A stretch of DNA of 42,314 bases from a virus, in IMG/VR virus record IMGVR_UViG_3300009285_005050, positions 1 through 42,314 of that record, one strand, 5' to 3'. The notes beneath the pieces were generated by a model, which saw only the letters and a list, made by a program, of their open reading frames with translations, did not search any database and was not told where the DNA came from. The position numbers and the translations under genes are program-made. This document shows positions 1-42,314 of this stretch, piece after piece. Position 1 is the stretch's first letter, and every line of letters begins with the position of its first letter.

Positions 1-531
1 GATACCCTCACCAACAAGCCCCTCGCCGCAGCGGATAACGTCATTGATGCGGACACGGCGGTGGCTCTCGCCGCCAACGGGGCCAACTGCTCGGCCGGCC
101 AGTATCCCTTGGGCGTGGATGCCAGTGGCGCAGCAGAATCCTGTACGGCGGCTGCTGCGGGTGGCTCGTTCTTCGTGGGCGTCTTCACCAAAGTCACGTC
201 GGATGCCTCGGCCACACAATCCATCACCGGGGTCGGGTTTCAACCCACCGCCGTGCAATTCTGGTGCGCGGACAATGCCGCCAATGCCGACCGCAAGTTC
301 ATGGGCGCATCAACCGCTACGGTGGACGGGTATCTCTTTTCGCCCGACAGCACCACCGATAATCCCGCTTTATGGGAAAACACCACCGTGATTGGCCTTT
401 ATGTCGAAACCGCCTCCAATTACTACTACGCCACTGCCATGACGCCGACGTCGGATGGGTTCGACCTGGCGTGGGTCAAGACCGGTTCGCCCACGACCAC
501 CATTAGTTGCAAATACCTGGCGATGAAATAG
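1..531 (+). CDS. Tail fiber protein, C-terminal part (5' end outside window)
   Basis: The frame is open from base 1 and ends with TAG at 529-531, giving 176 residues. It begins DTLTNKPLAAADNVIDADT, a low-complexity stretch typical of phage fiber shafts ('DTLTNK...' repeats), followed by a Gly/Ala/Thr/Ser-rich region and an aromatic-rich end (SNYYYATAMTPTSDGF) that suits a receptor-binding tip. A GTG at 61 could be mistaken for a start, but it has no ribosome site and the frame continues upstream. The same frame and motif end the window at 42313, so this is most likely the rest of the fiber begun at 41492. If the ends join through the shared 18 bp, the whole fiber would be about 444 residues. 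The fiber assignment rests on composition and context, not on a recognised domain. Confidence 0.7.
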   Translation, partial: DTLTNKPLAAADNVIDADTAVALAANGANCSAGQYPLGVDASGAAESCTAAAAGGSFFVGVFTKVTSDASATQSITGVGFQPTAVQFWCADNAANADRKFMGASTATVDGYLFSPDSTTDNPALWENTTVIGLYVETASNYYYATAMTPTSDGFDLAWVKTGSPTTTISCKYLAMK

Positions 532-540
532 GAGACCCCC

Positions 541-891
541 ATGCGCTATCTCTGGAGTGTTCTGAGTGTGGTGCTGGTGGCGACGGCTGCGTGGGCCGAC
601 CGCATCTGCATCGACAAGACCACCGGGCAGATTCGAGAGTATCAATCGAGCGCCACGGCTGGCACGCTCATTCAGAATGCCGTCAAGGCAGGCCTGCGTG
701 CTGAGGACGTGGAAGAACGCGAGGTGACGCCGGAGACGTATCGTGTGCTGACGAATGCGCAAACGGCTCCGCAGCGACAAGCCGATGCTGCGATGCGTGC
801 TGCACAACGACAACATCGCCTGGCCGCCCGGGCCAAATTGAAAGCCCAAGGATTGACCGATGCCGAACTCGATGCGGTGGGGGTACGATGA
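541..891 (+). CDS. Secreted hypothetical protein following the fiber
   Basis: This 116-residue protein starts at ATG with a good ribosome site (GGAGACCCCC just upstream). Residues 1-19 form a Sec signal peptide (short basic n-region, hydrophobic core, AWA cleavage motif before DRICID). The mature part is charged, with a helical Arg/Ala-rich C-terminal half (AAMRAAQRQHRLAARAKLKA) that may form a coiled coil. Its stop overlaps the next start (ATGA at 888). I recognise no domain. Being exported and lying between fiber and lysis genes, it could be a periplasmic or envelope factor; that is inference. Confidence 0.6.
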   Translation: MRYLWSVLSVVLVATAAWADRICIDKTTGQIREYQSSATAGTLIQNAVKAGLRAEDVEEREVTPETYRVLTNAQTAPQRQADAAMRAAQRQHRLAARAKLKAQGLTDAELDAVGVR

Positions 892-1166
892 CCCTCTCGC
901 CGAAAGCCCTCCTGATCACCGCCGCCTCCATCGTGGGCGCAGCTACCGTCCTGCTGACCGCCCTGCCGAAAGTGGGGCGCTTCGTCAACCTCATGGCGGA
1001 AGCGGATGAGATTAAGAAGGACGTGAAGCAAGTCCAGGAGGCCAACACCAAGCAAGACCTGACGCTGGAACGCATCACCACGTTGCTTGAATTGCAGCAG
1101 GCGAAGCAGGCGCCGGTCAAGTGCATGGATGTGAAGACCAAGAAGGCGGTGCCATGTCCGCCGTAA
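888..1166 (+). CDS. Small membrane protein with coiled coil (i-spanin-like or holin accessory)
   Basis: The protein has 92 residues and its ATG overlaps the previous stop. One hydrophobic segment lies at about residues 8-27 (LLITAASIVGAATVLLTALP), followed by a charged helical region of about 45 residues rich in E/K/Q (EADEIKKDVKQVQEANTKQD) and a Cys-containing tail ending CPP. One N-terminal TM helix plus a periplasmic coiled coil is the layout of an inner-membrane spanin (Rz type). With the lipobox protein at 1874 it could form a spanin pair, though the two are separated by three genes. A holin-antiholin role is also possible. Only the topology supports this. Confidence 0.5.
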   Translation: MTLSPKALLITAASIVGAATVLLTALPKVGRFVNLMAEADEIKKDVKQVQEANTKQDLTLERITTLLELQQAKQAPVKCMDVKTKKAVPCPP

Positions 1167-1309
1167 GCACCGTCCGCTGCTCGCGCTGCGAAGAACCGAT
1201 GCGGCTGGTCAAGGGTGTGATTCTTGAAAATGGAAGCAGACCATATACTCTAGTCTGCGATTTCTGCCATATCGAGCAGCCCACCTACGACCCGCAGGAT
1301 GCCGAATGA
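1154..1309 (+). CDS. 51-residue zinc-ribbon protein
   Basis: The ATG at 1154 lies inside the end of the previous gene (13-bp overlap), with GAAGGCGG just upstream as ribosome site. The protein has two CxxC knuckles (CSRCEEPM and CDFCHIEQ) about 20 residues apart, a zinc-ribbon spacing. It ends in an ATGA overlap with the next gene. It belongs to a set of small CxxC proteins scattered through this genome. Function unknown. Confidence 0.6.
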   Translation: MSAVSTVRCSRCEEPMRLVKGVILENGSRPYTLVCDFCHIEQPTYDPQDAE

Positions 1310-1641
1310 ACGACTGGGACGGCAAAACGGAGCGGCGCGGCGACATCCCGCTGGTCTTGCAGGAGCTGCACGAGGTCAAGGCGTGTCAGCAGGAGATGCA
1401 AGCCAGTATGGTGCGAATGGAGGAACGATTTGCCGCGCACATGACGACGGATGAGCAATCCGATCTAGAGTTCCGCCGCATGTTGATCGAGCACCACAAC
1501 ACCCTCTATGGCAACGGCAAGGCGGGATTGGATAAAGATGTTGACCGGCTGAAGCAGCAATCCCGCACCGTGGGCTGGTTCCTCGCGACGGCGTGGGTGG
1601 CGATTTTGGGCGGGCTGGTGAAGGTGCTGACGGGGAAATGA
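1306..1641 (+). CDS. XhlA-like / holin-like protein with C-terminal TM
   Basis: A 111-residue protein. Residues 15-85 are charged and helical (LQELHEVKACQQEMQASM..., then HHNTLYGNGKAGLDKDVDRL), and residues 89-107 form one TM helix (TVGWFLATAWVAILGGLVKV). A soluble coiled coil followed by one C-terminal TM helix resembles XhlA-type hemolysin/holin-associated proteins of phage lysis cassettes. The gene is coupled on both sides by ATGA overlaps, within the run leading to the putative endolysin. Family assignment is by architecture only. Confidence 0.5.
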   Translation: MNDWDGKTERRGDIPLVLQELHEVKACQQEMQASMVRMEERFAAHMTTDEQSDLEFRRMLIEHHNTLYGNGKAGLDKDVDRLKQQSRTVGWFLATAWVAILGGLVKVLTGK

Positions 1642-1877
1642 GCGACAAACCATCCGACAAACCATCGTGGTATTCCAGCACCCTGTCCCAACTCGCTATC
1701 GGCTCGGTGGCCTGCTACCTGCTGATCGCCTCCTACGTGGCCTTCGTGACCAAAGACCTGTCAGGTCTGAAATGGGCAGCGGAGGTGTTTGGCGCGGGGT
1801 ACCTGGCAGCCAGGGCGAACACGGGTAAGGGCACCGTGCCCACACCGCCGGCTCCGCCAACAACCGAGGTGAAATGA
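1638..1877 (+). CDS. Small one-TM membrane protein, holin candidate
   Basis: The start is the ATG overlapping the stop of the preceding gene (ATGA at 1638), giving 79 residues. A hydrophobic stretch lies at about 15-37 (LAIGSVACYLLIASYVAFVT), with a weaker one near 45-60 (WAAEVFGAGYLAARA), and the tail is Pro/Thr-rich. Size and position between the XhlA-like gene and the lipobox protein make it a holin candidate. No family recognised. Confidence 0.45.
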   Translation: MSDKPSDKPSWYSSTLSQLAIGSVACYLLIASYVAFVTKDLSGLKWAAEVFGAGYLAARANTGKGTVPTPPAPPTTEVK

Positions 1878-2125
1878 TGGGCGCTCCGCAATGCGCCGCG
1901 CTCCTCCTGGCGGTCATCCTCAGCGGGTGTGCTGTGCCCCACCGCACCTCGGCGCGGTTCTTCCAGGGCAAGATGAACATGGTGACACGGACACCCTCTG
2001 GGACGGTGATTTCGGTGTTGAACTATTGTGGGCAGACCGCCTGTCGTGAGCCCCAAGTGGCCGTGGAGTGGAACGCGCAGCAGGAATTGCACTCGTTGCA
2101 GATTACCTACCCGACGGGACCTTGA
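1874..2125 (+). CDS. Lipoprotein, o-spanin candidate
   Basis: An 83-residue protein starting at the ATG overlapping the previous stop (a second ATG follows directly). The N-terminus is a lipoprotein signal: hydrophobic core ALLLAVIL followed by the lipobox LSGC, with Cys at about residue 19. The mature part is short, with two further Cys residues (YCGQTAC). A small outer-membrane lipoprotein in a lysis cassette is the hallmark of an outer-membrane spanin (Rz1 type), although it is less Pro-rich than classic Rz1. It lies 2 bp before the hydrolase gene. Confidence 0.5.
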   Translation: MMGAPQCAALLLAVILSGCAVPHRTSARFFQGKMNMVTRTPSGTVISVLNYCGQTACREPQVAVEWNAQQELHSLQITYPTGP

Positions 2126-2127
2126 CG

Positions 2128-2655
2128 ATGGATACCACCACATATTTAGGCGTACGGGACAAAATTACTACGGGTGATCTCCTGAGCATCAGTGGCAGCG
2201 ATCCGGTGAGCTGGATCATCCGGGCGTGGACGCGCTCGGCCTGGTCGCATGTCGGTCTCTTGGTGCGGTTGAGCGAGGCCGGCACCGAACGAGTCTTCCT
2301 GCTGCACGCCACGGCCAAGACGGGCGTGGTGCTGCTGCCCGTGTCGCGGTATCTCGCAGGGCTGCGCGGCACGGCCAGTTGGGTGCGCTGCATCCCCTCG
2401 ATTGCGGCATCGCTCAATGCGCACTACCGCACCGACCTGCTGGCCTATGCCCTGCAACAGTTGGGGCGCGGGTATGACTTCCGTGGCATCGCGCGCTTCG
2501 TGCTGCCCTGCGTCCCTGCGGCCCAAGAGCGGTTCTTCTGCTCGGAGTTGGCGGCGTCCGCCTATCGCGCCGCGGGGGTATTGACCCAGACATTCCAAAG
2601 CCCCGCGCTCCTGGTGCGCGAGCCCATCTTCGAGCCGCCAGTGTCGTTGGCGTGA
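2128..2655 (+). CDS. Permuted NlpC/P60 (YiiX-like) cysteine hydrolase, putative endolysin
   Basis: Start chosen at ATG 2128, directly after the lipobox gene; the frame is open upstream but lacks a better start. The protein has 175 residues. His41 sits in WSHVGLLV and the catalytic Cys138 in ERFFCSELAASAYRAAG, so His precedes Cys, the order of the circularly permuted NlpC/P60 (YiiX/YebB) papain-fold family. These enzymes cleave amide bonds in peptidoglycan peptides or act on lipids. With holin- and spanin-like genes upstream, a lysis role is the simplest reading. No signal peptide is visible. Substrate specificity cannot be read from sequence. Confidence 0.65.
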   Translation: MDTTTYLGVRDKITTGDLLSISGSDPVSWIIRAWTRSAWSHVGLLVRLSEAGTERVFLLHATAKTGVVLLPVSRYLAGLRGTASWVRCIPSIAASLNAHYRTDLLAYALQQLGRGYDFRGIARFVLPCVPAAQERFFCSELAASAYRAAGVLTQTFQSPALLVREPIFEPPVSLA

Positions 2656-2834
2656 TGCGTCGGTATCCAGAGGGCGATCACTGGGGCGCGCAGCAGACCA
2701 TCGCGCAGGTGGGCGACCGCATCGTGAGTGAGCTGCACCAGGAACAGTTGCGCCGGCACCGGCCGCCAGACACCATCGTCCTGCATGGACGGGCGCGGCA
2801 TCTGTACCGACGACGACACGAGAGGACGGACTGA
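2655..2834 (+). CDS. Small basic hypothetical protein
   Basis: A 59-residue protein starting at an ATG that shares its A with the previous stop (TGATG). It is Arg/His-rich, ending RARHLYRRRHERTD, with no hydrophobic segment and no motif I recognise. Its stop overlaps the next ATG (TGATG at 2832-2836). It links the lysis cassette to the internal virion protein genes. Confidence 0.5.
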   Translation: MRRYPEGDHWGAQQTIAQVGDRIVSELHQEQLRRHRPPDTIVLHGRARHLYRRRHERTD

Positions 2835-4642
2835 TGGCCCTCATTGATGACATCTTGCGGTCGCTTACGTCGCAACCGGCGCTCGGGGCGGCCGCCTTGA
2901 TTGGCGGCTCGGCCATGGATCGGGAACCAGGCGAAGTCCTGGAAGCCCGCCAAGCCTTGCGCAACCAATTCACGTCGCCATTCAGCGATCTGCAAATCCC
3001 CGCAGCGCGCACTGGCACCTCCTTCCTCGAACGGCAGATTACCAGTCCCGCCGATCCGTTCGCGCCCGGTGGCGTGTACGCCTCCTATCTCCCCGCCTTC
3101 AAGCGCAATGAAGAGGACGTGTTGAGCGGCTTGCAGACACAGCTCTCCCGCGCCTTCCCGGCCTCCGCCGGCGTGACGCTCCAAGGCCCCGTCCAGGAGA
3201 ACTTGCGGCGCGCGACGGAGCAACTGGCGACCAATCGCAACGTCCTGGCCGCTGACCTCCTGCGCGAGCAACAGACGCGCCAGCAGCAGGCCGCCACGTC
3301 CTTGCAAGGGCTGGGCACGGACGTGATGGGACAGCAGCGGCAGGCGGCCGCGGATGTCCTGCAATTCTCGCGGCCCGATCCGACGGCTCAATCGATCGCC
3401 AATCTCGGCTCGATCCTGCTCATGGATTCGGTGCTGAATCGGCGTGGGACGGGGGCGACGGGCATCGGCACGGGCGTGACGGGGAACTCCGCCATTGATG
3501 CGCTCATCCGTCAGTTGGGGTTGGGTGGTGGAGGTGGTGGCGCGGCCCAACCGGGGGCCGCGGGTGGTGGTGCAGCAGCACCCACCGCGACGGGTGGGGC
3601 ACTCTCGGCGTTGGGGCAAATCTTCGCGCCTGCCTTGCAGGGGGCCTTGTCACAATACGGTGGCAACGCCATCCAAGGCATCCTGCAAAGTCTCGCCCCA
3701 GGAGGCGGTGTCTTTGGCGAAGGGCTGATGGGCGCTGCTGGCCCACAAGGCAATGCCATCAGCGCGTTGATCGCTGGGTTGGGTAATGTTGGCATGCCCG
3801 CGCTGGGTCAAGGGGGCGGGCTGATTGGCGCTGCTGGTCCCCAGGGCAATGCCTTGGCGCAAATGGCCGCAGAGTTTGGAGGCGCCGCACCGAGCGCCAC
3901 AGGAGCAGGTGCCGCTGGTGCGGCTGGCACGGCGGCCGCGGGAGATGCGGCCTTCGCATTGTCTGGGTTGGGTGGTCTCTTGGGTGGCCTCGGAGCCGGT
4001 GCGGCCGGGTATGGTTTGGGTCAACTAGGCAGCCGGTTCTTGCCCAACCAAGCCACGAGTGCACTCGGCGGAGCGGCCGGAGGCGCGGCGGCTGGTGCGG
4101 TGATTGGTTCCATCGTGCCAGGGCTCGGCACAGCCATCGGCGCCGTGATTGGTGGGGTGGCTGGTCTGTTTGGCGGCTTTGGCGGCGAGCGCAGTCAACA
4201 AGCGGCCATCAAAGCCGAACGGCTGGCCGCCGACATGGCCTCCCAATCGAACAACACCGCGCAACTCGGTTCGTTTTGGACATCAGCTATCGGGCAAGCG
4301 GGTGGCGATGTGGACGGCTTCGGGTCGTTCGCCCAGCAGCAGTTGGACATCTACCAGCAAGGGCCGACGGCGTTTTCGTATGGCGGCGTGAGCGGGACGC
4401 TCGACCAAGGCAACGCCATCGCCAAAGTGGGGGCCGCGCAAACCCTGCAAGCCATCAACACCGCGCGCGCCCAACAGGGGAAATCAATATACGCCACGCT
4501 CGACCAAGTGGACGGATTCCGCGATGCGTACATCAACTACCTCATGGCAAATCTGAAAGTGGAGAGCGGCGGCGGGACGCGGCCGGTGGCGAATGTGCAG
4601 GAATTTGGTGGCTTTGTCAGTGACGCTGGCCTCCGCGTCTAA
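2834..4642 (+). CDS. Internal virion / DNA-ejection protein, Gly-Ala-rich
   Basis: A 602-residue protein. Residues 1-200 are Gln/Ala/Arg-rich and helical (for example TEQLATNRNVLAADLLREQQ). The middle, about 230-460, is extremely Gly/Ala-rich with glycine-zipper segments (AGGAAAGAVIGSIVPGLGTA) able to insert in membranes. Two near-identical repeats, GL(M/I)GAAGPQGNA, lie about 36 residues apart. The C-terminus is a more ordinary globular domain. Composition and the position before a transglycosylase and a giant protein match the T7 gp14/gp15/gp16-type ejection cluster that forms a DNA channel across the cell envelope. The role is by analogy. Confidence 0.6.
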   Translation: MALIDDILRSLTSQPALGAAALIGGSAMDREPGEVLEARQALRNQFTSPFSDLQIPAARTGTSFLERQITSPADPFAPGGVYASYLPAFKRNEEDVLSGLQTQLSRAFPASAGVTLQGPVQENLRRATEQLATNRNVLAADLLREQQTRQQQAATSLQGLGTDVMGQQRQAAADVLQFSRPDPTAQSIANLGSILLMDSVLNRRGTGATGIGTGVTGNSAIDALIRQLGLGGGGGGAAQPGAAGGGAAAPTATGGALSALGQIFAPALQGALSQYGGNAIQGILQSLAPGGGVFGEGLMGAAGPQGNAISALIAGLGNVGMPALGQGGGLIGAAGPQGNALAQMAAEFGGAAPSATGAGAAGAAGTAAAGDAAFALSGLGGLLGGLGAGAAGYGLGQLGSRFLPNQATSALGGAAGGAAAGAVIGSIVPGLGTAIGAVIGGVAGLFGGFGGERSQQAAIKAERLAADMASQSNNTAQLGSFWTSAIGQAGGDVDGFGSFAQQQLDIYQQGPTAFSYGGVSGTLDQGNAIAKVGAAQTLQAINTARAQQGKSIYATLDQVDGFRDAYINYLMANLKVESGGGTRPVANVQEFGGFVSDAGLRV

Positions 4643-4643
4643 C

Positions 4644-5591
4644 ATGCCAGGCCAATCGCTCGTCACCGATGCCTTACTGGACGCCATCGCCCGGAAGGAA
4701 TCCAACAACAACCCCGCGGCGGTGGGCGACACGCACCTCGCCAACCAGGCCTACGGGGCCTTCCAGGTGCGGCTGCCCGCGTTCCAGGATGTGCAGCGGG
4801 TCTTTCCTGACCAGTTCGGGCAGGTGACGTTCGAGCAGATGCAACGTGACCCGGCGCTCAACCGTGCTGTCGCCAAGGCGTACTTGCTCGCCGGGGAACA
4901 GGCCTACGGCATCACCGAGCTGCCACGGCTCATTTCGTTTTACAATCGCGGCCCGAAGGCGCGCAGCGGCCCTATCACCAATCAGTCCTACGTCAACGAC
5001 GTGCAGCAGTTCTTGCGCGCACCGACAGGAGACCCGCCCGTGAAGCCCACCAGCCGACGTACCGACCAGCCCTTCCGCACGGCGGAGGAGGCCGTCACCT
5101 ATCTGAATCGGATGGTGGTGTCCACGGATTTGATGGCCCCGTTGACGGCCCAGGAGATCGAGCCGATGCTGTCGCGCTTCTCGCCGCCCACGGCCATGCC
5201 GGGGGTGCATCCGACGCCGCCGGATGCTCAGGCGCAGGAACGTACGACGATTTCGGCGCTGGCCCAGGCCCAACGCCAGCGCGGGATGGCGCCACAGGGT
5301 GCAGGCGCGGCCTTGGCGACGGACTGGCAGGCGCTCTCAGAGCAGGGCGGCACCTATATGGGTCAGCCGGTGCCACCGGTCGATCAAATCACGCAGGGCC
5401 ATAACGCGGCGTCCATCCTGCAACGCACACGACAAGGGGCCATGCCCATTGACCCGAACAACACCATGGGCCGTGAGGGCGAGACGTTCTTCCCGACGGT
5501 CAGTGATGCCGCCACCGACAATCCGGATCGCGCCGCCATGCAGCGGATGATGTTGCGCCGCATTTTGCCCGCGTATTCGCAGCGAGCGTAG
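4644..5591 (+). CDS. Internal virion lytic transglycosylase (SLT/GEWL fold)
   Basis: Start chosen at ATG 4644, just after the preceding stop; an upstream in-frame start at 4593 would overlap it by 50 bp. The 315-residue protein has an N-terminal SLT-like domain: catalytic Glu19 in AIARKESNNNP, then YGAFQVR (the GxxQ-type motif) and SFYNRGPKA (the YNxGPG-type motif). Residues 145-315 are Gln/Ala/Pro-rich with no recognised domain. Virion transglycosylases open peptidoglycan locally during DNA entry, which fits its position between two ejection-type proteins. It lacks a signal peptide, as expected for a packaged enzyme. Confidence 0.75.
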   Translation: MPGQSLVTDALLDAIARKESNNNPAAVGDTHLANQAYGAFQVRLPAFQDVQRVFPDQFGQVTFEQMQRDPALNRAVAKAYLLAGEQAYGITELPRLISFYNRGPKARSGPITNQSYVNDVQQFLRAPTGDPPVKPTSRRTDQPFRTAEEAVTYLNRMVVSTDLMAPLTAQEIEPMLSRFSPPTAMPGVHPTPPDAQAQERTTISALAQAQRQRGMAPQGAGAALATDWQALSEQGGTYMGQPVPPVDQITQGHNAASILQRTRQGAMPIDPNNTMGREGETFFPTVSDAATDNPDRAAMQRMMLRRILPAYSQRA

Positions 5592-5599
5592 GAGGAGCC

Positions 5600-6352
5600 A
5601 TGGCCGGTCGTCGAAGGACAGGCGTGTTGGGCGGCGCCATCAATGTCGCCAGCCAACTGCTGCTGCATCGGCAGGAGGAACAGCGGAAGCGGCGCGATCA
5701 GGCCACCGAGCTGGCGCTGAAGTTCAAGACCGAGCTGGCGCTGGATGCGGCCAAGCAGGGGATGGCCTACACCGACCCGTTCAGTGGCACGGCGATGCCC
5801 GCCGTGACCGCGCTTGGGGGGCCGCCCGCCGTGGGTGCAGGTCAGCGGTTGAGCGCCACCTATGACCGCTTTGGGCGTCCGAAGGGGTACAGCACGACCA
5901 CCGAACCCGCGCCTGACCCCGTCAAGATGGCGACCCAGACGGCGGATTTGCAGTCCAAACTGCTGACCGGGCGGGCGGCGCATGAGAATATCAACGCGGA
6001 CATCGCTTACCAAAACGCGCAAGCCAACGCGGACTGGCGCCGGGCCCATCCCGTCAAGAGCGCGTTGGGTCTGACGAAGACCGCTCCCGTCGCGTTGTCA
6101 CCTGACATCATGCCCGAGGCGTACGCCAAGGGGGCCCCGTTGGATCTGGCGCTCCAACTCGCCACGCAGCGATTGAGCGGCCTGGTGGCTCCTACAGCAA
6201 CCGGCATCAGCAGGGGCGACGTCACCGACGACCTCCCCAGCGACCTGCCAGACATTGTTTCCGAAGGCGCAGCGGATGGCGACCAATTCCAATCGGCCGA
6301 GGATGGCGGTCTCTACGAAGTCCAGGGCGGTCAGTGGGTCAAGGTGCAGTAG
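5600..6352 (+). CDS. Hypothetical internal virion protein
   Basis: A 250-residue protein with a strong ribosome site (GGAGGAGCC before ATG). The N-terminal 60 residues are helical and charged (LHRQEEQRKRRDQATELALK). The middle is Ala/Thr/Pro-rich, and the acidic C-terminus ends in GGLYEVQGGQWVKVQ, echoed by the W-V-R-K motifs at the start of the next protein. No known domain. Position suggests a virion component or a chaperone for the giant protein. Confidence 0.6.
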   Translation: MAGRRRTGVLGGAINVASQLLLHRQEEQRKRRDQATELALKFKTELALDAAKQGMAYTDPFSGTAMPAVTALGGPPAVGAGQRLSATYDRFGRPKGYSTTTEPAPDPVKMATQTADLQSKLLTGRAAHENINADIAYQNAQANADWRRAHPVKSALGLTKTAPVALSPDIMPEAYAKGAPLDLALQLATQRLSGLVAPTATGISRGDVTDDLPSDLPDIVSEGAADGDQFQSAEDGGLYEVQGGQWVKVQ

Positions 6353-6355
6353 GCC

Positions 6356-9300
6356 ATGCCGTGGCTGCGTAAGGGCGGGGTGGATGTCCTCGACAGTACG
6401 GAGTCCACGACCGCACCCGTAACGCCTGCGCGCCCTACGACGGGCGGGTGGGTGCGTAAGGGCGGGGTGGACGTGTCTGCCTCCCTTCCCATGTTACCTT
6501 CCATGACGCTACCCAGCGTCGGCGAGTGGGTGCGACGGCAGGGCGTGGCTGTGGTGCCGGCTGCCACCGCCCCATCCTTCTTCCCCTCCCGCGCTGCTTC
6601 AATTACTGAAGCGGGGCTGCCACTGACGCAACGGCTCGGCCAGATCGGACGTACGGCCAGCGAAGGCATCGCGTCGATCCTGCCTCCGGTCGCCATCGCG
6701 CGGAATCTGCAACTCCGTCAAGCCGAACGGCAACTCAATCCGCCGTTGCCTTCGACGCAAGCAGGATGGGTTCCCCCCCGGACATGGGAAGACGCTGCTC
6801 GGCAACAAGAGCAGTATCTTCAACAGCGTTCCCCCTTCCTCGCCCAGACCATCGCGGAGCGCCAAGGACGTGAACGGCAAGCCGCGGAAGCGATGCCGTG
6901 GGCCACCGGCGCGGGGCGTTTCGTGGGCGGACTGGCCCCATTCGCCGCCGGCATGGGCGCGACCAATGCGGCCCTCGGCCCAGCAGGTCAAGCCGCCATC
7001 CGCGCGCTACCACTGCTCGCTCGTGCGCCTGCCGTTGGCCTGACGATGGCACCAACCGCTGGGGCGCTCGCGGCGCAGGAACGCGCCAACCTGGGCGTCA
7101 CACAAGGGGTTCCGACGACCGCGGGCGATGTGGCGAAAGCTGGCCTGACGAGTGCGGCTCTGGCCGTGCCACTCGGCGCGGCAGGCGAAGCCGTGATGAC
7201 GGGTGGACGCGCCATCAATCAACGCCTGTTCCAAGGCATGTTGACCCGTCTCGAAGGCGTCTACCAGCAGCGCAATCCCAACGTCTCCCCGGAGGTGTTC
7301 GACCAGTTCCGTCTCTGGCTGCGTCAGCAGCTCGTGACCACGGCGCGCGCCCAAGGATGGAGTCCAGAGACAGGCCCTGGCGTCCTGCGATCAGCCATCG
7401 GTCGGACGCGCATTGAACGCGCCATCCGCCAAGACCCGATGTTTCTGAAGATGCGCGTGCCCGTAGAACAGCCCACACCGCCCCAACGACCTGTCATGGC
7501 GTTCGCGCCACCGCTCGCGGCGCCCGTCCGTCCGCCAACCGTGCCACGTCCCGTCCTGAGCACGCCCGGCGCGTCGCAGATGCCGGCGACTACACCGCCG
7601 TTGCCGGTCATCGCGCCACGCGTGAACATCGCTGCTCCGGCTGTCCTTGTGCCACCACGAACACCGGCGACGATGGGTGAAGCGATTGCGTTGAGTTCGC
7701 CCAGCGGCACCATGTCGCGCCAGTCCAGAGCGAGGGCAAATGAGCGTTTGCGGCAGGAGCTGTTTGGCCAAGAAGGTCTGCAAGCGCAGAACGCGCCGCA
7801 ACCCACGCCCGCGGAGGCGTTGCGGCGCCAAGCCCAACAACTACGCGAACTCGCTAGTCGCGGCATGAAGCCCAAGGCGCACCTGCGACAGGCCATGGTG
7901 CTGGAAGTCCGCGCTCAACAATTAGATGCTGCCACGCCAACGCTACCGGCTGCGGCCCCTGGCGCGCCGTCACCGACACCAGCCCAGCCCACGCCGCAGC
8001 CGACCATTCCCGACTTCGCCACCACCCAAGAGGCCGAGGCGTTCGGACGCCAGCATCAGGGCAACGCGCAGGTCGTGGCGCTGTTGCAAGCCAAGCGCGC
8101 GGCCTACCTGCGCCTGGCCGATGACACCGCCCTATCCACTGACCTGCGCTTCCAGGCCGCCCAAGCCGCGCAGCTGCCACGGGAGGCGTTGCAGGCGGCG
8201 GGGCAGGGCGTGGAGCAGCCGACGCCTGCTACTGTGTCAGCCGCCCCGCCTGTTGTTGCGCCCAGCGCGGTCAAGCAGCCGTGGGAGATGACGGCGTTGG
8301 AATACGCCCGATCGCACGTGCCAGGCGCACGCGCGCCCGGTGCGGGCTTCACGGCGCAGCACCGCGTTGAAGTCAAGGCGGCGCTCGCCAGAAGACAACC
8401 CGTCCCCCCCGCCGTCCTCGCCGAATATCCTGATCTGCAATCACCGACGACTGCGGGGCCACAGCGCCCCCGCACCCAAACCGAATTGCCCGGCCTGGCT
8501 CCACCGCCCGCGCCCACCACGGCGCTGCGTCCGACGACCGCACAGGCGCCCACCAAGGAAGAGCGATTGGCGAGTGGTGTGGCGGAACCCTCGCCCGCCT
8601 ACGGCACATCCGCGCCCCCGTTCTACTCCCACCTGGAGCGCACCATCGAGCAGCGGATGCCTCGTCGTGCGCCCGTCGCCCAGGTGCGCGGCCTGCTCGC
8701 CTCGGCGGGCGTCAAGCAGGACGAACTGACCTGGGTGCTGGGCGATTACCTGGACGGCAAGGTATTCATCCAGCAAGCCGACCTGTTGCAGCACATCCGC
8801 GCCAATCAGGTGCAGGTGCAAGAGGTGGTGAAGCACGATGCGGAAATCCCGTCATCGCTGTCAGCTACAGGCACCTATCGTCCTGGACGATTCGCCACGA
8901 CCAAGTTCTCCGACCGCGTCCTCCCCGGCGGCCCGCTTTCCAGGGATACAGAGCTGTTGTCGGAGAGTGGCTGGAAGAGAATCGACGAGCTTGGTATCGG
9001 CGATATCGTGATGACGCGCGCCGACGATGGACGCCTTGAATGGGCGGGCGTCAGCGCAACGCATCGCGTGTTCTCGGATCGTCTTTATCACTTCCAGAAT
9101 CAGTCAATCGACATGATGACGACTGCGAATCACCAAATGGTTGTGAAGCGCCGTCGTCGCAGCTCGGCTGGGGTTTTTAGGACTACGGCGGAGCAGCTGT
9201 GGCGTATGTCTGAATGCCTCGTCCCGCTTACCGGAGCGTGGCACGCAAAGAGTCAGAAAACACTTTTCGGACTTCACGCCGGAGACGTTGCGGAGTTTGT

Positions 9301-12300
9301 GGGTTGGTATCTAGCCGAAGGTTCTTACAAACACCGGAACGGCGTGAAAACGACGATCCAGATTGCTCAATGCGACCAGCACAATGCCGCTAATTGTCGT
9401 CGGCTGGAGGCATTGTTCGACCGCCTCGGACTATCGTGGAAGTGGTACGGTGGCGCCTACGGCGTAGGTATTCGCAAGATGCCCATAGGACTGAAGGAGC
9501 TGATTCATTCACAGCCGACATCGGCTGGAAAATTTGTTCCGCCGCTGTTCATGCAGCAGGGGCGCGACGTGATCGAGCGATTACTTTCTGGGCTGTTTTT
9601 GGGGGATGGGCATCTGATCCAAGCGAAGGGGAGGCGTCAAGCAAAGCAGTTATTTTTCAGTAAGAGCGCTCGCCTTGCCGGTGACGTACAGGCGCTATGT
9701 CTTCTGTCCGGTAAGCGGGCTAGTGTGCGTCAACGTCCAAGCGGAATTTACGTAGTCGCCGTCTGCGAGAAGCAATGGGCGAGCATCGACGACGCAAAGC
9801 GCGCGATAGTGCCGTATGACGATTTCGCTTTCTGCGTCACGGTCAAGAATCACGCGATTTACGTCAGGCGTAATGGCATCGCTGCGTTCACTGGAAACAG
9901 TAACTACCGCGAGCTGCTGCTGACGTGGCCAGCCGCACCCAAAGAACCCCACGGGCGCATTGAGCGGTTGATCAACGGCAAGTATCTCGTGAGTGCTGCA
10001 GGACTGCAAGCACGGCTCTTTGACACCGAGGCGGAGGCCATCGCTGAAACGCAGCGACTCGGTGAGAAGTTTTCCGAACAGACAGGGTTCATTTCCCCCC
10101 ACTTCGACGAGCCCAACATCCTCGCGCACGTCCGCTTCAATGACCGCGTGGATGCCAATGGCCGGAAGACGCTGTTCCTTGAGGAAGTGCAGAGCGATTG
10201 GCACCAGCGGGGGAGACACGAAGGGTATGGGCTGTCTGCTCAAGCAGAGGATGTGACCCTTGCGGGCGAGGCCATGGGCGGCACACCAGTGTCTGCCCGT
10301 GTTCCCGACGCCCCATTTAAAACCACTTGGCACGAACTGGCACTCAAGCGGATGCTGCGCTACGCCGCCGAGAATAACTACGATCAGATCGCGTGGACGA
10401 CGGGCGAGCAGCAGGCGGCGCGGTATGACCTCAGCAAGCAAATCAGCAAGGTGCAAATCACGAAGGATCACAACCTCGCGGCCTACGATCTGCAAGGCAA
10501 TCAGGTCATCAACAAGGCGTTACCCATCAACGAGAAGGATGCCTTCGCAGAGGTCGAGGCGCAGGTCGGCAAAGATGTCGCTCAAAGACTGTTCGTACAG
10601 CCGGAGGCAACTGAATATAAGCCGCGCGAGGTTTCAGGCATTGACCTCAAAATCGGCGGCGTGTGGCTGAAGAGGTTGTACGACGTGATGCTCCCGTCGT
10701 TCCTCAACAAGTTCGGGAAGCGGTTTGGCGTGCAGGCGGGCACGACGCGTATTGACACGGAAGAACCGACAGCCGAAGGGGATAATACGGAAAAAGTGAC
10801 CGTCCACGCCTTCGTTACCCCGCCCGCCTTGCGCCAATCAGCACTCACTGAAGGATTCGCCGTCTTTGATAAACCGCAGCCCGGTGGTACACTCCCCACA
10901 GGAGGTGCCCGTGGAAACGCCCCCGCCGTACAACCAGCCCAAGGCCCGATGCCGGCGCCGCGCCTCCAAGACACGCACCCGGCCATCGCCACCGCCGCCG
11001 CGACGCAAGGAACCCTCCTACCTGACGGCCATCAATCGCTACCGCTTGAATTAGCCGTCCCGCCGCAGTTCCCGCATATGCAGCGTTTGGCGCTGCGCGT
11101 CATCCCGATCACCCGTGCCGAAGCCGACGCGCTCCAAGGCGTCTTCGTCCAATTCCCTGACGGGCACCAAGGCAGCGCCACCTTCCAACACGTGCCGGAG
11201 GCGGAAGCTGCCAGCGCCACGGGCTTGCAGTATTTCTACAAGTACGACCTGCCCGCTGGCGCCGCTGCACCGTACACCTCCACCGCTCCTGCACCCATCC
11301 AGCAGACCTTGACGCAGCAGGAGATGGGACGGCTGGAAGGCGGGACGACGGCCGGTGAAGGTGCGCCCGCCCCCTACAACGAAGCCGCTGAACGCGCCGC
11401 CATCCAGGGCGAACCGCCCACGACCCCACAACCCCTCACACCCGAACTGCGCCGCCGTCTGGCAGCCGCCGGCTTGACCCAGGCCGATGTGGTGCGGCTG
11501 GCCCGCGCCCTGTTCCGGCAAACACGCATGATGCAGACCGAAAGCCAGCGGTTGCAACAGGCCATCATGGAGCACGGCGGGATTCGCGCTTTTGCGGGTG
11601 GCGTGGAAGCCGAGGAATACCGCGCCATCCCCATGCGCTTGCGCCGCACGACCGGGCTGCCCCCGGATGAAATGGCCGCGTCCTTGCAGGCCGAGGGCTT
11701 CCCATACGAGAGCACCAACGACTTGCTCGCGGCTATCAGCGAAATCAAGCAACTCCCCACGCTCACGATCAAAGACTTCATCCCGCAGGCGGAAGAGACG
11801 ATTTTCAACCACCTCGACCCGAAGACACGGCAGGCGTTGGTGGAAGCCCAGCCCACTGGCGCGCAGATGCGCCGGCTGCGCCAAGCCATGCGCACGGACT
11901 TGGGGAAGCAGATCACCAAACTCGCGGCGGACGCCCAGGCCAAGCGCCTCACGCCGCGCCAAGTGTCCCAGCTGGCGAAACTCCACCGCATCCAGCCAGG
12001 CCAGACGGTGACGGGGCCCAAAGGTGGGACGCTCGAGGCGCCGTTGTCGCCGGCGGATGTGCGCAAGACCCAAGCCGTTGTCGGTTCAATCCGCCAACTC
12101 GGCCCCAACGCGCCACCACCCGTCATTCCGCGCGGGCGGGCGATGGTGCCGTACTACCCGCCAGGCCGCTTCCGTGATCTCGCGGAACTCCAAGCCGGGC
12201 AGGGATCTGGGCTGTCGCCGCGCCGTGCCGCCGATGTCATTGACCGCGGGCCGATGGGGCCGACGTACCAGAAATGGGTCGGTTTGCGGAACGCCGAGAT

Positions 12301-14080
12301 TGCCGCTGGACGTGAAGCGCAAGCGTTGGTCAGCGAGTTGCATCGCATTGCAGGCCGCTTGCGCGTGAGCCAGCCCGACACCGAGCAGGTGGTGAACCTC
12401 CTGGAAGGCACCTCGACGGGTGTTACGACACCGCGGGCCACTCAGACCGCCGCCTGGATCCGCCAGACCAACGACGACTTGATTGATCGCGCCAATACGG
12501 TCCTGACGGCGTTGGGCCGCACTCCGATCACGAAGCGGCAGGACTACATGACGCACATCACGGGGAATGACGCCTGGGTGGAGCTGCGTGCCGCACTGAC
12601 GGGTGAATCCGTGGAGCACGTCCGCACGTTGGGCGACTTGGTGCCGCGCTCCTTGCGTGTCAGCTCGCGGTTCTTCAGGCCACGGGAGGGTGGGGCCTAC
12701 CTCCGTGATCCGCTGCGCGCCTTCGACGCCTATGCGCGGTCGGTCTTGCGGGTCATTCACGAAGCCACGCCGGCCCGGCAGTTAGAAGCCCATGCGGCTC
12801 AGTTGCCGATGCGCGCACGGCAGTACGTCCGCCGGGTGATTCGTCAGACGGTGGCCGGGGAGCCGGGGGAGATTGCCACAGCCGTCGGGAAACCCCTCAC
12901 GCGGGTGGTCGCGGGTATCACTAACCGGTTTTCGCGCGGCACCGTCTTGGGCAACCTCTCGTCGGTGGTGATGCAGCCGTGGACGGCTCCGGCGGTCCTG
13001 GCCGAACTGCCGGCCTCTTCGCCAACCTCCTCGTTGCTCACCGACCTCTGGCGGGTACGTCAGGCAGGGATTGCGGCCGCGTGGACGTGGCAGGGCCGGG
13101 GCATGGCGTTTGCGGAACAGTGGTCGCGCACCTTGCAAGGCCGCTTGGTCGAACGGCTCGACCCCGGCATCTTGTCGGACTACCGCGCCTTCACCGACAA
13201 ACTCGCTGGATGGATGACGGGCGTGGATCGGGCGATGGTGGCGTGGGCGTTCAATACACACTACCTGAATCAACGCGCCGAGGGGCTGTCCCATGCGCGC
13301 GCCGTGGAGATTGCGGATGACGTAGCGGCACGCACCCAAACGGAGTTCTTGAAGTCGGCCCTCCCGCCGGCGTTCAATGATGAGGCCATGCGCGCACTGC
13401 TCCCGTTCCAGACGACCGTCAACGAAGTCTTCAATGCGTTCAAGCAGGACGTGCTGCGTGGACGCCGCGCCGGTCCCGCATCGGTGACGTTGCGTGCTGG
13501 TCAGCCGCCAGCAGTCACGGAGCGCGGCCCATTTCAAGATGCTGCCGATGTCGTGCGCGATGGACGCGTCTGGCGTGCCGCGGCCCTCTGGTTCGGCACG
13601 GTAACGGCGATGGCGTTTGTCTATGACCAGTTGGGCTTGCCGCGTCCACGTGGGATCATGGACTGGATTCCTGGGGTCAGCACCTTCCGTGGCGGACCGC
13701 CGCCCATCAAGATGGTGGGAGATGTGGTGACGGGTCTCGGCTCGCCGTCGGAGCATGAACGAGAGAAAGCGTGGGGGGATTTCTGGCGCTCAGCGGGGAT
13801 TATTGCCATCGGTCCGCCGACCAATCAGGCGCTCAAGTCTGGGTACGGGATCGTCGATGTGGTGCGCGGGGCCTCCGTGACAGCGGCAGGGCGCGAGCGA
13901 TTTAAGATTCGAGGCCCTGCCGAGGTGGCGCGTGCGGTGGCGTTCGGGTCGTGGCAGACGAAGGCGGGCCAAGCGTACATCCAGCGTGGCTTCCAGCCCG
14001 AACCCTTGACCCCCGCTGAACGCCAGCAGCGGAAGATCGACCAGCGGAACGCGCGGCGGCATCACCCAGTCATCGAGTGA
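6356..14080 (+). CDS. Giant polyvalent ejection-type protein interrupted by an intein
   Basis: The precursor has 2574 residues (about 2254 after removal of the 320-residue intein). In order: three N-terminal repeats of the form W-(L/V)-R-(K/R)-x-G-V-x-V at residues 3, 32 and 58; a hydrophobic Gly/Ala stretch around 200-260; Pro/Gln-rich linkers; then an extein domain with LPGG...NYRELLLTWP, DEPNILAHVRFND, LFLEEVQSDWHQ, PFKTTWHELALKRMLRYAAE and AWTTGEQQAARYDLSKQ. This domain recurs in very large phage and prophage polyvalent proteins. The C-terminal 900 residues are largely helical with a possible membrane segment near the end (AALWFGTVTAMAFVYDQ). It follows the transglycosylase in the ejection cluster, so co-injection with DNA is plausible. 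Enzymatic activity is unknown. Confidence 0.75.
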   Translation: MPWLRKGGVDVLDSTESTTAPVTPARPTTGGWVRKGGVDVSASLPMLPSMTLPSVGEWVRRQGVAVVPAATAPSFFPSRAASITEAGLPLTQRLGQIGRTASEGIASILPPVAIARNLQLRQAERQLNPPLPSTQAGWVPPRTWEDAARQQEQYLQQRSPFLAQTIAERQGRERQAAEAMPWATGAGRFVGGLAPFAAGMGATNAALGPAGQAAIRALPLLARAPAVGLTMAPTAGALAAQERANLGVTQGVPTTAGDVAKAGLTSAALAVPLGAAGEAVMTGGRAINQRLFQGMLTRLEGVYQQRNPNVSPEVFDQFRLWLRQQLVTTARAQGWSPETGPGVLRSAIGRTRIERAIRQDPMFLKMRVPVEQPTPPQRPVMAFAPPLAAPVRPPTVPRPVLSTPGASQMPATTPPLPVIAPRVNIAAPAVLVPPRTPATMGEAIALSSPSGTMSRQSRARANERLRQELFGQEGLQAQNAPQPTPAEALRRQAQQLRELASRGMKPKAHLRQAMVLEVRAQQLDAATPTLPAAAPGAPSPTPAQPTPQPTIPDFATTQEAEAFGRQHQGNAQVVALLQAKRAAYLRLADDTALSTDLRFQAAQAAQLPREALQAAGQGVEQPTPATVSAAPPVVAPSAVKQPWEMTALEYARSHVPGARAPGAGFTAQHRVEVKAALARRQPVPPAVLAEYPDLQSPTTAGPQRPRTQTELPGLAPPPAPTTALRPTTAQAPTKEERLASGVAEPSPAYGTSAPPFYSHLERTIEQRMPRRAPVAQVRGLLASAGVKQDELTWVLGDYLDGKVFIQQADLLQHIRANQVQVQEVVKHDAEIPSSLSATGTYRPGRFATTKFSDRVLPGGPLSRDTELLSESGWKRIDELGIGDIVMTRADDGRLEWAGVSATHRVFSDRLYHFQNQSIDMMTTANHQMVVKRRRRSSAGVFRTTAEQLWRMSECLVPLTGAWHAKSQKTLFGLHAGDVAEFVGWYLAEGSYKHRNGVKTTIQIAQCDQHNAANCRRLEALFDRLGLSWKWYGGAYGVGIRKMPIGLKELIHSQPTSAGKFVPPLFMQQGRDVIERLLSGLFLGDGHLIQAKGRRQAKQLFFSKSARLAGDVQALCLLSGKRASVRQRPSGIYVVAVCEKQWASIDDAKRAIVPYDDFAFCVTVKNHAIYVRRNGIAAFTGNSNYRELLLTWPAAPKEPHGRIERLINGKYLVSAAGLQARLFDTEAEAIAETQRLGEKFSEQTGFISPHFDEPNILAHVRFNDRVDANGRKTLFLEEVQSDWHQRGRHEGYGLSAQAEDVTLAGEAMGGTPVSARVPDAPFKTTWHELALKRMLRYAAENNYDQIAWTTGEQQAARYDLSKQISKVQITKDHNLAAYDLQGNQVINKALPINEKDAFAEVEAQVGKDVAQRLFVQPEATEYKPREVSGIDLKIGGVWLKRLYDVMLPSFLNKFGKRFGVQAGTTRIDTEEPTAEGDNTEKVTVHAFVTPPALRQSALTEGFAVFDKPQPGGTLPTGGARGNAPAVQPAQGPMPAPRLQDTHPAIATAAATQGTLLPDGHQSLPLELAVPPQFPHMQRLALRVIPITRAEADALQGVFVQFPDGHQGSATFQHVPEAEAASATGLQYFYKYDLPAGAAAPYTSTAPAPIQQTLTQQEMGRLEGGTTAGEGAPAPYNEAAERAAIQGEPPTTPQPLTPELRRRLAAAGLTQADVVRLARALFRQTRMMQTESQRLQQAIMEHGGIRAFAGGVEAEEYRAIPMRLRRTTGLPPDEMAASLQAEGFPYESTNDLLAAISEIKQLPTLTIKDFIPQAEETIFNHLDPKTRQALVEAQPTGAQMRRLRQAMRTDLGKQITKLAADAQAKRLTPRQVSQLAKLHRIQPGQTVTGPKGGTLEAPLSPADVRKTQAVVGSIRQLGPNAPPPVIPRGRAMVPYYPPGRFRDLAELQAGQGSGLSPRRAADVIDRGPMGPTYQKWVGLRNAEIAAGREAQALVSELHRIAGRLRVSQPDTEQVVNLLEGTSTGVTTPRATQTAAWIRQTNDDLIDRANTVLTALGRTPITKRQDYMTHITGNDAWVELRAALTGESVEHVRTLGDLVPRSLRVSSRFFRPREGGAYLRDPLRAFDAYARSVLRVIHEATPARQLEAHAAQLPMRARQYVRRVIRQTVAGEPGEIATAVGKPLTRVVAGITNRFSRGTVLGNLSSVVMQPWTAPAVLAELPASSPTSSLLTDLWRVRQAGIAAAWTWQGRGMAFAEQWSRTLQGRLVERLDPGILSDYRAFTDKLAGWMTGVDRAMVAWAFNTHYLNQRAEGLSHARAVEIADDVAARTQTEFLKSALPPAFNDEAMRALLPFQTTVNEVFNAFKQDVLRGRRAGPASVTLRAGQPPAVTERGPFQDAADVVRDGRVWRAAALWFGTVTAMAFVYDQLGLPRPRGIMDWIPGVSTFRGGPPPIKMVGDVVTGLGSPSEHEREKAWGDFWRSAGIIAIGPPTNQALKSGYGIVDVVRGASVTAAGRERFKIRGPAEVARAVAFGSWQTKAGQAYIQRGFQPEPLTPAERQQRKIDQRNARRHHPVIE
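6366..6471 (+). repeat. 19-bp direct repeat encoding the W-V-R-K-G-G-V-D-V motif
   Basis: The 19-mer TGCGTAAGGGCGGGGTGGA occurs at 6366-6384 and again at 6453-6471, 87 bp apart and in frame, near the start of the giant protein gene. A third, diverged copy encodes EWVRRQGVAV at residues 57-66. The conserved DNA as well as protein suggests recent internal duplication. Confidence 0.75.
8939..9898 (+). other. LAGLIDADG intein (320 residues) within the giant protein
   Basis: The insert spans Ser862 to Asn1181 of the precursor. Block A is SRDTELLSESGWKRIDELGIG with Ser as residue 1. Block B is TANHQMVV (Thr62, His65). Two LAGLIDADG helices are present, FVGWYLAEG (acid Glu127) and LLSGLFLGDG (acid Asp223). 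The end is YVRRNGIAAFTGN with Asn320, followed by Ser as the +1 residue. The penultimate residue is Gly where His is usual, a known variant that may slow Asn cyclisation. Removing it joins LPGGPL to SNYRELLLTWP, restoring the conserved extein motif. Both endonuclease acids are intact, so homing may still occur. The DNA here is somewhat less GC-rich than the flanks. Confidence 0.92.
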
Positions 14081-14226
14081 GCTGCTGGGCCGCGTGCGTG
14101 GTGACCGGCACGACGCTGGCACTCATCGCCTGGCTGTCGGAGGGACGCCCAGAGCTGGCCTTCGCGCTGCTGGGTGTTGTGGGACTGGCCAGCGGGCTGT
14201 ACCATGCGCTGCGACCGCGTGCTTGA
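14077..14226 (+). CDS. Small two-TM membrane protein
   Basis: A 49-residue reading frame starts at GTG 14077, overlapping the TGA of the giant protein (GTGA), and stops at 14224-14226. Two hydrophobic helices are evident: CVVTGTTLALIAWL and LAFALLGVVGLASGLYHAL, separated by SEGRPE, with a basic tail RPRA. The GTGA coupling is used elsewhere in this genome (23223), supporting translation. Its stop codon lies inside the -35 box of the next promoter. It could be a pinholin-like or ejection-associated protein; function unknown. Confidence 0.55.
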   Translation: MSCWAACVVTGTTLALIAWLSEGRPELAFALLGVVGLASGLYHALRPRA

Positions 14227-14250
14227 CATTGGCGGTTGTTTTGCTATGCT
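14223..14250 (+). promoter_or_regulatory. Strong sigma70 promoter with extended -10
   Basis: Perfect -35 TTGACA at 14223-14228, 16-bp spacer, then extended -10 TGC plus TATGCT at 14245-14250. Transcription would start near 14257, just after the end of the late gene run. It drives a region with no convincing protein gene before the next promoter at 14704. Confidence 0.75.
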
Positions 14251-14256
14251 TTCGTT

Positions 14257-14659
14257 GGCTGGCTAAGCAGGTGACGTGCCTGAACGTGAACCTGGCCGTT
14301 TGACTCGGCGTTCTGGATCGCGATAGAGCAGATCGCAGCATCCAGCCATATTGCCGCGCTGTCCTGCCACTGACAACGGCGACCTGGATGAGATAGGGTA
14401 GTACCGGCGTGAGGCGTAACATGCTCGCCACCACACGGTGGAAAGAGACAGGGGGCGCCTCGGATGCCTGCCCTGCTTGCACATCACGACCTCACGGCCT
14501 GGCTGTCCGTAGAAGAATCCAGGGGATAAAGTGGCCCCTTGTCTTACGACAAGGTAAAGACGGTAAGGGCGATACTCCCCAGTCTCCGCCCGAATCCTCG
14601 CCCCTGGATTCTACGCGTCCATCGTACTCACGGTGGGCGCGTATTTATTTTCTGGTGCG
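14257..14659 (+). ncRNA. Hairpin-rich non-coding segment downstream of the 14223 promoter
   Basis: About 400 bp with no convincing gene; long frames here run through the operator and promoter and lack protein character. Inverted repeats: CTGGAT-C-GCGAT pairs with ATCGC-AGC-ATCCAG at 14313-14345; CCACC pairs with GGTGG around 14429-14443; CCTTGTC-TTAC-GACAAGG at 14537-14554 is a perfect 7-bp stem with tetraloop, enclosed by GGGGA (14522) and TCCCC (14576). None is followed by a T-run, so these are not classic terminators. The segment may encode a small RNA, or be a leader, packaging or replication site. Confidence 0.4.
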
Positions 14660-14698
14660 ATTCCTCGTCGCTGATGACATCATTCCTCGACGAGGAAT
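14660..14698. promoter_or_regulatory. Operator: perfect 17-bp palindrome plus half-site
   Basis: ATTCCTCG-A-CGAGGAAT at 14682-14698 is a perfect 8-1-8 palindrome, 5 bp upstream of the -35 box of the 14704 promoter. The half-site ATTCCTCG also occurs at 14660-14667, followed by TGATG-A-CATCA (14672-14682), so the segment also forms an 11-bp inverted repeat (14660-14670 with 14688-14698). The odd-centred palindrome beside a promoter is typical of dimeric HTH repressors or activators. No cognate regulator was recognised; candidates are the winged-helix protein at 18269 and the HTH-like protein at 28875. Confidence 0.65.
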
Positions 14699-14703
14699 AC
14701 GAG

Positions 14704-14732
14704 TTGACATGGCGATTTCCACCGGCTATACT
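14704..14732 (+). promoter_or_regulatory. Main early sigma70 promoter
   Basis: -35 TTGACA at 14704-14709, exact 17-bp spacer, -10 TATACT at 14727-14732: one mismatch from consensus overall. Start expected near 14739, leaving a leader of about 180 nt before the first early gene at 14918. The palindromic operator lies immediately upstream, so this promoter is probably the regulated early promoter. Confidence 0.8.
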
Positions 14733-14779
14733 TGGCGTACCGATGGAGATCGCGATGATAGCCCACCCGACGACAAATA

Positions 14780-14900
14780 GCCCAGACCGACGCACCACCG
14801 GCCTGGGTATTTTGCTGCCGTCCGGGGAGTATACGCAACGTCCGCAAGGGCGCGCGACTCCATCGCCGCGTAGAAATCCGGACGGCGTTTTACTGCCGTC
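14780..14900 (+). promoter_or_regulatory. Leader with mutually exclusive stems (attenuator-like)
   Basis: In the leader between the 14704 promoter and the gene at 14918, CCCAG(14781) and CTGGG enclose an inner CCG/CGG stem followed by TATTTT, resembling a weak terminator. CCGTCCGG (14818-14825) is the exact reverse complement of CCGGACGG (14878-14885). That second copy can instead pair downstream through GACGGC (14881-14886) with GCCGTC (14895-14900) across an 8-nt loop. The two stems share bases, so they exclude each other, as in attenuators. The ribosome site AGGAGG follows at about 14908. Confidence 0.4.
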
Positions 14901-14917
14901 CCACCTAGGAGGATTAG

Positions 14918-15061
14918 ATGGCTAGCCCCACCGTTTCGGACGTTCAGCCGCAGCTGCGGCAACCCATCTTTACACCCTGTCGCCAATGCGGGGCGGATCT
15001 GCTCAGGGAAGACGCCTGGTGTGCCCTGTGCGGGGCCATCCAAACCGGGCACGGCACATGA
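14918..15061 (+). CDS. 47-residue zinc-ribbon protein, first early gene
   Basis: Starts at ATG 14918 behind an excellent ribosome site (TAGGAGGATTAG). The protein carries two CxxC pairs, PCRQCGADL and WCALCGAI, about 15 residues apart, a minimal zinc ribbon. It ends in an ATGA overlap with the next gene. As the first gene after the strongest promoter it may be an early regulatory or host-takeover protein; this is inference. Confidence 0.6.
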   Translation: MASPTVSDVQPQLRQPIFTPCRQCGADLLREDAWCALCGAIQTGHGT

Positions 15062-15225
15062 CCGCCACCGGCCATCTTGCCCGCTTTGCCCGTTCCCTCC
15101 AGTGCCGGCGGATCCGCTATGACCTGGAGCGTCGGCTGGTGCAGCTGCCGGTGTCATGGCTCAAGTGGCTCTGCGAGGGCTGGTGGCGATTTGTATCGGC
15201 AGGGACAGGGGAGGATGGGCGATGA
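15058..15225 (+). CDS. Small early hypothetical protein
   Basis: A 55-residue protein beginning at the ATG of an ATGA overlap. It is basic in the N-terminal half (ARFARSLQCRRIRYDLERRL) and Trp-rich in the second (SWLKWLCEGWWRF), suggesting an amphipathic helix that may contact membrane. No family recognised. Coupled to the next gene by ATGA at 15222. Confidence 0.5.
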   Translation: MTATGHLARFARSLQCRRIRYDLERRLVQLPVSWLKWLCEGWWRFVSAGTGEDGR

Positions 15226-15347
15226 GCCGCTACGTCGTGCTGGACGCCTGCTCTCACTGCCACCGCACCGACCGGCCGCTGATCACGCTGCCTGAGGATG
15301 CGCAGGGAAACGAGGCGTTTGTGTGCCAAGGAGGATGTGATGGTTGA
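15222..15347 (+). CDS. 41-residue Cys-rich early protein
   Basis: Start ATG 15222 overlaps the previous stop. The sequence holds CSHCHRTDRPL and a C-terminal FVCQGGCDG, giving four Cys in a probable zinc-binding arrangement. The next gene starts inside its last codons (15340). Function unknown. Confidence 0.5.
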   Translation: MSRYVVLDACSHCHRTDRPLITLPEDAQGNEAFVCQGGCDG

Positions 15348-15504
15348 CGAATTGAGCGTCTTGATCGTCGAAGCCAAGCGCATCGGGTATCAACGGGCGG
15401 CGTTGGAACTGCTGCGTTGGCTCTCGATGCAACCGAACGACCTGACAGCGCATCAGGTTCGCCAGAAGTGTGACGAACTGTATGCCCGTGGAGGTCTGGC
15501 ATAA
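15340..15504 (+). CDS. Small helical early protein
   Basis: A 54-residue protein starting at ATG 15340 with AAGGAGG in the end of the previous gene as ribosome site. It is predicted all-helical (LSVLIVEAKRIGYQRAALEL, then HQVRQKCDELYARGG). Its TAA shares an A with the next ATG. No family recognised. Confidence 0.5.
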   Translation: MVDELSVLIVEAKRIGYQRAALELLRWLSMQPNDLTAHQVRQKCDELYARGGLA

Positions 15505-15623
15505 TGTCCGCCCACCTGTACGCCATCGACACCGTGCCGGAGGATGCGCTGGACGAGTGGCTGGAAGCGCAAGAGGATCGGCTGGCCGAGATGCGGAGGA
15601 AAAAGAACGACCTGTCACGGTGA
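15504..15623 (+). CDS. 39-residue acidic early protein
   Basis: Starts at ATG 15504 (TAATG junction with the previous stop). It is strongly acidic and helical, with ALDEWLEAQEDRLAEMRRKK in the centre. Its stop codon lies in the loop of the inverted repeat at 15609-15636. Too short for a family call. Confidence 0.4.
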   Translation: MSAHLYAIDTVPEDALDEWLEAQEDRLAEMRRKKNDLSR

Positions 15624-15636
15624 CACGCGACAGGTC
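15609..15636 (+). repeat. Inverted repeat at the end of the first early cluster
   Basis: GACCTGTC (15609-15616) and GACAGGTC (15629-15636) form a perfect 8-bp stem with a 12-nt loop. Inside it, TGTCAC-G-GTGACA (15613-15625) is a separate perfect 6-1-6 palindrome. There is no T-run. It may be an mRNA processing or stability hairpin, or an operator. Confidence 0.45.
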
Positions 15637-15702
15637 GCAGAGAGTGGAGCGGGAGCTAGGCCACTCTAGCCGACAGCCGAGAGGTTGTCAAGGAGAGCGG
15701 GA

Positions 15703-16491
15703 ATGACACAGGAGTTGGTGCGGTTTTCCATCGAACCGAAAACGTTCGACGAGATGATGAAGTATGCCGAACTGATCGCCAAGAGCAGTCTCGTGCCGCG
15801 CGCCTACCAGGGCAAGCCCGGCGACATTCTGATTGCGATTCAAATGGGGCAAGAAGTCGGCTTGAAGCCGCTCCAAGCCCTGCAAAACATTTCCTGCATC
15901 AACGGGCGACCGTGCATTTGGGGGGATGCGCCGCTGGCGCTCGTCCGCAATTCGGGATTGCTCGAAGATTTCCGCGAGGACTTCAACGAGCAGACCTTCA
16001 CATCCACCTGCCAGGCCAAGCGCAAAGGCCAGCCCTCGCCGATCATCCGCACCTACGGCAAGGTCGATGCGGAGAAGGCAAAACTCTGGAACAAAGAGGG
16101 CACCTGGCAGACCAACCCCAAGCGCATGACGCAACTGCGGGCGCGCGCGTTTACGCTGCGCGACGGTTTCTCCGACGTCCTGCAAGGCTTGATCATCGGC
16201 GAAGAGCAGGAAGATGTGCCGACGACCAACGGCGATGCCTTGCCAGCGCCGCCGGCCCCGCCATCCGCCCCGAAGCGGTTGAGTGACACCGCCGCGCCAG
16301 CAGCAGCACCCTACGCACCAGTCCCGGCATGGCGCAAGATCGAGGCCGCGAAGCGTGAGGGCTCCTGCCTGCCGTGCCAATCGCCCATTCTCGCCGGCGC
16401 ACCGTACTACCTCAATGCCGCAGGCCAAGCGTTCTGCGAACCCTGCTACACCGGAGCCAGCCGTGAGCCAGGCGACGACGGCCAAGGTTGA
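15703..16491 (+). CDS. RecT-like single-strand annealing protein
   Basis: Start chosen at ATG 15703 behind AAGGAGAGCGGGA. The 262-residue protein has the conserved core of a phage recombinase family usually annotated RecT-like: SSLVPRAYQGKPGDILIAIQ, MGQEVGLKPLQALQ, NISCINGRPCIWGDAPLALV, and later PKRMTQLRARAFTLRD. Such proteins anneal complementary single strands during phage recombination. After an Ala/Pro linker, the C-terminus adds a CLPCQ...FCEPCY zinc-knuckle pair. It overlaps the start of a PD-(D/E)XK nuclease, the usual SSAP-exonuclease pairing. The exact superfamily cannot be proven by eye. Confidence 0.65.
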   Translation: MTQELVRFSIEPKTFDEMMKYAELIAKSSLVPRAYQGKPGDILIAIQMGQEVGLKPLQALQNISCINGRPCIWGDAPLALVRNSGLLEDFREDFNEQTFTSTCQAKRKGQPSPIIRTYGKVDAEKAKLWNKEGTWQTNPKRMTQLRARAFTLRDGFSDVLQGLIIGEEQEDVPTTNGDALPAPPAPPSAPKRLSDTAAPAAAPYAPVPAWRKIEAAKREGSCLPCQSPILAGAPYYLNAAGQAFCEPCYTGASREPGDDGQG

Positions 16492-17068
16492 GGCCGGGCA
16501 CCTCTTCACGTTTGACGCGGTGGCGCACATCTACCGGCTGGATGGCGTCATCATTCCAGGCGTCAGCGATTGCCTCGAAGAAGCCGGATTGAAGCACCAA
16601 TGGCACGGCTTCCAAGAGGCGCAGTGGCGCGGGCTGCACGTCCACAATGCCTGCGAACTGCTGGACTACAACGACCTCGATTTCAACAGCGTCCACGAGG
16701 GCTGGCTGGGCTACGTCCGTGCCTACGAGCGATTCAAGCAAGACACGGGCTTCGTGCCGGAACTCATCGAGACGCAGATGTACCACCCGTTTTTCCGCTT
16801 CGGTGGCACGTGCGACCGCTTCGGCCGCATAGACGGACAGCGCGTACAAATCGAGATCAAGACTGGCGGCGAAGAAGACTGGCATCGCTGGCAGACCGCG
16901 GGCTACAACCTGCTGGCCGGTGAGCCGTGGCTGACCGCGGAGCGGCACAACCTGTACTTGCAGGAGGACGGCACGTACCGGCTGGTGGAACGCACCGACG
17001 CCAGCGACTTCCCGACGTTTCTGGCGGCCGTTACGATCACCCACGCGAAACGGAGGATGCAGCGATGA
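16463..17068 (+). CDS. PD-(D/E)XK exonuclease, recombination partner
   Basis: The frame is open far upstream; I chose GTG 16463, which follows GGAGCCAGCC and overlaps the annealing protein by 29 bp. An in-frame ATG at 16415 is an alternative. The 201-residue protein carries the RecB/YqaJ-like nuclease core: GLHVHNACELLD, then GGTCDRFGRID with Asp118, then VQIEIKTGG with Glu131-x-Lys133, then HRWQTAGYNLL as the Gln motif. This order (H-D-ExK-Q) marks nucleases that resect double-stranded ends to feed an annealing protein. Its stop overlaps the next start by ATGA. Confidence 0.7.
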   Translation: MSQATTAKVEAGHLFTFDAVAHIYRLDGVIIPGVSDCLEEAGLKHQWHGFQEAQWRGLHVHNACELLDYNDLDFNSVHEGWLGYVRAYERFKQDTGFVPELIETQMYHPFFRFGGTCDRFGRIDGQRVQIEIKTGGEEDWHRWQTAGYNLLAGEPWLTAERHNLYLQEDGTYRLVERTDASDFPTFLAAVTITHAKRRMQR

Positions 17069-17730
17069 GCACGACCCTGATCGAAATGCCCGAGACGGAT
17101 TCTTTGCAGCAGGAGCACGCGCCCCTGTTAAGCCGCGCCCATGATGCCATCGTGACCGATGCTGGCAGTTACGCCGTCGTGTCGGACGTGTACAAGCAGA
17201 TCGTCACGCGGATCCGCGTCGTGGAAGACTTCTTCAGGCCGATGAAGCAGAGCATTGACCAGGCGAAAAAGGTCGTGCTGGACCGCGAGAAGTTGGTGCG
17301 GGTGCCGCTGGAAGTGGGTCGTGACCGCTGCAACGACCTGCTGGTGTCCTACCGTCAATCCGAAGAGCGCCAGCGCGTGGTGGCCGAGCGTCAGGCGCGC
17401 GAGGACGCGCAACTGGCCGAAGCCGAACAGCGCGAGAAGTTGGGCGATCATCGCGGCGCTGAGCAAGCGTTGAATGGGCAGGGCGTCGTCAGCGTCAGCA
17501 TTCCGTCGTCGGTGCCGCAGGTGGAAGGCCAGTCCATGCGCGAGAACTGGTCTGCCGATGTGATTGACCTGATGGCACTGGTCAGGGCGATTGCGGCTGG
17601 CACCGCGCCGCTGGCCTGTGTCGAGCCGTGCATGCCCGTGCTGAATGGTCAGGCGCGCGCGTTGAAGGCGCAGTTGAACGTACCAGGCGTCCGTGCGGTC
17701 AACAAGCCGACGCTGGCGCAACGCAGGTAA
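17065..17730 (+). CDS. Coiled-coil protein of the recombination cassette
   Basis: A 221-residue protein with start ATG 17065 in an ATGA overlap. Residues 30-150 are a long charged helix (MKQSIDQAKKVVLDREKLVR ... ERQAREDAQLAEAEQREKLG). The C-terminal domain contains NWSADVIDLMALVRAIAAG and GVRAVNKPTLAQRR, a tail I associate with proteins beside phage recombinases. Function is not established; an exonuclease inhibitor or structural adaptor is possible. Confidence 0.5.
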   Translation: MSTTLIEMPETDSLQQEHAPLLSRAHDAIVTDAGSYAVVSDVYKQIVTRIRVVEDFFRPMKQSIDQAKKVVLDREKLVRVPLEVGRDRCNDLLVSYRQSEERQRVVAERQAREDAQLAEAEQREKLGDHRGAEQALNGQGVVSVSIPSSVPQVEGQSMRENWSADVIDLMALVRAIAAGTAPLACVEPCMPVLNGQARALKAQLNVPGVRAVNKPTLAQRR

Positions 17731-17737
17731 TTCATGC

Positions 17738-17798
17738 CCACCCCCGCCCGTGCTGCGTCCTTAGGCGGCGCTGATGGGCTTCCATCAGCCGGGGGTGG
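17738..17798 (+). ncRNA. Compact two-stem RNA element between genes
   Basis: CCACCCCCG (17738-17746) pairs perfectly with CGGGGGTGG (17790-17798). Inside, GCTGATGG-GCTT-CCATCAGC (17770-17789) is a perfect 8-bp tetraloop hairpin whose 3' end abuts the outer strand, allowing coaxial stacking. It sits in the largest gap of this operon and ends 19 nt before an ATG with a GGAG site. No T-run follows, so termination is unlikely. A translational or processing element is suggested. Confidence 0.5.
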
Positions 17799-17824
17799 AG
17801 TGAGTTGGAGTTAACACATGAAAA

Positions 17825-17950
17825 ATGCTGCTCTCCAGGTTGCGCTTTAGCGATGCGGATCGCCGGCCGAAAACGTCAAGTCGAATCGTCCCGCAAGTCG
17901 CGGAGCACATCGCATGGGCGATCAGACACGCGATAGAGGCCAACCCATGA
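17825..17950 (+). CDS. Possible small early protein
   Basis: A 41-residue frame from ATG 17825 to TGA 17950, which overlaps the next ATG (ATGA). It reads as a plausible soluble helix (RIVPQVAEHIAWAIRHAIEA). The GGAG site at about 17808 is better placed for the overlapping 10-residue frame at 17818, so translation may be coupled. Support is the coupling pattern and composition only. Confidence 0.4.
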   Translation: MLLSRLRFSDADRRPKTSSRIVPQVAEHIAWAIRHAIEANP

Positions 17951-18099
17951 GCCAGCCCCTCATCGACTGCGCCGCGTGCGGACGACGCACGAATCGCTGG
18001 CGCAGTATCCGTCGGCATCGGCTGTGCCTGGTGTGCGCACGGAGTGCCGAGCGGGTGGTGGAGAACACGTACTACCCGACGGTGGAGAATGCGACATGA
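17947..18099 (+). CDS. 50-residue zinc-finger protein
   Basis: Start ATG 17947 in an ATGA overlap. It has CAACGRRTNRW and LCLVCARS, a CxxC pair separated by about 17 residues with many Arg between. This suggests a nucleic-acid-binding zinc ribbon. Its stop overlaps the next ATG. Confidence 0.55.
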   Translation: MSQPLIDCAACGRRTNRWRSIRRHRLCLVCARSAERVVENTYYPTVENAT

Positions 18100-18269
18100 C
18101 CACGCCCGAACCCTCCGGTTTTTGTTGGGCCTGCGGTCGCGTCTGCCCCGCGCTCTACTGCAACGAGAAATGCCGACGCGCTTATGCGCAGTCGCAGGAG
18201 ACCATCGAACAGCGCGGGACGAAGCGCGGCAAGCGGGCGGGCTATGGTGTCGGAGGGTCTACGCACTGA
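18096..18269 (+). CDS. 57-residue zinc-finger protein
   Basis: Start ATG 18096 in an ATGA overlap. The N-terminal half has FCWACGRVCPALYCNEKCRR, a dense Cys cluster like small treble-clef or MYND-like knuckles; the C-terminal half is basic (QRGTKRGKRAGYG). It may bind nucleic acid. The YC-x-x-KCR end recurs in the small protein at 19774, so the two may be related. Confidence 0.55.
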   Translation: MTTPEPSGFCWACGRVCPALYCNEKCRRAYAQSQETIEQRGTKRGKRAGYGVGGSTH

Positions 18270-18598
18270 TGAGCCAAGCCGACACGATCCTTGCCCTCCT
18301 GCGCGAAGGGCCGAAGACGCTGCGGATGATCGCCGCCCATCCGTCCGGTGTCTTCTACGAATTCCGCAGTCGCGTGTCAGAATTGCGCGATGACGGGTTT
18401 GACATACGGTGCCATCGTCTGACCGCCGCCGGACTGTGCCGCGGCTGCGCGGGGTCGGCGCGGTTGACGGAGGCGCAGCCGGTCGCGCCCTCGCCGTGGT
18501 GTCCAGCGGTGGCGTTGGGCGAGCCGGCGTATCAGTGGCACAATCACACGCGCATTGAATCTGGCGGCCAGCTTGTGCTGCATGGGATGGGGGCGTAG
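18269..18598 (+). CDS. Winged-helix DNA-binding protein
   Basis: A 109-residue protein with start ATG 18269 (TGATG junction). Residues 5-50 read as a winged helix-turn-helix: DTILALLREGPKTLRMIAAH, then EFRSRVSELRDDGFDIRCHR as recognition helix and wing. This fold is common in small phage proteins that help regulate transcription or recombination. A CRGC knuckle follows. Its gene ends 8 bp before the promoter at 18606, so it could control that promoter or the palindrome at 14682. The target is inference. Confidence 0.55.
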   Translation: MSQADTILALLREGPKTLRMIAAHPSGVFYEFRSRVSELRDDGFDIRCHRLTAAGLCRGCAGSARLTEAQPVAPSPWCPAVALGEPAYQWHNHTRIESGGQLVLHGMGA

Positions 18599-18605
18599 AT
18601 GGGGC

Positions 18606-18634
18606 TTGACGCGCAACGGCGACGGGTGTAGCAT
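18606..18634 (+). promoter_or_regulatory. Sigma70 promoter for the replication genes
   Basis: -35 TTGACG at 18606-18611, 17-bp spacer, -10 TAGCAT at 18629-18634 with TG directly before it. Transcription would start near 18641, immediately before the first strand of the long stem at 18644. Confidence 0.6.
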
Positions 18635-18643
18635 CCAATACAT

Positions 18644-18761
18644 GAGACTTGCCCATGCGAACCTGCACACCACACGCTACCACCCGGCACGCTAACCGCG
18701 TCGTCGGGTGTTCCTGTGTTGGGGCCGCTAATGTCTGGCACCGAAAAGACGGGCAAGTCTC
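18644..18761 (+). ncRNA. Structured leader RNA with three-way junction
   Basis: GAGACTTGCCC (18644-18654) is the exact reverse complement of GGGCAAGTCTC (18751-18761), an 11-bp closing stem starting about 3 nt after the predicted transcription start. Inside lies a hairpin of about 12 pairs: CACCCG (18681) with CGGGTG (18705), continuing through ACGC-taacc-GCGT with one bulged C. A third stem GTCT (18733-18736) with AGAC (18747-18750) abuts the closing strand. The fold is a three-way junction in a 170-nt leader before the gene at 18812. It matches no riboswitch class I recognise; a c4-like regulatory RNA is an alternative. Confidence 0.55.
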
Positions 18762-18811
18762 ACGGTGGCTGTCAAGACAACGGCGGCCCTTCTCTTGTTT
18801 TCGAGGACGCA

Positions 18812-19156
18812 ATGGCGTGGCGTAAAAGTTGGTCGAAGCAGAATTTGGCGCCCGACGGCACCAAGCGCCGCCTCACACCAGAACAACGGAGTGTTTGGGA
18901 TGACTGCCTCGACTTCGCGGAAATGAACCTGCACACCGGCACGCTCTGGGTGGGGCCGCACGTGATGGTCACCGCCGAGCAACTGGCCGCGATCTTCAAG
19001 ACGCCCGCTCGCGTGGTGAAGATCGCGCTTAAGCGGTTTATGGATTTGGAAATGCTGACAGGTGATGGTGTCGTCATTAACTGGCCGAAGTACCAGAGTG
19101 AGTACCAACGGCAGAAACCGTACCGAGTAAAATCGGCAGGAAAGGTTACAACATGA
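18812..19156 (+). CDS. Replisome-organiser-like protein, N-terminal HTH part
   Basis: Start chosen at ATG 18812 behind TCGAGGACGCA; the frame is open upstream to 18716 but that part is leader RNA. The 114-residue protein contains a helix-turn-helix-like segment (HVMVTAEQLAAIFKTPARVV, then FMDLEMLTGDGVVINWPKYQ) and ends YQSEYQRQKPYRVKSAGKV. This layout is that of the N-terminal half of phage replisome organisers/replication initiators, where a 'RYQ-x-x-Y-R' linker precedes the C-terminal region. The next gene continues in the +1 frame. Confidence 0.55.
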   Translation: MAWRKSWSKQNLAPDGTKRRLTPEQRSVWDDCLDFAEMNLHTGTLWVGPHVMVTAEQLAAIFKTPARVVKIALKRFMDLEMLTGDGVVINWPKYQSEYQRQKPYRVKSAGKVTT

Positions 19157-19274
19157 AGTTACAAGGTGAAGTTACAAGCACATTAGATGCACACCTTGTA
19201 ACTAAAACTTTTGCACAGGGTGTAACACCAGATAGCAGAGTACAGAGTACAGATAACAGACGTCAGAATGACGT
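19145..19274. other. Iteron cluster, putative replication origin
   Basis: GTTACAA is repeated at 19145, 19158 and 19171 with an exact 13-bp period; the first two units differ by 2 of 13 bases. CACCTTGTAAC (19192-19202) is the exact inverse of GTTACAAGGTG (19158-19168), and a diverged inverse copy GTGTAAC follows near 19220. Next come AGTACAGAGTACAGATAACAG repeats, then ACGTCA-GAA-TGACGT (19260-19274). The block is strikingly AT-rich against its surroundings. It lies across the junction of the two replication genes, as lambda ori lies within gene O. Confidence 0.6.
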
Positions 19275-19689
19275 AAAGAATAAAGATGACGCAAAAACCG
19301 CCGTTGCGCCTCCGGCGCCATCCCTGCCTGACGGCCAGGACGCCCGACGCCGGTTCCTGCAACACGTCACCAGAGCCCTCAAGACCAAGACCGGCTGCAC
19401 CGCAGCCGATGCGAACCGCTCCGCCAAGCAGGTTTTCCGTGTGGTGGTGGCCTTCGCCGCGGAAGACCTGGCGCGCTGGGACTGGCTGGCGCAGCAGTTC
19501 GACTTCCTGCCGCGTGGCCGCGATCTAGGCTGGTACGTCTGCGCCATAACCGATCTCGTGGCCGATGCGCGGTGCGCAGCGAAGGAAGCGGCGGTCAGAG
19601 GGCGCGGCTACAGCAGCACGGACGAGCCGGCGCCGGCCAGCGTGATCGCGCAGATGGCCTTGGCGAGCATGATGGGAGCGGAGCGATGA
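19153..19689 (+). CDS. Replisome-organiser-like protein, C-terminal part
   Basis: A 178-residue protein starting at the ATG of an ATGA overlap. Residues 1-50 are encoded by the AT-rich iteron block and look like a disordered linker. Residues 60-160 form a helical domain (ARRRFLQHVTRALKTKTG, SAKQVFRVVVAFAAEDLARW). With the gene upstream it resembles the two halves of one phage replication initiator, here split into separate coupled frames. Initiators of this type load host replication proteins at the origin; no helicase loader or polymerase is encoded elsewhere in the window. Confidence 0.45.
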   Translation: MKLQGEVTSTLDAHLVTKTFAQGVTPDSRVQSTDNRRQNDVKNKDDAKTAVAPPAPSLPDGQDARRRFLQHVTRALKTKTGCTAADANRSAKQVFRVVVAFAAEDLARWDWLAQQFDFLPRGRDLGWYVCAITDLVADARCAAKEAAVRGRGYSSTDEPAPASVIAQMALASMMGAER

Positions 19690-19739
19690 GCGGCCAGTCC
19701 GTAAACGCACTCCTTGACAATTACTACAATAAACGATAA
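19686..19739 (+). CDS. Possible 17-residue peptide
   Basis: ATG 19686 forms an ATGA overlap with the previous stop and the frame ends at TAA 19737-19739. The 17 codons overlap the promoter at 19714. This may simply be a readthrough tail; only the coupling pattern supports it. Confidence 0.2.
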   Translation: MSGQSVNALLDNYYNKR

Positions 19740-19742
19740 CGT
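19714..19742 (+). promoter_or_regulatory. Probable promoter upstream of the RNA ligase cluster
   Basis: A perfect -35 TTGACA (19714-19719) is followed after 17 bp by a poor -10 TAACGT (19737-19742). The AT-rich spacer and the 84-bp gap before the next well-placed ribosome site (AAGGAGGGG near 19759) support promoter activity. Confidence 0.45.
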
Positions 19743-19773
19743 ACTCCTAACGGCACCAAGGAGGGGCGATAGG

Positions 19774-19908
19774 ATGGCGAAACAAGGGATGGGTCGTTGC
19801 GAGGTCTGCAAGAAGGAAATGCCGATGCGTGTATTTTGGAAAAAATACTGCTCAGCGAAGTGCCGATTAATTGGATGGGCGCAACGGCAAGCAAGCAAAA
19901 CCGCATGA
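19774..19908 (+). CDS. 44-residue zinc-finger protein
   Basis: Start ATG 19774 with AAGGAGGGGCGATAGG upstream. The sequence has CEVCKKEMPMRVFWKKYCSAKCR, four Cys in a CxxC-x(12)-CxxxC arrangement like small treble-clef fingers, and a basic C-terminus. It overlaps the RNA ligase start by ATGA. It may bind RNA or DNA; unknown. Confidence 0.55.
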   Translation: MAKQGMGRCEVCKKEMPMRVFWKKYCSAKCRLIGWAQRQASKTA

Positions 19909-20816
19909 TCACCACGAGGATGGCGGCCATGAGTTATCTGCATATTGACAATCTCTACAAGGCCCAGGACATCTTGGCCTTTCGCACCTGCTATGCGCTG
20001 GAAAAGATTCATGGCACGTCCGCACACATCGCCTGGCACCAGGGGGCAGTTACGTTCTTTTCTGGCGGCGAATCGGCTTCGCGCTTCGTGGCCTTATTTG
20101 ATGCCATGGTGCTGGCCGAGCGTTTTCAGTCGAGATTCATGCTCTCCGACACCGTGGTCATCTATGGGGAAGCCTACGGCGGCAAGCAACAGGGGATGCG
20201 GAAGACCTACGGCGATGCCTTGCGGTTTATCGCTTTCGATGTACAGATAAACACAAGCTGGCTAGCCGTACCGCAAGCAGCAGAACTGGTGGCGCATCTC
20301 GGTGTGGAGTTTGTCGATTTTGCCGAAGTGTCCACCGATTTGGTGCGTCTGGATGCCGAGCGCGATAAGCCGTCCACGCAGGCGGTGCGGAATGGCATCC
20401 TCACGCCACAATTACGGGAAGGGGTGGTGCTCCGTCCACCCTTTGAGGTACGTACCAACAACGGCGATCGGGTCATCGCCAAGCATAAGCGTCCTGAATT
20501 TTCCGAGCGTGGACGAGCACGGGTAGAACTCGACCCGACGAAGCGTGAGACATTGCACCACGCCGATGCGATTGCCATGGAATGGGTGACCCCACAACGT
20601 CTGGAGCATGTGCTCGACCACATCCTGGCGGCACGTCCAGAGAAAACGCTGGAGATGCGTGACATCCCCGCCATCGTGACGGACATGATTGCGGACATCC
20701 TGCGTGAAGCTCAGTATGAAATCATCGATAGCAAACCTGCGCGTCGTGCTATTGGCCAACGAACTGTGCATCTGTTCAAACAATGGCTCACCGCGTCGTT
20801 GAGAGTACAGCCATGA
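19905..20816 (+). CDS. RNA ligase, Rnl2-like nucleotidyltransferase fold
   Basis: Start at ATG 19905 (ATGA overlap); ATG 19929 behind AGGATGG is an alternative, and both keep all motifs. The 303-residue protein shows the ordered ligase motifs: I, EKIHGTSAHI with nucleophile Lys34; III, VVIYGEAYGG; IIIa, FIAFDVQI; IV, EGVVLRPP; V, VIAKHKRPEF. These belong to ATP-dependent RNA ligases of the T4 Rnl2 group, which seal nicks in RNA after Lys-AMP formation. The C-terminal 100 residues are helical. No polynucleotide kinase/phosphatase partner is visible, so it may repair tRNA cut by host defences using host end-healing; that is inference. Confidence 0.8.
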   Translation: MITTRMAAMSYLHIDNLYKAQDILAFRTCYALEKIHGTSAHIAWHQGAVTFFSGGESASRFVALFDAMVLAERFQSRFMLSDTVVIYGEAYGGKQQGMRKTYGDALRFIAFDVQINTSWLAVPQAAELVAHLGVEFVDFAEVSTDLVRLDAERDKPSTQAVRNGILTPQLREGVVLRPPFEVRTNNGDRVIAKHKRPEFSERGRARVELDPTKRETLHHADAIAMEWVTPQRLEHVLDHILAARPEKTLEMRDIPAIVTDMIADILREAQYEIIDSKPARRAIGQRTVHLFKQWLTASLRVQP

Positions 20817-21151
20817 CTCCCCTCCTGGCCTACCTGGACACGATACGGGCACGGTTGGAAAACCCCTCAGGGTATGCGCCAGACCATGTCGCTATCACCA
20901 TGCTCTGCGACCTCGACCGCTTGGAACGGCTGGCGCGGGCGGCAGAGGAACTCACCGAGTACGTGACTCACGAGGATGATTGCACGTCGGCACAGTGGAC
21001 AGCGGGAGAACCGACCCCTGATGGGGGCTATCGCTCGAAGTACGCTGGGCAGTGGTATGCCAGAGGCGAAGCCGTTCCCTGCGAATGTGGGTTGCGAGAT
21101 AAAGTCGCCCGCTGGGAGGCCATCAGCGAGGAGGTGGCGCGTGAAGACTAA
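20813..21151 (+). CDS. Early hypothetical protein
   Basis: A 112-residue protein starting at the ATG of an ATGA overlap. It has an N-terminal helix with LDRLERLARAAEELTEYV, then HEDDCTSAQWT and a C-terminal CECGLRDK. The LDRLERLA segment resembles the starts of the proteins at 22580 and 23303. The mix of a helical segment and Cys/His pairs is common in small phage accessory proteins. Function unknown. Confidence 0.5.
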   Translation: MTPLLAYLDTIRARLENPSGYAPDHVAITMLCDLDRLERLARAAEELTEYVTHEDDCTSAQWTAGEPTPDGGYRSKYAGQWYARGEAVPCECGLRDKVARWEAISEEVARED

Positions 21152-21356
21152 GCCGAAGTGTCAGTGTGGGCATACCAAAACAGCGCATCTATCCGACAAA
21201 ATCAATACCGCCATTTCCGCCGCTGTGCGGGAGGCGTTGGAGCGGTGGGGGCGGCATGAAGATGATTGTAATATACGAAAAGTGTATGCCGTTGTTGTCG
21301 GCTTTACCAATAGTTGCACCTGCGGCCTCACCGCCGCCCAAGGAGGGACAGCATGA
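21141..21356 (+). CDS. 71-residue Cys/His-containing early protein
   Basis: Start chosen at GTG 21141 (GAGGTGGCGC upstream), overlapping the previous gene by 11 bp. It opens with KCQCGHTKTAH, continues with a helix (NTAISAAVREALERWG), then HEDDCN and ends SCTCGLTAAQ. The spaced Cys/His pairs and the HEDDC motif shared with the gene before it suggest related metal-binding proteins. Function unknown. Confidence 0.5.
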   Translation: MKTKPKCQCGHTKTAHLSDKINTAISAAVREALERWGRHEDDCNIRKVYAVVVGFTNSCTCGLTAAQGGTA

Positions 21357-21388
21357 CACCCCCAGCGGATGGTGGAGCCCCCCGATGA
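21353..21388 (+). CDS. Possible 11-residue coupling peptide
   Basis: An 11-codon frame whose ATG overlaps the previous stop (ATGA at 21353) and whose TGA overlaps the next ATG (ATGA at 21385). It encodes MTPPADGGAPR. Its likely role is to carry terminating ribosomes to the next gene rather than to make a functional peptide. Confidence 0.3.
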   Translation: MTPPADGGAPR

Positions 21389-21846
21389 CCGACCTACAAC
21401 ATGTGGTCGCGGTGTTGTTTGACCTGTATGGGCAAGTTGACCAAGCAGGGCAGGCGGGAACCTACGTTAACAGTCCCTCAATGGCTGAAGCGATGAGGCA
21501 CGCAGAGGCCATCCTCAATGAGCACGGGCCTCTTGCAGGCGTTACCATGACCGACCAGCAAGAGTCCATGCCAATGGAACCACGTCCCGAAGCCGTGGCC
21601 GCTGACCTGTATTTCGCGGGCTTGCGTCTGATGGGCTTTGCCTTTGAACCCCAGGCCGAGCAGGAGGCGTGTCGGATGCTGGCGGAACATTTTCAGACCG
21701 TCCGGCAGGAGGGGTTCGCGCAAGGCAGGGCGGAGGAACGGGAACGGTGTGCGGACATGGCAGAGCGTTGGGGGTGTCTGGATCATCGAGAACCAGAGGC
21801 GGCGTTGCGGCGATTGGCCGCAACCATCCGCCGCGGTGCCGCATGA
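21385..21846 (+). CDS. Early hypothetical protein with helical C-terminus
   Basis: The frame is open upstream, but ATG 21385 is coupled to the preceding mini-frame. The 153-residue protein has a C-terminal helical region of the form MLAEHFQTVRQEGFAQGRAE, then ERCADMAERWG and RRLAATIRRG. Such 'E-G-x-A-x-G-x-A-x-x-R-x-R-C' tails are frequent in phage ead/Ea22-like early proteins. No defined function. Confidence 0.5.
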   Translation: MTDLQHVVAVLFDLYGQVDQAGQAGTYVNSPSMAEAMRHAEAILNEHGPLAGVTMTDQQESMPMEPRPEAVAADLYFAGLRLMGFAFEPQAEQEACRMLAEHFQTVRQEGFAQGRAEERERCADMAERWGCLDHREPEAALRRLAATIRRGAA

Positions 21847-22091
21847 CAGAAAAAGCGCTTCATTCACAGACGCTACACGTAGAATGCGAACGTGCTTTGC
21901 GAGCCAAATGCCGATGGGAAGGGATGACACGAGTAGCCATTTTGAACGAGTGGACTGATAGTGTTTGCGGAGCATGTCAGGCCAATGTCCGGCGGCCAAA
22001 ATCGTCAACGTGGAAGAATCCGTGCAACGATGCTCCCTTGGAATCGATTGTACATATGGCTGATAGGTTATCGAGCTATGGTGCCGCATGA
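21843..22091 (+). CDS. Early hypothetical protein, less GC-rich
   Basis: An 82-residue protein from the ATG of an ATGA overlap. It contains CERALRAKCRWEG and a CGACQ knuckle, then KNPCNDAPL. The coding DNA is visibly less GC-rich than its neighbours, suggesting more recent gain. Its stop overlaps the next ATG. Unknown. Confidence 0.5.
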   Translation: MTEKALHSQTLHVECERALRAKCRWEGMTRVAILNEWTDSVCGACQANVRRPKSSTWKNPCNDAPLESIVHMADRLSSYGAA

Positions 22092-22315
22092 AACGCCGCT
22101 GGCGCTTGAGCGCCCATGTCACAGCCATTCTCCGTCCTGACCTGCAAGATGTGGAGTTGCAGATTGGTGGCATCCAGCGGGTCGGGTTAACCTACAGGGA
22201 ATGCGAGCAGTTCTGGCGGATGTGGACGGCCACGATGAAAGAGCATACCACACCACCGACGGAGCGAGCACGCATACGCACACAGCATTGTCATGACATT
22301 CGAGGTGTCGAATGA
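22088..22315 (+). CDS. Small basic early protein
   Basis: A 75-residue protein from the ATG of an ATGA overlap. It starts MKRRWRLSAHV and has a central segment LTYRECEQFWRMWTATMKEH; the C-terminus is Arg/His-rich. No motif recognised. Coupled to the next gene by ATGA at 22312. Confidence 0.45.
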   Translation: MKRRWRLSAHVTAILRPDLQDVELQIGGIQRVGLTYRECEQFWRMWTATMKEHTTPPTERARIRTQHCHDIRGVE

Positions 22316-22587
22316 CCGACCCGACCCCCACCATCGCGCAGCGATTCATGGAGTGGTGGAATACAGTTCCTATGGCGCTTCGCCATGCAGAAACAGGACG
22401 TCGGGTTGCGTGGGATGCCTGGCAGGCCAGTAACCAGGTGACGGCATGGAGAGGATTAAAATTAATCGAACAGCATCGATTGACGTGGATGGGGATGGAA
22501 GGGCAGTTCGCTGTAGAAGCCGCATTAGAAACGTTGGAAAAACAGTGGCGCGCCCACTTCGGACTGAAGGAGACCCCCCATGCTTGA
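22312..22587 (+). CDS. Early protein, copy A of a duplicated module
   Basis: A 91-residue protein, ATGA-coupled. It opens MTDPTPTIAQRFMEWWN and closes WRAHFGLKETPHA. The protein at 23005 opens MTPTAAQRFGDWWG and closes AAHFGLEETA, so the two are paralogues with the same ends and diverged middles. The Trp-rich N-terminus and HFGL-E-T C-terminus define the family. Function unknown. Confidence 0.55.
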   Translation: MTDPTPTIAQRFMEWWNTVPMALRHAETGRRVAWDAWQASNQVTAWRGLKLIEQHRLTWMGMEGQFAVEAALETLEKQWRAHFGLKETPHA

Positions 22588-23008
22588 CCTCGATGCGTTG
22601 GAGCGGTTGGCGCAAGCGGCGACACCATGCAAGCGATTTGTTACTCGCTACGACCATGGCGGAGGACGCCTTACCGACGCTGCGACACGACACGTTCTCA
22701 TTGCCGATACCTATGGCGCAGGCGATCGTGAGTTTATCGCCGCGTGTTCCCCAGACACCGTCCTCGCCCTCATCCAGCGGTGTCGGGAGGCGGAGCAACG
22801 ACAGGATGTCGGCCTCCTGACTCAGCGGCTCGACCGCGCCCTGGACGCCCTCCGGCAGATTGACGGGATGCATCAGACCTGCGATGCCGGGGAGGCGTGC
22901 GCGATGCAGCGGGTGGCGAGCCATGTGTTGGGTCTGGGCAAGGGGGCGGTACCGCCAGTGACCCCCACGCAGGAGACGCCATTGGAACAACAGGAGCCAC
23001 AGCCATGA
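22580..23008 (+). CDS. Early protein, copy B of a duplicated module
   Basis: A 142-residue protein with ATG 22580 behind AAGGAGACCCCCC, overlapping the previous gene by 8 bp. It starts MLDLDALERLAQAATP and has AACSPDTVLALIQRCREAEQ, matching MIDLDQVERIATAQ...SPSTILALIRRCREAE-type sequence in the protein at 23303. The 'P-x-T-V-L-A-L-I-x-R' segment is widespread in ead/Ea22-like phage early proteins. A Gln/Pro-rich tail follows. Function unknown. Confidence 0.55.
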   Translation: MLDLDALERLAQAATPCKRFVTRYDHGGGRLTDAATRHVLIADTYGAGDREFIAACSPDTVLALIQRCREAEQRQDVGLLTQRLDRALDALRQIDGMHQTCDAGEACAMQRVASHVLGLGKGAVPPVTPTQETPLEQQEPQP

Positions 23009-23226
23009 CCCCCACCGCCGCGCAGCGATTTGGGGACTGGTGGGGCACCCAGATGCGGAATGCGCCCCTGGATCACTATCGCACAGCGAAGGCGTCCTGG
23101 CGCGCCTGTGAACAGGCGACGGCACGGGAATGTCTGCGTATCTTTCACGAACATGCCCCTTGCGAGTATGAACCAGCCATCAAGGATGCAATCGCTGCCC
23201 ACTTCGGGCTGGAGGAAACGGCGTGA
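23005..23226 (+). CDS. Early protein, copy A' of a duplicated module
   Basis: A 73-residue paralogue of the protein at 22312, ATGA-coupled to the gene before. It keeps the AQRF-x-x-WW start and the AAHFGLEETA end; the middle has SWRACEQATARECLRIFHEH. It is 18 residues shorter than copy A. Function unknown. Confidence 0.55.
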   Translation: MTPTAAQRFGDWWGTQMRNAPLDHYRTAKASWRACEQATARECLRIFHEHAPCEYEPAIKDAIAAHFGLEETA

Positions 23227-23300
23227 AACGCGAATTGCTCGGTACCATTCTTGTCTGGTGCGCTGGAGTCATGGTTGGATGGGTGCTGAAAGGATGCTGA
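23223..23300 (+). CDS. 25-residue single-TM peptide
   Basis: GTG 23223 overlaps the previous TGA (GTGA) and the frame ends at TGA 23298-23300. The peptide is KRELL followed by a TM helix (GTILVWCAGVMVGWVL) and a basic KGC end. It sits between copies A' and B' of the duplicated module and has no counterpart in the first copy. Small single-TM peptides of this kind are often missed. Confidence 0.45.
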   Translation: MKRELLGTILVWCAGVMVGWVLKGC

Positions 23301-23302
23301 AC

Positions 23303-23584
23303 ATGATTGACCTCGACCAAGTGGAGCGCATTGCCACCGCGCAGGACTCCCTGGCGCCCTCGACCATCCTCGCCCTCATTCGGCGATGTCGAGAGGCGGA
23401 AGCCGCCACGCAGAGCGACCGCACGTATCTCATAGGGAGAGAGTTGGCATTGCAGCAACGGCTCCAACAGGTGATGACCTTGCTTCGAGCGATGGCCTGC
23501 TATTGCAGCGTCCCGCAAGACGTGGTGTGCAAGCGATGCGAGGCGCTGACCCTCATCAGTCAGAAGCTGCCATGCGCCCCCTGA
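23303..23584 (+). CDS. Early protein, copy B' of a duplicated module
   Basis: Start chosen at ATG 23303 behind AAAGG; ATG 23294 is an in-frame alternative. The 93-residue protein begins MIDLDQVERIATAQ and has APSTILALIRRCREAEAATQ, paralogous to the protein at 22580. The C-terminal half diverges and ends with a CYCSVPQDVVCKRCEAL Cys cluster. It overlaps the next gene by 13 bp. Function unknown. Confidence 0.5.
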   Translation: MIDLDQVERIATAQDSLAPSTILALIRRCREAEAATQSDRTYLIGRELALQQRLQQVMTLLRAMACYCSVPQDVVCKRCEALTLISQKLPCAP

Positions 23585-23691
23585 ATGACCTGATGACTGG
23601 GTGGCTCAGCTTGTGGTCTCAGGAGTGGCCGGAGGAATGTTTGACGTGTGGAGGGTTGTTGGACTGCGTGTGTTGGAAGGAGACCCCATGA
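23572..23691 (+). CDS. 39-residue Trp/Cys-rich peptide
   Basis: ATG 23572 lies within the end of the preceding gene. The sequence is MRPLNDLMTGWLSLWSQEW then PEECLTCGGLLDCVCWKETP, with four Cys. It ends in an ATGA overlap. Its small size limits interpretation; a zinc-binding microprotein is possible. Confidence 0.4.
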   Translation: MRPLNDLMTGWLSLWSQEWPEECLTCGGLLDCVCWKETP

Positions 23692-24134
23692 CCCAAACGG
23701 TGCGGGAGCAGATCGAAACGATATTCTTGCAACATCGCATGATGTGTTTGTCATCCCATCACAGCCCCTGCACCTATAGTGAACAATTCATTGACGCCCT
23801 CTGTGCGGTGGTGCGACCGGAGCCGGATGTCAGACAGTTAAAAGCCCTGGTCTACGAGATGCTCTATGCGACCGAGGCCGAAGGATGGACGGTGACGACG
23901 TTGGAGTGCGCCACCTGGGAACGCCGTCTGCTGGCGTGGGCGCGTGGCGAGACCACCGCACCCATCTGGTGCCGCTCCGATTGTCCGAGGCCGTGGCGGT
24001 GGGAAGTGGGTGAATGGAACGGGGGTTGGGTACGCCATTGTACGGAGAAGGGAATCAACTTTATTCGTCGTGTTCCTGTGGAGATGCGCTTCTGCGACGC
24101 CTGCGGTGTGCCACGGCCTACAGAGGGCAGATGA
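23688..24134 (+). CDS. Early hypothetical protein
   Basis: A 148-residue protein, ATGA-coupled at both ends. Residues 1-80 look helical (VREQIETIFLQHRMM, VRQLKALVYEMLYATEAEGW). The C-terminal third is Trp/Arg-rich (CPRPWRWEVGEWNGGWVRHC) with CDACGVPRPTEGR at the end, so it may bind zinc. No family recognised. Confidence 0.5.
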   Translation: MTQTVREQIETIFLQHRMMCLSSHHSPCTYSEQFIDALCAVVRPEPDVRQLKALVYEMLYATEAEGWTVTTLECATWERRLLAWARGETTAPIWCRSDCPRPWRWEVGEWNGGWVRHCTEKGINFIRRVPVEMRFCDACGVPRPTEGR

Positions 24135-24316
24135 CCCCTGACCACCTCGGCCTCCACACCCTGACCCCCGCTGACCACGACCGTGTGCTAGGCGATGATG
24201 AGGCCTTGCAGCGTCAGTGGGATGCACCGATGTCTTGGTGGCTGGTCGTGCCCCTGTGTCTGGTCTTAGCCATGCTCAACGAATGGTGGAGTCGATGGAG
24301 GCAACGAAAGCCCTGA
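24131..24316 (+). CDS. Small membrane protein
   Basis: A 61-residue protein, ATGA-coupled. Residues 1-33 are soluble and acidic (TPADHDRVLGDDEALQRQW), followed by one TM helix (WWLVVPLCLVLAMLNEWW) and a basic end RWRQRKP that predicts a cytoplasmic C-terminus by the positive-inside rule. First of a run of small membrane proteins. Confidence 0.5.
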   Translation: MTPDHLGLHTLTPADHDRVLGDDEALQRQWDAPMSWWLVVPLCLVLAMLNEWWSRWRQRKP

Positions 24317-24414
24317 TGGAACCCCTCGTCCTGTGGTTTGTCGTGGCACTCCTCCTGTGGGTGTTTCTGTGGTGGGACAATACTGGCGGGCCGGGGGATG
24401 GAGGGGCGGCATGA
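24316..24414 (+). CDS. 32-residue membrane peptide
   Basis: ATG 24316 shares its A with the previous stop (TGATG); an in-frame ATG at 24295 would give 39 residues. The peptide is almost entirely one TM helix (LVLWFVVALLLWVFLWW) with a short acidic/Gly tail. Coupled by ATGA to the next gene. Confidence 0.45.
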   Translation: MEPLVLWFVVALLLWVFLWWDNTGGPGDGGAA

Positions 24415-24524
24415 TGTGGGTTGCGATGATGCTGGGCATCGTGCTGACGATGCTGGGGTGGTTGGCGTGGTGTGTCTGGGGCGAGACGCCGCCCTGCACC
24501 TGCCGTCGGTGTCATCCGCGATGA
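24411..24524 (+). CDS. 37-residue membrane peptide with Cys tail
   Basis: ATGA-coupled. A TM helix (VAMMLGIVLTMLGWLAWCVW) is followed by GETPPCTCRRCHPR, a Cys-rich basic tail. Its stop overlaps the next ATG. Function unknown. Confidence 0.45.
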   Translation: MMWVAMMLGIVLTMLGWLAWCVWGETPPCTCRRCHPR

Positions 24525-24853
24525 AGGGGCTGCCGCTGCGCCTGCTAGTCTACCGCTGCCGCCGTGCCCTGATGGGGTGGCTGGCGGTCAGCATCGTGGG
24601 GTTGGTATGTCTCATCGCTGGGGGGGTCTCCTACGGCCTGGAATGGCGACGGCAGGCGCGGGACTGGCAGCAGGCGGCTCGTGCGGCCCAGGCGGGGTGG
24701 CTCCACACGGACGCTGTGCTCGCCGGGTGCCACGCCACGAGTGCGACGGCCACGGCGACGTTTGCCGCGCAATCCGCGCAGTGGCAGAGGGTGTTTCGGT
24801 ATTGTCAGGCGCATCCCCAAACGGCCGCGTGCGCCGCGTTGGAGGACCGCTGA
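24521..24853 (+). CDS. One-TM protein with charged helical domain
   Basis: A 110-residue protein, ATGA-coupled. A basic N-terminus is followed by a TM helix (WLAVSIVGLVCLIAGGVSYG), then a helix (WRRQARDWQQAARAAQAGW) and an Ala/Gln-rich domain with three Cys. The layout is that of an Rz-like inner-membrane spanin, but it lies in the early region with no o-spanin frame visible inside. An envelope role such as superinfection exclusion is equally possible. Confidence 0.45.
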   Translation: MKGLPLRLLVYRCRRALMGWLAVSIVGLVCLIAGGVSYGLEWRRQARDWQQAARAAQAGWLHTDAVLAGCHATSATATATFAAQSAQWQRVFRYCQAHPQTAACAALEDR

Positions 24854-25218
24854 TGGGCGTCACGCACTGGCGCCGGCCCCCCACCCACTGGCGGGGCACC
24901 GTGCGGAAGTTTCGTAATCGGCCGGTGGTGATTGATGCGATCCGGTTCGATTCACAGGCGGGGGGGGAACATTATGTGTGGCTGAAGGCGGAGCAGGCGG
25001 CAGGGCGGATCCGCGAGCTGGCGGTGCATCCGGTGTATTACCTGGTCGTCAACGACCAGCCCATCTGCCGGTTTGTCCCGGACTTTCGTTTCGTGCGGGA
25101 CGGGCAGACCATCGTGGAGGATGTGAAATCCCCCGTGACCGCTGCCTTGCGCGTCTATCAGATGAAAAAGCGGTTGCTCGCTGCCCTGCATGGACTGACC
25201 GTGGTGGAGGTGCGGTAA
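24853..25218 (+). CDS. DUF1064-like PD-(D/E)XK nuclease
   Basis: A 121-residue protein at a TGATG junction. It matches the DUF1064 pattern: KFRNRPVVIDAIRFDSQAGGEHYVWLK (Glu39), AGRIRELAVHPVYYLVV, then FVPDFRFVRDGQTIVEDVKS with Asp77 and Asp90-x-Lys92, and MKKRLLAALHGL. The family is a small nuclease of endonuclease/Holliday-junction-resolvase type in phages. It would serve DNA recombination or processing before packaging. The family call is firm by motif; the substrate is not established. Confidence 0.7.
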   Translation: MGVTHWRRPPTHWRGTVRKFRNRPVVIDAIRFDSQAGGEHYVWLKAEQAAGRIRELAVHPVYYLVVNDQPICRFVPDFRFVRDGQTIVEDVKSPVTAALRVYQMKKRLLAALHGLTVVEVR

Positions 25219-25355
25219 TGGCCACCCTGCTCTTTCTCATCCTCAAAGCCGCGCGCGTCATCGAGACGAGCCACGACTGGTATTTTGCGCTGCTGTTGGT
25301 GGCGCTGGAGTTGCCCCAGTGGGTCAGAATTGTGGTGCATCTGCGAGGCCGATGA
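25218..25355 (+). CDS. 45-residue membrane protein
   Basis: A TAATG junction sets the start. Two hydrophobic stretches, LLFLILKAARVI and YFALLLVALELPQWVRIVV, end in a basic HLRGR. Last of the run of small membrane proteins from 24131. Function unknown. Confidence 0.45.
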   Translation: MATLLFLILKAARVIETSHDWYFALLLVALELPQWVRIVVHLRGR

Positions 25356-25356
25356 G

Positions 25357-25530
25357 GTGGCCTCAACCATTTTCGATCCGTTGGAGGGCGAGGAGGCGCT
25401 GGCGTTTGGTGAGATGGAAGTCCTCATCGTCTACGCGCATCGCAAGCCGGTGCGCATCAAAGTGCTGAAGAAGTCGCCCATGTGGACGCCGCAGGATGTG
25501 AAGAAAGCGGACACGCTGATTCGTAGTTGA
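25357..25530 (+). CDS. Last early gene, hypothetical
   Basis: The frame is open upstream; the first start after the previous stop is GTG 25357, giving 57 residues. It has an acidic half (DPLEGEEALAFGEMEVLIVY) and a basic half (KPVRIKVLKKSPMWTPQDVK). Its TGA lies inside the -35 box of the 25527 promoter. By position (last gene before a promoter-terminator pair) it could be an antiterminator of Q type, but no sequence feature proves that. Confidence 0.45.
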   Translation: MASTIFDPLEGEEALAFGEMEVLIVYAHRKPVRIKVLKKSPMWTPQDVKKADTLIRS

Positions 25531-25555
25531 CAGTGCGACGCCTTTCTGATACGTA
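25527..25555 (+). promoter_or_regulatory. Putative late promoter (pR'-like)
   Basis: Perfect -35 TTGACA (25527-25532), 17-bp spacer, -10 TACGTA (25550-25555) with an extended TGA just before it. Transcription starting near 25562 would reach a strong terminator within about 75 nt, then the terminase genes. Confidence 0.5.
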
Positions 25556-25599
25556 AGAATCACCATCGGTTTGTAGCAGATCGCCTTACGGCAATACCG

Positions 25600-25638
25600 A
25601 CGGCGAGTGGTCCCTGACGGGACGGCTCGCCGTTTTTT
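25600..25638 (+). terminator. Strong rho-independent terminator
   Basis: ACGGCGAG (25600-25607) pairs with CTCGCCGT (25626-25633), with an inner GTCCC-TGAC-GGGAC stem, followed by TTTTTT ending at 25638. It is the only textbook intrinsic terminator seen in the window and separates early genes from packaging genes. Confidence 0.9.
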
Positions 25639-25649
25639 GTTGGGAGTCC

Positions 25650-25748
25650 ATGGCGACATCGTCCGTTGCAATTTATGTCTTACGCGATCCGGATACGTGT
25701 GAACCGCGGTACGTTCGGTCTAACCTAGAGAGCTGTAGATGGCATTAG
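25650..25748 (+). pseudogene. Truncated GIY-YIG-like endonuclease start
   Basis: A 32-residue frame from ATG 25650 (GGGAG upstream) to TAG 25748. Its core, VAIYVLRDPDTCEPRYVRSN, resembles the first strand-turn-strand of GIY-YIG nucleases (typically IYxLxDPxTGExRYVGKT). The second 'YIG' triplet reads YVR, and the frame stops before the catalytic Arg and Glu helices. It overlaps the terminase start by 10 bp. Probably a decayed homing-endonuclease remnant; it could also be chance in so short a frame. Confidence 0.4.
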
Positions 25749-26095
25749 GCAAAAAGACAGGCGGGCGCCAACGTGGTACGCGCAATAAATCAACGGCTGA
25801 TGTCAAACAATTGGCATCGCAATACGGTGCCGTTGTTATTGTTGAATTGGTGCGGTTGGCGCGGCGCGCTGAGAACGAACAAGCGCGGGTGGCTGCGTGT
25901 CGTGAACTGTTAGATCGTGCGTATGGAAAAGCCTCGCAACCATTGCAGCATAGCGGCAGCGTGCACGTGCAGCATTCGTTCACCGACGGCCTCCAGGCGG
26001 TGCTGGAACGCGCACGGCATGGGACGGCGGTTGGCGCGTGGCCGATCGGCGCCGTGATTGGCGCCACGCCTGGGGGCAACAATGGTCACGGCTGA
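25739..26095 (+). CDS. Small terminase subunit-like protein
   Basis: A 118-residue protein beginning ALGKKTGGRQRGTRNKSTAD, the 'GRP-x-G-x-x-N-K-x-T' start common to phage DNA-binding proteins encoded before large terminases. It continues with AVVIVELVRLARRAENEQAR and ACRELLDRAYGKASQP, a helical repeat motif of the same group, and a Gly-rich tail. It overlaps the large terminase by 14 bp. It would recognise viral DNA for packaging. Assignment rests on motif and synteny. Confidence 0.65.
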   Translation: MALGKKTGGRQRGTRNKSTADVKQLASQYGAVVIVELVRLARRAENEQARVAACRELLDRAYGKASQPLQHSGSVHVQHSFTDGLQAVLERARHGTAVGAWPIGAVIGATPGGNNGHG

Positions 26096-27638
26096 CGCCC
26101 CGGCATTTACCACGCCAGAGCTGGATGCGATTGAACGCACCGCCGCGGTCTTTGCCGCCAATCCCTGCCTGTTCTTCTCCCATGCTCTGCAAGTCGAGAC
26201 GTTGCCTGTCGCGGCCTCACCGCTCGTCCGCGAGGGACTGTGGGACGGCGAGCGGCAGCTCCTGAACCTCCTGCCGCGTGCGGTCGCGGAGCGCCAGCCG
26301 ATCTACGTCGCCTCCGGCCATGCGCTAGGCAAAGACTTCATCTCCGGCGGCATCCCGCTCTGGTGGCAGATGACACGGTATCCAGCCAAGACCATCCTGA
26401 CCGGCCCCACAGCCCGCCAGGTGCATGAAATCACGTGGAACGAAATGACGCGCCATGTGGCGCGGTGGCGCACCGATCTCCCGCCCTTGGGTGGCCGGCT
26501 CCTGCAAGGCAAGTACGAATGGAACGAGGAGCATTTTATCTTGGCCTTCACGACCTCGGCCTCGCAGCAGTTGATCGGGAAGGCGCAGGGGTTCCACAGT
26601 CCCCACATCTGCGTCATCGTCACGGAAGCCCAGGCCGTGCCCAACAGCGTCAAAGAACAGTTGGATGGGCTGCTGACCTCCGGCCAGGCGTTGTTCATCG
26701 CCATCGGCAATCCGTTGGTGACGACGGGGTGGTTTGCGGCAGGACTCCGCGACACCACCCATCACCTCGTGTTGAACTTGGATTGCGAGGATTCGCCCAA
26801 CGTGCGTGAGGGACGCACGGTCATTCCAGGGTTGGTGGAGAAAGCCTGGGTGGAGGAGAAGCGGCGCACCTGGTTTGCCGAATCGCCCCAGCATCCGCTC
26901 TGGCTCTCGAAGGTCAAAGGCAGGCTCCCTCTGACCAGCGTGGACAGCGTCTTTGACCGCGACCTGATTGCCAAGAGCCATCGCTATCCCTTACAGGACG
27001 CCGGACTGCGCGTGTCGCTGGGTGTCGATGTGGCCGAGTTTGGCGATGATGAATCGGCGTTCTGTTGCGTCTCGGATGGCCTGGTACGCGGCGCCTCCAC
27101 CACGGCCAAGCATGAGCCGATGGACACCGCCGGCCGGGCCGCGATGTATCGAGCCCAGCAACGGGCTTCCGTCATCGTGGTAGATCGGATCGGGGTGGGG
27201 GCCGGTGTGGCCTCCGCCTTGCGGGAGTTGCAAGGGGAGCAACGCGCGTGGTCGGTGCTCGCCTTCGCGGGTTCGGAGCGGCCTACGCAGGAGGACAGCC
27301 CCTATCTCAACCAGCGGGCGGAGGCGTACTTCTATGCGCGCGATCAGGTGCAGGCAGGCCACGTGCGCGCCCCCCAGGATGAGCGCACCATCGAAGAACT
27401 GTGCGAGACGCGCTATCTCCTGAAGTCCAACGGCAAGATTTATCTGGAGCCCAAGGCCGACATTAAAGAACGGCTCGGCCGCAGCCCGGATCGCGCGGAT
27501 GCGTGGGTGCAGGCCGTGTGGGGGCTGCAGTTTGCCACCACCCTGTCGCCCGACGAGGATTTGGACACCGCGACGCCTGATTTTGGGATGCCCGCGGAGG
27601 AAGTCACCAGCGGTTCGCATGGCTACGGTTGGCGCTAA
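26082..27638 (+). CDS. terL: Terminase large subunit
   Basis: Start at ATG 26082, overlapping the small subunit. The 518-residue protein has ATPase and nuclease halves. Walker A is SGHALGKD (Lys84; Asp replaces the usual Ser/Thr after Lys). Walker B is VIVTE (Glu182), and the coupling motif is AIGNP at 207-211. The RNase-H-like nuclease has Asp316 in GVDVAEFGDD, Asp368 in VIVVDRIGVGAG and Asp473 in SPDRADA. It drives ATP-dependent DNA translocation into the prohead and cuts the genome. Confidence 0.92.
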   Translation: MVTADAPAFTTPELDAIERTAAVFAANPCLFFSHALQVETLPVAASPLVREGLWDGERQLLNLLPRAVAERQPIYVASGHALGKDFISGGIPLWWQMTRYPAKTILTGPTARQVHEITWNEMTRHVARWRTDLPPLGGRLLQGKYEWNEEHFILAFTTSASQQLIGKAQGFHSPHICVIVTEAQAVPNSVKEQLDGLLTSGQALFIAIGNPLVTTGWFAAGLRDTTHHLVLNLDCEDSPNVREGRTVIPGLVEKAWVEEKRRTWFAESPQHPLWLSKVKGRLPLTSVDSVFDRDLIAKSHRYPLQDAGLRVSLGVDVAEFGDDESAFCCVSDGLVRGASTTAKHEPMDTAGRAAMYRAQQRASVIVVDRIGVGAGVASALRELQGEQRAWSVLAFAGSERPTQEDSPYLNQRAEAYFYARDQVQAGHVRAPQDERTIEELCETRYLLKSNGKIYLEPKADIKERLGRSPDRADAWVQAVWGLQFATTLSPDEDLDTATPDFGMPAEEVTSGSHGYGWR

Positions 27639-27652
27639 ATGAGGAGGCACGC

Positions 27653-28066
27653 ATGAGCACGGACCACCCGACACTCCCCGCGCGTCTGGCAGCGTATCTG
27701 CCCACAGGCCACCGGCTCTGGTATGCCGAACGCCAGGGGGCGCTGCGCCATGATTGGCTGCTGTGCGCCTGCGGCCTGGGCGTGAAGTTGGAGAAAACCC
27801 CTGGCCCGGTCGTCAATGGCCAGCCCACCGTGGTGACGGAGGACGTGACCGAGGAGCATTGGCTCACCGCCATCAATCTGTGCCGGTTGGCCATGCACTC
27901 CACCGCACATCCGTGCCTGCCGGTGACGCTGGAGGGGGTGGAACTGGCGGTGCGTGAGGCCCCGCTACCGGCGCCGGCTGCGGCGTCGTCTGCGACGGCG
28001 GACACCCCCGCCGCGCCATCGAAGGCCACCAAGCGCGCCACCAAGAAGGAGTCTGCCCATGCGTGA
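27653..28066 (+). CDS. Hypothetical protein after terminase
   Basis: Start ATG 27653 behind GAGGAGGCACGC. The 137-residue protein has a globular N-terminal half with LCACGLGVKLEKTPG and EEHWLTAINLCRLAMH, then an Ala/Pro/Lys-rich tail (KATKRATKKESAHA) like DNA- or capsid-binding tails. No family recognised. It overlaps the next gene by 8 bp. Confidence 0.5.
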   Translation: MSTDHPTLPARLAAYLPTGHRLWYAERQGALRHDWLLCACGLGVKLEKTPGPVVNGQPTVVTEDVTEEHWLTAINLCRLAMHSTAHPCLPVTLEGVELAVREAPLPAPAAASSATADTPAAPSKATKRATKKESAHA

Positions 28067-28205
28067 ACCGTCCTACAGCGGCAAAGACGCCATCGCTGGC
28101 ACCCCCACCAAGCGGGAGCAGCCGGCGAATCGTCCCGTGGGCGGTCTGCCTGACGCCAAGGTGACGCAGCAGGAGCATCCGAGGCGCAAGCGGCGTGGGG
28201 GATAG
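28059..28205 (+). CDS. Small basic protein
   Basis: A 48-residue protein from ATG 28059. It is Pro/Lys/Arg-rich, with GTPTKREQPANRPVGG and a basic end EHPRRKRRGG, and probably disordered. Unknown. Confidence 0.45.
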   Translation: MREPSYSGKDAIAGTPTKREQPANRPVGGLPDAKVTQQEHPRRKRRGG

Positions 28206-28359
28206 CGCCTCCGAGCAGGTCACACCCACCTTGCCAGAAGGCCGTGACCACTGGCACCACTTCCGCACCGAGGGCGACGGCGTCTTGCGCTGCTGGCGGT
28301 GCGGGATCAGCATGGACGCATTCCAGGAGGCGAACGATGCACCAGCGCACGCCGCGTAA
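28195..28359 (+). CDS. 54-residue Cys/His protein
   Basis: A GTG at 28195, inside the end of the previous gene, opens a 54-residue frame ending at TAA 28359. It contains GRDHWHHFRTEGDGVLRCWR then CGISMDAFQEA, a His-x-x-His plus CxxC arrangement suggesting zinc binding. It reads as real coding sequence though the start is not ATG. Confidence 0.4.
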   Translation: MGDSASEQVTPTLPEGRDHWHHFRTEGDGVLRCWRCGISMDAFQEANDAPAHAA

Positions 28360-28492
28360 GCCGCCGCAGGTCACGGGGCGCCGACGTCCGTTGACGCCGC
28401 CGCGACGCAGCCATGCCGTCACCAGCGCTGGCGTCTCCCGTCCGCCGGCGGACGTGGAGGATGGCTGGCACGTGGGGACGCACCGCCGATGA
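28337..28492 (+). CDS. Small Arg/Pro-rich protein
   Basis: ATG 28337 follows AGGAGGCGAACG, a good ribosome site within the previous gene. The 51-residue product is Arg/Pro-rich (RTPRKPPQVTGRRRPLTPPR) and likely disordered and nucleic-acid-binding. Its stop overlaps the next ATG (ATGA at 28489). Confidence 0.45.
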   Translation: MHQRTPRKPPQVTGRRRPLTPPRRSHAVTSAGVSRPPADVEDGWHVGTHRR

Positions 28493-28692
28493 GCGCGATG
28501 CAGCCCGTGTTGGTCGTCATGATGGACGCCGAGGGCAACCGGAACTGGAAGTCTGACCTGCCGGCGGCCCCACTGAACCTGCTGCTGGACGCCATCAAGC
28601 AGGACATTCTCACCGGGCGGATGCAGGCCGCACCGAGCATCATCACGCCGGGCAACGGCGACATCGCGCACATCAAGCGGGTGCAGCCGTAA
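28489..28692 (+). CDS. Small hypothetical protein
   Basis: A 67-residue protein, ATGA-coupled. It reads as a small alpha/beta fold (PVLVVMMDAEGNRNWKSDL, LNLLLDAIKQDILTGRM). Ends at a TAATG junction. No family recognised. Confidence 0.5.
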   Translation: MSAMQPVLVVMMDAEGNRNWKSDLPAAPLNLLLDAIKQDILTGRMQAAPSIITPGNGDIAHIKRVQP

Positions 28693-28772
28693 TGTGTCGC
28701 TACTGCCGGCTGAAGACCCAGGACGCCGATCACCCGGACTGGTGTACCTGCGCCTGTCATCCGCGTGGGTGA
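28692..28772 (+). CDS. 26-residue Cys-rich peptide
   Basis: ATG 28692 shares its A with the previous TAA. The peptide has CRYC, then WCTCACHPRG: five Cys and one terminal CH in 26 residues, probably one zinc site. The next frame starts in its last codons. Confidence 0.4.
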   Translation: MCRYCRLKTQDADHPDWCTCACHPRG

Positions 28773-28878
28773 CTGGCTGCGGGGTGTCGCGGCGCGCATT
28801 GAGGGCTGGGCGCGCCGATGGCTAGAGGACGACGGCGTGTACTACGGACACTACGAGGATGGGGGCGATGGGGGATGA
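28765..28878 (+). CDS. Possible 37-residue protein
   Basis: GTG 28765 opens a frame ending at TGA 28876-28878, which overlaps the next ATG (ATGA at 28875). The product has an amphipathic basic helix (DWLRGVAARIEGWARRWLED) and an acidic Tyr/Gly tail (GVYYGHYEDGGDGG). The coupling and composition favour a real gene. Confidence 0.4.
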   Translation: MGDWLRGVAARIEGWARRWLEDDGVYYGHYEDGGDGG

Positions 28879-29297
28879 CGCTCGATGCGTTGCTCCAGCG
28901 CACTGTGGGTCAGTGGCAATCCTGCCCATTGTGGATTCTGCGGGGACGTATGTTCACGCTCGCTGAAAAGTCGCTGATTATTGGTCTGCTCGATCTCTGG
29001 CACACGGCGGGCCGACCGAACTGGTTTTATGGGTCGAACGTCTCCGTGGCGCGGCTGGCGGGACTCTCTCCGCGTGCGCTACAAATTGCGCGCCGCCAGT
29101 TATTGCGTAAATGCGTGCTCAACACCAAACCTGGACGCCGCGGACGCCCCAAACTTCACCAACCCACATCCGCCACTGCCTACCAACTCTCCGAAGATTT
29201 TCTCTACACCCTAGCTAAGAATAGTTCCCCCTTAAATACACGTAGTACTAGTGTTGATCACCTAGTATCTGTTTTCCCGATTGAGGGGCGGCAATAA
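28875..29297 (+). CDS. HTH-like DNA-binding protein in the late region
   Basis: A 140-residue protein, ATGA-coupled. It resembles replication/regulatory helix-turn-helix proteins: FTLAEKSLIIGLLDLWHTAG, then SNVSVARLAGLSPRALQIARRQLLRKCV, a clear HTH. A basic linker (KPGRRGRPKLHQP) follows. The 3' end is AT-rich compared with neighbours. A DNA-binding protein between terminase and portal genes is unusual; it may regulate late genes or be a recently gained module. Confidence 0.5.
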   Translation: MTLDALLQRTVGQWQSCPLWILRGRMFTLAEKSLIIGLLDLWHTAGRPNWFYGSNVSVARLAGLSPRALQIARRQLLRKCVLNTKPGRRGRPKLHQPTSATAYQLSEDFLYTLAKNSSPLNTRSTSVDHLVSVFPIEGRQ

Positions 29298-29360
29298 ATG
29301 GCTACTAGGTATCTGTTTATTGGCGCGGGTTGCGAAATGCGTCCAAGCAGGGGGCTATGA
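29298..29360 (+). CDS. Possible 20-residue peptide
   Basis: ATG 29298 directly follows the previous TAA and the frame's TGA overlaps the ATG at 29357. The 20-residue product starts MATRYLFIGAG. The DNA repeats GTATCTGTTT (near 29264 and 29309). Likely a coupling frame, not certain to be functional. Confidence 0.25.
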   Translation: MATRYLFIGAGCEMRPSRGL

Positions 29361-29926
29361 GTATAGAGACAGTAGTTGACCACATCAGCGAAGACGAGTG
29401 CGTGCTACGGAGCCGCGAGGCCCCGCCGCTGGTGGATGCGCTACAGCAGTCGCCTGTCCACCACCCGACCATCTACCCCGTCATCGATACCTGGCTGACG
29501 GGCAATGCGGCGGGCTACTGCGGCGATCCGCAGCCCTCGCCGGCGCAGCGCGTGTGGCACCGCCTGCCGTCCTGCTGCTTCCACGATTTGTTCTCGGCCA
29601 CGGATGGCGAACTCGCGGGCATGGCAATTTGTATCGTCGGCAATATTTGCAAAGCGGTGGCGGAGAAACGTCTCTCGTCGCAGGCGGATGCGCGATTGGA
29701 ATTGAAGTTGTCGCCGAGCGCCACACCGATGGCCTTACCCTGGCCGGCGATGCCGTCCACCCAACCGCTGCCACTGGATTTGACGGACTTACCGTTTGAT
29801 TTTGAAATGATGTTGGACACCGACACCAAGGAATTTAAGAAGCGGGTCGATCGACTGGCACTGATGCGCCGCTGTGAGCGGGATTGGGTGCCGTATTTGA
29901 AGTCGGTCTTGCAGGCGAAGCTATGA
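29357..29926 (+). CDS. Hypothetical protein before portal
   Basis: ATG 29357 is chosen (AGGGGGCT upstream); the frame is open to a TTG at 29330. The 189-residue product begins MSIETVVDHISEDECV and has a central CCFHDLFSATDGELAGMAIC and a C-terminal PFDFEMMLDTDTKEFKKRVD. It could be a packaging or portal-associated factor by position; no domain recognised. Confidence 0.5.
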   Translation: MSIETVVDHISEDECVLRSREAPPLVDALQQSPVHHPTIYPVIDTWLTGNAAGYCGDPQPSPAQRVWHRLPSCCFHDLFSATDGELAGMAICIVGNICKAVAEKRLSSQADARLELKLSPSATPMALPWPAMPSTQPLPLDLTDLPFDFEMMLDTDTKEFKKRVDRLALMRRCERDWVPYLKSVLQAKL

Positions 29927-29956
29927 GTAGACGCGGTAGAAGTTGGAGCCATCTTC

Positions 29957-31933
29957 ATGCTCACTGATCCGCATGACGTGGTCGTCGAGCCCGTCCAGGA
30001 TGCCGAGGAGGCGCGGCATCCGACGACCTATCTCCAGGTCAAGATCGACGAGCAGCCGCGCCGTGACCTCGAAGCGTGGTTGGCGATGCACCTGACGCAA
30101 ATCACCACCGACATGCAGCCCGTGCTGGCGCGCTTGCAGCAAGAGGACGACCAGCTGGCGGGCAACATGCCCGGCGCGGATTATCCGTATGCCGGCGCGT
30201 TCCGCTGCAACTACCCGCTGACGAAGAAGAAGGTGCGCGAAATCGCCAACCGCATCAAGCAGGCGTATTTGGATTCTGATCCGGTCTGGGGCATTGACCT
30301 CGACGATCCCGCGCTGTTCCAACTCGCCATCAAGTTGGAGAAGGCGCTGGACACGGCCATCGACCATGAACTGGATGAAGAGGATGACCTCGCGCTGACG
30401 CTCTTCCAGGCGGCGTTACATGGCACCGGCGCGCTGGTCCCGACATGGCTCTACCACGAAGAGCGGGTGCGGCAGTTGGAAACGTACGAGGGCTACGACG
30501 GGCGCACCGTCGAGAGCTTGCAGGACCTGATCGCCTTCGAGGACAAATACCCCAACTGGCGCGAGACACCCGCGCTGGTGACGCTCCACGCCGACCTCGC
30601 GCGCGGGCAGCGCGTCGAGCGGGAAATCCTCGCCACCACGGCGGTCATCAATCATCCCGACTTCCAGCACGTCGAGACCAAGCGCCTGCGGGTCTATCCC
30701 ACGGTGGAGGGCTACGAGGGCCTGCGCACGACGCCCCTGTACGGCTGTGAGACGGACTTCACCCGCTTTGCGTTGGAGGCGTTGGCCGAGGACGGCACGA
30801 TTGATGCCGAGGCATTGGCCCGGCTCTTCCCGGCGGCCGGGGCGTCCAGCGCGGAGGACACCGACAACGCGCAGGCCCAGACCGAGACGTTCTCCATCTT
30901 CCAGGGCACCATCCGCACGCGCCTGCCAGGGGATGACGCGCCGACTCGCTACAAGGTCTGGTACGCCGTCAAGGAACAGGTGTTGCTCCGCATTCGGCAT
31001 TACCCGTGGTGGTATCACGAGGCCGACGTGATTCCCTTCTACGTCCGCATGGAGGAACCCGGCTTCTTCAAGCGCGGCATCGCGTGGGACGTGGTGGATG
31101 AGCACACCATCTTGAACGTCCTGCTCAACCTGTACCTCAACGCCATTGACCAGGCCAACTCCATGCGCTGGAAGGCGAAGTACCGTTCCATCGGCTACGC
31201 CTACATTCTCTCGAAACGCTGGTCGCCCCATGTGCCGGCGCCGTGGAAGGACAATCCCAACGAAATCGAATCGATGGCCACGCCGACGAATCATCTGGCG
31301 CCCATCATCACCGGCTTGGAGCTGATGCGCCGGCAGTCGGATGAAGGCAGCGGCACCAGCAGCTTGCAGTCCGGCCGGGAATCCCCGACGGATCCCAACG
31401 CGCCAGGCACCAAGACGGCCATGCTCCTGCAGCAAGTCCAGCCCAACGAGAAAGACGTGCTGCGCTCGCTGGCCCCGGCCTTCCGGCAGATGGGCGTCTG
31501 GACGCTCTGGCTCTACTTCCAGGGCTTGAAGCTCGGCTGGATTGACGAACTGCCCGGCGGGTTGCAGATTCCACCGGACATGCTCCTGGTCGTGGCGAAG
31601 CATCTGCATCCGCGGGCGGTCCTGTATGAGTTTGACCGGCAGGGACGCTTTGAGCGCAACGCGGGCCTGCTGGCGATGACGCAGAGGGTGTTGGGGAACA
31701 CGCGGCCGGACGTGATCCTGAAGATGTTGCGCGTGACGATTTCCCAAGCGGACAGTCAATGGGCGCGGTTGGTGGACACGCTCGACTTGGAGCGGCCTGC
31801 GCCGTTGCCAGCGCCTGAGGGTGCCGCGGACGCCGGGATGGCTGGCCCTGGGAGCAATGGACACCCGACAATGCCAGAGAACCCGATGGCCACCGCAGGG
31901 AATCGCATTGCCGCGTTGGTGGGAGGCGGCTGA
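29957..31933 (+). CDS. Portal protein
   Basis: A 658-residue protein with GGAGCCATCTTC before ATG. It opens with an acidic segment, then a helical stem-like region. Size, position two steps after terminase and motifs such as NMPGADYPYAGAFRCNYPLT, FQAALHGTGALVPTWLYHEE, FYVRMEEPGFFKRGIAWDVV and GSGTSSLQSGRESPTDPNAP match the portal group of podovirus-like phages. Twelve copies form the ring through which DNA enters. The C-terminal 120 residues are Pro/Gly-rich. It ends at a TGATG junction. Confidence 0.8.
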   Translation: MLTDPHDVVVEPVQDAEEARHPTTYLQVKIDEQPRRDLEAWLAMHLTQITTDMQPVLARLQQEDDQLAGNMPGADYPYAGAFRCNYPLTKKKVREIANRIKQAYLDSDPVWGIDLDDPALFQLAIKLEKALDTAIDHELDEEDDLALTLFQAALHGTGALVPTWLYHEERVRQLETYEGYDGRTVESLQDLIAFEDKYPNWRETPALVTLHADLARGQRVEREILATTAVINHPDFQHVETKRLRVYPTVEGYEGLRTTPLYGCETDFTRFALEALAEDGTIDAEALARLFPAAGASSAEDTDNAQAQTETFSIFQGTIRTRLPGDDAPTRYKVWYAVKEQVLLRIRHYPWWYHEADVIPFYVRMEEPGFFKRGIAWDVVDEHTILNVLLNLYLNAIDQANSMRWKAKYRSIGYAYILSKRWSPHVPAPWKDNPNEIESMATPTNHLAPIITGLELMRRQSDEGSGTSSLQSGRESPTDPNAPGTKTAMLLQQVQPNEKDVLRSLAPAFRQMGVWTLWLYFQGLKLGWIDELPGGLQIPPDMLLVVAKHLHPRAVLYEFDRQGRFERNAGLLAMTQRVLGNTRPDVILKMLRVTISQADSQWARLVDTLDLERPAPLPAPEGAADAGMAGPGSNGHPTMPENPMATAGNRIAALVGGG

Positions 31934-32304
31934 TGCTCAAAGGCCTCAACCCATTTGCCGCCCTGACGCGGGAAGTCGCCGACCGGCTGGTGGCTGACCA
32001 TCGCCTGAAACGCGAGGCCGAGCAGCGCCTGTCTGCGCTCTTGGAAAATTACCGCGCGCTGGCGGAAGACCCGCGCTACCGGGCCATCTACGATGAATTG
32101 AAGCTGCTGCTGGGGGAACAATTGCGCCATCTCGTCGAGGTTGCCGCCACCTGCAAACACTGTGGCTCCGCCGCCAATCGCATCGCCGTCCTGCAAGAAG
32201 TCATCATCGAACCCTTGGAGACGGTGTGGTTTGAGCGGCAACAGGAACGGGCAGCGGAGGAGCAGGCGCAGGAGCCGGCCACGGTGGAGGACGCCGATGC
32301 CTGA
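31933..32304 (+). CDS. Helical head-associated protein
   Basis: A 123-residue protein, coupled by TGATG to the portal. It is largely helical (REVADRLVADHRLKREAEQR, YDELKLLLGEQLRHLVEVAA), with a CKHCG knuckle and an acidic Gln/Glu-rich tail. By position it may be a portal- or scaffold-associated protein. Unknown. Confidence 0.5.
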   Translation: MLKGLNPFAALTREVADRLVADHRLKREAEQRLSALLENYRALAEDPRYRAIYDELKLLLGEQLRHLVEVAATCKHCGSAANRIAVLQEVIIEPLETVWFERQQERAAEEQAQEPATVEDADA

Positions 32305-32485
32305 CACCGTCGCGCCCAGCCGCATCGAGGAATTGTTGGAGTACTTGCACTTGGCCGAAGGCCGGGGATTCACGGGGTCATTCGTCGTGTGGATGTACGG
32401 GGGGCGCATCAGCCGGGGCACGTTCCAGAAATTGCGCCAGTCGTTCCGGGTGGCGGGCATCCCTGTCGATGATGAGGAGAGGTAA
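32297..32485 (+). CDS. Small hypothetical protein before scaffold
   Basis: A 62-residue protein from ATG 32297, overlapping the previous gene by 8 bp. It contains RIEELLEYLHLAEGRGFTGS and GGRISRGTFQKLRQSFRV, a small helix-rich domain. No family recognised. Confidence 0.45.
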   Translation: MPDTVAPSRIEELLEYLHLAEGRGFTGSFVVWMYGGRISRGTFQKLRQSFRVAGIPVDDEER

Positions 32486-32487
32486 TC

Positions 32488-33489
32488 ATGGGGAAAGCCG
32501 CAGCAGCCGCTGACGCGGTCGTGGACGCGGGCGTGGTCGATGAGACCACCGGGGACGAGACGGGCGCCGGCGCGGAGGACGAAGGTGCCGAGACTGTCGG
32601 TGGCGGCGACACGGCCGGGGCCGCAGGCACCGAGGGCGCTGAGGGCGCCGAGGGTGCTGACGCTGGAGCCGAGGAACCCGACGCAGGCGCGGAGGACGCG
32701 GGAGCGGCAGAACCCAGCGCCAAAGAATTAGCGGCCGAGCACCGCATCGCGGCGTTGGAGTCGCAGATCGCCGCGTTGACGAGCGCGCGCACGATCGCCG
32801 AGCCCGCGCCAGCCCCCAAGACCGTCTCGCACATCCAGTCCTTCGTCCAGCGCGCCGCGCCGGAGTTTCGTAAGGCGTTTACCGCCGTGTCGCCCGTGAC
32901 GGTGCACGAGGATGGCACCGTGACGGCCAACGCCGAGGGGGTGGCGCAGCAGTACGACACGATCTACCTGATGACCGACCAGATGGTGGGGGCCGTCCTG
33001 GCGGATCGGGTCGAGCCGTTCAACGACCACATGGCGACGCGCGTCATTCAGTTGGAAAATGAATTGGAAGTCCGCGACCTCCGCGCGCACAAGGAGACCG
33101 GGGCGCTCTTCGTCACCTTGGAACCGGCCATCCGCAAGGAATTGAAGGCGCTGCCGTGGAAGGATCGCGTCACCGAAGGCGCGGTCACGCGCATCTTTCA
33201 CCGCCTGCTGGGTGAGCGGAATGGTGGCGACCAGCGCCCCGCACCCGTCGCAGGCCAGCCACGCGCCTCCGCCGCGCTGAAGGACATCAGCGCCGGCAGC
33301 CGGACGCAGACGGGCAAGCCCGTGCTGGGCGTCAAGTTGACCCCCGTACAAGAAAGCGATTACCAGGCGATGCTCGAAGAGGGCGTGACGTTGAGCCGGG
33401 AGCGGTATGCGGCCCGGTACAAGGCGCGCGCGGATAAGTTCCGCGCGGAGAAAAAGTCCGCCCCCAAGACCTTGCGTAGTTTTCGCTAG
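32488..33489 (+). CDS. Scaffolding protein (putative)
   Basis: A 333-residue protein with GAGGAGAGGTAATC before ATG. The first 90 residues are extremely acidic and Ala/Gly/Glu-rich (EGAEGAEGADAGAEEPDAGA). A coiled-coil stretch follows, then a basic C-terminus (ARYKARADKFRAEKKSAPKT). Acidic N-terminus, helix-rich centre and basic capsid-binding C-terminus just before the capsid genes is the standard look of a phage scaffolding protein. There is no enzymatic motif. Confidence 0.65.
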   Translation: MGKAAAAADAVVDAGVVDETTGDETGAGAEDEGAETVGGGDTAGAAGTEGAEGAEGADAGAEEPDAGAEDAGAAEPSAKELAAEHRIAALESQIAALTSARTIAEPAPAPKTVSHIQSFVQRAAPEFRKAFTAVSPVTVHEDGTVTANAEGVAQQYDTIYLMTDQMVGAVLADRVEPFNDHMATRVIQLENELEVRDLRAHKETGALFVTLEPAIRKELKALPWKDRVTEGAVTRIFHRLLGERNGGDQRPAPVAGQPRASAALKDISAGSRTQTGKPVLGVKLTPVQESDYQAMLEEGVTLSRERYAARYKARADKFRAEKKSAPKTLRSFR

Positions 33490-33544
33490 CGCGTCGCGCT
33501 GACGCGCCTGCCCGCGCTCGCGCGGGCTGACGGCTCACCGCCGT
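33489..33544 (+). repeat. Three tandem GC-rich hairpins before the capsid genes
   Basis: GCGCGTC-GCGCT-GACGCGC (33489-33507), GCCCGCG-CTCG-CGCGGGC (33510-33527) and ACGGC-TCACC-GCCGT (33530-33544) follow each other within 56 nt, the first beginning at the scaffold stop codon. The last has only TTT after it. They may stabilise capsid mRNA or partly terminate. The remainder of the gap to 33660 shows nothing recognisable before the AGGAGG ribosome site. Confidence 0.6.
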
Positions 33545-33659
33545 TTGGTGTGTGTACCACCACCCTGGCCCGCCCTGGGCTATATGGGCGTTCTGCCATC
33601 CTGACCTGCGCCTCCCCGGTCGTCACCATTCACGGATCACTGCATTCACAGGAGGTCTC

Positions 33660-34139
33660 ATGGCATCAGACAAGCTCGTCTATGGCCGCCGGGGCGGCAC
33701 GGATCACAACCTGTTCACGTTCCCCGTCGGCGCGTCGGAGGTCTTTAAGCTCGCCGGGGGGGCGTTCGTCATCGAAGACGCGTCAGGGCGCGTGGAAATC
33801 GCCGCCGCCGGTGAGGTAAACATCATCGGCCATGCGGCGGTCAACGCCGACCAGACCGCCTCGGCGACCGAGGGGGCGACGAAAGTCGTCGTGGACATGA
33901 GTTACGACTCGGTCTACGAAATCCCGATCGCGTCCGGCACGACCGCGTGGGCCGACACCATGCGTGGCAAGACGTGCGACCTGCGCGTGGACAGCGACAT
34001 CCAGGGCGTGGATTTGGGCGCCTCCGGCGAGGATGTGATCCTGCTGATCGACAAGGGCACGACCAACGCGGCAGGCACGGTGGTGAGCGTGCTCTGCAAG
34101 ATCGCCGTCAAGAACGTCACATACACAGGCGTCGTGTAA
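33660..34139 (+). CDS. Putative capsid decoration / head protein
   Basis: The frame is open upstream, but ATG 33660 follows AGGAGGTCTC. The 159-residue protein is beta-rich and small-residue-rich (GGAFVIEDASGRVEIAAAGE, TEGATKVVVDMSYDSVYEIP), typical of decoration or cement proteins, and directly precedes the major capsid gene. Assignment is by position and composition. Confidence 0.5.
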   Translation: MASDKLVYGRRGGTDHNLFTFPVGASEVFKLAGGAFVIEDASGRVEIAAAGEVNIIGHAAVNADQTASATEGATKVVVDMSYDSVYEIPIASGTTAWADTMRGKTCDLRVDSDIQGVDLGASGEDVILLIDKGTTNAAGTVVSVLCKIAVKNVTYTGVV

Positions 34140-34172
34140 GCCAACCCGTCAACGCCTGAAGGAGGCAAGCAC

Positions 34173-35156
34173 ATGGCTATCGCCAGTTGGGCCAAGGGCC
34201 TGGTGGAGGATTCGTACGATTTCATGATCGACGCGTACGACGCCACCAAGGGCAAAGTGGACACGTTATTCGAGGTCAAGCAGAAGAACCAGGGCGGCTA
34301 CGACCAGCGCACGAGCTGGATCGCGGCTGGGACGCTGGAACAGAAGACCTCACCGGATGACATGAGCGTGACCTACCGTCGTCCGTCCGAGGGGTACACG
34401 GCCTACAGCGTGTACCGGAACTTCACCGACGGCGTGGAACTCAACCTCACCGAGGTCGAGGACATGCCGAAGAGCAAGGCGAAAGACCTGGTGGAGGACC
34501 ATGTCAAATCGTGGGGCGTGAAGATGCGTCTCACGGAGGACAAGTTCGCCGCCAGCCTGTTCAAGAACGGCGGCAAGACGGCGGGGCATGACGACTTCAA
34601 CGCCGTCTACGGGGGCAACAACTTCGTCACCAACTCCCTGGCCTACGACAGCAAGCCGGCCTTCAACCGGTCGGACAACACGCGGTCGAGCAAGGGCGGC
34701 GGGACCTACCACAACGCCTTGGCGTTGCCGCTGAACGTGACGAACCTCGGTTCGCTCTACGACCGGGTGTTCGTGGAGAACGCCTACGACGAGCGCGACG
34801 AGGAAGTCGAGACCGCCTCGATGGGCGCGATCGCACTGCTCCACCCACCGCAACTCCGGCGCGCCGCGATTCAGGCGGTGGAATCGGAGTACCTGCCGGG
34901 GGTGGACACCAACGACGTGAACCCGCTCCACAAGGCCTGCCAGCTCATCGAGTGGAGCCTGCTGCGGGCCAACGCGACCGCGTGGTACTTGCTGGTGCTC
35001 AAGAAGGGCATCACCTTCTACCACCGCGGGTCGCCGCAAATCCGCATGTTCCGTGATGAGAACTCCGGCGCCTACAAGGCGTCGGCACGGATGCGGGCGG
35101 GATGGATGCTGTGGAACTGGCGATTTTTGGGCGGCAGCAACGTCCCGACGTCGTAA
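34173..35156 (+). CDS. Major capsid protein
   Basis: A 327-residue protein with AAGGAGGCAAGCAC before ATG, the best ribosome site of the head region, as expected for the most abundant product. It has the length and secondary-structure alternation of HK97-fold capsid proteins, with an N-terminal helix (AKGLVEDSYDFMIDAYDATK) and a C-terminal region with YLLVLKKGITFYHRGSPQIR and SARMRAGWMLWNWRFLGGSN. It sits after scaffold and decoration genes. The fold is inferred; a homology search would settle it. Confidence 0.75.
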   Translation: MAIASWAKGLVEDSYDFMIDAYDATKGKVDTLFEVKQKNQGGYDQRTSWIAAGTLEQKTSPDDMSVTYRRPSEGYTAYSVYRNFTDGVELNLTEVEDMPKSKAKDLVEDHVKSWGVKMRLTEDKFAASLFKNGGKTAGHDDFNAVYGGNNFVTNSLAYDSKPAFNRSDNTRSSKGGGTYHNALALPLNVTNLGSLYDRVFVENAYDERDEEVETASMGAIALLHPPQLRRAAIQAVESEYLPGVDTNDVNPLHKACQLIEWSLLRANATAWYLLVLKKGITFYHRGSPQIRMFRDENSGAYKASARMRAGWMLWNWRFLGGSNVPTS

Positions 35157-35178
35157 GGCAGCGAAGAGGAGCGCGTAG

Positions 35179-35412
35179 ATGGCCGCCAACCGCCGACTGC
35201 CCCAGGATAGCCGTTTTCCTGCCATTGCCACGGACTGGACGACGGGCCAGACCGAATCGGACGTCGTCTTTCGCCAAGGCAAATGGTGGGATCGGGCGAC
35301 CTGGGAGTTGCACAGCCAGGGGCGGTGGCGGCACTACGATCGACGCAAACGGGATCGGAATCTGGCGCTCAAGCGGTTCTTGAGCGTCCAGACCGCCGAT
35401 CCGGGACTGTAA
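35179..35412 (+). CDS. Small basic head-tail region protein
   Basis: A 77-residue protein with GAAGAGGAGCGCGTAG upstream of ATG. It is rich in Trp/Arg/Asp (DVVFRQGKWWDRATWELH, RRKRDRNLALKRFL). No family recognised. It follows the capsid gene, where small head-completion proteins are often encoded. Confidence 0.5.
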   Translation: MAANRRLPQDSRFPAIATDWTTGQTESDVVFRQGKWWDRATWELHSQGRWRHYDRRKRDRNLALKRFLSVQTADPGL

Positions 35413-35432
35413 CCGACGAAGGAGGTCAGGTC

Positions 35433-35849
35433 ATGAAGAACTGGTCAGGGATGGTGGCGCTGGCGCTGCTGCTGGTGAGCGGGCCGGTGGCCTACGCGGA
35501 TGTCAGCGCGCAAGGCGGGGATGTGGGGCCGCCGCAAGAGGGGGTGTATTCGACGGCGTGCGTGAAGAATGCGGCGGGTTCCACCAACTGCAACGCGCTC
35601 TTACCGGCGGGCACGTATGTGCTCGGCTTCAAGTTGATCAACAGCACGGCCCTCACCCAAGCCGCGCTGTTTGATGCGGCCACCTGCCCGACCGATGCGA
35701 CCACGAAGCCGGTCGATGAACTCAACGAGGCCACGGCGGGAGAGGCAAACCTGCACATCTGGCCCCGTGGCATGAAGTTCAACACGGGCGTCAGCGTGTG
35801 CATGAATGACTTTGCAGGCACCACGGTCATCGTCTACTACGGGCTGTAA
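35433..35849 (+). CDS. Secreted protein upstream of the Wzy-like gene
   Basis: The ATG follows GAAGGAGGTCAGGTC. Of 138 residues, 1-22 form a Sec signal peptide (MKNWSGMVALALLLVSGPVAYA, with AYA before DVSAQ). The mature part is beta-rich with four Cys (STACV, STNCN, AATCP, VSVCM) that could form two disulfides in the periplasm. No family recognised. Export of a phage protein encoded in the structural operon is unusual; it may act on the envelope rather than in the virion. Confidence 0.6.
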   Translation: MKNWSGMVALALLLVSGPVAYADVSAQGGDVGPPQEGVYSTACVKNAAGSTNCNALLPAGTYVLGFKLINSTALTQAALFDAATCPTDATTKPVDELNEATAGEANLHIWPRGMKFNTGVSVCMNDFAGTTVIVYYGL

Positions 35850-35851
35850 GG

Positions 35852-36940
35852 GTGGGCGTCCTCCTCGTGGCGGTGTGGGTGCTGGTCGCGCCCTGGATGG
35901 CGTGGCCGCACCTGCCGCCGGAGGTCAGCCGACGATTGACGTTGGTGGTCTGCTGGGTCGGGTTGGGCCTGTGGGGGTGTAGTCGCACGGGTCACGCCGT
36001 CGGCCTACCGCGCACATGGATGGCCGTCGTGGTGGCGCTGCTGGCCGTCATGGGCTGGCACCTCCTGCCGATGGTGCGGGAGGCGACGTACTTCGAGCGG
36101 TTCATTGAGACGGCGTTTCTCGCGGACGGGCTGATCGTGCTGCTGGCGGGCGTGTGGGGCCTGTGGGCTGCACGGCAACTCCCGCTGGTCTGGCTGCGCC
36201 GGCTGCGGTGGGCCGGGCTGGTGATGGTGGTCGCCAATCTCGTGGCGTGCGCGCACGGTGCCACGATGACGGGGCTGCTCGGTCGGGACAAGCTCTTGGG
36301 GGCCTACGCGCTGCTGTGGCTGCCCGTCCTGGTGGCGTGGCGCTGGTGGCTGGCGCCGTTGCCCTTGGCGTTGCTGTGGGCGTGTGGCAGCGAGACGATG
36401 TGGGTGGGCGTCGCGGTGATGGCCGTCTATGGTTGGCCGCGACGGGCATGGTGGCTGGTGCCGCTGGTGGTGATCGTCGGACTCCTCCACGCCGACTGGC
36501 ATGTGGTGGGTCGTGGTCAAGACCGCACGTACAGCAAGGTCGTGCAGCGGCTGGAGACGTGGCCCGCCGTGGTGCTGGCGACCGCCGCACATCCGGTAGC
36601 CGGGTGGGGCTACTCGCCGATGGCGTTTCACCGGATGCAGGCCGCCCATGGGCCACGGTTGCCCAGCGTGCATTCGGATTGGTTGAGCGTGGCCTTTCAT
36701 GCCGGCTGGGTGGTCTGCGCGTTGCTGTGCTGGGTGTGGGTGAGCATCCTGCGCGCACCGCCACGGTCGCCGTGGCAACGGGCGCTGCAGGCGGGTATCT
36801 GTGGCATCGGTGTGCTGGGGCTGGGGCAATCGTTGGTGAGCGATCCACGCATTGCAGGGCTGCTCCTGCTCCTGCTGGCGTGGTGGTGGGCGGAGCGCGA
36901 TAACGGACAGGAGGTTCCATGCAACGACGCGGTGGTGTAA
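35852..36940 (+). CDS. Wzy/WaaL-like polytopic membrane protein (O-antigen ligase/polymerase family)
   Basis: A GTG start 2 bp after the previous stop gives 362 residues with about ten hydrophobic helices. Between them lies one large loop at about 215-280 with the Wzy_C signature: RLETWPAV (Arg233), AAHPVAGWGYSP, and PSVHSDWLSVAFHAG (His274). In O-antigen ligases and polymerases this periplasmic loop binds the undecaprenyl-linked glycan, and conserved Arg and His are essential. The phage protein could change lipopolysaccharide and block superinfection or switch serotype. It lies between two signal-peptide genes inside the head-tail operon. It is at the short end for this family, and its activity is not proven. 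Confidence 0.6.
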   Translation: MGVLLVAVWVLVAPWMAWPHLPPEVSRRLTLVVCWVGLGLWGCSRTGHAVGLPRTWMAVVVALLAVMGWHLLPMVREATYFERFIETAFLADGLIVLLAGVWGLWAARQLPLVWLRRLRWAGLVMVVANLVACAHGATMTGLLGRDKLLGAYALLWLPVLVAWRWWLAPLPLALLWACGSETMWVGVAVMAVYGWPRRAWWLVPLVVIVGLLHADWHVVGRGQDRTYSKVVQRLETWPAVVLATAAHPVAGWGYSPMAFHRMQAAHGPRLPSVHSDWLSVAFHAGWVVCALLCWVWVSILRAPPRSPWQRALQAGICGIGVLGLGQSLVSDPRIAGLLLLLLAWWWAERDNGQEVPCNDAVV

Positions 36941-37326
36941 CGGGCTGGCTGGTGGCCCTCGGCGTGTGCCTGGGCCTGGCGCTGCCAGCCCATGCCGATG
37001 TGCCTAGCTACGACGTAGAGACCAAGACCAAGACGGCCAGTAGCACCACGGTCGTCACGGATTCCACCGTGTGGACGCCGCTGTCCAAACACAGCATCGT
37101 GCTCATGGGTGTCGTCGTGTCCGCCGATGCCGCCCAGACGTTTCTCGTGGAGACGGGCAGCACCACCGTCATCCCGATCCAATACCTGCCTTCCACAGGC
37201 AGCGTGGCCATCGGATTTGGAGCCTTCCCGCTCTGGGTGGGCGCGGCGGATGCGGCCTTGACGTGGACGACCACCACGGGCGCGGCCTCCTCGGTGCTCC
37301 TGGTGGGCTATGAGGCGCTGCAATGA
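36919..37326 (+). CDS. Secreted protein downstream of the Wzy-like gene
   Basis: ATG 36919 follows ACAGGAGGTTCC and overlaps the Wzy-like gene by 22 bp. Residues 1-27 form a signal peptide (basic start RRGG, hydrophobic core, AHA before DVPSYD). The mature 108 residues are Thr/Val/Ser-rich and beta-like (TKTASSTTVVTDSTVWTPLS), with no Cys. Tight overlap with the membrane protein suggests coordinated expression. No family recognised. Confidence 0.55.
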   Translation: MQRRGGVTGWLVALGVCLGLALPAHADVPSYDVETKTKTASSTTVVTDSTVWTPLSKHSIVLMGVVVSADAAQTFLVETGSTTVIPIQYLPSTGSVAIGFGAFPLWVGAADAALTWTTTTGAASSVLLVGYEALQ

Positions 37327-37610
37327 AGGGCGTGAAGGCGGGGAAGGCCAGGGGCACGGCCGCTGGCGCGCTGGCGTCATTCGAGTTGCCATCAGCCGCC
37401 ATGCCGGACAGGCCACAGCGTCCCCAGCCGTCGCTCTACCTCGACCTCGATGATTTCGCCCAGGGAGATGCGCTCACGGTGGGCGATACGGGGCGTTTGA
37501 CGGCGGACTTCAAAGTGACCGCCCTGCGCGAGGAGGAGCACGGGGAGGACAAGGCCGTCCACACCGAAATCACTCTGCGCCTCTCGTCGGTGGCGCGCAC
37601 GGAGGGCTGA
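37323..37610 (+). CDS. Small hypothetical protein
   Basis: A 95-residue protein, ATGA-coupled. Its basic Gly/Ala-rich N-terminus (KGVKAGKARGTAAGALASFE) is followed by a beta-rich domain (YLDLDDFAQGDALTVGDTGR, EITLRLSSVART). No family recognised; perhaps head-tail joining. It ends at a TGATG junction with the adaptor gene. Confidence 0.5.
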   Translation: MKGVKAGKARGTAAGALASFELPSAAMPDRPQRPQPSLYLDLDDFAQGDALTVGDTGRLTADFKVTALREEEHGEDKAVHTEITLRLSSVARTEG

Positions 37611-38365
37611 TGCCGACCCTGGCAGAGTTGCGTGCGCGGGTGCGCCTCGATCGTGCGCTCAAAGGCACCACCTTCTTCAGCACGGACAATCTGGACATCC
37701 TGCTGAAGGAAGGCGCCCTCCAACTCGCCAACGATGGGGATGCGTTCATCCTCGGCAGCGACACGTGGAATGGCGTGGCGTCAGCGCAAACCTACGTCCT
37801 CTCTGGGGCGTCGCCGAAGGTGACGAACTTCCTGGACATCTACTGGCCGGCGGGTGGGTTGGTCTACAAGCCGACGAGCAGCGTCACGAAGACGGCCCCC
37901 AACGACTTCACCATCGTCTCCGAGGCGTGGCTGAACCTCCACATTCCCGGTTGGCAGGATGCCACCGCCTCGGACACGCTGCAACATGCCTACCTCAGCC
38001 ACGACAGCTCCGGCCACCTCCTGCTGGGCGTCTATCCCAAGACGAGCACGACGACGCCGACCTTCAAGCTCTACTACAAATCCCGCGGCACCGACATGAG
38101 CGCGGCGGCGAATTACCCGTGGATGGACAGTACGACCAATCTCGTCCACACCGAACCCTACCAAGTGGGCATCGCGTACTACGCCCTCTGGAAAGCCCAT
38201 GAGACCTTCACGCTGAATCAATCGCTGGCCCTGCACTACAAGGAGGCGTATCTGGAACAGGCGCTGGGCTTGCGCGAGGCGCAAGCGCGCATCTTTGCTG
38301 CCGAACAAGCAGGGCTGACGGCAGAGGCGATGGCGGAATCCGCGGACAGTTTCGGAGGACTGTAG
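37610..38365 (+). CDS. Head-tail adaptor, tail tubular protein A-like
   Basis: A 251-residue protein. The helical start LAELRARVRLDRALKGTTFF, then LKEGALQLANDGDAF, resembles gp11/gp4-type adaptors that bind the portal, and the size matches. The middle is beta-rich, and the C-terminus is helical (SLALHYKEAYLEQALGLREA). It precedes a nozzle-like protein, the order found in T7-like and P22-like tails. No direct motif fixes the family. Confidence 0.6.
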   Translation: MPTLAELRARVRLDRALKGTTFFSTDNLDILLKEGALQLANDGDAFILGSDTWNGVASAQTYVLSGASPKVTNFLDIYWPAGGLVYKPTSSVTKTAPNDFTIVSEAWLNLHIPGWQDATASDTLQHAYLSHDSSGHLLLGVYPKTSTTTPTFKLYYKSRGTDMSAAANYPWMDSTTNLVHTEPYQVGIAYYALWKAHETFTLNQSLALHYKEAYLEQALGLREAQARIFAAEQAGLTAEAMAESADSFGGL

Positions 38366-38368
38366 CCC

Positions 38369-40009
38369 ATGCCCCCCGCCTCCCTCGCCCTGTTGGAACG
38401 CACGGCCCGCCAGAACGCGCGTGGCCGCTGGGGCACGGATTGGCTCGCGGGCTATACGCCCGTGCGCTTCTCCGGGCCATTTGGCGGATTCACCTCCGCG
38501 CACGCGGTGGATTCCGTGCCGCAAGGCCCCAACAAGCGCGGCATCACCAAAGCGACCGATCTGCTGAACATGTGCGCCTATCCGTTCGGCTCGATCACCA
38601 GCTTCCCCGGTCACGCCAATCTCAACAGCGTAGCGGCCAACAGCGGCAAGGCCATCACGGGCTTCGGATGGTTGGGGGAAATCTCCCAGACACTCCTCGT
38701 CGCGGTGCAGGGCAAGGTCGGGAAGGATGTCGCCGGCACCTGGGTGGACATCACCGGCGCGGCCACCATCACCGATGATGACGACAACTTCATGGACGTG
38801 GCCTACCTCAACGCCACGGCCGTGCTGACGTTTCTCAAGAAAGACACCCCGCTGAAGTGGACGGGCAGTGGCGATGTCGCCACCCTCGGCGGCTCGCCGC
38901 GCACCGGCGTCAAGGGGGGCTTCGGCTGGGATGGGCGCATGTGGCTGGTCTCCGACCAGAACGTGGACTACTCCGCCATCAACGACGCGGAAGTGTACGA
39001 CCTCACCGACGACACGCTGAACTTCCTGACCACGACGGGGGCGGGCACGTCGGACGGCACCATCATCACCTCGTGGACGCCCATCGGCGATTCCGTCTAC
39101 ATCGGCAAGGGCGGTGTCAACGCCATCATCGGGCACCTGTTTCGCATCTATCGCACCGGCAATCCCGCGCTGCCCTACGGCTTTGAGCGCGTGGAGACCG
39201 GCGGCGTGGGGCCCATTTCCAATGAAGCCACTATCGCGGTGGGGCAGGATTTGTGTTTCCTCACCGCCGACGGCAATGTGCAATTGATCCGCGGCAACCA
39301 ATACGTGCCCAACGGCATCGGTCGCAGCATCCAGCGCACGCTCCTGGCCGATTACAGCAAGAGCCGCTTGGAGTTCGCCTCGATGGGGCTCTTGCGCGAG
39401 CGCGGGCTGCTGGGTCTCTCGGTGTCGCTGTCAGGCGCCAGCACCCACGCGCGCACGTGGTGGTACGACTACCTCAACAGCCAGCCGGGGAATGAAGAAC
39501 GCGAGTTTTGGCATCACGGCGACCACGCCATCAATGCCTGGGGCGAGCGCATCAGCAGCGGCCAGCGCCAGCTCATCACCGGCGGCTACGACGGCTTCTA
39601 CGAGCGCCAGCTCTCTGGCGACAGTTACGCGGGCGCCGCCTACACCAAGCGCTGGGTCGGCCCGTGGCACCTGCTCGGGAATCCGTTCCAGTGGTACTAC
39701 GTGCTGGGCGTGGCGGTCGTCTTTGAGCCCACGGGCACCTTCAATGTGGCGTTTGCCTACGCCAAGGATTTCAACCAGGCGTTTACCAGCGTCGGCACGT
39801 TCAGCGTGTCGGGGGGCGCCGAGCTGGGGACATTCATCCTCGGCACGGATGTCCTGGGGGGCGAGGAACAGGGCATTGCGTATCTGGAAATCGGCGACGT
39901 GATGCAGCGCCTCAAGCCGCGCTTCACCAACAGCGCCGCCAGCGAGCCCTTCAATATTTCCAGCTATGCGTTCCTCGTCTGTCCAATTTATCGCAGTGTG
40001 GACGTGTAG
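38369..40009 (+). CDS. Tail nozzle-like protein (beta-propeller)
   Basis: A 546-residue protein with Gly/Thr/Asp/Trp-rich beta strands throughout. Blades are recognisable by recurring segments such as GFGWLGEISQTLLVAVQGK, GGFGWDGRMWLVSDQNVDY and TIITSWTPIGDSVYIGKGG. The length and position after the adaptor match T7 gp12/P22 gp10-type nozzle proteins. It would close the tail tube and attach the fibers. The ribosome site upstream is weak, suggesting coupling to the adaptor gene. Confidence 0.6.
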   Translation: MPPASLALLERTARQNARGRWGTDWLAGYTPVRFSGPFGGFTSAHAVDSVPQGPNKRGITKATDLLNMCAYPFGSITSFPGHANLNSVAANSGKAITGFGWLGEISQTLLVAVQGKVGKDVAGTWVDITGAATITDDDDNFMDVAYLNATAVLTFLKKDTPLKWTGSGDVATLGGSPRTGVKGGFGWDGRMWLVSDQNVDYSAINDAEVYDLTDDTLNFLTTTGAGTSDGTIITSWTPIGDSVYIGKGGVNAIIGHLFRIYRTGNPALPYGFERVETGGVGPISNEATIAVGQDLCFLTADGNVQLIRGNQYVPNGIGRSIQRTLLADYSKSRLEFASMGLLRERGLLGLSVSLSGASTHARTWWYDYLNSQPGNEEREFWHHGDHAINAWGERISSGQRQLITGGYDGFYERQLSGDSYAGAAYTKRWVGPWHLLGNPFQWYYVLGVAVVFEPTGTFNVAFAYAKDFNQAFTSVGTFSVSGGAELGTFILGTDVLGGEEQGIAYLEIGDVMQRLKPRFTNSAASEPFNISSYAFLVCPIYRSVDV

Positions 40010-40011
40010 CC

Positions 40012-40467
40012 ATGGCCCGCCGTGTGGTCGATCTCCGGGACGTGAGCCAGCCCGCCGATCTCCAGAAACTCCGCGACCTGCTGCTCGACCTCTACGGCTA
40101 CGCCGGATTGAAGAAGATCGAGGGGAGGGTTGAAACCACGGACGCCACAGTCACGACGCTACTGACACTCCCGTTGGAGGATAACAAAACGACGCAGGTG
40201 GCCGTGGATGTGGTGGCCCGACGCACCGGTGGCAGCGCAGGCACGGCAGGCGATGGCGCGTCCTATCGGGTGCTGGGCACCTTCCGACGGGTCAGCGCGG
40301 GCAACGCGACGCTGGTGGGGAGTCTCACCGCCGACCACACCGGGGAAAGTCAATCGGGGTGGGATGCGACGTTGGCGGTGTCGGGGACGGACGTGCTGGT
40401 GCGCTGCACGGGCGCGATCAACAACAACGTGAGCTGGGCGACCCTCGCCACGCTCCAGACGGTGTAG
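40012..40467 (+). CDS. Tail-associated hypothetical protein
   Basis: A 151-residue protein starting 2 bp after the nozzle gene. The N-terminal helix (DLRDVSQPADLQKLRDLLLD) is followed by a beta-rich Thr/Gly/Ala domain (GGSAGTAGDGASYRVLGTFR). An N-terminal docking helix plus beta domain suits a tail appendage or fiber adaptor. No family recognised. Confidence 0.5.
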   Translation: MARRVVDLRDVSQPADLQKLRDLLLDLYGYAGLKKIEGRVETTDATVTTLLTLPLEDNKTTQVAVDVVARRTGGSAGTAGDGASYRVLGTFRRVSAGNATLVGSLTADHTGESQSGWDATLAVSGTDVLVRCTGAINNNVSWATLATLQTV

Positions 40468-40475
40468 GAGGACGG

Positions 40476-40874
40476 ATGCGGACACTGGCACTCATCGGCT
40501 GGCTCGTCTGGCTCGGCGCAGGGCTGGCGTGGGCCCACCCCGGCCACGTGGACGCCTGCGGCGGGCATGTGGCGGAGGAGCACGTGGACTACCCCGTGAT
40601 GGCCAATGGGACGCCGACGGTGCCGTCGGAGAGCGGGGAATATCACTTCCATTTTTCACCAGCGCAGATGCAGGCAGGGCTGGCATCGCTGCGGGCCTAC
40701 CGGCGCGCCCTGCGACGCGGTGGACTGGATGTGCCGGACTACGGCTCCTTCCGCGTCGGGTCGCGCACCTACGACATTCTGGAGTACACGCGGCAGGGGG
40801 AAGCCATTCTCCACTGCCAGGGCGATGACACCGTGACCCACACGGGGATTGCCCGGATGCTGGTGAGTCCATGA
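40476..40874 (+). CDS. Secreted His-rich (YHYH-like) protein
   Basis: A 132-residue protein with AGGAGGACGG before ATG. A signal peptide spans about residues 1-20 (LALIGWLVWLGAGLAWA, AWA before HPGHVD). The mature start HPGHVDACGGHVAEEH and then SGEYHFHFSP resemble YHYH-type metal-binding segments of small secreted bacterial proteins. The C-terminal half looks helical and then beta-like. It may bind metal in the periplasm. Its stop lies exactly at the left edge of the AT-rich HNH island. Confidence 0.55.
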   Translation: MRTLALIGWLVWLGAGLAWAHPGHVDACGGHVAEEHVDYPVMANGTPTVPSESGEYHFHFSPAQMQAGLASLRAYRRALRRGGLDVPDYGSFRVGSRTYDILEYTRQGEAILHCQGDDTVTHTGIARMLVSP

Positions 40875-40875
40875 G

Positions 40876-41493
40876 CTACTTGAGGCAATTTGGATTGAGA
40901 AAGACAAACAACCTTGGGAAGAGATCAGGTCTTTTCCGAACCGTTTCAACGCACATATGACAATGCACACAAAGCACAATCTGATTTTCCATGGCATTGT
41001 TCTTGGGGTTCTCGTCCAGATGATCAATCACCAACCTTTTTACCTGGCTCCTACAGAGTTGACACTGATGCCCATCACGCTGAAGGATCGATTTAGCAAA
41101 TCCTCCATGGCGATACTCCCATTGTCTTTGCGTAACCTGGACACGATTTCGTTTAGTCCACTGACTGCTTCGCATCGAGTTCAATTCTGCGCACGGGCGG
41201 CAGTACCATTTTGTCACCAAGCGTCGACCGCAACTCTGACTACAAAACCCTTGACGGACGAGGCGACGTTTAATGCTCATGCCCCTGCGATTGAAATGGT
41301 CGCGCCTGGCAAGGCGATACGCTGTGATGCGTACCGCATGGAGGCGAGAGGATTTGAGACTATGCTGTACCGATTTTTGGGCGCAAGATCCACACCTTCG
41401 GGAGGTCTTCAGTGGCCTCGCGCCACAACTGAAGCAAAGCCCTTGCTTGATGCGCTCGCGCTCAATGCGTCTGAGAGATGGAGGAAATCTCAT
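40876..41493 (-). CDS. HNH endonuclease, the only minus-strand gene
   Basis: A 205-residue protein read on the minus strand. An N-terminal zinc knuckle pair (CFSC at 20-23, CGSC at 34-37), a second Cys cluster (CSQSC, CRPC) and a C-terminal HNH core (CQLCRSQVKRLVIDH, then NPKNNAMENQIVLCVHCH) mark an HNH homing-type endonuclease. The basic linkers suit DNA binding. Its DNA is far more AT-rich than the genome, and it is antisense to all other genes, so it is a recent insertion. Its ATG overlaps the fiber ATG head to head in the palindrome CATG (41491-41494). Confidence 0.85.
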   Translation of the reverse strand: MRFPPSLRRIERERIKQGLCFSCGARPLKTSRRCGSCAQKSVQHSLKSSRLHAVRITAYRLARRDHFNRRGMSIKRRLVRQGFCSQSCGRRLVTKWYCRPCAELNSMRSSQWTKRNRVQVTQRQWEYRHGGFAKSILQRDGHQCQLCRSQVKRLVIDHLDENPKNNAMENQIVLCVHCHMCVETVRKRPDLFPRLFVFLNPNCLK

Positions 41494-42314
41494 GCGTAAA
41501 TTCTATCTTCAATGCGCACTTAAGTCAATCTATGTTTTTTGTATCCTGGGGCTAGGAAGCATCGCTTATGCAGCGTTAATCTCTCGCCAAACAACATTTA
41601 CAGATGGGCAAGTCTTAACACACAGTCAGCTAAACAATGAGTACGATGAGGTCTTCGATGAAATCAACGGCAACCTCAACGCGGCCAACCTCGCGGCCAC
41701 GCTGACCTTTGCGGATGGCGATTTCATCGACCTTTCGGCCATCAACATGTCCAGCACGACCGAGGGCCTGAAGCTCGGCGCGGCCACCAGCTGTTCCTCC
41801 GCCACGGCGGAAGGACAAATCTGCTGGGATACCGACGATGACCGCCTGGTGCTGGGGGACGGGGCGACCGTCAAGACGCTCTACCCGTCGGATCAAGCCA
41901 CGCTCACCACGTCCAGCCCCACCTTTGTCGACCTGACGCTGACGGGCTCTGGGTCGGATTTGAGTTTGCAGCACACCGGCAGCGACACCTTCGGCCTGCA
42001 CACGGAAGCCAACAGTCTGCTCTACCTGAAGAATGAAACCGACAACGCCTACTACCTGCTCATCGGTGGCGATCACACGCAGTACTACGGCACCTCCGGC
42101 GGCTCGGATTCCCTGACGCCGGCGCACATCTTCCAGGCCACGACGACGGGTAATGACGCGTTCCGGATTCCGTCCGGCGGCATCAGCTTGACCACCGAAG
42201 TGAGTGGGACGCTGCCCGTCGCCAACGGCGGCACGGGGGCTACTGTGGCGTCCACGGCCCTGACCAATCTGGGCGGCATTGGCGCGGCCACCACCGATAC
42301 CCTCACCAACAAGA
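41492..42314 (+). CDS. Tail fiber protein, N-terminal part (runs off the window)
   Basis: ATG 41492 follows GGAGGAAATCTC. The open frame continues without a stop to the window end (274 codons). Residues 1-26 look like a signal peptide (hydrophobic core YVFCILGLGSIAYA). After that TTFTDGQVLTHSQLNNEYDE is a standard fiber N-terminal motif, followed by repeat-rich shaft sequence ending GGIGAATTDTLTNK. The frame matches bases 1-531. The first 150 bp are AT-rich, belonging to the HNH island, and the rest is GC-rich, so the fiber looks like a join of old shaft and new N-terminus. Confidence 0.75.
   Translation, partial: MRKFYLQCALKSIYVFCILGLGSIAYAALISRQTTFTDGQVLTHSQLNNEYDEVFDEINGNLNAANLAATLTFADGDFIDLSAINMSSTTEGLKLGAATSCSSATAEGQICWDTDDDRLVLGDGATVKTLYPSDQATLTTSSPTFVDLTLTGSGSDLSLQHTGSDTFGLHTEANSLLYLKNETDNAYYLLIGGDHTQYYGTSGGSDSLTPAHIFQATTTGNDAFRIPSGGISLTTEVSGTLPVANGGTGATVASTALTNLGGIGAATTDTLTNK
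41500..41528 (-). promoter_or_regulatory. Minus-strand promoter for the HNH gene
   Basis: On the minus strand, -35 TTGACT (41528-41523), 17-bp spacer, -10 TAGAAT (41505-41500). Transcription would begin at or within a base of 41493, the A of the HNH start codon, so the mRNA would be leaderless. The promoter lies inside the fiber's signal-peptide codons. Confidence 0.6.
42296..42313 (+). repeat. 18-bp match to the start of the window
   Basis: GATACCCTCACCAACAAG at 42296-42313 is identical to bases 1-18, and both are in the fiber frame (DTLTNK). It may mark a circular join, or simply a repeated shaft motif; base 42314 (A) differs from base 19 (C). Confidence 0.7.

Follow-up and report, generated by a model that had tools for sequence, protein, structure and literature searches.

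Why would a phage carry, between its capsid and tail genes, a membrane protein resembling O-antigen ligases and polymerases, with a gene for a secreted protein on either side? The question is raised by IMG/VR virus record IMGVR_UViG_3300009285_005050, which was analysed over its whole length of 42,314 bp (hereafter the window; 63% GC) and looks complete. The two ends of the record share an 18-bp overlap, and on merging them a single tail-fibre reading frame becomes continuous; a complete, circularly permuted genome is therefore probable. On the + strand the genes run in the order TerL, portal, scaffold-like protein, capsid, A, Wzy-like protein, B, a 95-aa protein, SU10-type adaptor and nozzle-like protein. 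The cassette and its immediate flanks comprise the following features.

34173..35156, + strand: major capsid protein (flank), called from its position, weak matches and 27-29% identity to the gene at the capsid position of phage L072
35433..35849, + strand: gene A, Sec-signal protein of 138 aa; open reading frame with ATG start and GGAGG upstream
35852..36940, + strand: Wzy_C-superfamily polytopic membrane protein of 362 aa, assigned by sequence; GTG start, 2 nt past the gene A stop
36548..36550, + strand: codon for Arg233 of the Wzy-like protein, aligned to Arg265 of WaaL 7TPG; invariant in 17/17 sequences
36590..36610, + strand: HPVAGWG motif, residues 247-253 of the Wzy-like protein, from sequence and alignment
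36671..36673, + strand: codon for His274 of the Wzy-like protein, aligned to His313 of WaaL 7TPG; invariant in 17/17 sequences
36919..37326, + strand: gene B, Sec-signal protein of 135 aa; ATG start with AGGAGG upstream
37323..37610, + strand: 95-aa protein (flank); open reading frame whose ends overlap B on one side and the adaptor gene on the other
37610..38365, + strand: tail adaptor (flank); PF24175 SU10_adaptor, E 1.7e-8, above cut-off

Genes A, Wzy and B are packed tightly as a single unit between the capsid gene and the tail adaptor gene. Gene B starts inside the 3' end of the Wzy gene, the overlap that had been noticed originally amounting to 22 nt, and has its own ribosome-binding site; the mature N-terminus of its product is rich in Ser and Thr. 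The mature part of the gene A product contains four Cys and is predicted, as judged by eye, to be beta-rich, and it had no match in Pfam, PHROG or PDB. Upstream, TerL matched phrog_2 (E 1e-20), and the portal protein shared 25% identity with a phage portal matching phrog_1216. The capsid proteins of the window and of L072 both weakly matched the C-terminal part of phrog_133, and the 95-aa flanking protein had no family match in Pfam or PHROG. Neither a promoter nor a same-strand terminator was found along the capsid-to-tail stretch, which is weak evidence, and no integrase family was matched among the window proteins scanned. Elsewhere in the window, positions 6356-14080 encode a 2574-aa protein with weak family matches, probably an ejected or internal virion protein, and positions 2068-2655 a permuted papain-like amidase (Peptidase_C92) that may serve as a lysis or injection enzyme. 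Just past the tail genes (40476-40874), a short protein with a Sec signal is encoded; it contains the motifs HPGHVDACGGH and YHFHFS and has no family match.

Some 10-11 hydrophobic segments and a single hydrophilic loop of 61 residues (221-281) can be recognised in the 362-aa protein. This loop holds R233, H247-P-V-A-G-W-G253 and H274 between transmembrane helices, in agreement with the original prediction, which had described a polytopic protein with Arg233, HPxxGWG and His274 in one loop. The expected likeness to PF04932 (Wzy_C) was obtained for the loop region when all of Pfam was searched (E 8.2e-7; 29.4 bits, just under the cut-off of 31.7), and not for the full-length protein, which had no Pfam match because HMMER drops it at the filtering stage. 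Compared by hhalign with an independent Wzy_C alignment, made up of bacterial and D3/VarioGold Wzy_C proteins only, the protein scored 46.8 with a probability of 83; 100 hydropathy-preserving shuffles scored 24.5 or less, and four other, unrelated polytopic proteins 18.6 or less. With a HMMER profile built here from Wzy_C proteins, the full-length window protein could not be told apart from shuffles. In an alignment led by the window protein (alignment A4; 16 phage sequences and one bacterial), R233 and H274 were invariant in all 17 members. Fifteen of these matched PF04932 individually, and the window protein did so when trimmed to the loop; PglL_A and Wzy_C_2 domains were reported in none of the 17. 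These sequence comparisons indicate that the 362-aa polytopic protein is a member of the Wzy_C superfamily (O-antigen ligase/polymerase/O-oligosaccharyltransferase).

Searched against the PDB, the profile of alignment A4 gave a single match (E 8e-9), the cell-surface polysaccharide polymerase/ligase 7TPG, which we take to be the WaaL of C. metallidurans; R233 fell on Arg265 and H274 on His313. These two residues and Arg191 are presumably functionally important in 7TPG. With six viral relatives, leaving out the window and bacterial proteins, 7TPG was again the sole structure matched (E 2.4e-6); a two-sequence profile of the window and L072 proteins had no PDB match, the wider viral alignment being needed. 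None of the 16 phage sequences has Arg in the column of Arg191, and the bacterial relative L008 does. An AlphaFold2 model of the window protein (17 sequences) reached a pLDDT of 70.7 and a pTM of 0.64, with most of the N-terminal part at 50-60, and Foldseek with this low-confidence model found no match in the PDB below E 1.5, WaaL included. With a model this weak, the structure check called for originally carries little weight for or against the fold, and it is the sequence profiles that point to WaaL.

Single-sequence searches with the window proteins found no close relatives in viral, genome and phage collections. An HxDW pattern was discarded, as it gave nothing in viruses and one bacterial Wzy_C protein (L008), which was taken as a seed. 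The DNA pattern R-x3-W-x9-HP-h-x-GWG, which is blind to genome position, retrieved 15 viral contigs, 14 of them with a Wzy_C-like frame, and more relatives were added by profile scan. The phage Wzy_C proteins collected in these two ways formed 14 clusters at 60% identity. In 12 of the 14, window included, the Wzy_C gene lies between the capsid gene (or capsid and decoration genes) and the tail tubular or adaptor genes. The other two are L072, with the gene placed after that for the capsid, and L039/G017, where an adaptor-like gene of the same operon precedes it. The slot genes were confirmed by HMM in L061 and L065 and were elsewhere called by position and evident likeness. Both of these phages have the order capsid, decoration protein, Sec protein, Wzy_C, tail tubular protein, with matches in L061 to phrog_212 (capsid, 1e-83), Bbp16 PF21190 (decoration), Wzy_C (50.6 bits, above the cut-off) and phrog_394 (tail, 1e-42), and in L065 to phrog_3437 (capsid), Wzy_C (31.3 bits) and phrog_394. 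The counts leave out the other GWG-motif contigs, G006 and G008/G013/G018, whose Wzy_C genes lie close to genes for fibres and, in the two cases inspected (G006, G018), run on the opposite strand. In L051/L052 (G017), around 18399-21214, two Sec-signal genes precede the adaptor-like gene that the Wzy_C gene follows, and several further Sec-signal genes, a fibre gene among them, lie past the adaptor.

The whole cassette was found again in IMGVR_UViG_3300037465_000164 (L072), where portal, capsid, A, Wzy and B occur in the same order. Identities between the two phages are 25% for the portal protein, 27-29% for the capsid protein, 33-35% for A, 34-36% for Wzy and 38% for B, and the orthologues of the two exported proteins are as follows.

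L072:7532-7927: gene A orthologue, 33-35% identity, signal conserved
L072:9004-9411: gene B orthologue, 38% identity, with a conserved T-KTA-STT---D segment

In L072, B is followed by fibre genes, and the adaptor gene comes roughly 7 kb later. The A-Wzy-B cassette, with its closely spaced starts, is conserved after the capsid gene of this divergent phage, and the synteny expected of a three-gene module was upheld.

The Sec signals originally read on both neighbours also stood up: the N-termini of A and B show n-h-c regions and Ala-x-Ala-type sites (AYA/D, AHA/D), which are conserved in the orthologous cassette. A Sec-signal gene lies directly upstream of Wzy_C in 13 of the 14 phage clusters (<60% identical), and the partners in eleven clusters belong to one family (alignment A5). 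The predicted model of this family (pLDDT 75) consists of a helix at the N-terminus, a disordered region and a beta domain. The beta domain matched the N-terminal region of the CBA120 tailspike TSP4 (E 2e-4), the Pa223 capsid spike and T4 gp9, as well as 212 viral models, fibre and minor tail proteins among them. On this modelling, the A5-family partner looks like a phage fibre or spike domain with an export signal. Homology of window A and B with this partner family or with each other was rejected, as only the signal peptide aligned.

Sec-like N-termini are also present on other proteins of the window genome. The tail fibre, encoded across the record ends (41492-42313 joined to 1-531), begins with MRKFYLQCALKSIYVFCILGLGSIAYA followed by ALISRQTTFTDGQ, a Sec-like signal thus preceding a typical fibre N-terminus, and Sec signals are also carried by the L072 fibre and by three more L072 proteins. 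In LUZ24, phiM5 and MW202879, the same crude test found such a signal in none of 59 late-region genes. In the tail nozzle (tail tubular B-like) of L057 (L057:8889-12062), a second plausible start (MADPLTGIKSS) is immediately preceded by an in-frame Sec-like stretch, MRPIRVLILVVWVLALSCSVTTAQD, which suggests that the protein has two forms. A capsid-spike slot as in LUZ24-type phages was considered and dropped, LUZ24 having just a 106-aa gene there. The capsid-to-tail-tubular slot of phage phiM5 (L002 7728-9038) is occupied by a GDSL/SGNH hydrolase that is present in the particle proteome, a further case in this slot of an enzyme that may modify glycans.

Because Sec-like starts occur elsewhere in the genome, the tail fibre included, the step from secreted to envelope-modifying is weaker than it first seemed. 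Since the exported partner of the related modules is modelled as a spike- or fibre-type protein, a virion-type or glycosylation-acceptor role is as open as envelope sealing. Of the envelope-modifying three-gene module put forward originally, the module held, and the envelope part, which had been drawn from the Sec signals, lost ground.

We nevertheless favour, with some confidence, the view that the Wzy_C-class enzyme and its exported partner constitute an envelope-directed, late-expressed, periplasm-facing glycan-transfer module, late expression being read from the operon position. Whichever acceptor is used, the conserved pairing argues for a functional link between partner and enzyme, and the module is recurrent and probably functional. 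In the proposed mechanism, the phage would make an inner-membrane enzyme of the WaaL/Wzy/O-OTase class together with small Sec-exported partners from the head-tail operon. By homology, the enzyme would take a glycan from the host undecaprenyl-pyrophosphate carrier on the periplasmic side, where His274 would act as catalytic base and Arg233 would hold the pyrophosphate, as they are expected to do from WaaL. The glycan would then be joined to lipid A-core, to a growing polymer or to the exported partner. With lipid A-core or a growing polymer as acceptor, the surface would change late and re-adsorption to infected cells and debris might decrease; with the exported partner as acceptor, the pair would be a phage version of TfpO-pilin or PglS-ComP. 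The most likely purpose of the module, which we put forward tentatively, is to remodel or mask the surface glycan of the host late in infection, which would keep progeny and competitors from adsorbing. Surface glycan already present late would stay unchanged, so masking would be slow, and masking alone leaves the partner unexplained, given the spike-like exported family and the Sec-like starts elsewhere.

Part of this difficulty would disappear if the Wzy_C protein were a dedicated protein O-oligosaccharyltransferase that glycosylates its Sec-exported neighbours (A, B and their relatives) with host lipid-linked glycan, the glycoprotein acting at the surface or being freed at lysis as a decoy or coat, comparable to TfpO/PilO-pilin and PglS-ComP. 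A co-made exported acceptor would sidestep the slow turnover that troubles masking. The direct pairing in 13 of 14 clusters, with partners from at least two unrelated sequence families, is consistent with this, as are the gaps of 2 and 4 nt between the A stop and the Wzy start in two phages and the Ser/Thr/Ala-rich segment that B retains past its signal. Substrates of TfpO, TfpM and PglS are often encoded close by, and TfpO and TfpM, like the phage proteins, are without PglL_A and Wzy_C_2 (PMC12645811). However, the C-terminal Ser/Thr sequon of TfpO/TfpM is missing in all partners, no acceptor site is conserved across the partner families, and known phage Wzy_C proteins are O-antigen or capsule polymerases or ligases; we therefore regard a dedicated O-oligosaccharyltransferase as somewhat unlikely. 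A more specific version, in which a widespread group of uncultured podoviruses would encode both members of the pair in the head-tail operon and use the Wzy_C oligosaccharyltransferase to dress a Sec-exported fibre-domain acceptor with host surface glycan, yielding a decoy, receptor plug or virion coat, appears fairly improbable.

If A, B and the other partners were instead virion decoration or spike proteins, the Wzy_C gene would be a separate moron merely sharing the operon, and the N-terminal hydrophobic stretch would be unused for export or used in assembly at the membrane. The likeness of the partner beta domain to the TSP4 N-terminal region, the Pa223 capsid spike, T4 gp9, fibres and minor tail proteins speaks for such a role, and so do the partner's position directly after the capsid or decoration gene and the Sec-like starts of the window and L072 tail fibres. 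Nevertheless, the 59 late genes of the three comparison phages are free of such signals, AxA-type sites are kept in diverged proteins, and the recurrence of one kind of upstream neighbour in 13 of 14 clusters is not what would be expected for an unlinked moron. In addition, no relationship of window A and B to the modelled partner family could be detected, and we judge the virion explanation unlikely. Lysogenic serotype conversion of the D3 type, with genes expressed from a prophage and altering the O-antigen of the lysogen, shares an enzyme superfamily with D3 Wzy-beta and VarioGold VG_p25. Yet no integrase family was found among the scanned window proteins, the genes sit on the late strand within the head-tail operon rather than at a prophage end or attP, no internal promoter was found, and BLAST showed no similarity of the window Wzy to D3 or VarioGold proteins; this explanation is very improbable. 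Late periplasmic glycan transfer thus remains our preferred reading, and the pairing of a Sec protein with Wzy_C, which recurs across many unrelated, uncultured viruses, suggests a hitherto undescribed strategy acting at the bacterial surface late in infection.

Most of what is known about how phages control the surface glycans of their hosts comes from prophages, and a conserved pair of Wzy_C and exported protein in the structural operons of many uncultured podoviruses would carry such control through to the final stage of lytic infection. The pair raises two possibilities, late receptor masking and phage-encoded glycosylation of exported proteins, as well as a neglected question, namely why phages of this sort make fibre-type proteins that start with a Sec signal. 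In the literature searched, most subscription papers lying outside our reach, no description of the capsid-to-tail Wzy_C slot was found.

Compared with WaaL (Cupriavidus metallidurans, PDB 7TPG/7TPJ), the phage proteins have equivalents of Arg265 and His313 and the HPxxGxG loop, whereas the equivalent of the transmembrane Arg191 is absent, the low-confidence window model gave no fold match, and the phage enzyme is encoded in a head-tail operon and paired with a Sec-exported protein. For wzy genes of prophages, effects on O-antigen or capsule are known, and the phage Wzy_C genes described in the literature consulted (D3, VarioGold, Acinetobacter) come from temperate phages, where they sit close to attP/int or at prophage ends. 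D3 Wzy-beta, phi297 and VarioGold VG_p25 (O-antigen polymerase or ligase) are, like the window protein, phage-encoded members of the Wzy_C superfamily, but those of D3 and VarioGold are found close to attP/int, with transcription running counter to that of the late genes, in D3 also with Iap and Oac, whereas the window genes are inside the head-tail operon. The Acinetobacter prophage polymerases Wzy1Ph and Wzy2Ph change a surface polysaccharide, and their genes are located in integrated prophages, near int or depolymerase genes (PMC13228068). The position originally called unusual for a wzy gene is indeed so beside these three, with one exception: Halomonas phage YPHTV-1 (L073, ON854455.1; 8203-10531) carries an O-antigen ligase and an OatA-like O-acetyltransferase between tail genes. 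Its Wzy_C-type gene is likewise within a tail module, but it has the acyltransferase as neighbour and no small Sec protein annotated directly upstream. With TfpO/PilO, TfpM and PglS the phages share a Wzy_C enzyme beside an exported protein, and with TfpO and TfpM also the domain content; the two domains that set PglL apart, PglL_A and Wzy_C_2, went unreported throughout the alignment. Acceptors of TfpO and TfpM are pilins with a C-terminal Ser/Thr, and PglS uses a ComP-type internal site; the phage partners, by comparison, are encoded in a phage operon, match no pilin family and do not end in Ser/Thr.
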